Shown here piece by piece: positions 1 to 64,000 of a stretch of DNA of 64,000 bases. Both the position numbers and the translations under genes were made by a program. The notes beneath the pieces were generated by a model. That model saw only the letters and a program-made list of their open reading frames with translations, was not told the DNA's origin and searched no databases. Source of the DNA: Methanothermobacter sp. MT-2 (GTDB lineage: Archaea; Methanobacteriota; Methanobacteria; Methanobacteriales; DSM-23052). Each line of letters begins with the position of its first letter. Position 1 is the stretch's first letter. The DNA lies in NCBI GenBank assembly GCA_003584625.1, contig AP017647.1, positions 311,501-375,500 on the forward strand, read 5' to 3'.

Positions 1-548
1 CAGTTGAAGGCGACACCCTAAACATTGACATGAAGCTAGATGAAGGTTCTGCAACTGTCCTATTATCAAATAAATATACATATAATGTGACGACTAATAG
101 CAAGATTGGTGGAGTTGCCCTGATCCTTGGAAACGATTCAAAGATTGACAGTATAAATTCAACAATCCAATATGCTGGAGGCGGATTACTAATAGTTGAT
201 AAAACAGCCTTTAAGAACATATCAATGCAAGTGAACACCGGAGGATTTTATATAGCGGTAGACCCTGAATTTAAGGGTGGCGGTTCCATAATTGCGAATG
301 TTACAATGGGTGGTGTGACAGTCGCTCCGATGGATCCATCACTCCCCATTAAACTAATAGCTAGCGTAGATCTTGGCGGGATCACATTCAAACCAAGTGG
401 CTTCAATGTTATAAAAAACACAACAAATTACCTTGAAATGCAAACAAAGTCTTATGGATCTTCAAGTGACAAGCTTGAAATAATAAGTGGGGTTGGCCTT
501 GGTGGTGTGAACATAGGCACATTCCAGATGCAGATACAGCCACAGTAG
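1..548 (+). CDS. C-terminal part of a beta-rich, Gly-Gly repeat protein (5' end outside window)
   Basis: The open frame runs from the first bases of the window (frame beginning at base 3) without an upstream stop, so the Met at base 30 is probably internal and the gene is cut by the window edge. The visible part, about 180 residues, has no membrane segment. It repeats a short pattern of two glycines followed by a hydrophobic strand (IGGVALI, TGGFYIAV, MGGVTVAP, LGGITFKP, LGGVNIG) roughly every 20-60 residues, which suggests a beta-solenoid or the 'toast-rack' C-terminal fold seen in LiaF-like proteins. I do not recognise a specific family and assign no function. It ends before a T-run and is unrelated in orientation or spacing to the cobalt operon that follows. 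Confidence 0.55.
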   Translation, partial: VEGDTLNIDMKLDEGSATVLLSNKYTYNVTTNSKIGGVALILGNDSKIDSINSTIQYAGGGLLIVDKTAFKNISMQVNTGGFYIAVDPEFKGGGSIIANVTMGGVTVAPMDPSLPIKLIASVDLGGITFKPSGFNVIKNTTNYLEMQTKSYGSSSDKLEIISGVGLGGVNIGTFQMQIQPQ

Positions 549-560
549 CCACTCCACACC

Positions 561-576
561 TATAAACTTTTTTTTT
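561..576 (+). terminator. T-run terminator after the first gene
   Basis: A run of nine T at 568-576 lies about 20 bases after the stop codon. Archaeal termination commonly uses such U-tracts without a strong hairpin. Confidence 0.5.
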
Positions 577-620
577 GGAATCCCCCCATATTGTGTGCAC
601 ATTTTTAAGGGGGGAAAAGT

Positions 621-648
621 ATTTATATACTATTATTCAAGTTTACTT
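621..648 (+). promoter_or_regulatory. cbi operon promoter with AAGTTTACTT palindrome
   Basis: A TATA-like stretch (tttatatac, 622-630) is followed 9 bases later by AAGT-TT-ACTT at 639-648, an inverted repeat with a two-base centre. At 25 bp from the TATA box, transcription would start near 650, so a protein bound to the palindrome would cover the start site. The same palindrome occurs at the cobN-like gene promoter (18808-18827) and before the DUF2162 operon (49206-49215). This suggests a shared metal- or corrinoid-responsive repressor. The regulator itself is not identified. Confidence 0.55.
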
Positions 649-675
649 TAAAAAAAATAAAAGATGGTGATATTC

Positions 676-1341
676 TTGCATATTATGGAAGGCTTTCTCC
701 CATGGCAATGGTGCATCCTCTGGTATGCAATCTCCCTACCAATCATCATATACGGGATAACAAGGATAAAAAAGGTCGCAGATGAACTCCCAGAATCAAA
801 ACCATTACTGGCTGTGAGCGGAGCATTCATATTCATACTATCCTCACTTAAAATGCCATCAGTCACAGGAAGCTGCTCACACCCCACAGGAAACGGACTC
901 GGCGCAATACTATTCGGCCCATGGATAACCTCAGTAATGGCAGCCATAGTACTCATATTCCAAGCACTTCTACTCGCCCACGGAGGATTAACAACACTAG
1001 GAGCCAACACGTTCTCCATGGGCATAATAGGCCCAATATTCGCATGGTTAGCCTACAAGGGATCCCTAAAAATAAACCTCCCAACTTCAATTGCAGTTTT
1101 CCTAGCAGCATTCCTAGGCGACATAATGACCTATGTAACAACATCATTCCAATTAGCCCTAGCATTCCCAACACCCAATTTGATAGCAGCAGCCTCAAAA
1201 TTCATGTTAATATTCGCCTACACTCAAATACCCCTCGGAATAGCTGAAGGCTTACTCACAGTAGTAGTGTTCGAAAACATTCTAAAATTGAAACCAGACA
1301 TCACAGAAAAACTAAACCTAATAGCTCCCACGGTAAGGTGA
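676..1341 (+). CDS. cbiM: Cobalt ECF transporter substrate-binding membrane subunit CbiM
   Basis: Membrane S-component of the CbiMNQO cobalt importer, which captures Co(II) at the outer face and passes it through the ECF module for corrinoid synthesis. The sequence shows the family's N-terminus (HIMEGFLP) and several hydrophobic helices. An ATG at 664 is in frame, but TTG at 676 is preferred. It lies 5 bases after a GGTGA site (666-670), and initiation there gives a protein beginning Met-His-Ile-Met-Glu-Gly. In CbiM/NikM proteins the N-terminal Met1-His2 forms part of the metal site. From TTG the protein is 221 residues, normal for the family. cbiN follows after 4 bases. The operator at 639-648 suggests regulation by metal or cobamide supply. 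Confidence 0.93.
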   Translation: MHIMEGFLPWQWCILWYAISLPIIIYGITRIKKVADELPESKPLLAVSGAFIFILSSLKMPSVTGSCSHPTGNGLGAILFGPWITSVMAAIVLIFQALLLAHGGLTTLGANTFSMGIIGPIFAWLAYKGSLKINLPTSIAVFLAAFLGDIMTYVTTSFQLALAFPTPNLIAAASKFMLIFAYTQIPLGIAEGLLTVVVFENILKLKPDITEKLNLIAPTVR

Positions 1342-1345
1342 TCAT

Positions 1346-1627
1346 ATGGAGAAAAGGCATATTATAATGCTTATAATCGTCGTTTTCATCTGCATAATAC
1401 CACTCCTAATCTATAATGGATTGGGTGAAGAACAAGGCTACTTTGGAGGGGCTGATGATAAAGCCAGCCAGGTTATAGAAGAGACAGGCTATAAACCATG
1501 GTTCGAGCCCATCTGGGAACCTCCAAGTGGTGAAATAGAAAGTCTACTATTCGCGGTGCAAGCGGCCATAGGAGCCCTTATCATAGGATACGTTTTCGGC
1601 TACTATAAAGGCAAAAGACCCTCATAG
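1346..1627 (+). CDS. cbiN: Cobalt transport protein CbiN
   Basis: Small accessory subunit of the cobalt importer, thought to help load metal into CbiM. The 93-residue protein has two hydrophobic helices (about residues 7-25 and 66-86) with an extracytoplasmic loop between them containing the family pattern GADDKASQVIEE and the W/P-rich segment YKPWFEPIWEPPSGEIESLLF. A GGTGAT ribosome binding site overlaps the end of cbiM. Its place between cbiM and cbiQ is the usual gene order and rules out a nickel-type NikMN fusion here. Confidence 0.93.
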   Translation: MEKRHIIMLIIVVFICIIPLLIYNGLGEEQGYFGGADDKASQVIEETGYKPWFEPIWEPPSGEIESLLFAVQAAIGALIIGYVFGYYKGKRPS

Positions 1628-1638
1628 AAGTGAGGAAA

Positions 1639-2406
1639 TTGAATATTTCAACAGACTTCTACGCCCATAAAAACAATCTTAACAGGATATCCCCAGCTGT
1701 AAAACTATCCTGGGGTATCCTTACAATGATATTATCACTATTATCACCCTCCCCAGTAATCCCGATTATAGTAGCCTTTATGATGTCATTTATCACAGTT
1801 TATATTGCAGGGATACCATCACGTTACTATCTCAAATTTATAAGCATACCCATGGGCTTCGGGATCCTAACACTGATAATAATGGCATTATTTTTTGGAG
1901 TTGAACCCTCATCCATAAGATTCCTCTACTTCAAGGTCTACTTGGATGGCCTGCATACAGGATTCCTAGTATTCTCAAGGATAATGGGTGGTTTCACCTG
2001 CCTAGCTTTTATCTCACTTACAACACCCATTAATGAAATATTCAAACAATTCGAGAAGATAAGAATACCCAGGATCATAATCGAGATAGCCCTTTTAATG
2101 TATCGCATGATATTCATTTTCATCGAAGAAGCATCTACAATGTATCATGCCCAGGAGACAAGACTAGGCTATAATGGTATCAAAAATTCCATAAGAGCAC
2201 TTGGATTACTTGCAAGCAACCTATTTATAAGATCATGGATGCAAGGAGAAAAAATATACCAGGCAATGGAGACAAGATGCTACCATGGGGAAATCCCAAC
2301 AATGAAAACCCACAAATCCAATAACAAATGGATGATAATGGTAATAGCCTTCGAGATAACACTAGCCATTGGAATATACTTCACAAGAACCATAAACATC
2401 CTATAA
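1639..2406 (+). CDS. cbiQ: Cobalt ECF transporter T component CbiQ
   Basis: Transmembrane coupling subunit of the CbiMNQO importer, linking the ATPase CbiO to CbiM. The protein is about 255 residues with five to six hydrophobic helices. It carries T-component signatures after the fourth helix: YRMIFIFIEEASTMYHAQETRLGY and a second Ala/Arg-rich coupling helix (GEKIYQAMETRCYHGE). A GTG at 1630 is in frame, but it falls inside the purine-rich GTGAGG stretch. TTG at 1639, giving MNISTDFYAHKNNL, is the likelier start. The gene begins within a few bases of the cbiN stop, so the two are cotranscribed. Confidence 0.92.
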   Translation: MNISTDFYAHKNNLNRISPAVKLSWGILTMILSLLSPSPVIPIIVAFMMSFITVYIAGIPSRYYLKFISIPMGFGILTLIIMALFFGVEPSSIRFLYFKVYLDGLHTGFLVFSRIMGGFTCLAFISLTTPINEIFKQFEKIRIPRIIIEIALLMYRMIFIFIEEASTMYHAQETRLGYNGIKNSIRALGLLASNLFIRSWMQGEKIYQAMETRCYHGEIPTMKTHKSNNKWMIMVIAFEITLAIGIYFTRTINIL

Positions 2407-2456
2407 AAAAAACTTTTTTTTAGCAGATTAATATAAGATACTAATCAACTCATACA
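2407..2456 (+). terminator. T-run between cbiQ and cbiO
   Basis: An A-run followed by nine T (2414-2422) stands directly after the cbiQ stop, then an A+T-rich stretch (taatataag, about 2429-2437) that could serve as a weak internal promoter. This would allow partial termination and a separate level of cbiO-ribC expression. Confidence 0.4.
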
Positions 2457-2468
2457 ATGGTGTGGACA

Positions 2469-3769
<1,301 letters not shown>

Positions 3770-3779
3770 TTAAGACACC

Positions 3780-3786
3780 TTTTTTT
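3780..3786 (+). terminator. T-run after ribC
   Basis: Seven T about 11 bases past the ribC stop, consistent with the end of the cbi-rib transcript. Confidence 0.4.
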
Positions 3787-3816
3787 ATAATTGAAGATTG
3801 TTATGGTTGGGCGAGG

Positions 3817-4500
3817 ATGAATCCAAGGGACGTCACTATTATCGTGCCAGTTTATAATGAAGAAGGAACCATCATACAAGTTATAAATGATCTAATGGAT
3901 AGAGGATATGATATTATCATTGTGGATGACGGCTCAACAGATTCCACACCCTATCTGTTACAAAGATTCAAAGATGATAATATAAAAATTTACAGGCATG
4001 TTATAAATAGGGGGCTTGGAGCAGCCCTAAGAACTGGTATAGAAGCAGCTCTTTCAAGAAAAACATCTTATATCGTGACATTTGATGCTGATGGACAACA
4101 CGACCCAGATGATATAGAAAAAGTTTGCAAACCACTAATCGATGATAAAGCAGATGCTGTTATTGGTAAGAGAAATTTTAGTGAAATGCCACTTTCAAGG
4201 AATATTGGAAACTTTATCATGAATATCATAACCTTGATATTCTATGGTATCAAAGTTTCTGATTCACAATCAGGATTAAGAGCATTCACCCGCACTGCAG
4301 CATCTAAGATCAAAATAAATGATAGGGGCTATGGAGTATCATCTGAGATAATAAGCGAAATCAAAAGAAGGGGCTTGAGACTGAAAGAGGTGCCCATAAA
4401 AACTATATACACTCCAGAGACGATCTCAAAGGGCACGAACCTTAGTGTAGGTATTAGGATATTGGTCAAACTAATAATTAACATATTGAAAAGATTGTGA
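3817..4500 (+). CDS. Family 2 glycosyltransferase (dolichol-phosphate mannose/glucose synthase-like)
   Basis: Probably transfers a sugar from a nucleotide donor to a polyprenyl phosphate at the inner membrane face. The GT2 fold is visible: VTIIVPVYNEEGTI at the N-terminus, the nucleotide-binding VDDGSTDST, the metal-binding DADGQHDPDD (DxD), and the acceptor-loop region SGLRAFTR. At 227 residues it is a soluble catalytic domain without the C-terminal membrane helices of some Dpm1 enzymes. The small membrane protein DUF2304 immediately downstream may anchor it. A third gene for a GT4 transferase follows, so this looks like a glycan or glycolipid assembly operon. The substrate is not predictable. 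Confidence 0.85.
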   Translation: MNPRDVTIIVPVYNEEGTIIQVINDLMDRGYDIIIVDDGSTDSTPYLLQRFKDDNIKIYRHVINRGLGAALRTGIEAALSRKTSYIVTFDADGQHDPDDIEKVCKPLIDDKADAVIGKRNFSEMPLSRNIGNFIMNIITLIFYGIKVSDSQSGLRAFTRTAASKIKINDRGYGVSSEIISEIKRRGLRLKEVPIKTIYTPETISKGTNLSVGIRILVKLIINILKRL

Positions 4501-4513
4501 AAAGGTGTCGAGA

Positions 4514-4846
4514 TTGTTATACCAAGTCATAGGAATATTAATAGGTTTGATAGGGATAACATTATCCTTAAAGAGGTTTAAAGAGGGTAAAACATCCCCC
4601 ACAGTTCTAATTATTTGGCTCTTAGCATGGCTTTCATTGATCATAATCTCAATAAACCCATATGCAACCTCATACCTTGCAAACATTCTGGGGATTGGCC
4701 GAGGATTAGACCTAATACTCATATTAGCGATAATAGGAGCCTATTACATCCTCTTCAGGATATATATCATGATAGAGAACCTTGAAATGGAACTAACAAA
4801 ACTAGTCAGAGAATTAGCACTCAGAGAATCGGAAGAGGACGAATAG
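4514..4846 (+). CDS. DUF2304 small membrane protein
   Basis: A protein of about 110 residues with three hydrophobic segments (starting LLYQVIGILIGLIGITLSL, then TVLIIWLLAWLSLIIISI and DLILILAIIGAYYILFRIYI) and a charged, probably coiled C-terminus ending in ELALRESEEDE. This is the layout of the DUF2304 family, often found beside GT2 glycosyltransferases. A membrane-anchoring or regulatory partner role is inferred. GTG at 4505 overlaps the AAAGGTG ribosome binding site, so TTG at 4514 is the likelier start. It sits 4-13 bases after the GT2 stop and 3 bases before the GT4 gene. Confidence 0.8.
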   Translation: MLYQVIGILIGLIGITLSLKRFKEGKTSPTVLIIWLLAWLSLIIISINPYATSYLANILGIGRGLDLILILAIIGAYYILFRIYIMIENLEMELTKLVRELALRESEEDE

Positions 4847-4849
4847 ACG

Positions 4850-5977
4850 ATGAAAATACTAATAATAACAGAATACTTCCCAAAAACCTTGGAATTCGAT
4901 ATCAGAGGCGGGGCAGAGGCGTGCGCGTTCAACGAAGCCCTCCAACTATCAAAAAAACATGAGGTAACAGTCCTAACATCCAAGACCAAGGGAACACCCA
5001 AAGAATACTCCATAGAAAATATAAATGTCATAGGATGCAGCCCCAAACGAGCCTATGTACAGAAAGGCTCCATCATCAAACGTTCACTATTCATGAAAGA
5101 CGCCTACAAAAAAGGGATAAAACAAGACTTTGACATTGCAATAGGCTACAATTTCATAACACATCCAATAGCATGGAAAATAGGGAAAAAAACATCAAAA
5201 GCTTCAGTTGCACGCTACCATGACACTTGGATAGGAGAATGGATCAAAAACATGGGCGTCACCGGGATACTAGGCGAAATAATAGAAAGATACAACCTCT
5301 CACGGGACTTCAACCATATAATAGCAGTCTCAAAATATACAAAGGATAAACTAGCCAAATATTTCCCACAAGAGAAAATATCAGTAGTCCACAACATGGT
5401 AGACTTCAAAGTACCGAAACACAGAAAATATCCAAATCCAACAATTGCATGTGTCGCAAGACTCGTAGAATACAAAAGAGTAGAAGACCTCATAAAAGCA
5501 ACAAACCTATTAAAAGATGAAATCCCAAACCTCAAATGCCAAATCATTGGAACCGGACCACTAGAAAAACAACTGAAAAGACTCACAAGGAAACTCAAAC
5601 TAGAAAAAAACGTGAAATTCCACGGTTTTATAAAAAAACACGAAGAAGTCTTGAAGATCATAGCATCATCCCACATATTCTGCCTACCTAGTACAGTTGA
5701 AGGCTTTGGGATAGTTATAGTAGAAGCCATGAAATGTGGCACACCCTTCGTAGCTTCAAGGATACCACCTATATTAGAAGCAAGCGCAGGCCAAGGAGGA
5801 CTATTCTTCGAACCAGGAAACTGGAAAGACCTAGCAGATAAAATCAAAACACTACTAAAAGATGAAAAACTCTATAAAAAACTTCGAAAAGAGGGCTTGA
5901 AACAATCAGAAAAATATAAGAGGGAATATATAGGGGATAAACTGGAGAAAATATTAGAAAAAGTCTGTCAAAGTTAA
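4850..5977 (+). CDS. Family 4 glycosyltransferase
   Basis: GT-B fold glycosyltransferase of 375 residues. The N-terminal domain opens with [13 protein letters not shown] and a glycine-rich acceptor region ([13 protein letters not shown]). The C-terminal donor domain begins near residue 195 ([19 protein letters not shown]) and carries the E-x7-E motif in [14 protein letters not shown], which places a retaining GT4 enzyme. No membrane segment is evident. It is the third gene of a GT2-DUF2304-GT4 unit. The 3' end overlaps the gatE stop by four bases in convergent orientation. Confidence 0.88.
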
Positions 5978-7833
5978 ACTTTTTCCTGTATCTTCTCTCT
6001 AAGCATCCTGTTCACAAGTTGACCATCAGCCTTTCCCCTCAATTTTTTCATAGCCTCTCCCATGAGCGGGCCAATGGCCGCCATTTTCCTCTCTTTTATC
6101 ATGTCCTCATTCTCTTCTACGATCTGTTGGATTATCTCCCCGACTTCTTCTTCACTTAAAAGTAAAAGGTCCAGTTCCTGGGCTGCCCTAATTGGTTCAA
6201 CTTTCTTATCTGCTATGTATGCTATGATATCTTTTAGGGCATCCTTTGAAATTTTACCCTCTTTGAGTAATTGCAAGGCCCCTTCTATTTCTTCAAGTTT
6301 TAAATTTTCAATCTTGTAACCGTCCCTTTTGAGTTCTGGGAGCGTGTAGGCGAGTAATGACGCTACTAGGGTGTTGTCAACATCCACCATTGTAAGTTTT
6401 TCGAAATCGTCTGCAAAACCCTTCTTAACCAACTGAGATGATAAATCCTCGCTTAGACCATATTCTTTTATCAGCCTCTCTTTTTTCTCTGATGGAAGCT
6501 CTGGAAGCTCATCCTCTAATCTTTTAATCATCTTTGCACCGATCTTGAAAAGCGGAATGTCTGTTTCAACATACATTCTACTGGCAGTGGGCAAGGGCCT
6601 TAAATAGGAGGTGTTACCATCTTCTAAAGCCTTCCTAGTCTCCTCTGGAACGCCCTGCATGGCCATTTTAGCCCTTGAAACAACCTCTAAAAGGGCTGAT
6701 TCTGCCTTATCTCTTTCATCTGCTATGATTATCGCAGCATCATTTTCACCAGCATCTAAATGTTCGAGTAGTCTTTTAACTTCTTCTTCGCTTATACCAT
6801 ATGCTGGGAGTTCATCAGTATGGAATATACCTGCAACCCCCATTTTCTTGGCATAATCTGCTAGTTCAGTCCCGAATCTCCTGTCTGGTTGAAGTTCCAT
6901 ACCTATAAAACCTGAGAAACCTTCTAGTTTAATTGCGAGAACGCTCTCGGCACCTTTTATTATCTTTGATCTCGTATCCTTGAAGATGTCCCCAACATCA
7001 TATATTTTATCTACAACCTTCGCTTTCCTATTTTTAAGTTTTTCACGTAACTCCAGTAACTTTAGTTGCCTTTGAACCTCTCTTTTAACAATCTCTGGTA
7101 TCAAGTTAAGGTCTTGGACTCCCTTGACCTCGACCCTTGCACCATCCCTTATTGATATGTTAAGGTCTTGTCTAATGGTCCCTATACCCCTTTTAACCTT
7201 GGTGCTACGGAGTATCTGACCTATCTGATAAGCCACTTCTTTTAACTGGTCAGGATCCTTAATAGAAGGGTCTGTTGTTATCTCAACAAGGGGTATTCCA
7301 AGCCTATCCAAACGAAAAACTATACCATCTTCCCTTTCTTCTATTCTTCTTGCAGCATCCTCTTCTAGGCACAAGTTTTCTATCTTCACCCTACCATGGC
7401 CTGTTTCAACATAACCATTAGTCGCCACAAGCCCGGTTCTCTGAAAACCTCCAGTATTGCTACCATCTATGACCTGTTTCCTCATGGTGTGGAATTCATC
7501 AACCACATTCATGTTAAGGAGTAATGCAATTGTCACCGCAATTTCTAAAGCCTCACTATTTATGGGATGTGGAGGCTCCTCATCAGCTTCCACAAGACAA
7601 GTATGACTAGAATATGCCTGATAATAGAATCTGAGCTTCCTTTTAGCCTCTTCAAACGCGGCCCTGTCTATTTTACCGAGTTCGCTTTGTGTGGGTCTTA
7701 ACCTCCTCATTATAGTATATTCTGGTTTATCATCTGTCAATTCACAGTTACAAGGACAGAACAATTTCCCTTTGCTGTCAAGTTGCTGGTGTATCTCCAA
7801 ACCCATCTTTAACCCGATTTCATCCCAGTCCAT
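5974..7833 (-). CDS. gatE: Glutamyl-tRNA(Gln) amidotransferase subunit E
   Basis: Kinase and transamidase subunit of the archaeal GatDE enzyme, which activates Glu-tRNA(Gln) with ATP and adds ammonia supplied by GatD, so that Gln-tRNA is made without glutaminyl-tRNA synthetase. The protein is 619 residues, normal for GatE. It opens with the GatB-like [20 protein letters not shown] and includes the catalytic core with NTGGFQRTG and [12 protein letters not shown]. The GAD-type insertion typical of GatE lies near residues 270-400, and the helical YqeY-like tail ends with a [13 protein letters not shown] motif. It starts six bases after gatD with a GGGTGATG ribosome binding site. Confidence 0.96.
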
Positions 7834-7839
7834 AAAGCA

Positions 7840-9147
7840 TCACCCTGGGAAGTATTCAAGCAAAGATCTATCCTCAATCTCGCCACTAATATTCTCAATC
7901 ATCATTTTCTTGACAGTTTCTGGGTCTTTGCTTTGGCCAAGGGCCCATACAAGTTTTACATAGGCTGTCTCAGGGAGCATGTCAGCTACTGGTATAACTC
8001 CAGCTCCAAGCAGCCTTCTACCAGTACTATAAACGTTCATGTTAACTCTCCCATTAATACACTGTGAAGCCATCGCAACTATTATATCCATTTCATTAGC
8101 GCGTTCAATAGCTGGTATAAGATCGTCTGGACAGTGTCCGAGGCCAGTGCCCTCTAAGACTATGCCCTTGTAATTGTTGTCAATGTAGTATTCTAATATT
8201 TCGGGGTTGATCCCAGGGTAGGTTTTTATGAGAGCTACTCTTGGCTCTATCTTATCCCTGATTTCAAGTTCTGCAGAATCTCTCCTCTGGTAGTCTTCCC
8301 TTAAAACTTTGATTTTACCATTTTTAATTTCTGCAATTGGTTTGGTGTTTATGCTCTTGAATGTATCCCTTCTTGATGTGTGCATTTTCCTGACTTTTGT
8401 CCCACGGTGTAAATAGCAGTTTTTATCTTCTATACTGGCGTGCATACAAACCATGACCTCTGCTATGTTAGATTTTGCAGCTATAACAGAACTTATAAGG
8501 TTGAGGTGTGCGTCAGAGGATGGTCTGTCAGAACTTCTCTGCGCTCCTGTGAGGATTACTGGCACTGGAGTCTTTAGGATGAAACTTAATGCTGCTGAGG
8601 TATAATGCATGGTATCTGTGCCATGGGCCACAACAACACCATAGGCTCCGTCTTCTATTTCTTTGGCTATGGCCCTTGCGGCTTCAACCCAATACTCTGG
8701 GCGCATGTTCTCGCTTAGAATGTTGAATATGGCTTTTCCACGTATATTTGCAATGTCTAGGAGTTCTGGGTTGGCTCTTAGTAGGTCTTCTGCTGTGAAT
8801 GCTGGGTGAACAGCACCTGTTTTATAATCTATTATTGAGGCTACTGTACCACCTGTGGATATTATGGAGATGTCTGGGAGTTCTGGGTTTTTTTCAAGAT
8901 CAACTGGTGGAAGTTCTATACTAGGCTTTGAACCTTCCTCTATCGATTCTATCTTAGCGTCTTTGATTTCCACCCCAATATTGTAGCCGTTGTCTAATTT
9001 TAGCACTAGGTGTTTGTCATCAGCATCTTCTGGCCTGTCAAGTAACATGCCCTCATAGCTTATATCATCTTTTTTGATTTTGATCCGGTCACCGATTTTA
9101 ATAGATTTTGAATCTAGTAATTTTTTCGCAAGTCCCCTATAGGCCAT
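7840..9147 (-). CDS. gatD: Glutamyl-tRNA(Gln) amidotransferase subunit D
   Basis: Glutaminase of GatDE, related to L-asparaginase I, which releases ammonia that is channelled to GatE. An N-terminal beta-barrel (about residues 1-75) is followed by the asparaginase domain, with catalytic-type motifs [18 protein letters not shown] and [16 protein letters not shown]. An upstream in-frame ATG at 9180 exists. The ATG at 9147 is preferred because it follows AAGGGGAG and forms TAATG with the vorA stop, giving a normal 435-residue protein. Direct coupling to vorA is unusual and suggests that amidotransferase levels follow the Vor operon. Confidence 0.95.
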
Positions 9148-10577
9148 TATAAGCTCCCCTTTATGTTTTTCCGGGTCCATTCAACCCCTATATCTAACAG
9201 TTTGAGGTTTATGTCTATGATTTTCTCTTTTCCACTGAATATGAATCTTATAGCGTCTTGGAAGGATTTTTTGGAGAGTTTTGTGAGTCCGAGTTCCATG
9301 AGAACTCCTAGCATGACTGTGTTAGCAGCTCTCTCCGCCCCTTCTCTTTTGGCGATTTTAAAGGCTGGGACGCCGATAATATTACCCTTGCCATTGTATT
9401 CTATGGTTGTGGAATCATAGAGTATGTAACCATCCTCTGGTACTGTGTGGGCGAATTCATCGAGTGATGGTTGGTTAAATGCAATTAATACATCTGGTTT
9501 ATCTACTACAGGGGAGCCTATCACTTCACCTGATATTACAACGGCACAACTTGAGGTTCCACCTCTCTGTTCCGGTCCATAGGCAGGATACCATGATACG
9601 TGCCTGGACTCTGTGCAGGCTGCCTGTGCAAGGGCAAGGCCCATGCTGAGCACTCCCTGGCCTCCGAAGCCTGCTATTTTCACCTTAATCTCCCCGAATT
9701 CCGGGTCGTCTATGGGTTCTGGAAGAGACTCATCTAATTGGAATATCCTATCCAAGCTTTCCTTGGAAAAATCGCTTTTGCCGCGTTTGAGCGGTTCTAC
9801 CTCATCGCCTCGGTCCCTGAAATTTTTAACAGGGAATTCTTTTTCCATTTCCTCATTTATAAATCTCTGGGCGCCTTCAGCATCCTGGCGCAGGTTTGTT
9901 GGACATGGAGATAAGACTTCGACGAAGGCATAACCTTTACCATCCCTTTGTATTTCAAGGGCCCTTTTAACGGCTCTTTTAGCCCTTCTTATATGTTTTA
10001 TGTCAGCGAGGGAAACCCTCTCGATAAACACTGGGGCTTGTAGGTTGTTGAGTAATTCGCACATGTGTAATGGGTAACCTGCAAATCTTGGATCTCTACC
10101 CTCTGGACATGTTATGGTGGGTTCGCCCACGAGTGTTGTTGGGGCCATTTGGCCTCCTGTCATACCATATACTGTGTTGTTCACGAAGAATACTGCCATT
10201 TTCTCTCCTCTGTTAGCGGCTTGGATGGTTTCATTTAATCCAATTGATGCAAGGTCTCCGTCTCCCTGGTAGAGTATTAGAATGGCGTTGTCTTCTGCAC
10301 GGGATATTCCTGTTCCCACGGCTGGTGCTCTTCCATGGGCGACTTGTACGTTACCACAGTCAAAGTAGTAGTATGCGAAGACTGCGCATCCAACTGGGCT
10401 TATGAGGACTGTTCTCTCTTGTATTCCAAGTTCGTCTATGGCTTCTCCTATGAGTTTGTGTAGTATGCCATGTCCGCATCCTGGACAATAGTGTGTTGCT
10501 GTTGGTGCGCTTCCACCTTTTCTCTCGAACACGTCAAGTATACATTTTGGTTTTTTGATGATTCTTTCAGTTGTCAT
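9147..10577 (-). CDS. vorA: 2-oxoisovalerate:ferredoxin oxidoreductase VorA (fused beta and gamma parts)
   Basis: Part of Vor, which interconverts branched-chain 2-oxoacids with acyl-CoA, CO2 and reduced ferredoxin. Residues 1 to about 280 form the TPP-binding beta domain ([38 protein letters not shown]). Residues about 300-470 form the gamma domain ([29 protein letters not shown]). At 476 residues this matches the fused VorA known in Methanothermobacter. In other organisms the two parts are separate proteins. vorB overlaps by four bases upstream and gatD starts on its stop codon. Confidence 0.93.
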
Positions 10578-11620
10578 AGGGCTGCCTCCCTGATCTTTTT
10601 GACAACATCTTCTAGTTGGATTAGGTTTCCACCCATCCTATTAACTAAGCTGATGTCTTTGCATCCTGTGGCTAATCTTATATCTTCTAGCATTTGCCCG
10701 TTGCTCATCTCTACCGATATGAATTTTGGGTTTTCTTCGCTTAACTTGGCAAGTTCTTTTTCTGGGAATGGGGAGAGTGTTACGGGGCGCAATAGTCCAA
10801 CTTTTATACCCTCTTTTCTGGTGATTTCGATTGCTGTTCTTGCTATTCTGCTGCTTATGCCATAGGCTACTATGATGATACTAGCATCATCCAACATGTA
10901 ACCTTCACATTTTGCCTCGTTTTCTTTTATGCGCTGATATTTCCTTTGAAGATAAAAATTGAACTCTTCTAATTCGTCAAAATCGAGGAAAATTGATGTT
11001 ACAAGGTTTTTCATCGTTTCTTTGTTGCCTTGGACAGCCCAGGAGGTGTCGGGTTCATGTTTTATGGCCTTCTCTGGAAATTTTAGGGGTTCTGCCATCT
11101 GCCCGAGAACGGCATCAGCAAGCACAATAACTGGTGTTCTGTATTTGTCTGCGAGTTCAAATGCTTCCATTGTAAGATCGCACATTTCCTGGACGCTATT
11201 AGGGGCTAAAACAATATTCCTATAGTTTCCATGTCCACCACCCTTGACTAGTTGGGTGTAGTCTGCCTGTTCAGGGCCTATGTTCCCAAGGCCTGGTCCA
11301 GCCCTCATCACATCAACTATGACTGCTGGAAGTTCTGCGCCTGCAAGGAATGATATTCCCTCCTGTTTCAAGCTTATGCCCGGCCCTGAGGATGCTGTCA
11401 TCACACGGTGTCCGGCCGCGGCCGCCCCATATACCATGTTTATGGCTGCTTCTTCAGATTCTGCCTGTACGAATTTTCTACCCACCATTGGGAAATATTT
11501 AGCGGCTTCGTGGAGTATTTCACTGGCTGGGGTTATGGGGTATCCGAAGTAACAGTCGCATCCAGCATACATCGCCCCGATGATCACTGCTGTGTTCCCT
11601 TTCACCATCTGGGTTGCCAT
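10574..11620 (-). CDS. vorB: 2-oxoisovalerate:ferredoxin oxidoreductase alpha subunit VorB
   Basis: Alpha subunit of Vor, carrying the pyrimidine-binding half of the TPP site and the substrate pocket. The sequence starts [23 protein letters not shown] and includes YPITPASEI and [23 protein letters not shown], typical of 2-oxoacid ferredoxin oxidoreductases. The frame extends upstream to 11698, but that part overlaps vorC. An AAAGGAG site places the start at ATG 11620, with ATG 11626 (ATGA overlap with vorC) as the alternative. The product is about 348 residues. Confidence 0.93.
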
Positions 11621-11622
11621 TT

Positions 11623-11847
11623 TCATCGACTCCTTTTGATTGGGATGTGCACTTCTATGGCGTGGGGTTCTGGACATGTGTAATAGCAGTTCCCACAACC
11701 TTTACATCCGCTGCCCTTGTATTCCACGTAATGGTATCCTCTCTCATTAATCTTCTCGCTCATAAAGAGTACTTTCCCTTTACAAGCCAATATGCATCTT
11801 TCACATCCTTTGCATTCCAGTGGATTAATTACTGGATATGGTTCCAT
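11623..11847 (-). CDS. vorC: 2-oxoisovalerate:ferredoxin oxidoreductase delta subunit VorC (2[4Fe-4S])
   Basis: Small ferredoxin-like subunit that carries electrons from the TPP centre to ferredoxin. The 74-residue protein has two clusters of the 4Fe-4S type, [11 protein letters not shown] followed by a spaced KGK rather than the usual CP, and [12 protein letters not shown]. The ATG at 11847 shares a base with the stop of the acyl-CoA synthetase gene (TAATG), and its own end overlaps vorB, so the block is translated in tight coupling. Confidence 0.93.
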
Positions 11848-13526
11848 TATCGTTCCCCTGCTTTTTTCATGTCCCTTTCTCTTATCTCAACTCTTCTTAT
11901 CTTTCCACTGATTGTTTTGGGTAATTCATCAACAAATTCTATTACACGAGGATACTTGTAGGGGGCTGTAACCCTCTTCACATGGTCTTGTATATCCTTT
12001 TTGAGTTTCTCTGATGGTTCATATCCCTTGGCGAGTACTATTGTGGCCTTCACTACCTGTCCCCTGATGGGGTCTGGGTAGCCTGTAACTGCACATTCAA
12101 GCACTGCTGGGTGGGATATAACAGCACTTTCAACCTCAAAAGGCCCTATACGGTATCCTGAACTTTTTATCATGTCATCGGTTCTGCCAACGAACCAGAG
12201 GTATCCGTCTTCGTCCATCCATGCTGTGTCACCTGTATGATACTTGTTATCATACCATACCTCTTTTGTTTTTTCTTCGTCTCGGTAATAGCCGCCGAAT
12301 AATCCTAATGGTTTGCCCTCTGAGGTGTCTATGACAATCTCTCCTTCTTCCCCTACATCTACCGGGTTTCCGTTGTTGTCAACTAGTTCTATATTATATA
12401 ATGGTACTGGTTTGCCCATTGATCCTGGTTTTGGTTCCATCCATGGAAAGTTAGCAATGGATACAACAGATTCTGTCTGTCCATAACCTTCCATGAGTTT
12501 CAGGCCAGTCTGTTCATAGAATTTATGGAATACCTCTGGGTTTAGTGGTTCGCCTGCAGTCACTGCATATTCTATACTTGAAAGGTCATATTTTGAAATG
12601 TCCTCTTTTATGAGGAACCTGTATACTGTGGGTGGGGCGCAAAATGTTGTTATATTATATTTTTCTAATTTTTCCAGCATGTTCATGGGGTTGAAACGGT
12701 CATAGTCATAGGCGAATACTGCGCTTCCACAGATCCATTGGCCGTAGATCCCACCCCATACTGATTTGGCCCATCCTGTGTCGGCTACTGTATAATGTAG
12801 GCCGTCTTCTCGGACGTTCTGCCAATATTTTGCAGTGACTATATGTGCAAGTGGATAGGTATGGTCATGTTTTATCATCTTTGGCATTCCGGTCGTCCCT
12901 GATGAAAAATATACTAATAATATGTCCGCGCTTGAAGGATAATCTTCTGGTTTTTTGAACGTTCTTGGCATTTCCTCAAGTTTTTTTCTGAAGTTGATCC
13001 ATCCTGGCCTGTCTTTTTCGCCTACAATAACTTTTATGAGTGGTGTGTCGCCCATTTCTTTGTGGGCTCTGTCGAAGCAGTCTGGGACGCCGTCTTCGGC
13101 AATGCAAACCACCATTTTTATATCGGCTTTTTTTATACGGTATATTATGTCTTTTTCTTTTAGCATGTGGGTTGCTGGGATTGCGATAGCCCCTATCCTA
13201 TGGAGGCCCAGTAATGAGAACCAGAAGTCGTATCTTCCTTTTAGGGTTAACATTACCCTGTCGCCTTTTTTTATCCCGCATTCCTTGAAGAAGTTGGCTG
13301 CTCTATCTGAGTATTCTTTCATTTCTTTGAAGTTTATTATGCGTTCGTCTCCATTGTCGTTACACCAGACTAGGGCCTCTTTTTGTGGGTGTTTTGCAGC
13401 GTACCAGTCAACCACGTCATAGGCGAAGTTGAAGTTTTCTGGGACGATTATCTTGAAGTTTTCTTTGAAATCTTCATATGATTCGAATTCTATCTTGTTA
13501 ACGAATTTTTCTAGTATTGATGTCAT
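11847..13526 (-). CDS. AMP-forming acyl-CoA synthetase (acetyl/branched medium-chain type)
   Basis: Activates a carboxylic acid to acyl-CoA via acyl-adenylate. The 559-residue protein has the AMP-binding P-loop [12 protein letters not shown], the A5 motif EGYGQTES, the hinge region [23 protein letters not shown] and the C-terminal catalytic lysine motif [10 protein letters not shown]. Its resemblance is to the AcsM/MacsMA branch, which uses branched short-chain acids. Next to vor, this fits anabolic use of isobutyrate, isovalerate or 2-methylbutyrate: acid to acyl-CoA, then reductive carboxylation by Vor to a 2-oxoacid for Val/Leu/Ile synthesis. The exact acid is inferred from context. Confidence 0.9.
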
Positions 13527-13539
13527 GGCCTGTCCACCT

Positions 13540-14088
13540 CTACATTATTATTGCTAGGAATTTCGCCTTTTTATTGTTTAGGGCTTCCATTGCATGTGGA
13601 TATGATGAATCGAAGAATATTGAGTCGCCTTCTTTGAGTATTATTTCATTGTCGTGGATATAGAATCTTATAGTACCTTCTAGGATGTAGTTGAATTCTT
13701 GGCCTGGGTGGCTGTTCATCTCTGGTTTGTCTTTTCGGGGTTCTACGGTTACTATGAATGGTTCGGCCTTTTTGTGGATGAATTTCTCGGCTAGGCTCTC
13801 ATACTTGTATTGTTTGCGTCTTTCAACTTTAACTCCTTTACCTTTCCTTGTGACGGTGAAGATATGCATCCTGGCCTCTTCTCCTGTGAGTAGGAGTCCC
13901 ATGTCCACGCCGAGTTTGTGAGCTGCCTCGAATAATATACTTGCGGGTATGTCTTCTTCTCCGGTCTCATATTTTTTATAGGTTTCCTCAGGAACCCCTA
14001 AATATTCAGCCATTTCTTCTACTGTGATATTTGAAAGTTCTCTCAGTTCTTTTATTCTTGCACCTATCTCTTGAGTTTTCTCTTTCAT
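13540..14088 (-). CDS. XRE-family regulator with C-terminal cupin domain
   Basis: Likely ligand-responsive transcription factor for the downstream acyl-CoA synthetase/Vor genes. Residues about 8-62 form a helix-turn-helix ([36 protein letters not shown]). Residues about 110-180 form a cupin barrel ([44 protein letters not shown]). The frame extends upstream to 14178, but ATG at 14088 follows a GGGGTG site and removes an implausible 30-residue leader. It is the first gene of the minus-strand operon and lies 13 bases before the synthetase, which favours autoregulation. Confidence 0.88.
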
Positions 14089-14104
14089 TAACAGCACCCC
14101 TAAG

Positions 14105-14160
14105 GTAGAAAAATCAATATGATAATAGTAGTTTACTCTAATATAAAAAAAGTATCCTTC
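14105..14160 (-). promoter_or_regulatory. Promoter of the XRE/acyl-CoA synthetase/vor/gat operon
   Basis: Read on the minus strand, an A+T-rich TATA-like box (TTTTTTTATATTAGAG) lies at about 14135-14152, roughly 50-60 bases before the start codon at 14088. A TAGTTTACTC sequence nearby resembles the AAGTNNACTT palindrome but has mismatches in both half-sites. Confidence 0.4.
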
Positions 14161-14234
14161 TTCTATCAGAATACTCATACTAAAAAAGAAGCTTGGAATC
14201 GAAAACTTTTCAGTTTAAGAGTCCGATAAATAAA

Positions 14235-14256
14235 ATAGAAGAAAAAAGATATTTTT
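14235..14256 (-). terminator. Terminator of the first cobN-like gene
   Basis: Directly after the stop, the minus strand reads an A-run, then TATC and a six-T tract followed by CTTC. This pyrimidine-rich end is consistent with archaeal termination. Confidence 0.35.
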
Positions 14257-17200
14257 TTAGAGTTTTCCATATCCTTTTAGGAAGTATCCGGCGCCTATGA
14301 GGACCACGATACCTACGACCCCTAAAAGTGCGTAGAATGGCATTTGACTCCCTGAACCTCCCGTTTGGGATGCTGAAACCTCAAATACCTTCCCTTGCCC
14401 GGCACTTGAGCCGCCTGATGATCCAGCCACTCCTGCTGTGGCTGCTCCAACTCCTGTTCCTGGTGTTGCGCTGGGTTGACTTCCCATTCTTAGGGTGCCG
14501 GTGTAACCCGGGGTTGAACCAGGTTCCACTGGAGCACTCGAAGTTCCGGACTGTCCCGGGACGCCAGGAACACTTGAAGTCCCTGGAATCACGATTCTAG
14601 CCCCAGTAGTGGCTGTGAATACACCCGCAAATTTTTGGAGGGTCGCAGAATCCAGTGATGAAACGCTAACAAGCCACTGGTTAAATACAATGTTGCTACA
14701 AGTGTGGTGGCAACAAGCAACACCATACTGGTTTGCAATTCCTATGTACTTGTCTACAAGGTTTGTTACCAAACCACTGTCACTTGGAGTCCATATACCA
14801 CGCCTATTGGCTTCAAGCACCCATCCAATCATTGACTCTGTTGCAAAGGCCCCATAGGATCCTGGAGCGCCGAATCTTGGTGTTAGAAGGTTTTCAGCCA
14901 TCTGAGTCCATAACTGTTCACTTATAGAATTGCTGGTCACCGCTATTGCAAATGCATTCTTGTACCTTGAAGCATATTCCATCCAACCACTCGGAGAGCC
15001 GAGAAGGGAATCCATGTACCTTGGATTAAGGAGCTGAGACCTTATCTCCAATTCAATTTCCTCTTTAATGTCTCTTGTAGCGATATTGTTCTTGTTCCTT
15101 ATATCAACAAGTGAAGTGTCTGGGTTGCCACCCAATTGCCTTGAAGCCAATAACATTCCACCAAACCAGTCATAATAGTCATCTGTGTCAAGCAAACGCC
15201 AAGTACTGTCAAGATTCTGCGTCATGAGATCCATGTTTTTAAGTAGATACTGAAAAGTCCCTTTATTCTGCTGTATACTGATGCCAGTGGCCGTTGATTT
15301 CCAAGCATATGAAACCCTGGAAAGATAAACATCGACAAGTTCACTTGTCAGCTCCCATTTTGAAGTGCTAGGTAGAAGATCTGAAACCCCAGTACCTTCG
15401 AGTACAAGACCCCTTAAACCAAATATTCTGTCAAGGGACCCGCACTCCATATAATGTTCTTTAACATGGTTCAAGGTGTCGTTAGCCGATGCTGCGAGTT
15501 CAACAGCTCTATTCATCAGGTCTATCCATCCCTGGTATCCTGTGACAGCAGTTACAAAAACATCAACACGGGGTCTTTGCACTTCCACACCATCGATGAC
15601 TATTTTAAGCTGTGATGGACTCATAAGGACGGGTTCAGGGTTCACGTCACCATTAGGGTTCCATTCAGGTTTCACACCGAGCAAGTACATGAATTCTGCT
15701 ATTGCAATGGCATCTGTCCTTAATAGTTCCGTGCCCCACATGACCATCCCTATAAGTTCCGGGAACCTCCCATGTACCTTATAATAGTCTGCGAGTAGCT
15801 TATCCACGATTTTTTCAGCGGTTTCCCATGCAGCCTTTGTCGGCATCTTCTTGGGATTAGCCGCATAGAAATTAGCACCCGTTGGCAGCACATCATTCCA
15901 TGCAGGATCCCCAGCGAGTCCCGGTTCCACAAAACCTCCGCTGAGGGCATCTAGGATGTTCTGCCACTCTCTGTTGGCCCTGATCTTGTTTATTGTTTCA
16001 TTTATAAATTCTAGGTCACTGGCGTCGATCCCCTCTGGTATGATGCCATTTATTATACTCCTTATCCATTCTTTCGCTGTTTCCTTGATATTCTCGATTT
16101 CGTTCTCATATATGCTTTTAGACATTTCAGAATAGTCTATTGTGATTGAAGGATACAGTTTATTCTTCACGTTTTCGAGAAGATCTGACCTTGAAGATGC
16201 GACGGTGAAAACTTCCTCCACGAGTTCTTCGCCACTGAGAACCTTACCAAGGCTATGAAGTCCAAGGGGTATTATATCATCTTCAATTTCATGTAATTTG
16301 AGATGGAGTTCCTCCAAAGCCTCTTTAAAGTCGCCTGACATTTCAAAGCCTAACCTTGAAGCCTTTGTCTTTATTTCACTTTCAAGTTCTGGGAGTATCT
16401 GCATGTTACCAACCTTTAAAGCATTCTGGTATTGGTGTATGAGATCATGGATTTCTATAAGATCACCGTAAAGGCTGCTTTGAACCATCGCAGGGGTCAT
16501 ATGATCTATTATGAGTGCGTTGCTCCTGTCCTTTGCCACGAGTCCCTCACCAGGATTAGAGACTATATAAGGGTAAATGTTTGGCAGATTTGTGAGTTGG
16601 AATGGCCAGTCTTCTTCTGTTAATCCTATCATGCGGCCTGGGAGCCATTCAAGTGTTCCGTGGGTTCCAAGGTGGATCATTGCATTTGCACCGAAGACCT
16701 TTTCTATCCACTGGTAGAATGCTATGTACTGGTGGTGTGGCGGCAAGTATGGGTCATGGTAGTTTTGCACTTCTTCCCATCCACGGCTTGGCTGTATCCC
16801 TATGAAGATGTTCCCAAGTATGATTCCTGGGATTATTATGGTCTGGTTTACTGTCATGACATTTCCTGGCGGTTCTCCCCATTTCTCGATAACTTCTTCT
16901 CTTAGTTTCTCTGGGAGTTCCTTGAACCAGTTGAGGTATGTTTCGGTGTCTATGAGTTGCTTGTTTTCCTCTAGAAGGGATCTATGCTCTGAGAAGTATT
17001 GTTGGAGTAGGGGTTTTGCCCAGGTGCCCTTGTTGCCACATTCTACTAGTAGTGTGTATAATTCCTCTTTTGAGGGTATATCACCTGTGTTGTAACCGTT
17101 TTCCTTAAGTTTGAGGAGTAGATCGTGTAGACTTTGGAAGACGTCAAGGTAGGATGCTGTAAGCCCGTCTTTTCCAGGGGGATAATTGTAGACTATGATA

Positions 17201-18768
17201 GCCAACCTTTTGCTGTTGTTTTGGAGTTCTCTTAGCTTCGCCCATTTATCTGCAATTTGCACTATCTTTTTAACACCCTCTTCTATTGGTGTTTCTTCCC
17301 ATGTATTTGTATCAGTGTATGATACAACGATTGGTGAGAATACGCCTTCGAAGCTTGGTATTGTAACCTGCCATGTCCATTCAGATTGTGGTCCGAGGGG
17401 ATTGTTGAGGCTTGAATTGTCATATAACTGCACGCCTTTGATCACTGGGATGTTCATTTTTTCAAGTTCTTGGAGCGCGCCTCCATTTTGGAGGTTGGAG
17501 TAATTCAGTGACCATGAGTATAATGATATGATGGCGTTTATGTCTCTTCCAAGTGGTTTGGTATCGTTTCTGCCAGTTACAAGTTCTTCTAGGAGTGAGC
17601 TTACAGGAGGGTTTGTTGCACCTTGATAGAGACAAAATATGGCTCTGCCATTTTTTTCAGCTTCTCTTATTATTGCATCAACCACTTTGGATGGTGAGTA
17701 ACTCACCACGACAATGAATGGTTCTGTGATATTCCTTGTTTGATTGTACCATTCCCCGAAGTCTTTGTATAGGTTCCAGCGTTGTTCAGCCGCCCAGTTT
17801 GTGTAATTTTCATCTATCCATTTTAGGCTGTCATATGGTGGGAGTAGTCCAGGGTTTGTTTCTATCCAATTTTTTATCTGGTCTCTTGTGGGGATGATGC
17901 CAGCGATGCCATAATCTGGATGGTATAATCCCCAGTCTGGATTTGACATTATTGGTCCTTCACCGTGTTCTACTGGGTTGTATTCTGTTTCGCCGAGGAG
18001 GAAGTAGATGTATTTTATCATGTTTTCGAGGTTTTCTCTGGCGGTTTCGCCCGAGGCAAGGGCCCAGTAGCTGGCTATGTAAGTGTTTTCTATTGTGTTT
18101 GGTGTGTCATTGGTGTTGTGTCCTTTGAGTAGGTGTAGGCCGTCGCCTCCCCATGGGTCGGTGTCGGTGTCTGTGGGGTAGCCGAATGCTGCTGCTATCA
18201 TATATTTTTTGTTGGCTGGGCTTTTTAGGAGGTAGGGGTACCATGAGTCGCCCCAGCCTGTGCCTGGCATTGCCATGTCAATGTATGCGAAGTTCACATA
18301 TTCTAGTATCCAGTCGTTGGTTTGGGAGTTGGGATTCCACATGTCGTGGTATATTATGCGTCTGTTGTTTAGTAGGGTGAGTATTTTGGCTTTTTCTGGT
18401 GCTGAGCTTATGATTGCAATGTCTGGTATGAATGTGTGGTTTATTGTGCATGTATTGTTGATGGTGTAGGTGGTTTTTTTGTAGTTGAGGTATGATATTT
18501 CTAATTCTATGGGTGTTGTGGCATTGAATCTGATGGTGTAGTAGCCGTTCTTGTCCGTTTTCGTCTCATTTATGATCGTTTCATTGTATTTTATCCTTAT
18601 GGTGGCGTTTTCGGCTGGTATGGCGTTGTCTAGGCTGGTGTAGGTTCCGTTTGTTTCATTGTAGATTTCTTTGACATAACCGTTGACTTCTGTGGCCGAT
18701 ACTGTGTTTGTCAAGGTAATGGCGAGTAGAAGTAAGATTATTAGGGTTAATTTCCTGATATTTTTCAC
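14257..18768 (-). CDS. Secreted, membrane-anchored CobN-like (magnesium/cobalt chelatase large-subunit-like) protein 1
   Basis: The 1,503-residue protein has a signal peptide (residues 1-25, KLTLIILLLLAITLT) and an N-terminal beta domain of the carboxypeptidase-regulatory/PEGA type (about 27-110). A full CobN-like body then carries VYNYPPGKDGLTASYLD, WGEPPGN, HLGTHGTLEWLPGR (about 698-711), DVLPTGANFY (about 961) and RPRVDVFVTAVTGY. A CCHHTC cluster lies near 1350, followed by a Pro/Gly/Ser-rich stalk and a C-terminal membrane helix with a short basic tail. Cytoplasmic CobN inserts cobalt with CobS/CobT and ATP. This one faces outside and no CobS/T is nearby, so ordinary cobaltochelatase activity is unlikely. 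A surface role with metal or tetrapyrrole is inferred. A strong GGAGGTGA site precedes ATG 18768. Confidence 0.85.
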   Translation of the reverse strand: MKNIRKLTLIILLLLAITLTNTVSATEVNGYVKEIYNETNGTYTSLDNAIPAENATIRIKYNETIINETKTDKNGYYTIRFNATTPIELEISYLNYKKTTYTINNTCTINHTFIPDIAIISSAPEKAKILTLLNNRRIIYHDMWNPNSQTNDWILEYVNFAYIDMAMPGTGWGDSWYPYLLKSPANKKYMIAAAFGYPTDTDTDPWGGDGLHLLKGHNTNDTPNTIENTYIASYWALASGETARENLENMIKYIYFLLGETEYNPVEHGEGPIMSNPDWGLYHPDYGIAGIIPTRDQIKNWIETNPGLLPPYDSLKWIDENYTNWAAEQRWNLYKDFGEWYNQTRNITEPFIVVVSYSPSKVVDAIIREAEKNGRAIFCLYQGATNPPVSSLLEELVTGRNDTKPLGRDINAIISLYSWSLNYSNLQNGGALQELEKMNIPVIKGVQLYDNSSLNNPLGPQSEWTWQVTIPSFEGVFSPIVVSYTDTNTWEETPIEEGVKKIVQIADKWAKLRELQNNSKRLAIIVYNYPPGKDGLTASYLDVFQSLHDLLLKLKENGYNTGDIPSKEELYTLLVECGNKGTWAKPLLQQYFSEHRSLLEENKQLIDTETYLNWFKELPEKLREEVIEKWGEPPGNVMTVNQTIIIPGIILGNIFIGIQPSRGWEEVQNYHDPYLPPHHQYIAFYQWIEKVFGANAMIHLGTHGTLEWLPGRMIGLTEEDWPFQLTNLPNIYPYIVSNPGEGLVAKDRSNALIIDHMTPAMVQSSLYGDLIEIHDLIHQYQNALKVGNMQILPELESEIKTKASRLGFEMSGDFKEALEELHLKLHEIEDDIIPLGLHSLGKVLSGEELVEEVFTVASSRSDLLENVKNKLYPSITIDYSEMSKSIYENEIENIKETAKEWIRSIINGIIPEGIDASDLEFINETINKIRANREWQNILDALSGGFVEPGLAGDPAWNDVLPTGANFYAANPKKMPTKAAWETAEKIVDKLLADYYKVHGRFPELIGMVMWGTELLRTDAIAIAEFMYLLGVKPEWNPNGDVNPEPVLMSPSQLKIVIDGVEVQRPRVDVFVTAVTGYQGWIDLMNRAVELAASANDTLNHVKEHYMECGSLDRIFGLRGLVLEGTGVSDLLPSTSKWELTSELVDVYLSRVSYAWKSTATGISIQQNKGTFQYLLKNMDLMTQNLDSTWRLLDTDDYYDWFGGMLLASRQLGGNPDTSLVDIRNKNNIATRDIKEEIELEIRSQLLNPRYMDSLLGSPSGWMEYASRYKNAFAIAVTSNSISEQLWTQMAENLLTPRFGAPGSYGAFATESMIGWVLEANRRGIWTPSDSGLVTNLVDKYIGIANQYGVACCHHTCSNIVFNQWLVSVSSLDSATLQKFAGVFTATTGARIVIPGTSSVPGVPGQSGTSSAPVEPGSTPGYTGTLRMGSQPSATPGTGVGAATAGVAGSSGGSSAGQGKVFEVSASQTGGSGSQMPFYALLGVVGIVVLIGAGYFLKGYGKL

Positions 18769-18807
18769 CTCCTTTACAAATTTTTTTTGTATTATACTTC
18801 CACTAAT

Positions 18808-18827
18808 ATTTAAAGTTTACTTTAAAT
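18808..18827 (-). promoter_or_regulatory. 20-bp perfect inverted repeat operator at the cobN-like gene 1 promoter
   Basis: The bases form arms of nine (ATTTAAAGT and ACTTTAAAT) around a TT centre, a perfect inverted repeat and the longest version of the AAGTNNACTT palindrome in the window. It lies about 40 bases before the start codon of the cobN-like gene and overlaps the A+T-rich promoter region. It is about 105 bases upstream of the divergent adenosine-kinase gene, so control of that gene is possible but less likely. Confidence 0.6.
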
Positions 18828-18932
18828 AAAATAAAATTAACTTGATATTAGTGTGGTTACAATGGCAAAAAGACAAAAAAAAGAGATAATAATATTTCCT
18901 CCCAAATAGATAAAATACAAAGAGGTGAAATA

Positions 18933-19415
18933 ATGGAAATAAAAATCATGGAACTTGAATTTGAAGAAGATATAAACTTCATACTCGGCCAAAGCCACTT
19001 TATAAAGACAGTTGAAGACCTCTATGAAGCCATAGTGAATACAGTACCACATGCAAAATTTGGAATAGCATTCGCAGAAGCCTCAGGAGAATGCCTCGTG
19101 AGACACACAGGCAACGACGAGGAATTAGAAGAGCTAGCAGCCGATAAAATGCTCGAGATAGCAGCAGGCCATTCATTCCTGATACTTTTAAAAAATGCGT
19201 TCCCAATAAACGTGCTTCAACGCATAAAAGACGTTCCAGAGGTTGTTAACATTTTCTGCGCAACAGCCAACCCAGTACAAGTACTAATAGTTGAAACACA
19301 ACAAGGCAGAGGAATCATAGGAGTCATAGACGGTGAAAGCCCACGTAAAATAGAAAAAGAAGAAGATATAATCCAAAGAAAACAATTCCTGAGAAAAATA
19401 GGCTATAAATTCTGA
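18933..19415 (+). CDS. Adenosine-specific kinase family protein (DUF355)
   Basis: A 160-residue protein matching the DUF355 family, described as adenosine-specific kinase from structural and ligand-binding work on archaeal members. Conserved segments seen here are the N-terminal [55 protein letters not shown] and [20 protein letters not shown]. It has no P-loop. A GAGGTGAAATA ribosome binding site supports ATG 18933. It is transcribed divergently from the first cobN-like gene and appears to be a single-gene unit. The physiological reaction in methanogens is not settled. Confidence 0.85.
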
Positions 19416-20200
19416 ACCACCCCCTAAGAGAAGCTTTCAACTTTCTGCTGCTAAGTCCCCATCCGAAACCGAGGAATAATTCACCCTTGGAATGTAATGA
19501 ACCATCCAATTACTATCCCAAGAAGGACTTCCAACCTCCATCCGCGTTCAAAGGGAAGTTCACATTCCATGCACATTAAAACATGAACTATCTCTAAAAA
19601 CTCTACATAGAATTCCAGAATCCATGAATGTAATATAACACTCATAACCCCCCTTCTTAAAGTGCTATTAAAGATAAGATCTAGGCTGCCATGTCCCCCA
19701 CACAACTCCAGCACCAAAACATTTTTTCAACCAATTTGTAATGCTACTTGATTGCACCGGGCCAGTGAAATACCCACATCCCCTCAATAGCCACACACCG
19801 ACTCCTGATATTAAAAAACCTTAATGTGAGCATTTTCTCCAGCATCTATAATCCGAAACGTTTAAATAAATTCTGCAAGGTGAACACTCCTCAAGATAAG
19901 CATTTCAAGCAATGATGGGGAACATTAAACTGATAAGTGATGCGAATTCTCGGCACCCAAGTCCACAAACACACCTCAGGACATGAAAAGGCCATAAATT
20001 AACTTTAAGTGCATTTAAGCCCCGGTTTCATGCTAGAATAGGCTGGTAAAGCTTTCTAGGCCACTTTAAACGCAACACCTGAACCTTATTAACTCTTTTT
20101 GCACTATACTACTCCAGGAATCACCCTTCAAGCTTGTGATTGATAAAACTTAGCGACCCCATATCTACAGAGCCAAAGAATTATATTAAGGTATGGTAGG
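19416..20200. other. 785-bp gene-poor region between adenosine-kinase and msrB genes
   Basis: No convincing ORF is present on either strand. A 78-codon minus-strand frame at 19481-19717 has no ribosome binding site and a Cys/Trp-rich composition unlike neighbouring proteins. The region is richer in C and less A-rich than other intergenic stretches. It contains a C/D-box-like segment near 19914-19945 (ATGATG, CTGA, GTGATG) without a clear final D box. It may be a decayed gene or hold an unrecognised RNA. Confidence 0.4.
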
Positions 20201-20656
20201 TCAGCATATCTTGTTTCTTGGTATGAATTTCAGCACTGCAGAGTTTATACAATACCTCTTTTTTGTTGGCAGGGGACCGTCATCGAATACATGTCCAAGG
20301 TGGGCGTCACACCTTGCGCATAGAACCTCACAGCGTAGCGTTCCAAGTCCCCGATCCTTTCTTAATTTAATATTGTGTTCTGATATCACATCATAGAAGC
20401 TTGGCCATCCTGTACCTGAATCGAATTTGGTCTTTGAGTCAAAGAGGTCAGTGCCGCAGCATATGCACTTGTATATGCCGTCGTCATGGAAGTCATGGTA
20501 TCTGCCTGTGTAGGGCGGTTCTGTACTTCCTAGTCTTGCAACATGGAATGTCTTAGGATCAAGTATCTTGCGCCACTCTGCATTTGAGAGTTCAATTTTT
20601 TCAACCATTTCAATCTTGTTTTTTACTGCGGAGAATATGGGGATTTTTTTCTCCAT
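20201..20656 (-). CDS. msrB: Peptide methionine-R-sulfoxide reductase MsrB
   Basis: Reduces methionine-R-sulfoxide in proteins. The 151-residue protein has two Zn-binding CxxC pairs (CICC and CARC), the substrate-site segment DSGTGWPSF, HLGHVFDDGP, and the catalytic cysteine in RYCINSAVLKF. The frame extends five codons upstream to a TTG, but ATG 20656 is preferred. It is alone on the minus strand, divergent from the CPBP protease gene. Such enzymes protect anaerobes during oxygen exposure. Confidence 0.95.
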   Translation of the reverse strand: MEKKIPIFSAVKNKIEMVEKIELSNAEWRKILDPKTFHVARLGSTEPPYTGRYHDFHDDGIYKCICCGTDLFDSKTKFDSGTGWPSFYDVISEHNIKLRKDRGLGTLRCEVLCARCDAHLGHVFDDGPLPTKKRYCINSAVLKFIPRNKIC

Positions 20657-20801
20657 GTTATAATCTTCCAATCAGTTTTTTGATTTTTTTGTGGGGGTGA
20701 GGTGATCCTTCTTAAGACTTTGGTAACTTGTATTAAATTTGTGGTTAACTTTATAATCATGGCATATTTTTTTATTAGATGGCAGTCCCACATATGAGTT
20801 T

Positions 20802-21686
20802 ATGAAATTTTTGCAACTTGCAAGAAAGGGAGAAAATAACTGGTGGAGATACTTTGTCACAATCATATTAACAAATCCTGGCATTTCAATAGGAGCCATA
20901 ATAGGCTCCATATACATCTACCTATTATTTAGCCTCATTGGTTTATACCCCGCAATGGGATTTCTAGGCGGACTTGCAGACATCCTATCCTATAATATTG
21001 TAAGCGCGTTCCTAATATTCATCTTATACATTTGCATGGTCGCCATTCATCATAGAAACTTTAAGACAGTTTTAACAGCCCATGAAAAAATACAATGGCA
21101 TAGGATCCTCAAAGGATTTATTGTATGGTTTTTGATCTTGTTAATGTTACTATTTCTCAGTTTCTCGGAATCTAATTTAAAATTCACATTTGATCCGGTG
21201 GCATACCCATTCCTTGTTATTGTCAGTCTCACCATATTCTTCCAGGCCGGTTTCGAGGAAATATTCTTCAGAGGATATCTACTACAAGCCTTTGGCATGA
21301 AAAAGCCTATCTTGGCTGTTATATTAACCGCTCTAATATTTGCTGCTGGGCATTGGGGTAATCAAGCGACATTCACAGGCAATATCGATATATTCATTGA
21401 TACTTTCATCTTTGGGATGGTGGTGGCAATTATCACAATATTTGAAGATGGTGTTGAAACCGCTATTGGCATACACACTGCTAATAATATGTTCTGCGCA
21501 CTCATAGTAAATGATGGAACCTCAGCATTCTATGAGACCCTACCATCAATTTTCACAGACTTTTCAACCCCACTCACACCCCTTGAACAACTTATATATT
21601 CCAGTTTAATAATGGGAGCCCTACTCCTAATAATAATCCTACCCCAAAGATTAAATCTGATAAAAAACATACTAAAAAGAAACTAA
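20802..21686 (+). CDS. CPBP family intramembrane metalloprotease
   Basis: A membrane protein of 294 residues with about eight hydrophobic helices. The Rce1/CPBP (Abi) motifs are present: EEIFFRGYLL with the paired glutamates and arginine, FAAGHW with the histidine, and HTANN near the C-terminus. These predict a glutamate/histidine metalloprotease within the membrane. The substrate is unknown. A TATA-like sequence lies near 20747-20756. The next gene starts about 15 bases after its stop, so the two may be cotranscribed. Confidence 0.85.
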   Translation: MKFLQLARKGENNWWRYFVTIILTNPGISIGAIIGSIYIYLLFSLIGLYPAMGFLGGLADILSYNIVSAFLIFILYICMVAIHHRNFKTVLTAHEKIQWHRILKGFIVWFLILLMLLFLSFSESNLKFTFDPVAYPFLVIVSLTIFFQAGFEEIFFRGYLLQAFGMKKPILAVILTALIFAAGHWGNQATFTGNIDIFIDTFIFGMVVAIITIFEDGVETAIGIHTANNMFCALIVNDGTSAFYETLPSIFTDFSTPLTPLEQLIYSSLIMGALLLIIILPQRLNLIKNILKRN

Positions 21687-21701
21687 AAGGTGGGGTTATA
21701 C

Positions 21702-22007
21702 TTGAATGGAAAGGTAGTGTTTAAAACAGATTCTGGGCATTTGGAAGTGGATGACGATATTGTTACTATGAAAGAAAAACAGAGGGGCACACTATCCATA
21801 AGATTCAGGAGCCCGGATAAAAGCAAGATAGAAGAGATCATGGAATTCTTCGAATCATTAACTGACATGGAACCTTTAACAATGAATATATCCGACGCTG
21901 GAGATATAGAAGCCTATTTCAGGGGCACAGGTCCATTTGACACTATAAAAGAGGATGATAGGACTATCTACACCTTCGAAGCCACCATACAGGAACTTAT
22001 CAAATAG
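21702..22007 (+). CDS. Small conserved hypothetical protein
   Basis: A soluble acidic protein of about 101 residues that I cannot assign to a named family. It looks like an alternating beta/alpha fold: an N-terminal strand pair (GKVVFKTDSGHLEVDDDIVTM), a helix (KSKIEEIMEFFESLTD) and a C-terminal beta hairpin (YTFEATIQELIK). GTG at 21690 is in frame, but it overlaps the AAAGGTGGGG ribosome binding site, so TTG at 21702 is more likely. It follows the CPBP gene closely and converges with the flavoprotein gene. Confidence 0.7.
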   Translation: MNGKVVFKTDSGHLEVDDDIVTMKEKQRGTLSIRFRSPDKSKIEEIMEFFESLTDMEPLTMNISDAGDIEAYFRGTGPFDTIKEDDRTIYTFEATIQELIK

Positions 22008-22008
22008 A

Positions 22009-22569
22009 CTATCCATGGGTTACCTCTTCAAATATCTTATAGATATACTCGGGCTCCTTGAATACGTGGGTGTTCTTCATCCTAGAAAGTTTTTTCACGT
22101 GTTCAACATCCTCTTTTCTTATTTCGAGGGTTAGTATCTTCCCGTTGGGTAATCTTGTCTCTGTTGTACCCTCCTCATAATCTGTTGGCATAATATATAC
22201 TGGCACCCCAGCCTTCTGGGCCATTATAGCTGCATTCGTGATAAGTGTGTCAGCTATCCTAAGCGATATCTTGGCAACACTATTTGATGTGCAAGGTGCT
22301 ATAAGTAGAAAATCATATTTACCCAATTGCACCTGACCTGCAAGGAATGGAGAATTGGCGCTGATCTCAACCCATTTCTGGTCGAAGTTTGTTTCAAGAT
22401 CCTGGTAGATCCCATAATATTTAACTACCTGGTCCCCTGCCCTGGAAATGAAGACTTTTATCACAGCCTTACCATCATAGATGTTTTTAATGTCTTTCAT
22501 CACCTCATAGGTTTCTATGATCTTGTCTCCAGCCCCTGTTATGCACCAGGCAACATTCAACTTTCCCAT
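22009..22569 (-). CDS. afpA: Archaeoflavoprotein of the AfpA/MJ0208 family (dihydromethanopterin reductase-like)
   Basis: An FMN-binding protein of about 186 residues of the flavoprotein superfamily, opening with NVAWCITGAGDKIIET and carrying the FMN-site segment LLIAPCTSNSVAKISLRIADTLITNA. Family members accept electrons from ferredoxin or act as iron-sulfur flavoprotein partners, and some are annotated as dihydromethanopterin reductase (acceptor). The first ATG (22575) sits right against the AGGTGG site and overlaps the ABC stop. ATG 22569 has better spacing. It is the last gene of a unit with an ABC exporter, a link whose meaning is unclear. Confidence 0.8.
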   Translation of the reverse strand: MGKLNVAWCITGAGDKIIETYEVMKDIKNIYDGKAVIKVFISRAGDQVVKYYGIYQDLETNFDQKWVEISANSPFLAGQVQLGKYDFLLIAPCTSNSVAKISLRIADTLITNAAIMAQKAGVPVYIMPTDYEEGTTETRLPNGKILTLEIRKEDVEHVKKLSRMKNTHVFKEPEYIYKIFEEVTHG

Positions 22570-22571
22570 TT

Positions 22572-23228
22572 TCATCCACCTACTATTTTCCCATCAAGGA
22601 TTTCTATGATCCTCGAGGCCTTTGAAGCAACCCGAGGGTCATGAGTCACTAAGACTATAGTGACATCATGCTCCTTATTTAATTCTTTAAGTTTTTCTAA
22701 TATCTTTTTTTCCGTTTTCGAGTCAAGGGATCCTGTTGGTTCATCAGCCAATATTATACTAGGGTCGTTGGCAAGGGCCCTTGCAATAGCCACCCTCTGC
22801 CTTTCACCACCAGAAAGCTCAGAGGGCCTCCTATCAGCCTTGTCAGCAAGTCCAAGATACTCTATCAATTCCATGGCCCTTTCTTCCATCTTATCTTTGT
22901 ATGGGCCCTCGAACATTGGTATTTCAACATTTTCAAGGACTGTGAGATTTGGTATAAGGTTGTGTAGCTGGAAGATGAAACCTATCTCTCGGGCCCTGAA
23001 ACTGCTCAGATCCTTTTCTTTCATTAAATTTCGCCCGGCAACTTTTATCATCCCAGAGTCTGGTCTGTCTAGAGCTCCTATCATGTTGAGTAGTGTTGAT
23101 TTACCAGAACCTGAAGGGCCCATGATGGAAATGAATTCACCCTCATCTACTTGGAGGTTTACACCATCTAATGCAACTATTTTACCATTGTCAAAGGTTT
23201 TTTTAAGGTTTTTTATGTTGATTATCAT
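22572..23228 (-). CDS. ABC transporter ATP-binding protein, MacB/LolD type
   Basis: ATPase of 218 residues with Walker [18 protein letters not shown]-loop FQLHNL, signature LSGGERQRVAIARAL, Walker B IILADEPTGSLD and switch THDP. The FQLHNLIPNLTVLENVE pattern is typical of the MacB/LolD/FtsE group, which drives mechanotransmission or export instead of import. The permease gene is immediately upstream, ending 15 bases before, and the flavoprotein gene overlaps its stop. The cargo is unknown. Confidence 0.9.
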   Translation of the reverse strand: MIINIKNLKKTFDNGKIVALDGVNLQVDEGEFISIMGPSGSGKSTLLNMIGALDRPDSGMIKVAGRNLMKEKDLSSFRAREIGFIFQLHNLIPNLTVLENVEIPMFEGPYKDKMEERAMELIEYLGLADKADRRPSELSGGERQRVAIARALANDPSIILADEPTGSLDSKTEKKILEKLKELNKEHDVTIVLVTHDPRVASKASRIIEILDGKIVGG

Positions 23229-23243
23229 CTCTGTCTCCCCATG

Positions 23244-24353
23244 TTATTCGTATCTGAGGGCTTCTGTAGCTTCTAGCCTCGTTGCCCTATATGCTGGGTA
23301 GAATCCTCCAAGTATGCCTACGAAGATTGCGACTGTAAATGCTTTGAGGAATATCTCTATTGTATAAACGGGTCTTATGAATCCTCCCATGTTGATGTGC
23401 ATGAGTATTTGTATGGCTGCCACGCCCATTAGTGATCCTACGATGGCTGCTATTAATGTTAGGATGAGTGATTCTCCAAGTATCATTGTAAGTATCCTCT
23501 TGTTTTTCCATCCAACAGCCTTAAGGACTCCGATTTCCCTTGTACGTTCAAATACTGACATTATCATCGTGTTAACCACACCAATACTCCCTATAACCAC
23601 TGCTAGGAGTGATATGGCCCAGCTTGCCGCGTCAACTGTCTTAAGGCCCTGGTCCACACTTTGCAGGTCTTCTAGTGAGGCTATGGTTGTGAGGTTTTCC
23701 CCATATTTTTTCTCTATTTCTTCTCTGATTTTTTCTATGTTCGCGTTTTTTTCTGCTTTCACATATATCATGGTGACTTTACCTTTTTTGTCCTCTATTT
23801 CTTGGAGTTTTTTTAGGGATATGAAGGCCCCGCCGTCTTCTTGGATGTTCCCTGATTCGAATATCCCCACTATCTTGTAGTTTTCTCTTTTTATGCTGAT
23901 TTTATCTCCTATTGTCTTGTTGAGTTTCTCTGCTGCCACTTTCCCTATTATGATTTCATCATCTTCTTTGATACTTCTTCCTGATTTTATCTTTATCTGG
24001 CTTAAACCTACCTTTGAGGGGTCTATTCCTATAACTACAAAGTATGGACTGTCTTCTATGGGTTGTACTGATGTTAGGACACCTACCGACTCTTTCACGC
24101 CACTGATATTATCCACCTTATCGATGTAGCCTTCATCTATTGTGCTTAGGAACATGTCAGATACATTTGATTCCACGATAGTGAAATCAGCCCCACCAGC
24201 CCTGAGAGTTTCCTGTGTGGACTCCTTAAGCCCTTCTGTTATTATACCAAGGGCCACTATCGTCGCGATTCCAATGGCTATTCCTATAATAGCCAGCACG
24301 CTCCTAATCTTGTTCCTGAAGGGATTTTTCAACATTAATTGGAAGAATTTCAT
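23244..24353 (-). CDS. MacB/FtsX-type ABC transporter permease
   Basis: A permease of 369 residues. One N-terminal helix (about 17-38, RSVLAIIGIAIGIATIVALGI) is followed by a large extracytoplasmic MacB-type domain (about 45-230) and three C-terminal helices with the FtsX motif FERTREIGVLKAVGWKNKRIL. It pairs with the adjacent ATPase to form a MacB-like exporter or lipoprotein-type mechanotransmitter. Its start overlaps the AhpD-like gene stop (ATGA), making a four-gene unit on the minus strand. Confidence 0.9.
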   Translation of the reverse strand: MKFFQLMLKNPFRNKIRSVLAIIGIAIGIATIVALGIITEGLKESTQETLRAGGADFTIVESNVSDMFLSTIDEGYIDKVDNISGVKESVGVLTSVQPIEDSPYFVVIGIDPSKVGLSQIKIKSGRSIKEDDEIIIGKVAAEKLNKTIGDKISIKRENYKIVGIFESGNIQEDGGAFISLKKLQEIEDKKGKVTMIYVKAEKNANIEKIREEIEKKYGENLTTIASLEDLQSVDQGLKTVDAASWAISLLAVVIGSIGVVNTMIMSVFERTREIGVLKAVGWKNKRILTMILGESLILTLIAAIVGSLMGVAAIQILMHINMGGFIRPVYTIEIFLKAFTVAIFVGILGGFYPAYRATRLEATEALRYE

Positions 24354-24688
24354 GAGCTTTCCTCTTTGAATACTCTAAGGGACTTTGAGAGTGCTGTTGA
24401 CTCGGCCATGGCCGCTCCTATAAGGATTGCTAGTAATATTTCATCTTTGGATGCTCCCAGGCGCCTTGAAACTTTGATATGTGTTTTGAGGCAATGTTCT
24501 GATCCTAGGGCTGCCGCAGCCCCGACTCCTATGAGTTCCTTTGTAGTTAGTGGTAGAGCATCATTAGATAATATGCTCTCCATTTTATCATAGTATGCTT
24601 TTAGGATTTGGGGTTTATCCTCTAGGATCTTGAATATTTCTGGGATGAATCCGAAGAATTCTTCGATCTTGGCTAGGATTTCATCCAT
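24350..24688 (-). CDS. Carboxymuconolactone decarboxylase/AhpD-like protein (single cysteine)
   Basis: A 112-residue all-helical protein with the family core LTTKELIGVGAAAALGSEHCLKTHIKVSRRLGASKDEI. The AhpD active site is normally CxxC followed by a histidine. Here only the second cysteine (EHC) and the histidine remain, so classical disulfide peroxidase-reductase activity is doubtful. It is the first gene of the minus-strand unit with the MacB-type exporter and flavoprotein, and overlaps the permease start by four bases. A GGAGGGAT site precedes the ATG. Confidence 0.8.
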   Translation of the reverse strand: MDEILAKIEEFFGFIPEIFKILEDKPQILKAYYDKMESILSNDALPLTTKELIGVGAAAALGSEHCLKTHIKVSRRLGASKDEILLAILIGAAMAESTALSKSLRVFKEESS

Positions 24689-24747
24689 ACCTTATCCCTC
24701 CAGTTTTATATAATTGTGGTGATATAATATTTTAGTTGGTTGGTATT
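24689..24747. promoter_or_regulatory. Divergent promoter region between AhpD-like and NfeD genes
   Basis: The 59 bases contain TTTTATATAAT (24705-24715) and GATATAATAT, nearly symmetrical TATA-like elements that could serve both directions. Confidence 0.4.
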
Positions 24748-25164
24748 ATGGATTATGGTAGTTGGATTATTATAGGTGCTGTGTGTCTTATTGGTGAAAT
24801 GCTTACAACAGGCTTTTTTCTTTTATGGTTTGGTATTGGCGCTTTTGTAGCGGCAGCGCTCAGTTACTTTGGTTTTAACTTCACGATACAATTTGTTGCG
24901 TTCATACTGGTTTCGGTGGTTTTACTTGGAGTATCAAGGCCTTTCGCTTCTAAAGTTTCAAAGGAGCCCCAGAGGAGGGCTGTGGCAGACAGGCTCATAG
25001 GACAAACCGCAACTGTGATGGAAGATTTTGAAGAAGAAGGCCTAATTAAAGTGGATGGGGAAACATGGCGTGCTAAATCCCAGGACAAGATCAAAAAGGG
25101 GGATAAGGTTATAATAAAGGGTATAGATGGTGTTAAACTCATAGTGGAAAAATATGGGAGGTGA
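24748..25164 (+). CDS. NfeD-like membrane protein
   Basis: A protein of about 138 residues with an N-terminal membrane region of two to three helices (IIIGAVCLIGEMLTTGFFLLWFGIGAFVAAAL and FTIQFVAFILVSVVLLGV). A C-terminal OB-fold domain follows (about 80-138, DRLIGQTATVMEDFEEEGLIKVDGETWRAKS). This is the short NfeD type without the protease domain, which functions with SPFH/stomatin proteins. The stomatin gene follows after six bases. TTG at 24736 is in frame, but ATG 24748 fits the family start. Confidence 0.9.
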   Translation: MDYGSWIIIGAVCLIGEMLTTGFFLLWFGIGAFVAAALSYFGFNFTIQFVAFILVSVVLLGVSRPFASKVSKEPQRRAVADRLIGQTATVMEDFEEEGLIKVDGETWRAKSQDKIKKGDKVIIKGIDGVKLIVEKYGR

Positions 25165-25170
25165 TTTGAT

Positions 25171-26106
25171 TTGGATATTCTAAGTATAATAATAGTATTA
25201 GTGCTTTTAGTACTTGCATTTAAGAGCATTAAGATACTGAGACCCTATGAAAAGGGTGTTGTTGAAAGACTTGGTAAATATCAGCGAACTGTTGAAAGCG
25301 GACTAGTCATGATAATACCATTCATTGAAACCATAAAAAAAGTTGACATGCGTGAACAAGTAGTTGACGTACCACCCCAAGAAGTTATAACAAAGGACAA
25401 TACAGTTGTAGTGGTTGACTGTGTAATATTCTATGAGGTGGTTGACCCATTCAACGCAGTATACAATGTTGTTGACTTCTACCAGGCAGTTACAAAACTT
25501 GCCCAGACAAACCTCAGGAACATAATAGGCGACCTCGAACTAGATGAAACATTAACATCAAGGGAGATGATAAACGCCCAACTAAGAAAAGTACTAGACG
25601 AAGCAACTGACAGATGGGGAACAAGGGTTGTCCGCGTAGAAATACAAAGGATAGAACCTCCAAAAGACATCGTCGAGGCCATGTCCAAACAGATGAAAGC
25701 AGAGAGGATGAAAAGAGCGGCTATACTAGAAGCTGAAGGATACAAACAATCAGAGATCAAAAAAGCAGAGGGTGATAAACAAGCAGCCATACTAGAAGCT
25801 GAAGGTAAAGCAGAAGCTATAAAAAAGGTTGCGGAGGCAGACAAATACAAAGAAATAGCCTTGGCTGAAGGCCAAGCAAAGGCCATACTCACAATATTCA
25901 ATGCAATGCACGACGGCAACCCAACCAATGATATCATAGCACTAAAATACCTGGAAGCTCTTCAAAAAATTGCGGATGGTAAAGCAACAAAGATACTTCT
26001 ACCAGTGGAAACAGCAGGAATACTAGGCTCAATAGCAGGAATATCAGAAATGTTCAAAGAAAAAGAAGCCCCCGAAAAACTTCCCATGAAAAAAGAAAAA
26101 GAATAA
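25171..26106 (+). CDS. SPFH/band 7 stomatin-like membrane protein (slipin)
   Basis: A protein of 311 residues with an N-terminal membrane helix ([14 protein letters not shown]) and the SPFH domain (about 20-190, beginning [22 protein letters not shown], with [18 protein letters not shown]). An Ala/Glu/Lys coiled-coil follows with repeated LEAEG-type units (about 195-245). These proteins oligomerise on membranes and pair with NfeD, as here. The start is TTG at 25171 after a perfect GGAGGTGAT site. Confidence 0.92.
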
Positions 26107-26147
26107 GTAATATTAAAAACATATTATCAAGTTGAGGTGTAAAAATT

Positions 26148-26474
26148 ATGAAAGAAGATATATTCTATGGTAAAGGAGTGGCATACACCAAAAAGGACTA
26201 CCCTGAAATTTATGATGCACTAGTCCAATTAAACGAGGCAGTATACACAGGAAAAGTCCTAGACTATAAAACACAAAAATTAATAGCCCTAGGTATAACC
26301 GCCGCTAAATCGGATGATAGAGCAGTGAAAAAACAGATAGAAAGCGCCATAAAAGAATTTAATGTTACAAAGGATGAGATAGTGGACGTCCTAAGAGTGG
26401 TGCTTTTAACATCAGGAAACCCACCATTCACAAAAGCAATGAAAATACTCTACGAAGTCCTAGAAAATCGATAA
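26148..26474 (+). CDS. Carboxymuconolactone decarboxylase/AhpD-like protein without active-site cysteines
   Basis: A 108-residue helical protein of the AhpD-like fold (YPEIYDALVQLNEAVYTGKVLDYKTQKLIALGITAAKSDDRAVKKQIESAI). It has no cysteine at all, so it cannot use the CxxC chemistry of AhpD. It follows the stomatin gene by about 40 bases with a GAGGTGT site. A binding or structural role is possible. It shares the fold with the protein at 24350-24688 but belongs to another subgroup. Confidence 0.8.
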   Translation: MKEDIFYGKGVAYTKKDYPEIYDALVQLNEAVYTGKVLDYKTQKLIALGITAAKSDDRAVKKQIESAIKEFNVTKDEIVDVLRVVLLTSGNPPFTKAMKILYEVLENR

Positions 26475-26623
26475 ATATTTATAAGAGTAAACCCCAACCT
26501 TGAATCCACACCCCCCCACATACTATTTTTTTTAAGCTAGTGTGAGAAAACCTTCTTCTATTGGGGGGAACACCATTTGGATGTGGCCAATTTTAGGCTG
26601 AACAAATCATAAGGTGAAATATC
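26470..26623 (+). promoter_or_regulatory. Promoter and structured leader of the exosome/ribosomal superoperon
   Basis: The TATA box AAATATTTATAAGA (26472-26485) predicts a transcription start near 26505-26510 and a leader of over 100 nt. The leader has a C-rich tract, an oligo-T stretch, and a segment at 26541-26590 with short pairing potential (GTGT with ACAC around CCTTCTTCTATT). That segment resembles 34510-34556. A GGTGAAAT site precedes the L15e ATG. Confidence 0.45.
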
Positions 26624-27169
26624 ATGTACAAGTATATTAGGAAAGCATGGAAAAATCCAAAGGAAACATATGTAAGAGAGCTCATGTGGGACAGAGTCCC
26701 GAAATGGAGAAGACAAAAGGCAATACAGAGGATAGAAAAGCCAACTAGACTCGACCGTGCAAGATCCCTCGGTTACAAGGCCAAGAAAGGATTCATAATT
26801 GTGAGAACCCGAGTAAGACGCGGGAGCATGAGAAAAAGCCGATTTAAAGGTGGTAGAAGACCTAAACGTATGGGTGTTAGGAAGATAACGACAAAAAAGA
26901 GCCTTAAAAGGATAGCTGAAGAAAGAGTAGCCCGCAAATACCCCAACCTAGAAGTACTCAACTCATACTGGGTATGGGAAGACGGCAAATACAAATACTA
27001 TGAGATAATCCTAGTAGACCCACACCACCCAAACATAAAAAACGACCCAAATATAAATTGGATCCGCGAAAAACAACACCGTGGCCGAGCATTCAGAGGC
27101 CTTACAAGTGAAGGTAAAAAGAACCGAGGACTCAGAAACAAAGGAAAAGGCGCGGAAAAAGTAAGATAA
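26624..27169 (+). CDS. rpl15e: 50S ribosomal protein L15e
   Basis: A protein of 181 residues, highly basic, matching the archaeal/eukaryotic L15e family. It begins [20 protein letters not shown] and includes [23 protein letters not shown], with the rRNA-contacting basic C-terminus ending [13 protein letters not shown]. It is the first gene of the exosome superoperon. The following RNA-binding protein gene starts three bases after its stop. Confidence 0.97.
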
Positions 27170-27171
27170 AG

Positions 27172-27573
27172 ATGATACATAACATCTACTATAGGGTAAT
27201 GGTCCATGGGACAGAAGACGAAGAAAAGGTTATCAGAGCATTAAAGAACATACTACCCCTAGCATCTCCGGAAAGAGAACAAGTTGAAGGACACCATGGA
27301 AACCCACTCACAATCCTAAAAGGCAAAATCACAGACAAAAAAACAATAAAAAACTTCACAGAAAAAATACTCCCACTCCTAAAAAACATAAACATAGAAA
27401 AGCATGTTGATGAGGCAGGAAACCTATTTCTAAGATTGGACAAACAAGAAGCATACAATGGAAACTGGAAACTAGTAACCCATGGAGATGCGATACACCT
27501 CAAAATTAAAATAGAAGCCTATCCAGCCCGTCGAGAAGTGGCTATAAAAAATATCAAGAAATTAATCCCATGA
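27172..27573 (+). CDS. COG1325-type RNA-binding protein (predicted exosome-associated)
   Basis: A small protein of 133 residues that belongs to the COG1325 group, long predicted from gene order to be associated with the archaeal exosome or RNase P. The N-terminal part (HNIYYRVMVHGTEDEEKVIRALKNIL) and HGNPLTILKGKITDKK are visible family segments. There is no catalytic motif. Its stop overlaps the rnp3 start by four bases. Its biochemical role is not known to me beyond this context. Confidence 0.8.
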   Translation: MIHNIYYRVMVHGTEDEEKVIRALKNILPLASPEREQVEGHHGNPLTILKGKITDKKTIKNFTEKILPLLKNINIEKHVDEAGNLFLRLDKQEAYNGNWKLVTHGDAIHLKIKIEAYPARREVAIKNIKKLIP

Positions 27574-28277
27574 AATTCTATGACCTGCACATCAAAGGGA
27601 GAAACTTCCAAGAAGACAGCAAAATCCTCAAAGAAGCTCAAAGATTAGGCTACCATGGAGCGGCCATCGTATACCCGGACAAATCCTATGAAAACGCCCA
27701 AGAAACTATCAAAAAACTGATAAGGGGATTTGAGGATTTTGAAGTTGTGAAAGGTGTGAGTATAAGCGCCGAAACTCCAAGACAATTAAAAAGAAAGGTG
27801 CGAAAATTCAGGGAAAAAGCTGACATCATCCTAGTAGAAGGAGGAGACGCTAAAATCAATAGAAAAGCCTGCGAAAACATCAAAGTCGACATACTCTCCA
27901 AACCATATGAGGGCAGGAGAGACCCTGGGATAAACCACATACTCGCAAGAGCAGCAGCAGAAAACAACGTCGCAATAGAACTAAACACCAAAGACATAAT
28001 AAACTCCTACCTTAAAGTACGCGCCAAACTATTCGAATACCTTAGAGACATAATCAAACTCCAAGAGAAATTCAAATTCCCAATCATAATAGCAAGCGGC
28101 GCCACAACAACCTATGACCTTAGAACACCAAGAGACCTAATAGCACTCTTTAAATGCATCAACATAAAAGAAAAAAAGATCAGAGAAGCCCTATCAACCA
28201 TACCAGAATCCATACTAGAATTCAACAAGGAAAGGAGCTCCATGATAATCCTAGGAGTGAAAAAATTAGGAAGATGA
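27570..28277 (+). CDS. rnp3: Ribonuclease P protein component 3 (Rpp30)
   Basis: Protein subunit of archaeal RNase P, which pairs with Pop5 and boosts the cleavage step of tRNA 5' maturation. The 235-residue TIM-barrel-like PHP-related protein begins MKFYDLHIKG and carries GYHGAAIVYPD, SKPYEGRRDPGINHILARAAAENNVAIELN and IASGATTTYDLRTPRDLIAL. Its end overlaps rnp2 (ATGA), which fits the obligate Rpp30-Pop5 pair. Confidence 0.95.
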   Translation: MKFYDLHIKGRNFQEDSKILKEAQRLGYHGAAIVYPDKSYENAQETIKKLIRGFEDFEVVKGVSISAETPRQLKRKVRKFREKADIILVEGGDAKINRKACENIKVDILSKPYEGRRDPGINHILARAAAENNVAIELNTKDIINSYLKVRAKLFEYLRDIIKLQEKFKFPIIIASGATTTYDLRTPRDLIALFKCINIKEKKIREALSTIPESILEFNKERSSMIILGVKKLGR

Positions 28278-28651
28278 AGTTGAAAATACTCCCCGCCAGC
28301 CTAAGAGAACCCCAAAGATACCTCGCCATTGAAATCATAAGCGAAAAACCCCTAGAAAAAAATGACATAGTATCCATGATATGGAATGCCTGTCTCAGAT
28401 TACACGGAGAATGCGAAACAAGCAAATTCAGACTATGGCTTATCAAAACATGGCAAACCATAAAAAAGGATCACAGGCATAGTATAAAGTGTATAATACG
28501 ATGTAGACGTGGAGAAGAAGAGAAAGTGAGAGGTGCATTATCCTCAATCTCCCAATATAATAATATAAGGGTGGCTGTCCACACCCTTGGGATCTCGGGC
28601 ACCATACGCTCAGCAACACAAAAGTTTATTAAACCCAACAAGAAAAAATAG
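28274..28651 (+). CDS. rnp2: Ribonuclease P protein component 2 (Pop5)
   Basis: Partner of Rpp30 in RNase P. The family N-terminus MKLKILPASLREPQRYLAIEI is encoded from ATG 28274, which overlaps the rnp3 stop. The frame extends upstream to 28154, but that part lies inside rnp3 and is not expected to be translated. From the preferred start the protein is 125 residues, usual for Pop5, with the RRM-like fold motif VRGALSSISQYNNIRVAVHTLGISGTI. Confidence 0.95.
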   Translation: MKLKILPASLREPQRYLAIEIISEKPLEKNDIVSMIWNACLRLHGECETSKFRLWLIKTWQTIKKDHRHSIKCIIRCRRGEEEKVRGALSSISQYNNIRVAVHTLGISGTIRSATQKFIKPNKKK

Positions 28652-28710
28652 ATACAAAAATGTTTTCACTTTTACCATTTCAATAAAAAAATAGATGAGA
28701 GGTTATATAA

Positions 28711-29457
28711 ATGCAACCACTTCAAAGCGCAGGATATGATCGGGCCATAACAGTTTTCAGCCCCGACGGTAGACTATTCCAAGTTGAATATGCTAGGGAG
28801 GCTGTTAAAAGAGGCACAACATCACTAGGTGTTAAATCAGTGGATGGTATAGTATTAGCGGTTGATAAAAGACCCACAAGCAAACTCGTAGAACCAAAAT
28901 CCATAGAAAAAATATTCCAAATCGACGAACACATAGGAGCGGCTACCTCAGGTTTAGTGGCTGATGCAAGGGCCATAATAGAAAAAGCCAGACTAGAAGC
29001 CCAGATAAATAGGATAACATATAACGAGCCCATAAGAGTGGAGAGTCTAGCTAAAAAGATATGTGACATGAAACAACTCTACACACAACACGGTGGCGTG
29101 AGACCATTCGGAACAGCCCTAATCATAGGAGGAGTCAATGGAAAAGGATGCAGACTCTTCGAAACAGACCCAAGCGGAGCCCTAATAGAATACAAGGCAA
29201 CAGCCATAGGCGCTGGAAGGCCAATCGCAATGGAAGAATTCGAAAAAAAATACCGAGACGACCTCAACCTAGAAGAAGCGATCAACCTAGCCCTTGACGC
29301 CATATATGAAGCTACAGAGGGTAAAACCACCCCTGAAAGTGTTGAAATCGCAGTAATCACTGCAAAAGATAAAATGTATAGAAAACTGTCAGATGATGAG
29401 ATAAGAGACCATGTTGAAGAACTCCTAATAAGGAAGGAAAAGGAGGAAGAGGAGTAA
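28711..29457 (+). CDS. psmA: 20S proteasome alpha subunit
   Basis: Structural alpha subunit of the proteasome core, forming the outer rings that gate substrate entry. The 248-residue protein has the alpha signature [27 protein letters not shown] and a C-terminal acidic tail (RKEKEEEE). It lacks the N-terminal threonine nucleophile, as expected for alpha. A 60-base gap with a GAGAGGTTATATAA site precedes the ATG. The beta subunit gene is not in the window. Confidence 0.97.
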
Positions 29458-29459
29458 GG

Positions 29460-30158
29460 ATGGTAAGCCTCGAGGATGCTGTTATAGCCCGCCTAGAATC
29501 CCACGGGGAAAGATTCGAGATACTCGTAGACCCAGATCTAGCCGCCGAGTTCAAGAAAGACCAATCAAAGGTGGATATAGAGGATATATTAGCAGTCCAA
29601 GAGGTGTTCAAGGACGCTAGGAAGGGTGACAAGGCATCCGAAGAGACCATGCGTAAACTCTTTGAGAGTGACGATCCACTTGAAGTCGCCAAGATAATAC
29701 TCAAAAAGGGGAGCATACAATTAACAGCAGAACAACGAAGACAGATGATAAAAGACAAATACAAAAAAATCGTCAACAAGATAGCGAGAGAAGCTATAAA
29801 CCCCCAAACAGGACTCCCACACCCACCCAAAAGGATTGAAAAGGCCATGAAAGAGGCTAAAGTTCATGTTGACCCGTTCAAGACTGTGGACGAGCAAGTT
29901 AACATAGTTTTAAAGGCTATCCGTGCCAAGATACCCATAAAGTTTGAGAAGGTTAAGGTAGCTATTAAAATCCCCGGCGAAACCGCCGGTCCAGTTTATG
30001 GTATTATCTCAAATTTTGGTAAAATACTTGAAGAGGAATGGCAAAAAGACGGCTCATGGATAGCCATCGTAGAGATACCCGGAGGACTCCAGGACAGCTT
30101 CTATCAGAAAATGAGTGAAATGACAGGCGGCCAAGTCGAGACAAGACTCCTCAAATAA
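29460..30158 (+). CDS. Ribosome maturation protein SBDS homologue
   Basis: Archaeal counterpart of the Shwachman-Bodian-Diamond protein, which in eukaryotes releases the anti-association factor from the 60S subunit. The 232-residue protein has the three-domain plan. The N-terminal FYSH domain ([26 protein letters not shown]) is followed by a helical middle with [35 protein letters not shown] and a ferredoxin-like C-terminal domain. It starts two bases after psmA and is a standard member of this operon. Confidence 0.96.
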
Positions 30159-30212
30159 GTTTCTTCTTTTCCTCCTATTTTTAGACAAACTACAGAAAGG
30201 AGGCATGACTAT

Positions 30213-30905
30213 TTGATACTAGTAAAAGATAAGGACATAGTGGTGCCAGGTGAAGTACTAGCAAAGAATGACTATTTTCCTGGCAGGGGAACATTCAAGG
30301 AAAACAATAAGATATGTTCATCCCATGTAGGCCTTGTTTCAATAAGGAACAAACAGATAAACGTCATACCCCTAGTAAGTAAATATATCCCAAAGAGGGG
30401 TGACGTTGTTATAGGTGAAATAACAGACATAAGATTCTCAATGTGGGGATTAGATATAAATTCACCATATTCCGGTTTCCTACCAGCCTCAGAGGTTTTC
30501 GGGAAAGAGAAAAGGGGCCTTGAGAACATATTCAATATTGGTGACGTTCTCTTTTTAAAAGTAGTTGATGTTGACGAGGTTAAAAAGGTTAAACTAGGCC
30601 TTAAAGGCAGAGGACTTGGAAAATTCAAGGGAGGAGTCCTCGTATATATAACACCCAGCAAGGTCCCCCGTTTAATCGGTAAAAGAGGTTCTATGATCAA
30701 CATGATAAAAGAGAAAACACGCTGCGATATAGTAGTGGGACAAAACGGAGTTGTATGGGTGAAAGGAGACCCTGAAATGGAGAACATAGCCCGGAAGATA
30801 ATATTAATGATCGAAAGGGAAGCCCACACTTCCGGACTCACTGATAGGGTGAAAAACACCCTAATGGAGCTTATAGAATCCCAGAAAGAAAAGGTTAAGG
30901 GGTGA
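30213..30905 (+). CDS. rrp4: Exosome complex RNA-binding protein Rrp4
   Basis: Cap subunit that feeds RNA to the Rrp41-Rrp42 ring. The 230-residue protein has an N-terminal beta domain ([19 protein letters not shown]), an S1 domain (about 60-135, [21 protein letters not shown]) and a KH domain with [22 protein letters not shown]. The start is TTG at 30213 after AAAGGAGG. Its stop overlaps the start region of rrp41. Confidence 0.97.
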
Positions 30906-31627
30906 TTATTATCATCACACCACGCGAATTCAAAAGGATCTCAGAGCCTGCAAGAGAAGATGGAAGAGCACCAGACGAGATCCGACCAATAAAAATCGAA
31001 GCAGGAATACTAGAAAGAGCGGACGGATCCTCATACCTAGAATTAGGCGGTAACAAGATATTAGTAGCGGTATACGGTCCAAGGGAGGCTCAGATAAAAA
31101 GACTGCAAAGACCAGACAGGGCAGTTATAAGATGCAGATACAACATGGCCCCATTCTCAGTAGAAGAAAGAAAAAGACCAGGCCCAGACCGAAGATCAGT
31201 CGAAATATCCAAGATAACGGCAGAAGCCCTCAGACCAGCCCTAATCTTGGAAAAATTCCCAAGATCCGTGATAGACGTTTTCATAGAAGTGCTAGAGGCT
31301 GAGGGCGGTACAAGATGCGCAGGTATAACAGCAGCATCAGTAGCCCTCGCAGACGCGGGAATACCAATGAAAGACATGGTCGTTGCCTGCGCAACAGGAA
31401 AAGTAAACGGTAACATAGTATTGGACCTCTCAGAAGAAGAAGACAAAAAGGGAGAAGCAGACATGCCAGTCGCAATACTCCCACGCAACAAGCAAATAAC
31501 ATTACTACAAAGCGACGGCAACCTAACAGAAGAAGAATTCAAAAAAGCACTAAACCTCGCGATAAAAGGATGCCTCAAAATAAACAAAATACAAAAAGAA
31601 GCCCTGAAAAAGAAATATGGTGAATAA
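30902..31627 (+). CDS. rrp41: Exosome complex exonuclease Rrp41
   Basis: Catalytic RNase PH-type subunit of the archaeal exosome, a phosphorolytic 3'-5' exonuclease that can also add tails. The 241-residue protein has the RNase PH core with [65 protein letters not shown] and the catalytic aspartate in [10 protein letters not shown]. The GTG at 30902 lies within a GGGGTGAT ribosome binding site and overlaps the rrp4 stop, so the precise start is uncertain. Confidence 0.97.
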
Positions 31628-31629
31628 AA

Positions 31630-32436
31630 ATGGATATAATACCCGAAATCGTCCGTGAAAATATAACCAACCTCATAAACAAAAAAGAAAGAACCGACGG
31701 AAGAGCACTAGACGAATTCAGAGAAATCTTCATAGAAACAGGAGTAATAACAAAGGCAGAAGGGTCAGCAAGAGTAAAACTCGGCAACACCCAACTAATC
31801 GTGGGCATCAAACCACAAATCGGAGAACCATTCCCAGACACGCCAGACATGGGCATAATCATCACAAACTCAGAACTATTACCAATGGCATCACCAACAT
31901 TCGAACCAGGACCACCAGACGAGAGATCAATAGAACTATCCAGGGTAGTAGACCGCTGCATAAGAGAAAGCAAAATGCTCAACCTAGAAAAACTATGTAT
32001 AATAGAAGGTAGCAGCGTATGGCTACTATTCATAGACCTACACATCATAGACTACGACGGAAACCTATTCGACGCAGCAGTACTCGCAACAGTAGCAGCC
32101 CTAAGAGACACAAAACTACCCACAACAAAAATAGAAGAAGACGAAATAATACTAGACTACGACAACCTACAACCCCTTCCCCTAGAGGACACAGCACTAA
32201 TGTGCACATTCGCAAAAATAGGAGACCAGATAGTCCTAGACCCCAACCTAGACGAGGAAGAGATCCTCACAGCAAGACTATCAATAGGAATGCGATCAGA
32301 CGGCATAATCTGCGCCATGCAAAAAGGGGGAGAAGGACCCTTAACCATAGAGGACATAGAAAAAGCCATAAAAATAACAAAAGAGAAAATACCCCAACTC
32401 ATAGAACAACTCGACAAAACAATAGGTGATCTATAA
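31630..32436 (+). CDS. rrp42: Exosome complex component Rrp42
   Basis: Non-catalytic RNase PH-like partner that alternates with Rrp41 in the hexameric ring and helps bind RNA. The 268-residue protein has [45 protein letters not shown] and [24 protein letters not shown]. The catalytic aspartate position of Rrp41 is not conserved. The ATG follows the rrp41 stop by two bases and its stop shares a base with the L37Ae start (TAATG). Confidence 0.97.
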
Positions 32437-32705
32437 TGGCAAGAACCAAAAAAGTAGGCATCACAGGAAGATACGGGCCACGCTACGGCAGAAAAGCCAA
32501 AAGGGTTGTGAAAAGAATAGAAGAACAGATGAAAAAGAAACACACCTGCCCCTACTGCGACAGGCCCGGAGTCAAAAGAATAAGCAGAGGCATATGGAAA
32601 TGCAGAAAATGCGGGGCAACATTCACTGGCGGAGCATACCTACCATCCACACCAATGGGCAAAACCGCAACCCGACACATAAAAAGGATAACCGGAGGCC
32701 AATAA
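32436..32705 (+). CDS. rpl37ae: 50S ribosomal protein L37Ae
   Basis: An 89-residue zinc-ribbon ribosomal protein with C-x2-C pairs CPYC and CRKC and the characteristic [23 protein letters not shown]. The N-terminus [20 protein letters not shown] is typical. The stop is followed after one base by the rpoP start. Confidence 0.97.
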
Positions 32706-32706
32706 A

Positions 32707-32838
32707 ATGTACATATGCGCACAATGCGGAGCCCAAATTGACCTGAAAAAATACATGGAAAACAAATGCCCCAGATGCCGCTACAGGATACTATTCAAAG
32801 AAGTGCCAACAGTCAAAAGAACAATAAAAGCAAGATAA
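32707..32838 (+). CDS. rpoP: DNA-directed RNA polymerase subunit P (Rpo12)
   Basis: A very short gene of 43 codons that encodes the zinc-ribbon RNA polymerase subunit P, required for open-complex formation. Translation from ATG 32707 gives [15 protein letters not shown] followed by CPRC, so both zinc CxxC pairs (CAQC and CPRC) are intact, and the chain ends [11 protein letters not shown]. Its place between L37Ae and the Brix-domain gene is conserved in archaea. The stop at 32836-32838 directly precedes the next ATG. Confidence 0.96.
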
Positions 32839-33312
32839 ATGTTACTTACAACCTCAAGGAAACCCTCCCAGCGGACAAGATCATTCTGCCAAAAACTTAA
32901 AAGAGCACTTGGATGCCCCTACATAAACCGGGGAAAAATGAACATCCAGGAAATCCTCCAAAAGACAATAGAACACAAAGAATCCACAATAGCCATAATA
33001 TCTGAAAAACATGGAAACCCAAGCAAAATAACATTCTATAACATAAAAGGGGAACAAGTAGGATACATAACAATAAATGTCGCAATTCCCAAAAAACTTG
33101 AAACAGAACCCACAATGAACATGAAAGGCGCGATAGAAAATATAAAACCACTAAAAAAGTTAATACCATTCAAAGAAAATGGCGGGGAACACTCTTGGAT
33201 CGTTAAACCAGCCAAAGGCAAATACACTGCCATACTAGAATTATATCATGAAAAGAAACCAAGCGGATTAAAAATTTTCATAAAAAAGATCCATCTAGAG
33301 GATGAAAATTGA
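32839..33312 (+). CDS. Brix-domain ribosome biogenesis protein
   Basis: Archaeal single Brix-domain protein of 157 residues, related to eukaryotic Imp4/Rpf factors for rRNA processing. It begins LLTTSRKPSQRTRSFCQKLKRAL, the family N-terminal motif, and ends in a mixed beta/alpha half-domain (YTAILELYHEKKPSGLKIF). It abuts rpoP and overlaps pcc1 by four bases. Confidence 0.9.
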   Translation: MLLTTSRKPSQRTRSFCQKLKRALGCPYINRGKMNIQEILQKTIEHKESTIAIISEKHGNPSKITFYNIKGEQVGYITINVAIPKKLETEPTMNMKGAIENIKPLKKLIPFKENGGEHSWIVKPAKGKYTAILELYHEKKPSGLKIFIKKIHLEDEN

Positions 33313-33563
33313 AACCAAAAATGATCCAAAGCGAAGTCGAAATACAAATGGAAGACAAAAAAACCGCTGATATAATATGGAAAGCGGTGAAACCAGAAAT
33401 AGAAAATTCACCATCCAACAGATCAAAAATGGAAATGAAACTAAAAGACAAAACAATAACCCTAAAGATAAAATCAAAGGATGCAACAGCGTTTAGAGCC
33501 GCTATAAACTCAACCCTAAGATGGATAAAACTCGCATATGATATAAAAAACTTGAAAAGGTGA
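33309..33563 (+). CDS. pcc1: KEOPS complex subunit Pcc1
   Basis: Small dimerisation subunit of KEOPS, which makes the t6A modification on ANN-decoding tRNAs. The 84-residue protein has the alpha-beta fold with LKIKSKDATAFRAAINSTLRWIKLAYDI, the typical Pcc1 C-terminal helix. The start is TTG at 33309 overlapping the Brix stop, with GAGGATGA four bases upstream. The next start, ATG 33321, is possible. Confidence 0.92.
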   Translation: MKPKMIQSEVEIQMEDKKTADIIWKAVKPEIENSPSNRSKMEMKLKDKTITLKIKSKDATAFRAAINSTLRWIKLAYDIKNLKR

Positions 33564-33569
33564 TAATAT

Positions 33570-33941
33570 ATGGAACTGCCAAAAAACATCCAACACCAAC
33601 TAGCCCAATTCCAACAACTACAACAACAAGCCCAGGCAATCTCACTCCAAAAACAGACAGTAGAAAGACAAATCCAGGAAACCCAAAGAGCACTAGAAGA
33701 ACTCTCAAAGGCCGAGGAAGACGCCGACATATACAGGACAGCGGGCAACCTACTTATAAAAACAAAAAAGGAAGAAATAGAAGAAGAACTATCAGATAAA
33801 CTCGAAACTTTAAAACTTCGCGAAAAAACCATAGAAAGACAAGAAGAAAGGGTAATGAAGAAACTGCAAGAAATGCAAGTCAACCTACAAGAAGCCATGA
33901 AAAACGCCGGCCTAAAACCAGGAGCAGGGGGCGCGACCTAA
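33570..33941 (+). CDS. pfdB: Prefoldin beta subunit
   Basis: Beta subunit of the prefoldin holdase that delivers unfolded proteins to the thermosome. The 123-residue protein is almost entirely two long coiled-coil helices (about 5-45 and 75-112) joined by beta hairpins around the [23 protein letters not shown] segment. The ATG lies six bases after pcc1 with an AAGGTGAT site overlapping the pcc1 stop. Confidence 0.96.
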
Positions 33942-33974
33942 ATTCTCCTATTTTTTCCGAGGTGAAAAATAATC

Positions 33975-34241
33975 TTGAAAAAACTAACAAAAGAAGACTC
34001 TGATAAAATAGCCAATCTCCTATCAACAACAATAGAAGAATTCATTTTCTCAAGGATTCCTAAAAAGGAGATAAGAGACCTAGACATCACCATAATCCTA
34101 GACTATGAAAAAGGACTAGACGTTAACATCTCCATTGAATTAATCCCCTACGAATTCTCAAAAATCGAACCCAGGATAGCTGATGAGGCCATTAAACTAG
34201 CCTACAAGAAACTAGACCAACACTTGGATAGATCTCCCTAA
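33975..34241 (+). CDS. DUF3194 protein
   Basis: An 88-residue archaeal protein commonly found next to prefoldin beta, with an N-terminal helix (TKEDSDKIANLLSTTIEEFIFSRIPKKEI) followed by two beta strands (LDITIILDYEKGLDVNISIELIP) and a C-terminal helix. The function is unknown. The start is TTG at 33975 after GAGGTGA. It is the last gene of the superoperon. Confidence 0.85.
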   Translation: MKKLTKEDSDKIANLLSTTIEEFIFSRIPKKEIRDLDITIILDYEKGLDVNISIELIPYEFSKIEPRIADEAIKLAYKKLDQHLDRSP

Positions 34242-34283
34242 ACCTTAGAATTCACAGCCACCAGCAATATATTACAAATTCAT

Positions 34284-34316
34284 CTCCCTTATACGTTCAA
34301 ACCTCTAAGACCATCC
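34284..34316. repeat. 33-bp direct repeat, copy 1
   Basis: It begins CTCCCTTATACGTTC and ends CTCTAAGACCATCC, and is identical to copy 2 at 34350-34382. The 33-bp spacer between the copies is of equal length to the repeat, as in a minimal CRISPR unit. No further copy and no cas gene were seen, so this may be a relic or a simple segmental duplication. Confidence 0.75.
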
Positions 34317-34349
34317 AGCAAAACTAAAAAAATACGATGTTCCATTATG

Positions 34350-34382
34350 CTCCCTTATACGTTCAAACCTCTAAGACCATCC
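34350..34382. repeat. 33-bp direct repeat, copy 2
   Basis: It is identical over 33 bases to the copy at 34284-34316, and the copies start 66 bases apart. The flanking bases differ on both sides, so the duplication boundary is sharp. Confidence 0.75.
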
Positions 34383-34477
34383 CCCCGTGAAACATCACCT
34401 CTATTTTTTTTGAACACAACCCTTAACTTGCATGGTATTCCAAAACCATGATGATAAAATAATACTTTTTAGTAGTA

Positions 34478-34560
34478 AGATATTTATATGAAAGGATACT
34501 AAATTAATAGGGTGAAGACTCCCTCCTCTATTAGGCCAACACCCAATCTGAGGGGACGCT
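34478..34560 (+). ncRNA. Candidate small structured RNA or leader
   Basis: A TATA box at 34478-34490 predicts a start near 34510. From there GGGTG (34510-34514) can pair with CACCC (34540-34544). The loop CCCTC (34521-34525) can pair with GAGGG (34550-34554), which gives an H-type pseudoknot followed by an A-run. The segment shares the order GTGA, then CC-rich, TCTATT, GG and AACACC with the L15e leader at 26541-26580. The RNA class is not recognised. Confidence 0.35.
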
Positions 34561-34769
34561 AAAAAAAATATTGTGGGGTTGATATAACAATTCCTTTTCG
34601 CTCAAACATCCCACTAGTCCCCTCAATCCTCCTCTCCCAGTATTAATAAAATTAAAATAGAAAATCTTAAATATCATATAACAAAAATTATCATCCATAA
34701 TATAAACAGAAAAAAGAGTATGATAAAATTTTTTCCCTCCTAACATAATAACCCCCCCATGCACCTCCC

Positions 34770-34792
34770 CCCTCCACATCTGATGTGGAGGG
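34770..34792 (+). promoter_or_regulatory. 9-bp GC-rich hairpin upstream of the radical SAM gene
   Basis: CCCTCCACA pairs perfectly with TGTGGAGGG around a five-base loop (TCTGA). No T-run follows, so a terminator is unlikely. The radical SAM TATA-like element begins about 10 bases later, so the hairpin could be a protein-binding dyad. Confidence 0.4.
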
Positions 34793-34836
34793 CGACCCCC
34801 TCCTATTATAAGGAAAAGAATATAATAATCCTTTTA

Positions 34837-35850
34837 ATGAAGACCAGCCCATTCTACAAAAACATCAACAAGAAAATCCAATGCACACTCTGTGAGAGAA
34901 GATGCAAACTCTCAAACAGAGAACAAGGAACCTGCAAGGTAAGATTCAACAAAAACGGTAAACTATACACACTAACCTATGGACGACTAAGTGCAATGGA
35001 AAGCAGGCCAATAGAAATAAAACCATTCTACCATTACTGGCCAGGTTCAACCTCACTTACAATTGCAACTTATTCTTGCAATTTTTCATGCCCATGGTGC
35101 CAAAACTATCACCTTTCAAGGAGCCTGCCAAGGGGAATTCCCTACACGCCACCAGGGGCTATTGTAGAGAAAGCTTTAATAAACCATGATGAAGGATTAT
35201 GTCTCAGCTTCCAAGAACCAACACTATTAACAGAATACGCTATCGATCTTTTCAAAATAGGGAGAAAACATAAACTCTATGCATGCTATGTTTCCAATGG
35301 GTACATGACAATAGAAGCACTAGAGTCTCTGATTGACGCTGGACTCACTGGATTAAACATAGACATAAAAGGTGGGAAGGACGTTTACAAAGAATATTGT
35401 GGCGGTATAAACGTATACAAAATATGGAGAAATGTTAAAATGGCCTTAGAAGATGGTGTTCATGTAGAAATTGTGAATCTTGTTGTTACTGGTGTGAATG
35501 AGAATGACATAGATTGGGTAATAGAAAATCATTTGAAGTTTGCGGGTGAAGACACGCCTTTACACTTCACAAGATATTATCCGAGGTATAAGTTCACGAG
35601 CCCGGCAACTAGGATAGAAATACTTGAAGAGGCTGTGAAGAAGGCCCAGAGGGAGGGTATAAAATATGTTTATATAGGTAATGTGCCCGGTCATAGGTTT
35701 GAACATACATATTGTCCAGAGTGTGGGAAACTTTTAATAAGGCGGTTTTCTTATAAGATCCTGGATTATAGAATTGGGGATGGTAAGTGTCCGGAGTGTG
35801 GGGAAAAAATAAAAATATATGGTCGATATATTTCCAGGGATGTTCTTTAA
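34837..35850 (+). CDS. amrS: AmmeMemoRadiSam-system radical SAM enzyme
   Basis: A radical SAM protein of about 337 residues related to pyruvate formate-lyase activating enzymes. It opens with a Cys-rich N-terminal domain (CTLCERRCKLSNREQGTC), then the cluster motif CNFSCPWC (CxxxCxxC), a GLNIDIKGG segment and a C-terminal zinc-ribbon (CPEC, then CPECGEKI). This is the layout of the AmrS component that occurs with AMMECR1 and MEMO1 proteins in archaea; those genes are not in the window. The frame extends upstream to 34759, but ATG 34837 has the family start. CTATTATAAG at 34803-34812 lies about 25-30 bases upstream, so the mRNA may be nearly leaderless, and no good ribosome binding site is seen. 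Confidence 0.85.
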   Translation: MKTSPFYKNINKKIQCTLCERRCKLSNREQGTCKVRFNKNGKLYTLTYGRLSAMESRPIEIKPFYHYWPGSTSLTIATYSCNFSCPWCQNYHLSRSLPRGIPYTPPGAIVEKALINHDEGLCLSFQEPTLLTEYAIDLFKIGRKHKLYACYVSNGYMTIEALESLIDAGLTGLNIDIKGGKDVYKEYCGGINVYKIWRNVKMALEDGVHVEIVNLVVTGVNENDIDWVIENHLKFAGEDTPLHFTRYYPRYKFTSPATRIEILEEAVKKAQREGIKYVYIGNVPGHRFEHTYCPECGKLLIRRFSYKILDYRIGDGKCPECGEKIKIYGRYISRDVL

Positions 35851-35957
35851 CCTTCCTTACAATCTTTTTAATATGGAGCTTATGGATGAGACAGTCCAAT
35901 GTGTGGAAGCTGTGAGACCCCCCCACAAGGTTAATACCCCCTTTTTATTCTCTCTGA

Positions 35958-36021
35958 GTATTAGTAATACTCCATGAGTTTTTAATATACTATTTTTATA
36001 CCACCTCTAAATTAGTAATAC
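35958..36021 (+). promoter_or_regulatory. Paired GTATTAGTAATAC-type palindromes upstream of the surface protein gene
   Basis: A perfect 13-bp inverted repeat (GTATTA-G-TAATAC) lies at 35958-35970. An 11-base copy of its right part (ATTAGTAATAC) recurs at 36011-36021, with corresponding positions 51 bp apart, close to five helical turns. An A+T-rich TATA-like stretch (TTAAATATATAAA) follows at 36030-36043, and the coding start is near 36083-36092. This suggests two operator sites for one regulator, different from the AAGTNNACTT palindrome. Confidence 0.5.
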
Positions 36022-36082
36022 TTTTTTTAGTTAAATATATAAATTATAAAGGTAAATCTGAATAGATGAAAATAAAAAGGGG

Positions 36083-39000
36083 GTGAATAATATTAAAAAA
36101 TTAGGAAACAGACAAATACTGCTCCTAACAATTCTAGTAGTGTTAGCAGTCTCATTAACAGGATCAGCCTATGCAGACAATTATGTGGGCGGCAAACCCC
36201 TAGAAACGGTCCAAGAAGGTAATGTAACCGGTGACCTTGCAGTGGACTCATACTATGGATTCAATGCAACAGACCCTTATAATGTCACATACACATTCAA
36301 CTATACAATACCATCAGATGCCAAGATAAAAAACGCAACATTATACGTGCTAGTATATTCAGGCACCATGCAAGGAGCAAGACAAACATACATCAACGTA
36401 ACCTACAATGGACAATTACTAGACAACCAATCACTCTACACCACATACAACTACCCCGGAGACGGTGGAAACAATAATACGTGGCTTTTAGGCCCTGGAC
36501 ACGACGAAGACCCATACCTAATGGTAAACGACCATACAATGCGCGTAACAAGCGACTACCTACTATGGTACGATGTAACAAACATTACAAAGGAAAGCAA
36601 CTGGGCCAACGTATGCACCAAGGGCTCATACGACGGTCGAATAAAACTCATAACACTGGTTGTGGCCTACAACCTCCCAGGAAGCACAACCGGGACAAGA
36701 TACTGGATCAACCTCGGACATGATGTAAGCAGCTACAATGACGAAGAATACACAGGAGAAACATACTTCAATGGTACAGTATCCGGAACAATCAAAGATG
36801 TCACATTGATGATAGTGCATGCAGCAAGCCAAGACGGAATCTACACATACAATAACCAGAACCTGCCAAATGGCACATACCAAAGACGAGGAACATACAG
36901 CGGATACGAAATATGGAACGTCACAAACCTCTACAACAACGAAACCAACAAATTCACATACCACAAAAGCCCAGGAACAGGAGTAGAAGGAGGATACTAC
37001 AAAATCATCCTAGCAATACAAAAGGTCACTTACACATCAAATATCGACTTAAGATTCCAGAGCGTCCTCGCCCCTGGTAATACGATATTTGCACTAGAAA
37101 ACAATACAATAAAGTGCCAAATCAAAAACGTTGGCACTGAAAAATCACCACCAACAACACTACTATTATACGCCAATGACGAACTAGTCTCAAATGCAAC
37201 CATACCCTCCATAAACCCAAATAGCAACGTTTATGTGAATATAACGGATCCCACGATAAGACCAGCCACAGCAGAAACGCTCTATGGTAACAATAACCAG
37301 AACATAACCTATAAATTTGTTATAGACCCATACAATGAAGTTCCAGAAACCAATGAAACAAACAACCAATATATAAAAAATCTCCCATTACTATACAATG
37401 GCTACAAAGGCAAAAGATGGGCCTACAACGGCTCAGACATTAACACAGTAGAACTCTATGACGGCCAATACGGCATCGCATATTATGTGCAGCCTGACAC
37501 AACCTATGCAAGTGGAACCACCGGATGGTCAAATTACACCGTAACATTCAACGGCACACAACCCAACATACCAGAAAACACAACCCCAATCACAGTATAC
37601 TTGTACGTCCCATACAATTGGGATAACAAAGGCACACAACCAGAAGAAGGCGCAGCACTAACATACCTAACAATACAATTCAACCAGGCAGTATTCCAAC
37701 CAGGAAACTACACAAGATGGTACTGGGACCAAGCAAACTTCGGAGGCTACCCAAACTACAAATACGGCCTACTAGTCTACAACGTAACAGAATACTACAA
37801 CAAAAACCAAGACAACACTGTGAATGTCACATTATCAGTACCAGCAAGCCAGACTACACACACACTTAGCATGTACCCATTCACACTACTAGTAATCTAC
37901 AATGACAATACAGCGCCAAGAAGACAAATATTCATCGCAGAAGAATCCGACGTCCTACTCCTAGGAGATTCAACATATGGAACAAACCTCAACGAAACAA
38001 TAGCATACACCAAATTCAACGGAACAGAAATAAACTTAGAAGATGTTGCAAACGCCACATATCATACATGGGCAGGCAATGCCGGACCAAACGAAGGAAA
38101 CGTATACTTTAATGGCGAAACTTTAGGATTGAATGTATGGCAAGGAAACAGCAAAACAGCATACCCAGAAGTATTCAATGTCACAGGAAAACTCCAACCA
38201 AATAATAACATAGCAGCCATACAAGGAACAGACTCCGGCGGCATGCTAGCACTACTACAAATCCTAGTAGTAGAATATGAACCACCAATAGCCAATTTCA
38301 CAGCCAACACTACAATTGGAGTCCTCCCATTAACAGTACAATTCCAGGACTTGTCAACAGGAGCCACAGAATGGCTCTGGGAATTCGGTGACGGTACAAA
38401 TAGCACAGAACAAAACCCAACCCACACCTACACACAACCAGGAACATACACCATAACACTCACAGTAAAAGGTCCAGGAGGACAAGACACACTAACAAAA
38501 CAAGACTACATAACAGCCGCGAGAGTCATGAACTTAAACACTAATGAAACCTTCAATAAAATCCAGGATGCCATAAACGATAATGACACAGTGAATGGCC
38601 ACACGATACTGGTAGGAGAGGGCAACTACACAGAAAACATAAACTTAAATAAATCTCTAGTATTGAAGGCTAATGGTCTCGTGACCATCATTGCAAATAA
38701 CACAGGAAACAATGTTATCAATATAGCTGCAAATGATACCCAGATTGAAGGTTTCACAGTTACCGGGGCCACTGGTAGCGGTGCAGCAGGCATACTAATC
38801 AACGGTTATGATAGATGCACACTACTCAACAATACGGTCATCAACAACTACTATGGTATTAGGCTCACAAATGCAGAAGCTTGCACGCTTCGTAACAACA
38901 GCATATGGAATAACACGCGCAACTTCGGAGTATTCCAGAAATTTGTGGAGGATATCGACACGAGCAACACAATCAACGGAAAACCAATATACTACCTAAT

Positions 39001-42000
39001 GAACATCCAAGATTTAACTTTGAGTGAAGATGCAGGATTCATCGGCCTAGTGAACACAACAAATGTCACAATAGATGGCATCAGCATTTCAAATTCACAA
39101 CAGGGCATACTACTAGTCAATGCAACCAACTGCCACATCGAAAACATGACCTTAACACAGAATAGATTCGGCGCATACATCTACAATTGTAGCATGATAA
39201 CAATCAAGGATAGCACGATAACAGACACTGACTATTACGCTATACTGTTCCTTCAACCAACCACTGGTAACACAATAGAAAACAATACTATAAGGAACTG
39301 TACTTACGCTATATCCTTCTACAACGGCGTGACAAATAGCACGATACAATACAACAACGTGGAAGGCAGTAGTGATGGTATAGACGCATATGGTGATGGT
39401 AACAATACAATAGCATACAATAACATCATCGCTGGCGGATTAATCGTATATGGCGCGAACAACATCGTAACAAATAACATAGTAAAGCCAGGCACGCCCA
39501 GATCAGTCATATACGTCTCTGGAAACAATAACCTCATAGCCAATAATACAGTCTACCTGCCGGTGGATAAAAGCGGAATCCGCGTTGAAGGTGGAGGAAA
39601 CAATACAATAATAGCCAACACAGTAATAGGGACAAACAAACAAGGACAAGGTATCGTGCCACTAAATGGCGACATAATACAAGACAACATAGTAACAAAC
39701 TGCAACTATGGAATATGGCCATTCAACGCCAAAAACTGCACGATAATAAGAAACAATGTCACAGGATGCAATTATGGAATCTATGTGACGAGTGGAGGCA
39801 ACCATACTTTTATAGACAACATAATCAAAGAAAACACAAAAGGTATCAGATTAACAGGCACTGGTATCGGGGCCAGTACAGGGAACTTATTATACGTTAA
39901 TTACTTCATCAACAATACAAACCAGACAGAAGGAGATGCAAGTAATAACAATTGGAACACGACAGAAGGTGGTAATTACTGGTCAGATTACACAGGAGAC
40001 GATCTTAACGGGGATGGTATAGGTGACGTGCCATATCAAGGAGATCAGAAACCATTAATCGTCGACTTAATGATTGAAGATCTTCATGTAATTGGTAATA
40101 GCGTACAAGTAAGGGTTAAAAATAATGGAAAAGCAGATATAACCAGAATAGACCCTACTGTGACATTCCCAGTCAAAATAGCCTACGATACTCAAGAATA
40201 CCTGCACTATATAGATCCATTACCAGCCGGAGGATCACAAACAATCACACAAAATATCACTATCAGCCCGGGAAGCCACACAATCACCGTAAACATCCTA
40301 TACAATGAAACAACACACTACCTCCAAGACACTAGTATAAGGGACGCTAACATCAACAATAACATTGCAAATATAACATTAACAAGGGACCTTAAAGTCA
40401 CCAATATAACCTACAACCCAAGTAATGCGGCCGGACACCGCGAACTATTCGCCAACGAACCCAACACGATCAGAGTAACAGTATTTAATGAAGGAAACCT
40501 TGATGCGGGCCAATTCAAAGTGAAGCTCATAATAGGAGAATATAATAGTACAAAGATAATAGCAGGCTTGGCTGCAAATTCAACAGTCAACGTAACTTTT
40601 GATGATTTCACACCAACACTAACAGGACCCATAACTATTAGTGTCATAGTTGACAGTGATGATGAAATCGAAGAAAACAATGAAACAAATAACATCTATG
40701 AGACAACAGGAACAGTCTACTACAACGGATACAAAGGCAAAAGATACACCGCAGGAGACGACATAAACACAATACTACTTCTAGAAGGTAAACTTGGACT
40801 AATTTATTCAACTGGCAATTCAACATATCGTGGCAGCGGATCAAGCAACTGGCAAACACCATACACCGTCACATGGACCCCAACAAACCTGCCAATACCA
40901 GAAGGAGCCACAATAAAAGAAGCCAGACTATATCAGCCATACACATGGAACACCGCACTTGGCATCCCAGACTTCACAGCAACATTCAACGGAGAAACCA
41001 TAAACCCAACAGCACACTACAACGACACCAAAGGCTACGGAACAAGCAACTACCCAAGCGGACTACTAGTATACAATGTAACAGGCTTATTCAGGGCAAA
41101 TGAAAACAACACCCTAGTACTTACAGCAGGCGCCAACACAACAACAGCACTCTACGGATCATACCTCCTAATAATCTACGAACACGAAAACGAAACCACC
41201 AAGACAATCATGATAAACGAAGAAGCAGACATGCTCTACAGCAGAACAGACTACGGCGTAAACAACACAGAAGCAACAGCATACGCAAACTTCAGCAACA
41301 TAAACTCCAATATAGTAAAAAACGCCACAACAATAATCATAATGGCCTCAGCAAACGAAGCCAACAAAAGCAAATTCTACTTCAACAACCAAGAATACAC
41401 AGGATTCTGGCAAGACTACCTATCAGGACCTCAGATAGGATTCAGCACCTACAACATAAAAGAAGCCCTACAAAACGGGACAAACACGGCAAGAATACAA
41501 AGCTACAACAACGGAAGCAACGGAGACAACGTGGTAGCCCTAGGAAGCATCCTAATCCTAGAATATGAACCACCAATAGCCAATTTCACAGCCAACCCAA
41601 CAAGTGGAGTCGCCCCATTAACAGTACAATTCCAGGACTTGTCAACAGGAGCCACAGAATGGCTCTGGGAATTCGGTGACGGTACAAATAGCACAGAACA
41701 AAACCCAACCCACACCTACACACAACCAGGAACATACAACATAACACTCACAATAAAAGGCCCAGGAGGACAAAACACACTAACAAAACAAGACTACATA
41801 ACAGCCTACAAAGGCCCCGAATTCATCCTACAAAACTTTACTGTAGCGCCAACTTCTGGTGTTGCACCATTAAACGTGACAGCTTCTTGCACACTAACAA
41901 ATACTGGTGATGTTGCAGGAGACTACACAGCAGAACTCAAAATAGACGGTATAGTTGTGGCGAATCAGACGGTCACGGTAGGTGCTGGAGAAACCAAGAC

Positions 42001-42742
42001 AGTAACATTCACGAGGACACTAGAAGCCGGAACATACAACATAACAATAGATGGGCTGGCACCGGTGAATGTGAATGTGACTCCAGCTGGTGTTAGTTTA
42101 GGTGATCTTGTTTCAGCTGCGAATACGGTTAAGGCGTATTATGAGCGTTATGGTAGGCTTCCAAGTCGAGTGGTGATCGCTGGCCAGAATTATACAATGT
42201 CTCAACTGTTATACTTGCTTACAAAGGCTACAGTTAATATAAACATGGGTAATTTGAATCCGATTGCTCCGAGGGCTGTTGGAGCTCCAACTGCACCGGG
42301 TGGAAGTTACAGGCATGGCAGACTTTACAAACCGGAATATGTGCAGGTTGCAGCGAACATCTTATCATTCATTAACCGTTATGGCAGAGCACCCAATTAT
42401 GCCAGCACAAGCCTTGGCAGAATACCATTCCAACGCCTAGTCTACATGTACACTAAGATCATAGCATTCTATGGAACAAACCACAGACTACCAAATTACG
42501 TCACAGCTGTTGGAGCTCCAACTGCACCGGGTGGAAGTTACAGGCATGGCAGACTTTACAAACCGGAATATGTGCAGGTTGCAGCGAACATTCTATCATT
42601 CATTAACCGTTATGGCAGAGCACCCAATTATGCCAGCACAAGCCTTGGCAGAATACCATTCCAACGCCTAGTCTACATGTACACTAAGATCATAGCATTC
42701 TATGGAACAAACCACAGACTACCAAATTACGTCACAATATAA
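36083..42742 (+). CDS. Giant pseudomurein-bound surface protein (DUF3344, CARDB, PKD, beta-helix, PMBR)
   Basis: About 2,219 residues with a signal peptide (ILLLTILVVLAVSLTGSAYA). Domains in order are a DUF3344-type N-terminal domain (about 30-315, homologous to the start of the following CobN-like protein), CARDB (about 320-430), a second DUF3344-like unit (about 440-730), PKD (about 735-810, WEFGDGT) and a NosD-type right-handed beta-helix (about 820-1320). Another CARDB, a DUF3344-like unit and a second PKD nearly identical to the first follow, then an adhesion-like beta domain and pseudomurein-binding repeats (about 2010-2219), the last two in near-identical tandem. It is extracellular and bound to the cell wall by the PMBRs. 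Translation may start at GTG 36083, but GGGGGTGA overlaps it, and ATT 36092 is an alternative. Confidence 0.85.
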   Translation: MNNIKKLGNRQILLLTILVVLAVSLTGSAYADNYVGGKPLETVQEGNVTGDLAVDSYYGFNATDPYNVTYTFNYTIPSDAKIKNATLYVLVYSGTMQGARQTYINVTYNGQLLDNQSLYTTYNYPGDGGNNNTWLLGPGHDEDPYLMVNDHTMRVTSDYLLWYDVTNITKESNWANVCTKGSYDGRIKLITLVVAYNLPGSTTGTRYWINLGHDVSSYNDEEYTGETYFNGTVSGTIKDVTLMIVHAASQDGIYTYNNQNLPNGTYQRRGTYSGYEIWNVTNLYNNETNKFTYHKSPGTGVEGGYYKIILAIQKVTYTSNIDLRFQSVLAPGNTIFALENNTIKCQIKNVGTEKSPPTTLLLYANDELVSNATIPSINPNSNVYVNITDPTIRPATAETLYGNNNQNITYKFVIDPYNEVPETNETNNQYIKNLPLLYNGYKGKRWAYNGSDINTVELYDGQYGIAYYVQPDTTYASGTTGWSNYTVTFNGTQPNIPENTTPITVYLYVPYNWDNKGTQPEEGAALTYLTIQFNQAVFQPGNYTRWYWDQANFGGYPNYKYGLLVYNVTEYYNKNQDNTVNVTLSVPASQTTHTLSMYPFTLLVIYNDNTAPRRQIFIAEESDVLLLGDSTYGTNLNETIAYTKFNGTEINLEDVANATYHTWAGNAGPNEGNVYFNGETLGLNVWQGNSKTAYPEVFNVTGKLQPNNNIAAIQGTDSGGMLALLQILVVEYEPPIANFTANTTIGVLPLTVQFQDLSTGATEWLWEFGDGTNSTEQNPTHTYTQPGTYTITLTVKGPGGQDTLTKQDYITAARVMNLNTNETFNKIQDAINDNDTVNGHTILVGEGNYTENINLNKSLVLKANGLVTIIANNTGNNVINIAANDTQIEGFTVTGATGSGAAGILINGYDRCTLLNNTVINNYYGIRLTNAEACTLRNNSIWNNTRNFGVFQKFVEDIDTSNTINGKPIYYLMNIQDLTLSEDAGFIGLVNTTNVTIDGISISNSQQGILLVNATNCHIENMTLTQNRFGAYIYNCSMITIKDSTITDTDYYAILFLQPTTGNTIENNTIRNCTYAISFYNGVTNSTIQYNNVEGSSDGIDAYGDGNNTIAYNNIIAGGLIVYGANNIVTNNIVKPGTPRSVIYVSGNNNLIANNTVYLPVDKSGIRVEGGGNNTIIANTVIGTNKQGQGIVPLNGDIIQDNIVTNCNYGIWPFNAKNCTIIRNNVTGCNYGIYVTSGGNHTFIDNIIKENTKGIRLTGTGIGASTGNLLYVNYFINNTNQTEGDASNNNWNTTEGGNYWSDYTGDDLNGDGIGDVPYQGDQKPLIVDLMIEDLHVIGNSVQVRVKNNGKADITRIDPTVTFPVKIAYDTQEYLHYIDPLPAGGSQTITQNITISPGSHTITVNILYNETTHYLQDTSIRDANINNNIANITLTRDLKVTNITYNPSNAAGHRELFANEPNTIRVTVFNEGNLDAGQFKVKLIIGEYNSTKIIAGLAANSTVNVTFDDFTPTLTGPITISVIVDSDDEIEENNETNNIYETTGTVYYNGYKGKRYTAGDDINTILLLEGKLGLIYSTGNSTYRGSGSSNWQTPYTVTWTPTNLPIPEGATIKEARLYQPYTWNTALGIPDFTATFNGETINPTAHYNDTKGYGTSNYPSGLLVYNVTGLFRANENNTLVLTAGANTTTALYGSYLLIIYEHENETTKTIMINEEADMLYSRTDYGVNNTEATAYANFSNINSNIVKNATTIIIMASANEANKSKFYFNNQEYTGFWQDYLSGPQIGFSTYNIKEALQNGTNTARIQSYNNGSNGDNVVALGSILILEYEPPIANFTANPTSGVAPLTVQFQDLSTGATEWLWEFGDGTNSTEQNPTHTYTQPGTYNITLTIKGPGGQNTLTKQDYITAYKGPEFILQNFTVAPTSGVAPLNVTASCTLTNTGDVAGDYTAELKIDGIVVANQTVTVGAGETKTVTFTRTLEAGTYNITIDGLAPVNVNVTPAGVSLGDLVSAANTVKAYYERYGRLPSRVVIAGQNYTMSQLLYLLTKATVNINMGNLNPIAPRAVGAPTAPGGSYRHGRLYKPEYVQVAANILSFINRYGRAPNYASTSLGRIPFQRLVYMYTKIIAFYGTNHRLPNYVTAVGAPTAPGGSYRHGRLYKPEYVQVAANILSFINRYGRAPNYASTSLGRIPFQRLVYMYTKIIAFYGTNHRLPNYVTI
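38274..38515 (+). repeat. PKD-coding repeat, copy 1
   Basis: About 240 bases coding for a PKD domain are nearly identical to 41561-41806 in the same gene, including synonymous positions. That level of identity suggests recent duplication or gene conversion, not conserved function alone. Confidence 0.7.
41561..41806 (+). repeat. PKD-coding repeat, copy 2
   Basis: This segment matches 38274-38515. Differences cluster at the start (TTIGVLP against PTSGVAP) and near the end of the domain. Confidence 0.7.
42275..42505 (+). repeat. Pseudomurein-binding repeat unit, copy 1 of a 231-bp tandem
   Basis: This is a 77-residue unit starting AVGAPTAPGGSYRHGRLY and ending HRLPNYVT. The next 231 bases repeat it with only one or two substitutions (near 42361 and 42592). 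Confidence 0.85.
42506..42736 (+). repeat. Pseudomurein-binding repeat unit, copy 2 of a 231-bp tandem
   Basis: This near-identical second unit of the tandem ends two codons before the stop. The copy number may vary between strains by slippage or unequal recombination. Confidence 0.85.
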
Positions 42743-42772
42743 ATTTTTTATTTTTAAATTTTTTTTATTTAG
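42743..42772 (+). terminator. T-rich partial terminator between the surface protein and the CobN-like gene
   Basis: Several T-runs (six, five and eight T) fill the 36-base gap. They may end part of the transcripts from the surface protein gene, leaving lower expression of the downstream CobN-like gene. No separate strong TATA box is visible in the gap. Confidence 0.4.
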
Positions 42773-42787
42773 AAGAGGGTGAGAGGT

Positions 42788-45700
42788 ATGAAAAAGATTC
42801 AAAAGCTGGTGGGTGTTATCCTCCTAATGGTGGTATTATTCACGTTAATTTCTTCATCATATGCCGATCCATACTGTGGAGGCCTAGAACTTAAAACAAT
42901 CAACAATGGGACTGTGAGTGGAGGTCTCTACAGTGACAGTTACCTTGGCACCAATGGACCGGCAAACTATAGCATGAATGACAAACCTGGCAATTCTAGC
43001 GTAGTATATACTTTTAGGGATTTGCCCAGTAATGCCAATGTTGCATGGGCACAACTTTACGTGCTCGTATACCAGGGTCATATGCTGAATGATTATCCGC
43101 TCAACGTGAACATCACATATAATGGTCAACTCTTAGAGAGCACACGCTTATCCTCACAGTATACTTTTCCTCAAGAAGATGAGGAAGCTCCACAATACCT
43201 TCAGATAAATGATCATATAGTGCGGGTTACAAGTGACTACCTTCTATGGTATGATGTGACCAATATTACAGGTACTAGGAATTGGGCTAATGTAACAACC
43301 TACAATTGCATTACAGATGGCCGCATAAAATTAATAACATTAGTGGCGGCTTATAACATCCCTGGAAGTAATAATACGGTTGCTTATTGGGTTAACATGG
43401 GCCATGATGTGGATACTTATTATTATGGGGGAGATTATGTTGGCGAAACAATTTTCAAGTCGAGTATTGCAGGTGACATAGAAGATGCTACTCTCACTGT
43501 CGTCCATGCTGCAAGTATTGATGGTCAATATACATTCAATGATAGAAGATTGAGCGGGAACCAATTAACTGGAAGTTATAGCGGCCTGAACAAGTGGAAT
43601 GTGACTAAAGTATTTGATCTTATGGGTGTGAATAGGTTAACATATGATCGTGTTGGCAATTTTTACAAGATAATCTTAGCTCTCTTGGAGGTCAAGTACA
43701 AGCCGCCTATAATCGCGAAACCTGACTTATGGATAACCTCAAATATTAAAGGGACATTTTTAAAGGACTTAGCATATAATATAAGCGCATTTGTCGGGAA
43801 TGGAGGTAACCTAGATGTTTCTGGGGTTAGGGTTGACTTCTTAGATAATGGTATGAGCGTGGATAGTCATATTATCCCAGAGATTAGGAGTGGGGAGACT
43901 GTAGAGATTAACTTTAATTGGACTCCAACAACAGCAGGCGCACATACACTACAACTAATCATAGACCCTCAAAATCAAATAGAAGAAATCAACGAGACAA
44001 ACAACAAGTTTACATTGTCTTTGACGGTAGACCAGCCACACCCTGACGTCATATTCAAAGGCATTGACTTGGCAGCTGATCTCATAGCCAATGAAACATA
44101 CACACTCATGGCGCGAATATCAAATGTTGGTCCAGTAGATGCAGGTCAGGTCAGGGTTGATTTTTATGATAATGGTGTGAAGCTTGGCACTCAGATTATC
44201 CCAGTACTCGCTGGTGGCGAGACAACTACAATAGGATTTACTTGGACTCCAACAACAGCAGGCGCACATACACTACAACTAATCATAGACCCGGAAAACA
44301 AGATACAAGAACTCAACGAGACAAACAATGAATATAACAGGTCATGTACTGTTAAAAAGAGTGGTAATATCCTAGTCTTCATTGTAAGTGATGAGGGACA
44401 ATCAATGGTCATTAATCAGGCAGCCCATGATGCAAACGTCCTAGGATATGCTCCTATAAGAGAGAAGGTCCAGATACAGATCAGAAGTTGCGATCAGTTA
44501 ACTAAAATGTCAGATGATGAACTCTTGAACCTTCTAGCAGGTTGTGACATATTCATAGGAGAATATCTCAGTGACACTGCATCTTCACATCTACAACGTC
44601 TACTTTCAGCGCACCCCGAAATAACAAAAAAAACCAGTGGCATGTTCCTTATATTAGAACCGGCAATAGTCTATAATCCAGCATACACAAGCTTGATGAA
44701 ATACTCAAATATTAAGGGAGAATATATTCTCTCTAATGTTTCAGATGAGCTTCTAATCGACTACTATCAGAACACGACGAAAGGCACCAACTTCGAAACA
44801 GTACTAAATACAACATCTTGTGATATCCCTATAGAATATAATATGGCAGTACTCTACAAGGATATCAATAATAAGCAAGCATTCGTAAACCAGATTGTCT
44901 GGGCTCTCAACCTTATAGGTGTTCCTAATAGTGGCTATTGGAAACCTCCAACATGGGCAACCAGTGGCGAAAAACCCTATGGCATATACCGTTATGGCTG
45001 GTATGAAAATCTTACAGAATATGCGAATAAATATTTCAAAGCAAACGCCATAGGTTGTATAGGACTTCTCGAAAGCAAAATGTACGTGGACAGCCAGAAA
45101 CTACAACCATACTATGCTATCATTGATGCACTAGAAGCTAGGGGATTCAATGTCATACCAGTAGTAGCATATGGGGCCACACCAGAACAATTAAGGGTTA
45201 TGGTAGAATCATTCACAGATGCTCCTAGCGTTGAAAGCTTCTTCGCAGATCCATCCAAATATAAAGTATATGTTGATGCCATAGTGAGCATGCCAGCCTA
45301 TGGACTAGGCGGCGACTTCTTTACAAACGTGACTAAATTCTTTGAATTCATAAATGTACCCGTATTCAAAGCATTACACTCTGATTATCTTCTTCCAGAA
45401 CAATGGGAGCTCAGCACCCTAGGACTAAGGCAACTTACAGGTGACAGATGGTGGCACATAGCCATCTCAGAAACCCAGGGGATCATAGACCCTACTATAG
45501 TGGCCACGAATTCCAACCCTATTACAGATCCGGACACAGGATTATCATATAGTCTCTATAAAATAATACCAGCGAATATCGAGCATCTCGCCGATACAAT
45601 AAAAGGATGGGTTAAACTGAAAAACTTGGGGAACAATGAAAAGAAAGTGGCTTTAATATACTATAATTATCCTCCAGGAAAAGATAACATCGGCTCAAGC

Positions 45701-48700
45701 TACCTTGATGTTATAACAAGCATCTACAACCTTCTTAACATTTTCCAGAGAGAAGGCTATGCTATTGATGGCATACCAGCCAATACAACAATCCTCCATG
45801 ATATGATAATCCAGAGGGGTGTTAATGTCGCGCCATGGGCTCCTGGGGAACTTGAAAGGCTTGTGAAAAACGGCGCCATCCTCTATCCCGTCGACAAGTA
45901 CATGGAATGGTTCTCCAGACTAGATAATATTACAAAAGTTCAGGTCATCGAGGGGCCAGTAGGCTATATCGGAGAATTATGCAAAAGAGCGATAGAATTG
46001 AATTATACAAGTGGAATGGAAAACCGCATAGACTCCTGGTACGATGGTATAATATCATTATTGCCAGAAAATAGGACAAGTGTAGCGACACCACTCCTAG
46101 ACAAGATAGTGGCCTCTCTAAAAAATTATATCCTAACAGGAAACTCCAAGTATTATAATGAATTCTTAGAATATAAGAAACAATTTTTTGCACTTAATAT
46201 TAGTGGCTTATCTGGTTGGGGCGAACCACCAGGAAACATTATGACAACAGAAAAGAATGGTACAAAATATTTTGTAATCCCAGGGATTTGGTTTGGTAAC
46301 ATGTTCATTTGCCCAGAACCACAACGTGGATGGGAAGGCGATATTAACAAACTTTATCATAGCATGGTGGTGGCTCCACCACACCAGTACCTTGCAGTTT
46401 ATGCTTACTTGCAAGAAAATGTGGATGCCATGGTTCATCTTGGAAGACACGCCACTTACGAGTGGCTGCCAGGGAAAGAGGTTCTATTAGCATCCTATGA
46501 TTTCCCTGAAGTCGTGACTGGGGCCACACCCCAAGTCTATTATTATATAGTTGATGGACTCGCAGAGGGTATCCAGGCTAAGAGAAGAGGTTCGGCTGTT
46601 ATAATAGACCATTTAACACCACCATTAACATTCACGGCATTATATGGTGGATATGCCTCACTAGCAGCCTTGGTGGGTCAATATGATGGTGCTGATGAAC
46701 TAACAAAGGCTGAAATAATCGATAAGATAAGGAAAACAATAGCAGATAATAATCTCACAACACTCATAGAAATGGCAATGGGCGTCTCACTTAACAAAAT
46801 AGATGGGGATAAACTAGTGGAAACAATAGAAGATTACCTTGAATTAACTCAGGATACATTGTATCCCCATGGTTTACATGCTATTGGCAAGAATTGGACA
46901 GAAGATGAAGTGGCAATGTTAGTCTCATCAATACTCTCAGTACCATTCCAGGTTTCCGCCACAGAAGAGACAACATTACAAGATGAAGTGGCCCTACTAT
47001 TCTATGGAAGATCCTATGGAAACCTTACAAGCATGCAAAAGGAGAAAGTGCAAGAGAAGTGCATCGAAACAGTGAAAAGCATCATTAACAATGGCTTAAA
47101 CGCGACACTCAACAATTTAACTAACAGGCCAACAACCAGTTTAAAAGTGGCATTGGAGTTAGCCCAGGAATATGTGATGAAGGTGTATGAGAGCATAGAT
47201 GCTGAGATAGAAAGTCTATTAGATGCTTTGAATTGTGGTTATATTCCTCCTGGGGCTGGTAACGATCCAGTGAACAACCCTGATGCCCTGCCAACTGGCA
47301 GGAATTTTTTCCAGGATCAGGCTGCTGAGATACCTACAAAAAGTTCGTTTGAGTATGGTAAGACCCTGGCATTACTGGCACTTGAAAACTTTAATGATAC
47401 CATGGAAAAAATGGCTGTTGGCATATTCTGCACCGAGACTGCACGTGATGATGCCGCACTAGTATCAATGGTACTAGCATTGCTTGGAATGGAACCTGAC
47501 TGGTCTGATTCTCCAAGTGCTGGTGTGGGAGGTGCTAAACTTAAAGAGATGCCGAAGTATGTGGAACTCGGAGACTTGGTGCGTCCAGAGGGTTGGGAGA
47601 AAAAGAGAATCGATGTTGTAATTATAACAACTGGTCTTTTCAGGGATCTTTACAGTAGACAAGCTGGATTGCTTGATAAAGCATTTAGAGTAGCTCTTGC
47701 AAGGTCTTATTATACTATCCTTGACAACCAGACACTTAAACAAAAATATGGTGAGAAGATAGAAAAAGCCTTGGATTATGTTCTAGGACCAGTTGGATTC
47801 TATGGTGTTGGTGACGAATCATTAGATTGTAATTTTGTGGCTAAACATTGGGTTGAGGACTTTGGATATTACATGTCACTTAATATGACACCAGAGATCG
47901 CTGGGGAGTATGCGATTTCAAGGATATTCGCCCCGCCAGAGAACGATTATGGGGCTGGAATTTCAAAGAGTATACAGTTGAGTTGGACATGGGAAGACAG
48001 GATGCAACTTGCAGACTTCTACCTTAATAGGATGGGTAACATATATTCAAGTAACTATTGGGGGGCGTCCAATCCATTAGTCTTCAAAAGAGCGCTTAGC
48101 GGTGTTGGAACGGTATACACGAGTAGAAACACTAACTTGTATGGCGTATTGGACAATGATGACTTCCTTGATTATTGGGGTGGACTTTCACTCGCCGTAG
48201 AAAGAGTGAATGGCCGTGCACCAACAATGTATGTTTTAAGTTATGGTAACAGGGCCACTCCCAAGGCATTGACAATTGAAAGTTTCATAAGTCAGGAGGC
48301 TGCAAGCCGTTATTTCAATCCTGAGTGGATTAAGGGTATGATGCAAAGCGATCCTACTGGCAGATATATTAGTAGGAAATTTATATCTAATCTAGTGGGA
48401 TGGACAGTTACAAGATCTACTTATACGAGTGATGTGGGTTCTTCACAACAGTTTTACAGTTCGTTGTGGCAGACAACATATGATGTATATTTAAGGGATA
48501 GTTATAATATTGGGGTTACAAGTTGGCTTTCAAGTGGTAATAGGGCATATGCTATGATAAGTTCCACGGGTAATATGCTAAATGTTATCTATATGGGTTA
48601 TTGGGATACTGATGAGAATACTCTTAAGAGTATAACTAATATGTGGGCTTCGTCGATTTCACAGTATGGTGTTTCTTGTTGTGATTGTAGCTGTGGTAAT

Positions 48701-49105
48701 ATTGCTATGATACAGTGGGCTATGGGTTATGTGAATCCTAACCTTTTAAATGCGGTTAAATCAAGGATTTATGGGGCCACAGGAAATGGTATATTTGCAC
48801 CTACGGGATCTCCTGGACAGCCTGGCGCGCCTGGTACAAGTCCAGGTTACAGTGGCAATCAAGGAGAAATAGGAGGCCAGGCAGGTGCGGGTTCAGGAGC
48901 TTCTGCTGGCGTTTCGGGTGCTTCTGGGTCTGGTTCGGGTGTTGGTCAGGGTTCTGGCGCGCCTGGTGGAGTTTATGAGGTGAGTAGGGTTGGTGGGGTG
49001 TCTGGAGCAAGCTCTGGATTGCCGGTGCATGCACTTGCTGGTATAATATTCCTTGTGGTTCTTGTTGGTGTGGGATATTTCCTTGGTGGTCGTGGGAAAA
49101 TCTAA
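42788..49105 (+). CDS. Secreted, membrane-anchored CobN-like protein 2 with DUF3344 and CARDB domains
   Basis: About 2,105 residues from ATG 42788; GTG 42779 lies in the GAGGGTGA site. After a signal peptide (LVGVILLMVVLFTLISSSYA) come a DUF3344-type domain (about 25-310), two CARDB domains (about 315-525) and a CobN-like body. The body carries YYNYPPGKDNIGSSYLD, WGEPPGN, HLGRHATYEWLPGK (about 1217-1230), DALPTGRNFF and KRIDVVIITTGLFRD. A CCDCSC cluster near 1963, a Gly/Ser/Pro-rich stalk and a C-terminal membrane helix ending GGRGKI follow. The CobN signature is altered from HLGTHG to HLGRHA. It shares its N-terminal domain with the upstream pseudomurein-bound protein and its body with the 14257-18768 protein. 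A surface role in metal or tetrapyrrole capture is inferred. Confidence 0.85.
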   Translation: MKKIQKLVGVILLMVVLFTLISSSYADPYCGGLELKTINNGTVSGGLYSDSYLGTNGPANYSMNDKPGNSSVVYTFRDLPSNANVAWAQLYVLVYQGHMLNDYPLNVNITYNGQLLESTRLSSQYTFPQEDEEAPQYLQINDHIVRVTSDYLLWYDVTNITGTRNWANVTTYNCITDGRIKLITLVAAYNIPGSNNTVAYWVNMGHDVDTYYYGGDYVGETIFKSSIAGDIEDATLTVVHAASIDGQYTFNDRRLSGNQLTGSYSGLNKWNVTKVFDLMGVNRLTYDRVGNFYKIILALLEVKYKPPIIAKPDLWITSNIKGTFLKDLAYNISAFVGNGGNLDVSGVRVDFLDNGMSVDSHIIPEIRSGETVEINFNWTPTTAGAHTLQLIIDPQNQIEEINETNNKFTLSLTVDQPHPDVIFKGIDLAADLIANETYTLMARISNVGPVDAGQVRVDFYDNGVKLGTQIIPVLAGGETTTIGFTWTPTTAGAHTLQLIIDPENKIQELNETNNEYNRSCTVKKSGNILVFIVSDEGQSMVINQAAHDANVLGYAPIREKVQIQIRSCDQLTKMSDDELLNLLAGCDIFIGEYLSDTASSHLQRLLSAHPEITKKTSGMFLILEPAIVYNPAYTSLMKYSNIKGEYILSNVSDELLIDYYQNTTKGTNFETVLNTTSCDIPIEYNMAVLYKDINNKQAFVNQIVWALNLIGVPNSGYWKPPTWATSGEKPYGIYRYGWYENLTEYANKYFKANAIGCIGLLESKMYVDSQKLQPYYAIIDALEARGFNVIPVVAYGATPEQLRVMVESFTDAPSVESFFADPSKYKVYVDAIVSMPAYGLGGDFFTNVTKFFEFINVPVFKALHSDYLLPEQWELSTLGLRQLTGDRWWHIAISETQGIIDPTIVATNSNPITDPDTGLSYSLYKIIPANIEHLADTIKGWVKLKNLGNNEKKVALIYYNYPPGKDNIGSSYLDVITSIYNLLNIFQREGYAIDGIPANTTILHDMIIQRGVNVAPWAPGELERLVKNGAILYPVDKYMEWFSRLDNITKVQVIEGPVGYIGELCKRAIELNYTSGMENRIDSWYDGIISLLPENRTSVATPLLDKIVASLKNYILTGNSKYYNEFLEYKKQFFALNISGLSGWGEPPGNIMTTEKNGTKYFVIPGIWFGNMFICPEPQRGWEGDINKLYHSMVVAPPHQYLAVYAYLQENVDAMVHLGRHATYEWLPGKEVLLASYDFPEVVTGATPQVYYYIVDGLAEGIQAKRRGSAVIIDHLTPPLTFTALYGGYASLAALVGQYDGADELTKAEIIDKIRKTIADNNLTTLIEMAMGVSLNKIDGDKLVETIEDYLELTQDTLYPHGLHAIGKNWTEDEVAMLVSSILSVPFQVSATEETTLQDEVALLFYGRSYGNLTSMQKEKVQEKCIETVKSIINNGLNATLNNLTNRPTTSLKVALELAQEYVMKVYESIDAEIESLLDALNCGYIPPGAGNDPVNNPDALPTGRNFFQDQAAEIPTKSSFEYGKTLALLALENFNDTMEKMAVGIFCTETARDDAALVSMVLALLGMEPDWSDSPSAGVGGAKLKEMPKYVELGDLVRPEGWEKKRIDVVIITTGLFRDLYSRQAGLLDKAFRVALARSYYTILDNQTLKQKYGEKIEKALDYVLGPVGFYGVGDESLDCNFVAKHWVEDFGYYMSLNMTPEIAGEYAISRIFAPPENDYGAGISKSIQLSWTWEDRMQLADFYLNRMGNIYSSNYWGASNPLVFKRALSGVGTVYTSRNTNLYGVLDNDDFLDYWGGLSLAVERVNGRAPTMYVLSYGNRATPKALTIESFISQEAASRYFNPEWIKGMMQSDPTGRYISRKFISNLVGWTVTRSTYTSDVGSSQQFYSSLWQTTYDVYLRDSYNIGVTSWLSSGNRAYAMISSTGNMLNVIYMGYWDTDENTLKSITNMWASSISQYGVSCCDCSCGNIAMIQWAMGYVNPNLLNAVKSRIYGATGNGIFAPTGSPGQPGAPGTSPGYSGNQGEIGGQAGAGSGASAGVSGASGSGSGVGQGSGAPGGVYEVSRVGGVSGASSGLPVHALAGIIFLVVLVGVGYFLGGRGKI
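43919..43967 (+). repeat. CARDB-coding exact repeat, copy 1
   Basis: About 49 bases from TGGACTCCAACAACAGCAGG onward are identical to 44244-44292 in the second CARDB domain, although the rest of the two domains has diverged. This is a signature of local gene conversion. Confidence 0.7.
44244..44292 (+). repeat. CARDB-coding exact repeat, copy 2
   Basis: This is the second copy of the 49-base identical segment. It encodes the same WTPTTAGAHTLQLIIDP stretch. Confidence 0.7.
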
Positions 49106-49119
49106 ACCATTTATTCTTT

Positions 49120-49135
49120 TTTTGGATATTTAGTT
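49120..49135 (+). terminator. T-run after CobN-like gene 2
   Basis: A seven-T run (49127-49133) follows the stop by about 20 bases. It separates the CobN-like gene from the DUF2162 operon, which has its own promoter. Confidence 0.4.
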
Positions 49136-49183
49136 TTATGGGTGCTTTTTTTGTGTTTGGAATTTCCACAAAAAAAATATATT

Positions 49184-49216
49184 AAAGTATATTTTAGTTT
49201 ATATAAAGTATACTTA
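49184..49216 (+). promoter_or_regulatory. DUF2162-ExbB-DUF2149 operon promoter with AAGTATACTT operator
   Basis: The TATA-like TTTATATAAA (49198-49207) overlaps a perfect palindrome AAGTATACTT (49206-49215). An imperfect copy, AAGTATATTT, sits 21 bp upstream at 49185-49194. This is the third promoter in the window with the AAGTNNACTT palindrome. Confidence 0.55.
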
Positions 49217-49223
49217 AAAAGTG

Positions 49224-49262
49224 TTATTACTGAAAGGGCCTGATCAAACCCTATAGTAATAA
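49224..49262 (+). promoter_or_regulatory. Two-part hairpin in the leader of the DUF2162 operon
   Basis: TTATTACT (49224-49231) pairs perfectly with AGTAATAA (49255-49262), and AGGG (49235-49238) with CCCT (49249-49252) inside it, enclosing a ten-base loop. The AGTAATA arm equals the half-site of the palindromes upstream of the surface protein gene. The element could therefore act as DNA operator or as RNA structure. An A+T dyad (CTTATATA and TATATAAG, 49268-49291) follows. Confidence 0.4.
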
Positions 49263-49313
49263 TACATCTTATATATTAAATATTATATAAGAATAAATTT
49301 GAAAGGTGAAAAC

Positions 49314-50024
49314 ATGAATCTTGCAAACATCCTATGGGAAGCAGGAATACTATCAGTCATCCTACTATTCGGTGTTAAAATAGGATTAGCAATGGGACTC
49401 GCAGGATTATCCCGAAAAAAAGCAGCAATTATAATCATAGCCTACTCAGCAGGCATACTAGGACTTTCAGCCCTCGCAAACCCTTACATGGAAACACTAC
49501 ACCACTACTTCACAGAATACGCATCCCTAATGACAATAATAATGGCAGCAATACTAATAATAGCAGGAGCCTACACCATCAAAGAATGGAAACAACACCA
49601 AAAAAACACAGCCACAACAACCTGCCTAGCAATGATAGCACCATGCCCATGCTGCTTCGGAGCCGTAACCCTCAGCATAATACTAATAGCACCAATAATA
49701 GGCGCATCAGCACTCACAATAGGAAAATACGCCGCCATCCTACTAGGAATATTCATAGGCATATTCTACCTCACATCAAAAACCATAGCAAAAATCTCCA
49801 AAAAACCCCACCCAATCCTACTAGGCAACTTCATGCTATTCGCTGGCCTATACTTCCTAGCATCAGCCATAGTACTACCAAACATAAACAGCGTACTAGC
49901 CACAAAAATGAGTCCAATCACAATCCCAGACCCACAAACACTAACATACGCCATAATAGGCGCCATACTCCTCATAGGATTAGGAATCATAACAAACAGG
50001 AAAAACAGCACACTAATAAAATAA
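49314..50024 (+). CDS. DUF2162 membrane protein (putative transporter)
   Basis: A protein of about 236 residues with six to seven membrane helices, matching the DUF2162 family of predicted archaeal transporters. A cysteine motif, CPCCFGA, lies in the fourth helix region (about residue 105) and may bind metal or heme-like ligands. ATG 49314 follows AAGGTGA; a TTG at 49299 is in frame but precedes the site. It is the first gene of an operon with ExbB-like and DUF2149 proteins directly downstream of the second CobN-like gene. From memory, this neighbourhood recurs in methanogens; I could not check that here. Confidence 0.8.
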   Translation: MNLANILWEAGILSVILLFGVKIGLAMGLAGLSRKKAAIIIIAYSAGILGLSALANPYMETLHHYFTEYASLMTIIMAAILIIAGAYTIKEWKQHQKNTATTTCLAMIAPCPCCFGAVTLSIILIAPIIGASALTIGKYAAILLGIFIGIFYLTSKTIAKISKKPHPILLGNFMLFAGLYFLASAIVLPNINSVLATKMSPITIPDPQTLTYAIIGAILLIGLGIITNRKNSTLIK

Positions 50025-50043
50025 AATTTTGAGGTGATAAACC

Positions 50044-50721
50044 ATGGTCGCAGTACCAGGCAGCGAAATACTAAGCGCAGCCCTACACGTAGTCTCCCAA
50101 AGCCTACTAATACCAGTCATAGTAGGACTACTACTATTCATGGCCTACGCCATAATATCACTAGGCGGCCTGCTCTCAGAATACTCAAACAGGATAAAAA
50201 TAGAAGTAAACGAGATAAAAAATGCAATATTCTCCATGACAAACCCTGGAAACCCAGAAAAGATAAAAGAAACAATAAAACCCTTAAACATACCAGAAAG
50301 CCAAAAAAAGATACTCCTAGAACTTGCGAAAACAACAAACCTAACCCCAAAAACAAGAGAAGCCCTCGCAAGAAAACTCATAGAAGCAGAAGAACTAAAA
50401 ATCGCAAAAAGCCTAGAAAAAACAGACATAATAACAAGACTAGGACCCACACTAGGACTCATGGGAACACTCATACCCATGGGCCCAGGACTAGCAGCCC
50501 TTGGAGCAGGAGACATACAAACACTAGCACAGGCAATAATAGTAGCCTTCGACACCACAGTCGTAGGACTCGCAGCCGGGGGCATAGCCTATGTCATATC
50601 AAAAATAAGAAGAAGATGGTACGAAGAATACCTCTCCAACCTCGAAGCACTATCCGAGACAATAATAGAGGTGATGAAAGATGTTGCGCCGACGGCGGAG
50701 GCTGCTTGGAAATCAAAATGA
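50044..50721 (+). CDS. exbB: MotA/TolQ/ExbB family proton-channel protein
   Basis: A protein of 225 residues. One N-terminal helix (about 20-45, [24 protein letters not shown]) precedes a long cytoplasmic helical section, then the two-helix TolQ/ExbB signature [26 protein letters not shown] and [16 protein letters not shown]. Such proteins use ion flow to move a partner that crosses to the outside. The DUF2149 partner gene overlaps its end by 41 bases. A GAGGTGAT site precedes the ATG. Confidence 0.88.
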
Positions 50722-51019
50722 AGAAGACCCCATGGCAGGCTCAGCCAACATAGTAGATGCAATGCTAGTACTCGCAGTAGGCTTCCTAATATTCATAACC
50801 ATATCATGGAACATGCAAAGCGTCGTATTTTCTAACATGTCACCAGAAGAACGCCAAGCAGCCATGGAAGCCATAAAACAAGTAGTTGAAATACAACAAG
50901 GACAAGAACTCAACACCACACCAGAAACCGTATCAGGGTCTGGTTCAAGTATGGTGCAACTAGGCACAGTATACAAAGACCCCAAAACAGGCAAACTTAT
51001 CATGGTACAAGGAACTTAA
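50681..51019 (+). CDS. DUF2149 protein (ExbD/TolR-like partner)
   Basis: A 112-residue protein with a basic N-terminus ([10 protein letters not shown]), the family segment [25 protein letters not shown] containing the conserved Asp near the start of the single membrane helix, and an extracytoplasmic C-terminal region. This is ExbD/TolR topology with an acidic residue placed for ion coupling. It overlaps the ExbB-like gene and has a GAGGTGAT site inside it. I infer a two-part ion-driven motor serving the adjacent CobN-like or DUF2162 proteins. Confidence 0.85.
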
Positions 51020-51029
51020 AATAATAAAC

Positions 51030-51716
51030 ATGATAGAAGTCATACCAGTACTGGACCTGATGGGTTCACTAGCAGTCACGGGAAAATCCGGTGAAAGAAA
51101 AAAATACAAACCCCTCAAAACCATATTCGCAACATCACCAGACCCTATAGAAATCGCACTATCACTAAAAAGAGCCGGCGCCCAGAGAATATACATCGCA
51201 GATCTCGATGCCATCACAGGCCAAGGCTCCAACATCCACCTCATCCAAAAAATAAACCATATCATACCAGTAATGCTCGACTTCGGAATCCAAGACTTTA
51301 AAGGCTTCGAATTCGGATTAAACATAGCATGGCAGGTTATAGTCGCCACAGAAACTCTAAAGGACATCAACGAACTCAAAAAGATTTTTGAAGTTTTCCC
51401 AAAATCAAGGATAGTGGTGAGCATCGATACAAAAAAAGGCAAACTATACTCCAAAAACCTTAAAATGACACTAGGAGAATTCAAAAACACCCTCATACAA
51501 CTAAACCCAGGAGAAATCATACTCCTAGACATAACAAGAGTAGGCACACAACAAGGCATCAACAAGAAACTAATAAAAAAATTCAAGGGACTAGACATAA
51601 TCCCAGGAGGAGGTATAAAAACCAGTGACATACCAACACTATCCTCCATAGGAATCAAAAAAATACTCGCCGGCACAACACTACACCAAGGAAAACTCCC
51701 ACTACATATAAGGTGA
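51030..51716 (+). CDS. HisA/HisF-related TIM-barrel protein (COG1411 type)
   Basis: A protein of 228 residues with the half-barrel phosphate-binding patterns of HisA (VIPVLDLMGSLAV, YIADLDAITGQGSN and PGGGIKTSDIPTLSSIGIKKILAGTTLH). The COG1411 group is common in methanogens and its reaction is unknown. It has the catalytic-type aspartate near the N-terminus (LDL) and in YIADLDAI. It starts 10 bases after the DUF2149 stop, so it may share the transcript, and is followed by a PfkB-like kinase gene that overlaps it if GTG is used. Confidence 0.75.
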   Translation: MIEVIPVLDLMGSLAVTGKSGERKKYKPLKTIFATSPDPIEIALSLKRAGAQRIYIADLDAITGQGSNIHLIQKINHIIPVMLDFGIQDFKGFEFGLNIAWQVIVATETLKDINELKKIFEVFPKSRIVVSIDTKKGKLYSKNLKMTLGEFKNTLIQLNPGEIILLDITRVGTQQGINKKLIKKFKGLDIIPGGGIKTSDIPTLSSIGIKKILAGTTLHQGKLPLHIR

Positions 51717-51724
51717 AACCCAAA

Positions 51725-52543
51725 ATGGGATACCTACTAATAGGCCCAGTAACACGGGACAAGAACATCATACAAGACAAAAAAACCATCAAAACAGGCG
51801 GAGCAGTCTACTACCAATCAAAAGTCTTCTCAAAACTTGGAGTGGAACATACAAGCCTCATAACCCTCTCAAAAAAAGATAAAAAACTCCTAGAAGACTT
51901 CCCCCCAAAGACTAGGATAGTGCCAATCTGGAAAAAAACCACACTAGAATTCGAAAACCACTACCTCAACCCAGAAAAAAGAATACAAAAATCAAACTTC
52001 GCAAAAAACCCCATCAAAATAAAAGACATAAAACCTATAATCAAGGCCAACTGGGATTCCATACTCCTAAACCCACTTTTACCAACAGACATACCCACCC
52101 AAACACTAAAATATATAACCAGAAAAAACACCACCCACATAAACCTACAAGGCTACCTAAGAAAAGAAAAAAACGGAAAAGTAACACCCAAAAAACCAAA
52201 AAATATAAAAAAGCTACTAGAAATGGCTGATAAAGTGTTCCTCGACAAGGAAGAATCCCGGATCTTCAAACCAAACCCGCTGAAAGCCGCCAAGTTCCTG
52301 GGGTCAATGGGGCCATCAGAAACCATAATAACCTGCGGCGAAAAAGGCTCCATAATATACTCTAATAAGAGACACTGGAAGATAAAAGCAGTGCCAGCCA
52401 AACAAATCATCAACCCCACAGGCCTAGGAGACACATACATGGCAGCATATATACATAAAAGAAAAGACAGCCATCCCCTAAAGGCCGGGAAATTCGCCTC
52501 AAAAATCGCGACGAAAAAACTAGAAGGACTCCTAGACCCCTAA
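51725..52543 (+). CDS. PfkB/ribokinase-family sugar kinase-like protein
   Basis: A protein of about 272 residues of the ribokinase fold. The N-terminal GYLLIGPVTRDKN and the GGAVYYQSKVFSKLG substrate region are followed by the C-terminal anion-hole motif NPTGLGDTYMAAYI (GxGD), with the catalytic aspartate. The middle part is shorter than in ribokinases. ATG 51725 lies eight bases after an AAGGTGA site; GTG 51713 falls inside that site. The pairing with a HisA-like protein suggests a shared pathway for a phosphorylated sugar or furan-type intermediate, which is speculation. Confidence 0.8.
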   Translation: MGYLLIGPVTRDKNIIQDKKTIKTGGAVYYQSKVFSKLGVEHTSLITLSKKDKKLLEDFPPKTRIVPIWKKTTLEFENHYLNPEKRIQKSNFAKNPIKIKDIKPIIKANWDSILLNPLLPTDIPTQTLKYITRKNTTHINLQGYLRKEKNGKVTPKKPKNIKKLLEMADKVFLDKEESRIFKPNPLKAAKFLGSMGPSETIITCGEKGSIIYSNKRHWKIKAVPAKQIINPTGLGDTYMAAYIHKRKDSHPLKAGKFASKIATKKLEGLLDP

Positions 52544-52852
52544 CACAAAACGAAGAACAAAGAAAGGTAACAGTCCCGCGCCAAAAAATAAGACTATCCC
52601 TGCTAACAACTGCTTCTTGTCCTCATCCATCATACCATTACAAATTAAAATTATACTTAAAAATCCGAGGATAGCAGGCATGACATGAGAATAAAATATT
52701 GATCCGGTAAGTGTTTCCGCAACCAAGACAAACCACACTCCAGTATCATGAGGATAGTACAACAAATTATATAAACTTTCCCCCACCACAAAAAATAGTA
52801 CAAAATTGTTCCCTAGGAAATCATTATATGCCTCCAAGACCAAAAAAACCAT
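52532..52852 (-). CDS. Small membrane protein of unknown function
   Basis: A 106-residue protein with three hydrophobic helices (NNFVLFFVVGESLYNLLYY, VMPAILGFLSIILICNGM and LLAGIVLFFGAGLLPFFVLRFV) and a short charged loop (DEDKKQ). I do not recognise the family. The ribosome binding site is weak (AAGATGA). It converges with the PfkB-like gene and overlaps its end by 12 bases. Its reading frame and composition look real, but support is limited. Confidence 0.55.
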   Translation of the reverse strand: MVFLVLEAYNDFLGNNFVLFFVVGESLYNLLYYPHDTGVWFVLVAETLTGSIFYSHVMPAILGFLSIILICNGMMDEDKKQLLAGIVLFFGAGLLPFFVLRFVLGV

Positions 52853-52866
52853 TCATCTTTCTGCTT

Positions 52867-53147
52867 GCTTGTCAAAACCCCAAACCTTGAAAGGAGTAGT
52901 AAAATACAATGGAAAAGCGAAGGGGGATAAAGTTAAATTTAAATACTTCGAATACTAAAGTAACCTTGGGAGAGGTTCCCCCCAAGGAAGTTCAGTTAAA
53001 TGTGATAGGAGCTAGCCCACATCTAATAAAAAGCACGGAGGGAAGCCTTAACCCCACAGACTCCCAAAAAAATAAAACCCACTTGACTTTTACGTCAAGT
53101 GAAACAGGAGAAGCCCCACCCCCCCCCAAAAGGGTGGGATAGTTCAC
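52867..53147 (+). mobile_element. IS200/IS605-type relic (TnpB-less end element), copy 1, upstream of pdxS
   Basis: About 280 bases start with GCTTGTCAAAACCCC. An internal hairpin follows (CCTTGGG with CCCAAGG, 52961-52984), then ACTTGAC with GTCAAGT (53081-53100). It ends with CCCACCC and GGGTGGG (53115-53138) and a terminal TTCAC (53143-53147). The GAAGCCCCACC hairpin plus TTCAC resembles the right end and guide-RNA region of TnpB elements. An open frame (52909-53142) ending in this hairpin looks like a decayed TnpB tail. Both ends match the element at 59621-59875. No transposase core remains. Confidence 0.6.
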
Positions 53148-53179
53148 TGATAAAATTTTTTGTTGGAGGGTCAGATTTT

Positions 53180-54061
53180 ATGCTACATGGTACAGAAGTT
53201 CTCAAGAAAGGTTTTGCAAAGATGACCAAGGGCGGCGTTATAATGGATGTTGTAGACAGCGAACAGGCCATCATAGCAGAGGATGCTGGAGCAGTCGCAG
53301 TAATGGCCCTTGAAAAGGTCCCCGCCGATATAAGATCCTCAGGTGGGGTTGCAAGGATGGCCGACCCAAACAAGATAGAAGAGATAATGGATGCGGTTTC
53401 AATTCCTGTAATGGCAAAAGTTAGAATAGGCCATTTTGCAGAGGCCCAGATACTTGAAGCCCTTGGCGTTGACATGATAGATGAAAGCGAAGTTTTAACC
53501 CCAGCAGACGAACGCTTCCATATTGATAAAAAGAAATTTAAAATACCATTTGTCTGCGGTGCAAGAAACCTTGGAGAAGCTCTCCGCAGGATCGACGAGG
53601 GAGCCGCGATGATCAGGACAAAGGGCGAAGCGGGCACCGGTAACATCGTGGAAGCCGTCCGTCACATGAGGATAATAATGGGACAGATAAGAGAAATTAA
53701 AGAAAAAGAAGAAGAGGAGCTCTGGGAATTCGCAAGGAAAATAGAGGCCCCACTCAAATTAGTAAAAGAGACAGCTAAACTTGGAAGATTACCAGTTGTG
53801 AATTTCGCGGCTGGTGGTGTTGCAACACCAGCAGACGCAGCCCTCATGATGCAACTAGGCGCCGATGGCGTGTTCGTCGGCTCCGGAATATTCAAATCAG
53901 AGAACCCAGAAGCCTACGCAAAGGCCATAGTAGAGGCAACAGCACACTATGATGAACCTGAAGTCCTATTAGAAGTTTCACGCGGACTCGGCGCAGCCAT
54001 GCCGGGCCTCGAGATAAGCGAACTTTCAGATTCTGAAAGATTACAAGAAAGAGGATGGTAA
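53180..54061 (+). CDS. pdxS: Pyridoxal 5'-phosphate synthase subunit PdxS
   Basis: Synthase subunit of the DXP-independent vitamin B6 pathway, making PLP from ribose 5-phosphate, glyceraldehyde 3-phosphate and ammonia from PdxT. About 293 residues with [18 protein letters not shown], the Schiff-base lysine in [10 protein letters not shown], and [16 protein letters not shown]. The frame extends upstream to 53099, through the transposon relic, but ATG 53180 with GGAGGG ten bases before it is the true family start. The relic ends only 32 bases before the start, so it may supply part of the promoter or leader. pdxT is not in the window. Confidence 0.96.
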
Positions 54062-54110
54062 AGCTATTTTTTAAAAAAAGATAATATTTGGGGTTTAAAC
54101 CCCCATTCTT
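54062..54110 (+). terminator. T-run and GGGGTTTAAACCCC palindrome after pdxS
   Basis: A six- to seven-T run (54067-54072) follows the stop. A perfect 14-bp palindrome lies at 54090-54103 in the convergent gap between pdxS and glnK, and could act for either strand. Confidence 0.4.
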
Positions 54111-54258
54111 CTTATTGTTGTGTGAACTGTCCCATAATTAGAGGTTTGGGTGCTTCTTGGAGAGGGCTTACCTCCCTTACTATAAACTTTTCATAGCTCC
54201 TCTACCTCCTATTGTTGTATTTTTTCCTTTTATTGGGGGATATTTAGGATCATGGTAG

Positions 54259-54609
<351 letters not shown>

Positions 54610-55833
54610 TTATAATCTGTATCCTGTCTCTTCATGTAAGTTTGCATCGAGTCCTTCTATCTCCTCTTTCTCTGATACTCTTAACCCAATTGTCATATCC
54701 AACAATTTACCTATGATTAACGTCACTGTAAATGAGTAGGCCATTACAACTACCACTGCCAATATTTGTATAAGCAGTTGTCCTGGGTTGCCATAGAATA
54801 ATCCAGTTCCAAGTTCATTTATGAATGGAGCTGCGAATAGACCTGTTGCTATTGAACCCCAAAGGCCTGAGACTCCATGTATGCCGAAAACGTCCAGGGC
54901 ATCATCATATCCAAGCTTTGCTTTTAGATAGGATATTGCAAAGTATGAGAATATACTGGTGATCAAGCCTATTATGATTGCTGCTGGTACTGTCACGAAT
55001 CCTGCTGCCGGCGTTATGGCCACGAGACCTGCTATTGCACCAGATATTGCACCAAGTAGGGTGGGTTTGCCTGTTTTAAGGTAATCTATGATTATCCATG
55101 AAATCATAGCAGCTGCTGCTGCGGTGTTTGTCACGAGGAATGCTGATGCTGCAAGTCCACCTGCTGTGAGGGCCGAACCTGCGTTGAATCCGAACCAACC
55201 GAACCATAGTAGTGATGCTCCTATCACGGAATATCCTAGATGGTGTGGTAGTAGTCTTGTGTCTTTTCTTTTACCAAGTAAATATATTAGGGCTAGTGCC
55301 GCTATACCTGAGTTTATATGGACTACTGTGCCGCCTGCGAAATCTAGGGCTCCTAGTTGTGCGAGGAAGCCTCCGCCCCACACCCAGTGTGCTACTGGTA
55401 CATAGACTAGACTTATCCAGAGTATGGCGAATGCCATCCATGCTGAGAATTTCATCCTTTCTACTATTGCACCTGAGATTAATGCTAATGTTATGGCCGC
55501 GAATGTTAATTGGAATCCTATGTAGATTAAGGCTGGTATTGTTGGTGCGAGTATTGCAGGGTCGTTGATGTTTATATTGTTCATGAATATGTTTATTGGG
55601 TTGCCTATTAGGCCGTGTATGTCCCCGCCAAATGCTAGTGGGTAGCCGTATATTACCCATATTATGCTTGCCAGTGCGAATGCTATTATGGACATGAACA
55701 TTGTGTTTAGTACGTTTTCTTTTCTTGTTAGTCCACCGTAGAATAGTGCGACTCCTGGTACTGTCATGAGTAATACCAGGGCTGTTGATATGAGCATCCA
55801 AGCGGTGTCGCCAGGGTTTATTGTTGCGTTCAT
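54610..55833 (-). CDS. amtB: Ammonium transporter AmtB
   Basis: A protein of about 407 residues and roughly eleven membrane helices. Conserved channel segments are [27 protein letters not shown], the pore-region histidines in [57 protein letters not shown], and the C-terminal tail after the last helix that contacts GlnK. The frame extends to 55851, but GGAGG at about 55842-55846 and ATG 55833 are preferred. It is governed by the NrpR-type site at 55867-55880. Confidence 0.95.
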
Positions 55834-55866
55834 ATTATTTTTCCTCCACAAAATTTATCGGAAACC

Positions 55867-55915
55867 GGAAGCCTTCTTCCGACATTATTGTGTTAACAAA
55901 CATCATATATAAAGA
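55867..55915 (-). promoter_or_regulatory. amtB-glnK promoter with NrpR operator
   Basis: GGAA-GCCTTC-TTCC at 55867-55880 exactly fits GGAA-N6-TTCC, the operator of the methanogen nitrogen repressor NrpR. A TATA box (CTTTATATATG on the minus strand, 55903-55913) lies about 25 bp from the operator, so the bound repressor would cover the transcription start. A further GGAA half-site lies at 55860-55863. Confidence 0.85.
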
Positions 55916-56623
55916 TTACGGATCCATAAAAAAACTGGCTGTCAAAAACTTCTGAGCGTAATATTCAAAAACCCCCATTTGACTTATGATTTTGATTCTA
56001 AGATTTATACGCGATGTTAAATCTTTTTTGACTTCCATTAGGCGCTAATATTTTCTGAGAAGATTTTCTGGAAAATTTTTCCAGTTTATTTGTGCTTGGC
56101 CCAATGTTCAAGTCAATCAGGAACACAAGAAACGTTTTGAAGTAATGAACAATTTTAAAAGTTACTATTAACATTATAACCTTTGAATAGCTTTTTATGT
56201 TGTTTAGAATCGTGTTTAGTTTGCTTTTGGGTTCTTTGTAGGATTTTGAGCGGAATATGCTGACTATTTCGAGTTTTTCGCCACGTATTTTATTTCATCC
56301 TATATGGTTTAGTTATCCTTGGTTCATAATGGGTTGAACTTCGTTATAGATACACATAACGAAGTTAGATCATGCCATTGAATTTTGGAAAGGACTTGAA
56401 ACCTCATAAAATTTTTAATGAGTGGAGTTACCCAATGATCAGATGCGAGAGGGCCCCCTTTGAAAGATACTGATGGATCCCACTTTCATTTCATTGGATT
56501 TCTGTTCTTTCCTTTATTTAGGGGATCAAGTGAAAGATATTTGAATTTAAGCGCCCCTTACCATAAATAATAAAAGAGAATCATATAATAGATAGGATAT
56601 GGGAAACTTGGGGTGAATGGTTA
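55916..56623. other. 708-bp region between the amtB promoter and the histidine kinase gene
   Basis: No ORF is supported. A perfect 10-bp inverted repeat (AACTTCGTTA at 56337-56346 and TAACGAAGTT at 56357-56366, ten-base loop) stands 260 bases before the kinase gene. A related copy, TAACTTCGTTAT, follows the kinase gene at 58776-58787. The rest is A+T-rich with T-rich tracts and no clear coding remnant. Confidence 0.4.
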
Positions 56624-58687
56624 ATGTTTGACATTTTTTTAGTGGAAGATGCTGGGCTTGAAGCTTCAGATTTAAAGGAAAAACTGGAGTCTCTTGGTTT
56701 TACTGTTAATGTTGCCAGTGAAATTGAAAACGTTAAAGAATTTAAACCCGACATAGTTCTGATATATACCACCCCTGAACGAATGATAGAATGGTCTGTT
56801 AAGGATCTTACTGTGCCTTTCACGTTTCTGATCGATTTTAAGGATAAAGCTGTTTTTACAGGTCCTCATTGTTGTATAGACAAGCCTCTTAATCTTGAAG
56901 AAATTAAACAATGCACACATTTTGTTTTTAACAAGATTATTTTAGAAGAAGAACGCTACAAGAACCTTTTTAAATATATAGATACTTGTGTGGCAGTTTA
57001 TCAACCTGTAGATAATGGTAAAGACTTTATCATCAAAGACTTTAATCGGGCTGCTGAACAAACCGAACAAGTGAAAAAAGAAAACATTCTAGGAAAAAGA
57101 GTAACGGAGATATTCCCTGGAGTGGAAGACTTTGGCCTATTAGAAGTTTTTAAGAGAGTATACAAGACAGGCAACCCGGAACATTTCCCTATCTCCTATT
57201 ATAAAGATGATAGGATTAGTGGATGGCGAGACAATTTCGTGTATAAATTACCATCAGGAGAAATAGTAGCAGTATACAAGGACGTGACAAGACAAAAACA
57301 ATTAGAAGAAGAACTCAAAGAAAAAGAACAATTATACAGGAGCATATTTGATAATACTGGCTCCGCGACAGCCATAATAGAAGAAGACACCACAATATCA
57401 CTCTGCAACAAAGAATTTGAAGAACTTACCGGCTATTCTAAGGAGGAAATAGAGGGTAAAAAAAGTTGGACAAAATTCGTAGTAGAAGAAGACTTGGAAA
57501 AAATGAAAAGATACCACAAGCTGCGCAGGATGGATCTTAGCCTAGCACCCAGAAACTACACTTTCAAGTTACGTGACCGATGGGGAAAAATCAGAGATAT
57601 ACAATTAACCATAGGGATGATTCCGGGGACTGGGAAGAGCGTGGCTTCGCTTGTTGATGTTACTGAGCTTAGGAATGCTGAAAGGAAGATTAGGGAAAGC
57701 CGGGAGAAGTACAGGGCTGTTGTGGAAACAGCTCCTAATGGTGTTTTGATTTTTGATAAGTTTGGGAGGGTGGTTGAGGTTAACAAGAGGGCGCTGGAAA
57801 TTTCCGGGTTCAGGAAAGAGGAGCTGATTGGTAAAGATATTAAAGAATTAGCTCCCAGGGTCAGAATAGACCTTGTGGAGATCTTTGATTTATTTGAACG
57901 GGCTATTAAAGGAGAGAAGATAAAGGAGAAGGTTAGAAGCTTCACAAATCTGAAAGGTGAAAAAATCTACTACATAGCATATCCTTCGATTTTAAGGAAA
58001 AATAGTGAAATAATGGGCTTATCACTCATCATAGAAGATGTTACTGAGCGTTACAAAGCAGAAAAGAAGATCAAAGAATCCCTCATGGAAAAGGAGACAT
58101 TGTTGAGGGAGATACATCATCGGGTTAAGAATAATATGCAGATTATTCAAAGTTTGTTAAGTCTTCAAGCTGCCAGAATGAAAGAAGAAGAAACTCAAAG
58201 ACTGCTACAAGAATGTCAAGGAAGGATACGTGCCATGTCAATGGTACATGAGCATTTATACCAATCAGAAACAATAGCAAAAATCAACATCAAAGAATAC
58301 ATAGAAAAACTCCTAGAAGATCTAGTCATCCTCTACAAGGCTAAAATCAAAAAGAAACTGAAAATCGAGAAAATACAACTAGACCTAGACACAGCCATAC
58401 CACTCGGCCTAATAATAAACGAACTCGCTACCAATAGCATCAAATACGCATTCCCAAATGGAAAAGGTACCATAACAATAAAACTCACAAAACAAAAAAA
58501 CAAAATAAAACTAACAATAGCAGACGACGGAATAGGCCTCCCAGAAAATATCAAACCAGAAAAAACAGAAACACTAGGCCTAAAACTCGTAAACATCCTA
58601 ACCAAACAACTCAACGGAAAAATAACCCACAAAACAAAACCAGGAACAAAATTCAAAATAACATTCCCCCAAAACCTAAAAAACTAA
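56624..58687 (+). CDS. Multi-PAS sensor histidine kinase with N-terminal pseudo-receiver
   Basis: A cytoplasmic protein of 687 residues without membrane helices. A receiver-like N-terminal domain (about 1-105) has IYTTPE where the phospho-acceptor aspartate normally sits, so it is probably not phosphorylated. Three PAS domains follow (about 115-230, 240-355 and 365-485). A HisKA_2-type dimerisation domain follows with the phospho-histidine motif LLREIHHRVKNNMQIIQSLLSLQA. The HATPase domain carries LIINELATNSIKYAFP and IADDGIGLP. No response regulator is adjacent. The signal is unknown; PAS domains may sense redox or small molecules. Confidence 0.9.
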   Translation: MFDIFLVEDAGLEASDLKEKLESLGFTVNVASEIENVKEFKPDIVLIYTTPERMIEWSVKDLTVPFTFLIDFKDKAVFTGPHCCIDKPLNLEEIKQCTHFVFNKIILEEERYKNLFKYIDTCVAVYQPVDNGKDFIIKDFNRAAEQTEQVKKENILGKRVTEIFPGVEDFGLLEVFKRVYKTGNPEHFPISYYKDDRISGWRDNFVYKLPSGEIVAVYKDVTRQKQLEEELKEKEQLYRSIFDNTGSATAIIEEDTTISLCNKEFEELTGYSKEEIEGKKSWTKFVVEEDLEKMKRYHKLRRMDLSLAPRNYTFKLRDRWGKIRDIQLTIGMIPGTGKSVASLVDVTELRNAERKIRESREKYRAVVETAPNGVLIFDKFGRVVEVNKRALEISGFRKEELIGKDIKELAPRVRIDLVEIFDLFERAIKGEKIKEKVRSFTNLKGEKIYYIAYPSILRKNSEIMGLSLIIEDVTERYKAEKKIKESLMEKETLLREIHHRVKNNMQIIQSLLSLQAARMKEEETQRLLQECQGRIRAMSMVHEHLYQSETIAKINIKEYIEKLLEDLVILYKAKIKKKLKIEKIQLDLDTAIPLGLIINELATNSIKYAFPNGKGTITIKLTKQKNKIKLTIADDGIGLPENIKPEKTETLGLKLVNILTKQLNGKITHKTKPGTKFKITFPQNLKN

Positions 58688-59620
58688 TCCAAAAAAAAAC
58701 TATTATACCTTTTCAGTGCAACCCATCACATCCCCCCCAAACCTTATAATCAACCAAAACACCAAAAAAAACTGGTAACTTCGTTATGCGTGAATATAGC
58801 TCAAAAACCAATTCTAAACAAACTAAACCCCCCAAAAAACCACTATAAGGCCATTATAACACCCATCCTATAGTTGGTCGTGTTTTTTTTGCTTGCGCTC
58901 CAAGCACGACTTTAATATTATTAACGCTTCATGTAATACTTGTCATGAAATGATTTTTGATATATAATATGCTTGAAATCAAAGCAAAAGGACCGTCAAT
59001 TACTTGAAGAGAGACTTATTTTTTCTTTTTTTTGCTGTAGAATAATGTGAATAGTTCCTTCGTCTCTTGAGCTATTCAACATGAAAAATGTATAATGAAT
59101 AGGGTTCTTTTGATTCCTTGTTGAGTTTTTTTATGTGAATAAATATTTTACATGTCTATATGTTGTAGACATCTTCCAGATTAGTTTCCTTATTCCCTTA
59201 CTTGATACTTATTTGCACTAATTTTTATCATTGAAAACTCTCTCTTCACTATGGATATAATTGTTTCTATCAATTTTTGAAATTAGGGTTCATGGTTATT
59301 GGAGTGGCTTGTTCCGTCAATTGCCACCCAAATATAATGTTGAATAAGCGTACTGTGAAGTCGAGCATCGTATTCAGGGAGTGGGTGCCGATGTCCTTGA
59401 AGAGCTTCTCCAGTATCGTGGAACACCCTTTAAACCGAGCATCTTAAATAAAAATTAGACATTAAACCAAAAACGGATGTGAATTCACCGTACTTAAATC
59501 TTAAACGCATCTTAAAACGTAAGAGAACCATTACTCGATGTTGAGCGTGTTTACACTTCGGTTGCAAATGGAGTCATTCAGATACTTAAACGCTACAGAT
59601 ATAAGCTTTATTTTTCTGTT
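58688..59620. other. 933-bp gene-poor region after the histidine kinase gene
   Basis: It contains the TAACTTCGTTAT copy (58776-58787) and a hairpin in GTCGTG...CACGAC with inner GCTTG-CGCTC-CAAGC (58878-58911). Short coding-like fragments follow (59387-59455 reading VGADVLEELLQYRG and a piece near 59539-59630), and they look like remnants of a decayed gene. No intact ORF is supported. Confidence 0.4.
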
Positions 59621-59875
59621 GCTTGTCAAGACCCGCCTCCCAAAGGGGATACACAATAGAGGAGGCGGGTTTAAATATTTTGTGTGTTATAGAAGTTATG
59701 GTGAGATGTTTACCCTATGAAGGAATTTCAGCTAACTTTGGTGTGAAAAACTAGCCCGCATCTAATGAGAGGTGTGGGGTTGGGGGCTATACCCTCGGAA
59801 CTCCCAAAATGAAGCCTTTGACGCAAGTTCAGGTGGAACGGGAGAAGCCCCATCCGAGAGGGTGGGGTAGTTCAC
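59621..59875 (+). mobile_element. IS200/IS605-type relic, copy 2, entering the 3' end of uvrA
   Basis: About 255 bases starting GCTTGTCAAGACCCG, followed by a perfect 10-bp hairpin (ACCCGCCTCC 59631-59640 with GGAGGCGGGT 59661-59670). It ends with GGGAGAAGCCCCATCC, the paired GGGTGGGG, and terminal TTCAC (59871-59875). Ends match copy 1 at 52867-53147 (GCTTGTCAA, AGCCC-CATCTAAT, GGAGAAGCCCCA, TAGTTCAC). There is no transposase. Its right end encodes the last residues of uvrA on the opposite strand. Confidence 0.6.
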
Positions 59876-62735
59876 CTGCACTTGGGATTATTGCCTCGAA
59901 TGAGGGTTTTGAGGATTCTATCACCTTTTTTAAAAACCTTCCGGTGTATGTTCCTGATTCTGCAACTTCTTCGGGCGTTCCTTCCGCGACTATTCTACCT
60001 CCCTCTTCGCCTCCTTCCGGTCCAAGGTCTATTATATGATCGGCCATTTTAATAACATCCAGATTATGTTCTATGACCACCACGGTATTCCCCGCATCTA
60101 CAAGGCGATTTAGCACATCTAAAAGCTTTTTTATATCATCAAAGTGCAGGCCTGTGGTGGGCTCATCTAATATATAGAGTGTTTTGCCTGTGCTTTTTCT
60201 GCTTAATTCCTTTGCAAGTTTGACTCTTTGTGCTTCGCCGCCAGATAATGTTGTTGCGGGTTGTCCCAATTTTATATAGCCCAAGCCAACATCATATAGG
60301 GTTTGGAGTTTATTTTTGACTGATGGTACATTATGGAAGAAATCTAATGCTTCTTCCACTGTCATGTCAAGTATATCGGCAATGTTTTTTCCCTTGTATC
60401 TGACTTGTAGTGTTTCTTCGTTGTATCTTTTACCTTTACATACTTCACATGGGATGTAAACGTCGGCTAGGAAATGCATTTCTATTTTTATGATCCCATC
60501 ACCATTACAGGCTTCGCATCTGCCTCCTTTCACGTTGAAACTGAATCGGCCCGGCTTGTATCCTCTTTTTTTCGCTTCGGGTGTTTGGGCGAAAAGTTCT
60601 CTTATGTATGTGAATACTCCGGTGTATGTTGCGGGGTTGGAGCGTGGTGTTCTTCCTATGGGTGATTGGTCTATTATCACGACTTTGTCTAGGTAATGTA
60701 CGCCTTTCATGTCTTTATGTTTACCTGGATTCATATGTTTGTTGTTTAATCTTTCATAGAGGCCTTTGTAGAGGATGTCGTTGATAAGGGTGCTTTTACC
60801 GGAACCTGAGACGCCTGTAACACATGTGAAGACTCCTAGTGGTATTTTAACGTTGATTTCTTTCAAGTTGTGTTCCTTGGCGCCAATTATCGTGAGGTGT
60901 TTACCATCAGGTTTTCTTCGTTTGGTGGGTGTTGGTATTGTTTTTTGGCCTGAAAGGTATTTTCCTGTGAGTGATTCTTGGTTTTCCATTATGTCCTTTG
61001 GGGTTCCTGTTGCGACTATGCGGCCTCCGTGTTCACCGGCTCCTGGGCCTATATCAATGATATAATCTGCGGATAATATGGTTTCTGGGTCGTGTTCGAC
61101 AACTATTAGTGTGTTGCCGAGGTCTCTGAGTTTTTTTAGGGTGTTTATTAATCTGATGTTGTCTCTTTGGTGTAGGCCTATGGTTGGTTCATCTAGGATG
61201 TAGAGCACTCCTACGAGTCCTGAGCCTATTTGTGTGGCTAGTCTGATTCTTTGGGCTTCTCCGCCTGCGAGCGTCCCTGATGGTCTGCTTAGTGTTAGGT
61301 ATTCTAGTCCGACGTCGACTAGGAATTTTAGACGTTCTTTTATTTCTCTTAGAACGTCTTTTGCTATGTGTTCTTCTCTTTGGGTTAATTTGAGTTCTTG
61401 GAAGAATTCCATGGCTTCTTTGATTGACATTTCAGTGATTTCGTGGATTGATTTGCCATTTATTGTAACTGCGAGGCTTTCGGGGCGGAGTCTGCTACCG
61501 CCACATGTGGGGCAGGGTCTGTTGCTCATGAATTCTCCGATGTATCTTCTCATATAATTGGATTTGGTTTCTAGGTAGATTCTTTCTAGGCGGGGGATTA
61601 CACCTTCGAATCTTCTATTGACGCGATATTTTCTGTTTTTTCTTTTGAATACGAATTGTATTCTATCCTGGGATCCGTATAATATGATTTTTTGGTGTTC
61701 TGGGTCGAGGTCTTGGAATGGTGTGTCCATGCTGAATCCGTAGTGTTTGGCTAAGGCTTTGAGCATCTGATAGTAGTAGTTTTCTTTTTTCAGGGACTTG
61801 CTCCATGGTATGATGGCTCCCTGGTTTAATGAGAGTTCGGGTTTTGGGACTACAAGGTCTGGGTCGATTTCCAGTTTATTTCCAAGGCCGTTGCATTCTG
61901 GGCAGGCTCCATGGGGGCTGTTGAATGAGAACATCCTTGGGCTGATTTCTTCGAAGTTTATGCCGCAGTCTGTGCATGTGAAGTGTTCGCTGAAGACTTT
62001 TTCTTTCATAGTGTCATGGTATAGGATTATTAGTGTGCCTTCACCTAATTTTAGGCTTGTTTCGACGGAATCTGCTAGTCTTTTTCTGAAGTTTGTGTCT
62101 GAGCGTATTATGAGCCTGTCTACTATAACATCTATTGTATGTTTATGGTTCTTTTCAAGGTTGAAATCTTCTTCTAGGCTGTGTATTTCACCGTCTACAC
62201 GGACTCTTACGAATCCGTCCTTTTTGAGTTTTTCCAGCACCCTTTTGTGTTCTCCCTTCCGGTCTTTTATGATCGGTGCTAGTATGTATATTCTTGTACC
62301 GTCTTTTTCTTGGAGTATCTGGTCTATGATTTGTGTTGAGGTTTGTTGTGAGATTTCTTTTCCACAAATGTAGCAGTGGGGTTTGCCTATACGCGCAAAG
62401 AGTAGTCTGAGGTAATCGTATATTTCTGTTATTGTTCCTACGGTGGATCTTGGGTTCATTTTTGTGGCTTTCTGGTCTATTGATATGGCTGGTGACAGTC
62501 CCTCGATATAGTCTACGTCTGGTTTTTTCATCTGTCCTAGGAATTGTCTTGCGTATGCTGATAGGGATTCTACGTATCTTCTTTGTCCTTCTGCGTATAT
62601 TGTGTCGAATGCGAGTGATGATTTTCCTGATCCGCTTATTCCGGTTATGACAATAAATTTGTCCCTTGGGATTTTGAGGTTTATGTTTTGGAGGTTGTGC
62701 TCCCTTGCACCTTTGATCATGATATTCTTTTCCAT
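59829..62735 (-). CDS. uvrA: Excinuclease ABC subunit A
   Basis: DNA damage-recognition ATPase of nucleotide excision repair, acting with UvrB and UvrC. The 968-residue protein has two ABC units (Walker [14 protein letters not shown] and [15 protein letters not shown]; signatures [12 protein letters not shown] and [12 protein letters not shown]). It also has zinc-finger cysteine pairs (CTDC with CPEC; CPTC; CEAC with CEVC). The normal body ends near [12 protein letters not shown]. The final 14 residues ([14 protein letters not shown]) are encoded by the right end of the transposon relic, so the native C-terminus was replaced. It lies 15 bases after uvrB. Confidence 0.97.
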
Positions 62736-62750
62736 GGTATCCCTTAATTT

Positions 62751-64000
62751 CTATTTTGAGATGCCTTTAAGGGCTAGTATCTGGTCTCTGATCTTGGCAG
62801 CTTTTTCAAATTCGAGGTTTGATGCGGCTTCTTTCATCTCTTCTTCAAGATCGGCTATTATGAGTTTCAGTTCATCCTCTGGAACTTCGCTGAGGGTTTC
62901 CACTTCTATTTTCTCCTTTTTAACTTTGAGGCTTCTCTTAGCACTTTTTGGTGTTATGCCATGTTTCTTGTTATATTCTAGTTGCATTTCTCTACGTTTG
63001 TTTGTGGTTTCTACAGCAGCTTTTACCGAGTCTGTGAGTTCGTCAGCATAGAGTATGACTTCGCCTCTAACATGGCGGGCTGCCCTGCCAATGGTTTGGA
63101 TGAGTGAGGTTTCAGATCTTAGGAAACCTTCTTTGTCAGCGTCTAGGACTGCTACGAGGGAAACTTCTGGCAGGTCCAGTCCTTCTCTTAGTAGGTTGAC
63201 TCCGATGAGGCAATGGAATTCTCCCATCCTAAGACTGTTTATGATATCAACCCTCTCAAGAGTGTCTATCTCAGAGTGGAGGTATCTTACCTTGATACCC
63301 ATCTTTGAATAGTAGTCTGTGAGGTCTTCAGCCATCCTCTTTGTGAGTGTGGTTACAAGTATCCTCTCATCCCTTCTAATGTGACGCTTTATCTCATCGA
63401 AGAGGTCGTCTACTTGGCCTTTAGCCGGTCTTACTATGACTTTGGGGTCTACAAGTCCTGTGGGTCTTATTATCTGTTCAACCACCCTTTGGCTTCTTGA
63501 AAGTTCATATCTTCCAGGGGTTGCTGACACATATATTATCTGGTTTATAGTGTCCTGGAATTCTTTGAATTTAAGTGGACGGTTTTCTTGTGCTGAAGGT
63601 AATCTGAAACCATATTCTATGAGGGTTTCTTTACGTGATTTGTCCCCCTTGTACATTCCTCTTATTTGTGGTATTGTAACATGGGATTCGTCGATAACTG
63701 TCAGGAAATCGTCTGGGAAATAATCTAATAGTGTGTAGGGTTTATCACCCCAGTTGCGCCCGCTAAGGTGTAGTGAATAGTTTTCGATACCTGGACAATA
63801 CCCCATCTCCCTTAACATTTCAATGTCGAACTTTGTGCGCTGTTCAAGCCTCTGAGCCTCTAGGAGCTTACCTTGGCTTCTCAGTTCTCCTAATCTTTCT
63901 TTAAGCTCCTCTTCTATGGATTCTATGGCTTTTTCCATACGATCCTCTGATATGATGAAGTGTTTGGCCGGGAATATAGTGACCTTTTCCAGGTTTTTTA
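62751..64000 (-). CDS. uvrB: Excinuclease ABC subunit B, C-terminal part (5' end outside window)
   Basis: Helicase-like repair protein that verifies damage after UvrA. The open frame continues to the window edge; residues upstream of Met 63938 read [15 protein letters not shown], the conserved UvrB segment. Visible motifs are [19 protein letters not shown], the helicase [54 protein letters not shown] and the C-terminal UvrC-binding helix pair ([24 protein letters not shown]). uvrB-uvrA form an operon, acquired from bacteria in the history of this archaeal group, which mostly lacks UvrABC. Confidence 0.96.

Follow-up and report, generated by a model that had tools for sequence, protein, structure and literature searches.

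The closest described relatives of the locus analyzed here are BtuS and HmuS of the Bacteroidota, membrane-anchored periplasmic CobN homologs encoded alongside members of the same ExbB and DUF2149 families (PMC12583661, PMC6460266, PMC13227078). HmuS has been shown to de-chelate heme (PMC12583661, PMC6460266, PMC13227078), requires His538 (PMC12583661) and is extracytoplasmic, with an N-terminal signal/anchor and a C-terminal transmembrane (TM) helix (PMC13227078). The 2025 HmuS paper called the use of HmuS homologs by archaea unclear, complete hmu operons being missing there (PMC12583661). A preliminary description of the present DNA had assumed CobN-type large subunits to be known only from the cytoplasm, which these bacterial proteins contradict.

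We analyzed a 64,000-nucleotide stretch of the genome of Methanothermobacter sp. MT-2, called the window below, in which the following features bear on the argument.

635 to 652, + strand: palindrome ATTCAAGTTTACTTTAAA, just upstream of cbiM
664 to 3311, + strand: cbiMNQO cobalt/nickel ECF uptake genes (CbiM, 664 to 1341)
14257 to 18768, − strand: CobN1, a second secreted, membrane-anchored CobN-like protein of 1503 aa (Pfam CobN, 6.8e-231; motifs HLGTHG and TDDYYDWFGG, tail CCHHTC)
18809 to 18847, − strand: putative cobN1 operator, TTTAAAGTTTACTTTAAA (18809 to 18826) plus a degenerate second copy (18830 to 18847) 21 bp away
35956 to 35972: perfect palindrome GAGTATTAGTAATACTC in the giant/CobN2 promoter region, differing from the palindrome of cobN1, cbiM and DUF2162
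36083 to 42742, + strand: giant secreted surface protein of 2219 aa (signal peptide; Pfam three DUF3344, CARDB, PKD and NosD/beta-helix domains, and five pseudomurein-binding repeats at its C terminus)
42779 to 49105, + strand: CobN2, a secreted, C-terminally membrane-anchored CobN-like protein of 2108 aa (Pfam DUF3344, two CARDB and CobN/Mg-chelatase, the last at 1.6e-219; tail motif CCDCSC past the chelatase domain)
42872 to 43696, + strand: DUF3344 domain of CobN2, residues 32 to 306 (Pfam)
46211 to 48625, + strand: C-terminal part of the CobN2 chelatase domain, residues 1145 to 1949 (HLGRHA, DNDDFLDYWGG)
49181 to 49219, + strand: tandem palindromes ATTAAAGTATATTTTAGT and TATAAAGTATACTTAAAA, 21 bp apart, upstream of the DUF2162 operon
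49299 to 50024, + strand: DUF2162 polytopic protein (Pfam, 2e-69; APCPCC)
50044 to 50721, + strand: ExbB/HmuU-like ion-channel subunit (Pfam MotA/TolQ/ExbB, 1.6e-11)
50681 to 51019, + strand: DUF2149/HmuV (Pfam, 2.6e-20; single TM segment)

The preliminary description had recognized a giant DUF3344 protein bound to pseudomurein, a secreted membrane-anchored CobN-like protein sharing that domain, a polytopic DUF2162 protein with CPCC, an overlapping ExbB-like/DUF2149 pair (the overlap is 41 bp) and a second secreted CobN-like gene, and profile searches and hydropathy bear out all five. Its cbiMNQO assignment stands for CbiM by profile, while N, Q and O follow from gene order, and its palindrome common to the cobN1 and cbiMNQO promoters was recovered. 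The occurrence of that palindrome before DUF2162 is a third one, absent from the preliminary description.

The motor pair connects the cluster to the hmu operon. In hhalign comparisons HmuU matched the archaeal ExbB with 99.9% probability (E = 1e-35, 35% identity), and HmuV is a DUF2149 protein (3.3e-34; profile-profile E = 5e-10). The DUF2149 TM segment carries an invariant N-x-x-D-x-M motif (Asp26), like the TM Asp of ExbD and MotB, and the pair thus has the composition of a stator, a MotA/TolQ/ExbB domain with a one-TM partner bearing a conserved Asp; the DUF2149 profile had no match among solved structures, including ExbD and MotB. Because HmuU matches ExbB and HmuV is DUF2149, the cluster can be read, by homology, as the inner-membrane half of hmu, in which DUF2162 takes the place of HmuT.

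The reading that we favor, and that we hold to be moderately probable, is an extracytoplasmic, ion-gradient-coupled HmuS-like complex that strips nickel and/or cobalt, outside the cell, from tetrapyrroles or from chelates of another kind. The membrane-anchored CobN-like protein, facing the wall, would bind a metal chelate, a tetrapyrrole or another, and then free the metal, probably nickel and/or cobalt. ExbB/DUF2149 would be the ion-gradient stator that drives or resets it, in place of the ATP-driven CobST or ChlID of the cytoplasmic relatives, and the freed metal would be taken up by DUF2162, with its CPCC in a membrane helix, or by the co-regulated CbiMNQO. From the homology, hydropathy topology, operon conservation, residue pattern and shared operator that we observed, we infer de-chelation, the identity of the metal, energy coupling and the role of DUF2162 as a permease; the earlier suggestion that cargo is loaded or released for DUF2162 or CbiMNQO is a reasonable one. 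More tentatively, such complexes may form a class of ion-gradient-powered extracytoplasmic metal (de)chelatases in which ExbB/DUF2149, acting on the CobN-like protein and not on TonB, replaces the AAA+ ATPase of the cytoplasmic relatives, an interchangeable membrane protein (HmuT, NiCoT-like or DUF2162) determines the metal that enters, and methanogens recover nickel or cobalt from tetrapyrroles of dead cells, for instance F430 or corrinoids.

Hydropathy indicates, for both CobN1 and CobN2, a hydrophobic signal or anchor at the N terminus and a TM helix at the C terminus. The best solved-structure match of CobN2 was HmuS, of the BtuS2 family (PDB 9d26), at 1.3e-92, and that of CobN1 was ChlH at 4.3e-109. 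Like HmuS, both proteins have a C-terminal CxxxxC and His538, in HLGRHA and HLGTHG, the rest of the HFG(T/A)HG motif being variable. Unlike HmuS, they lack the LSLDHxxEFMGG motif with His1209 and Glu1212 and have NDDFLDYWGG (CobN2) and TDDYYDWFGG (CobN1) instead, with Asp at the position of His1209 in both. Met79 and His254 of HmuS heme site 1 are absent in an alignment that is weak in that region, and the methionine-rich insertion is absent as well (no more than 6 Met in 100 aa, versus 15). Judged by these residues, the window proteins appear not to be HmuS; with His1209, Met79, His254 and the insertion missing, heme is probably not their ligand, and they might carry out no de-chelation. The methionine-rich insertion is also missing in other hmu-type proteins (P. 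canoris, Aureibacter).

DUF2149 lies within 2 kb of DUF2162 in 95 of 101 strong DUF2162 matches, CobN is adjacent in 36 genomes of the same survey, and CobN tends to occur with DUF2149 (p = 6.6e-6 in a Fisher test without phylogenetic correction). The genes form a conserved unit, a point that the preliminary description had proposed to check, and neighborhood conservation supports its genetic tie between the CobN-like proteins and an ExbB/ExbD-like motor. The DUF3344 giant, which it had counted as part of the system, is ruled out as an essential component by nonconservation and is a lineage-specific partner: its slot holds an FmdE/HID-domain protein in Methanothermobacter and other surface proteins in other genera. 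At a bacterial sister locus in Runella, ExbB-DUF2149-CobN lies within hypABF...hypCDE, and the permease in the same slot has HAFEADH (NiCoT HX4DH) and weak NicO and DsbD_2 matches; the Azospirillum locus is near a TonB receptor and nikR. T. lovleyi has TonB receptor-DUF2162-ExbB-DUF2149-CobN in a cobalamin locus, flanked by two TonB receptors, with a separate canonical ExbB-ExbD-TonB beside the ExbB-DUF2149 pair. Searching plasmids with tblastn gave no DUF2162 match, yet a clear Pfam DUF2162 adjoins the T. lovleyi ExbB match, so that the negative reflects a lack of sensitivity.

In related genera, secreted cobN paralogs and DUF2162 genes are preceded by tandem copies of the operator, 21 bp apart, and cbiM by one copy at a similar position. 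On this conservation, the palindrome shared by cobN1, DUF2162 and cbiM is predicted to be a real operator. The earlier placement of the CobN-like genes in a Co/Ni-type regulon is supported. The palindrome AGTATTANTAATACT is weak as a regulon, with one perfect site genome-wide. Two candidate regulators were also rejected: the XRE-cupin gene at 13540 to 14178 is not beside cobN1 in relatives, and for NikR no listed palindrome site lies near either nikR. In M. marburgensis, CobN2 is a broken gene of three ORFs, which counts against the favored reading; they correspond to MTBMA_c10550-10570 (PMC3087415). Such genes have been listed as CobN or Ni-chelatase candidates (PMC3087415). By gene order, c10530 is then likely the ExbB of the cluster, and "transporter MTBMA_c10530," CobN1 and NikR1 all increase under nickel limitation (PMC12350162). 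A third secreted CobN of this species adjoins FeoB, which makes iron possible for some paralogs. Several lines of evidence, gene context among them, suggest that nickel or cobalt, and not iron, is the metal acquired with this set.

Part of this evidence would also fit a CobN-like protein that binds corrinoids or F430-like tetrapyrroles intact at the wall while the motor drives their handover to the permease: both window proteins have the CobN-type Asp (DxDDYY-like) for His1209, the T. lovleyi DUF2162 version lies amid cobalamin genes between two TonB receptors, and the genes are co-regulated with cbiMNQO. We regard such cobamide capture as unlikely: transporters of the CbiMNQO family import ions instead of corrinoids, the gene surroundings in Runella and Azospirillum are those of nickel, both window proteins retain the catalytic His538, and we noticed no BtuF-like partner among the genes of the cluster.

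DUF2162 fills the HmuT slot in gene order, and its APCPCC is near-invariant, but it has no detectable similarity to HmuT and is ruled out as a homolog. The DUF2162 profile matched no solved structure, thiol transporters included, and its AlphaFold single-sequence model was poor (pLDDT 54); an alignment-based model of HmuT was fair but retrieved no similar PDB fold at E ≤ 0.001. DUF2162 might instead be a DsbD/CcdA-like thiol carrier that reduces the CxxxxC of the CobN-like protein, and thereby its bound metal, ExbB/DUF2149 serving as a motor of conformational change. The near-invariant CPCC, the Runella DsbD_2 match and the reductant required by HmuS (PMC12583661) are consistent with this idea, as is the presence of CxxxxC in nearly all extracytoplasmic forms and its absence from cytoplasmic CobN/BchH. 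We find it improbable, because DUF2162 matches no solved thiol transporter, conserved cysteines are absent from HmuT, which occupies the same slot, and CxxxxC is missing in the extracytoplasmic forms of P. canoris, Azospirillum and genome G086.

In some Methanobrevibacter-like genomes, ExbB-DUF2149 stands beside large surface (adhesin-like) proteins without CobN, and the motor is thus not dedicated to a chelatase. Coupled with the adhesin-like domains of the window giant, this could point to energized surface or adhesion machinery whose chelatase domain serves only for binding; we consider that very unlikely, given a full-length chelatase region with its catalytic His, induction by nickel limitation (PMC12350162, by gene order) and the hyp, nikR and cbi contexts. 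It is hardly credible that these are ordinary, misannotated chelatases of cobalamin or F430 biosynthesis, despite the strong CobN Pfam score and the earlier candidate listing (PMC3087415), since they have a signal peptide and a C-terminal anchor, score far below the NCBIfam equivalog cut-offs for CobN (680 and 522 bits versus 1619; 412 and 462 versus 822) and ChlH/BchH (448 and 508 versus 829), and coexist with a separate cytoplasmic CobN-like protein (C1:453138-456176) that has other active-site residues and groups with BchH. Neither window protein combines a cytoplasmic location with a CobS/CobT or ChlI/ChlD partner, and the earlier view of both as extracytoplasmic and not ordinary cobaltochelatases is supported. 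ChlI-like AAA matches occur elsewhere in the genome.

With CobN, the aerobic cobaltochelatase that works with CobST, the window proteins share the fold family, HxGxHG and DSDDYY-like motifs and Pfam CobN-Mg_chel, whereas CobN is cytoplasmic and ATP driven, lacks a TM helix and tail Cys motif, and has equivalog cut-offs that they do not reach. ChlH/BchH belong to the same superfamily but are cytoplasmic, act with ChlI/ChlD and have His at the HmuS 1209 position. ExbB/DUF2149 resembles TonB-, TolQR- and MotAB-type stators in family, single TM helix and invariant Asp, but in this monoderm archaeon there is neither a TonB nor an outer membrane for it to serve. That a wall-only archaeon without TonB keeps ExbB/DUF2149 beside CobN suggests that the motor acts for the CobN-like protein itself, a point that also matters for the powering of HmuS in gut bacteria. 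Compared with the hmu operon, the archaeal cluster has a membrane-anchored extracytoplasmic CobN-like protein, an HmuU-subfamily ExbB and DUF2149 (HmuV) in identical gene order, with U and V overlapping in both. It differs in having the unrelated DUF2162 where Bacteroidota have HmuT, in DUF3344 and pseudomurein-wall modules, in its Ni/Co-type context and regulon, and in the absence of HmuY and HmuR among the neighboring genes examined, an outer-membrane receptor not being expected in a monoderm archaeon. By this comparison, archaea own the inner-membrane half of hmu with a swapped third protein in a Ni/Co-type setting, which gives the unexplained M. marburgensis nickel-limitation protein MTBMA_c10530 a likely identity and makes the question of archaeal HmuS homologs directly testable in methanogens.

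The preliminary description had proposed a cell-surface system of five adjacent genes in this archaeal genome (1.52 Mb, single contig), of which the window covers G000:C1:311501-375500. We recovered all five by Pfam domain and ORF analyses, each in its place and with the domains claimed for it. They are listed here with CobN1, the second secreted CobN-like protein of the window.

CobN-linked genes of the window
36083-42742: the giant, a DUF3344 surface protein (three DUF3344 stretches, CARDB, PKD, NosD/beta-helix and five pseudomurein-binding repeats)
42779-49105, plus strand: CobN2, secreted CobN-like protein (DUF3344, two CARDB domains and a CobN/Mg-chelatase region)
49299-50024: DUF2162 protein, with an APCPCC motif
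50044-50721: ExbB-like gene, overlapping the DUF2149 gene by 41 bp
50681-51019: DUF2149 protein
14257-18768, minus strand: CobN1

As judged by hydropathy only, both CobN1 and CobN2 have a hydrophobic signal/anchor at the start and a transmembrane helix at the end. A HisA-like gene (window 51030-51716) follows the DUF2149 gene, and such a neighbor is kept beside DUF2149 across several families (L076, L078, L081-L084, L090, and L091).

Among 96 Methanobacteriota genomes, we found DUF2149 in 89, DUF2162 in 88, and CobN in 84. DUF2149 lay within 2 kb of at least 95 of at least 101 strong DUF2162 matches, with a median gap of 744 bp, into which the ExbB gene fits, and a CobN match lay within 3.5 kb of DUF2162 in at least 36 genomes. 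Of the seven genomes in which DUF2149 was missing, six lacked CobN as well (Fisher p = 6.6e-6, uncorrected for relatedness). We saw the CobN-DUF2162-ExbB-DUF2149 set in Methanobacteriaceae and the Methanothermobacter-like family as well as in the organism's genus. The surface protein upstream of it varies by lineage: it is the DUF3344 giant in the window, and Methanothermobacter has a protein with FmdE and Shr-HID-like parts there. The Methanothermobacter protein in the giant's position at L100:14980-17874 has FmdE domains and a weak match to the HID domain of the Shr heme-binding protein. In several CobN-less genomes, a large adhesin-like protein is followed by ExbB-DUF2149, so this motor is not exclusive to chelatases. 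The ExbB-DUF2149 pairs that adjoin adhesin-like surface proteins without CobN (L125-L130) suggest other kinds of ion-driven surface machines in methanogens.

The top match of CobN2 among solved structures was the heme dechelatase HmuS (9d26; 1.3e-92), a CobN homolog that is bound to the membrane in Bacteroidota and takes iron out of heme (PMC12583661). In alignments, both window proteins retain HmuS His538 (HLGRHA in CobN2, HLGTHG in CobN1), which is essential for HmuS activity (PMC12583661). Both have Asp, as CobN does, in place of HmuS His1209 (within LSLDHxxEFMGG), and neither has the Met79/His254 site of HmuS or its Met-rich insertion. A C-terminal CxxxxC motif (CCHHTC, CCDCSC, CSGFVC) occurs in nearly all of the extracytoplasmic proteins, archaeal and HmuS alike (exceptions: P. 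canoris, Azospirillum, Comamonadaceae, a B. finegoldii plasmid copy, and G086), and was not found in cytoplasmic CobN and BchH in the same alignments. In a first tree, the six cytoplasmic proteins formed one clan (UFBoot 88) and CobN1, CobN2, and HmuS formed separate clades, each at 100. With bacterial sister loci included, CobN2 grouped at 95 with HmuS and the CobN proteins linked to ExbB-DUF2149 in bacteria, and the cytoplasmic proteins did not appear as one group when the tree was drawn rooted. CobN1 and CobN2 fall far below the NCBIfam cutoffs for CobN and BchH. The window genome, which is expected to use the anaerobic B12 route, also encodes a cytoplasmic CobN-like protein (G000:C1:453138-456176; L052) that groups with BchH (UFBoot 98) and retains the His motif TDLDHYYEFLGG; its gene adjoins an ECF-type ATPase gene, with a ChlI-like AAA match a few kilobases away.

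Four independent contexts, in M. marburgensis (which we take genome G088 to be), Runella, Azospirillum, and Trichlorobacter, point to nickel or cobalt. In G088, CobN2 is broken into three ORFs, agreeing with MTBMA_c10550-10570 of PMC3087415; by gene order, c10540, c10530, and c10520 would be DUF2162, ExbB, and DUF2149, respectively. Nickel limitation raises c10530, described as a transporter, along with CobN1 and NikR1 (PMC12350162). In Runella slithyformis, ExbB-DUF2149-CobN lies within hypABF...hypCDE, and the protein in the T slot (the place of HmuT in the hmu operon order S-T-U-V, where DUF2162 stands in archaea) shows weak NicO and DsbD_2 matches. It also contains HAFEADH, which fits HX4DH, the signature of NiCoT permeases. 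In Azospirillum brasilense, a TonB receptor and nikR lie close to CobN-ExbB-DUF2149. The cobalamin locus of Trichlorobacter lovleyi reads TonB receptor-DUF2162-ExbB-DUF2149-CobN-ExbB-ExbD-TonB, and the separate canonical ExbB-ExbD-TonB present there speaks against ExbB-DUF2149 being the TonB energizer. A third secreted CobN of M. marburgensis (L102:1171-7495), probably c17530, immediately precedes FeoB in the same orientation and could plausibly serve as the system's iron counterpart; because this paralog adjoins FeoB, separate CobN paralogs may serve separate metals. The CobN-like BtuS proteins of M. barkeri react to iron source (PMC10846266), and Methanoperedens plasmids carry DUF3344 proteins near CbiMNQO and NikR (PMC9674854).

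The shared palindrome of the preliminary description is real and more widespread than was said there: in the window genome, sites TTTAAAGTWWACTTTAAA precede a decayed cobN as well as cobN1, cbiM, and DUF2162. In 596 kb of loci picked around secreted cobN or DUF2162 genes, where the comparison among spacings served as the control, we found 10 site pairs spaced by exactly 21 bp; of the other spacings between 12 and 45 bp, none had more than four. All 10 lie directly upstream of a secreted cobN (intact or decayed) or DUF2162, in several genera. Nine of 10 loci, counting the window's own, have the cbiM site, at -26/-29 or -39. The palindrome is weak or absent before the Methanothermobacter DUF2162 operon, so another signal may be responsible for nickel induction there. 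Elsewhere in the window genome (G000:C1:750890-754353 and 739529-739933; L044, L053) are a decayed secreted cobN, in pieces and with in-frame stops, the tandem operator still in front, and, apart from it, a 223-aa piece of a CobN C terminus that includes a DVDHNFEFLGG motif. A perfect palindrome upstream of the giant gene, GAGTATTAGTAATACTC (window 35956-35972, with a half-copy at 36008-36022), is an element distinct from the cobN1/cbiM palindrome and has one perfect match genome-wide. A secreted pseudomurein-binding-repeat protein (L045:1593-3482; G000:C1:17092-18981) may also belong to the regulon: a minus-strand site resembling the palindrome, TATAAAGTTTACCTTTAA, lies just ahead of where the protein probably starts.

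Cytoplasmic CobN and ChlH are powered by AAA+ ATPases. ATP is not known to be available outside the membrane, nor is a monoderm archaeon known to have a TonB system that ExbB could work for. Beyond the observed homology, topology, synteny, residues, and operator, we infer substrate, reaction direction, and energy coupling in what is the most economical reading: ExbB/DUF2149 would pass the ion gradient to the membrane-anchored CobN-like protein, this protein would free chelated metal, and import would fall to the T-slot protein (HmuT, NiCoT-like, or DUF2162) or to CbiMNQO.

In 2003, as relayed in PMC6460266, Rodionov et al. proposed that BtuS forms a third family of the CobN type and serves to salvage metalloporphyrins. 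Its role was demonstrated genetically in B. fragilis (PMC6460266) and, as HmuS, biochemically (PMC12583661, PMC13227078). The 2025 HmuS paper says that complete hmu operons are missing from archaea and calls archaeal use unclear (PMC12583661). In the open-licence literature, we found no paper tying DUF2162 or DUF2149 to CobN in archaea.

The hmu locus of Bacteroides faecis (L011) has the order hmuS-hmuT-hmuU-hmuV, with a 4-bp overlap of hmuU and hmuV, and a domain search identified HmuU as ExbB (2e-9) and HmuV as DUF2149 (3.3e-34). An N-x-x-D-x-M motif in the DUF2149 transmembrane segment is invariant in the archaeal set, its N and D being invariant in the bacterial set also. This is the pattern expected of an ion-carrying Asp like that of ExbD/MotB, a role that we infer from the pattern because sequence searches found no connection between DUF2149 and solved ExbD. 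Profile-profile comparison matched archaeal ExbB to HmuU (E = 1e-35, 35% identity) and archaeal DUF2149 to HmuV (E = 5e-10), whereas it found no similarity between DUF2162 and HmuT. Judged by sequence, the archaeal set is the inner-membrane half of the hmu operon, sharing its ExbB and DUF2149 and differing from it in having another protein in the T slot.
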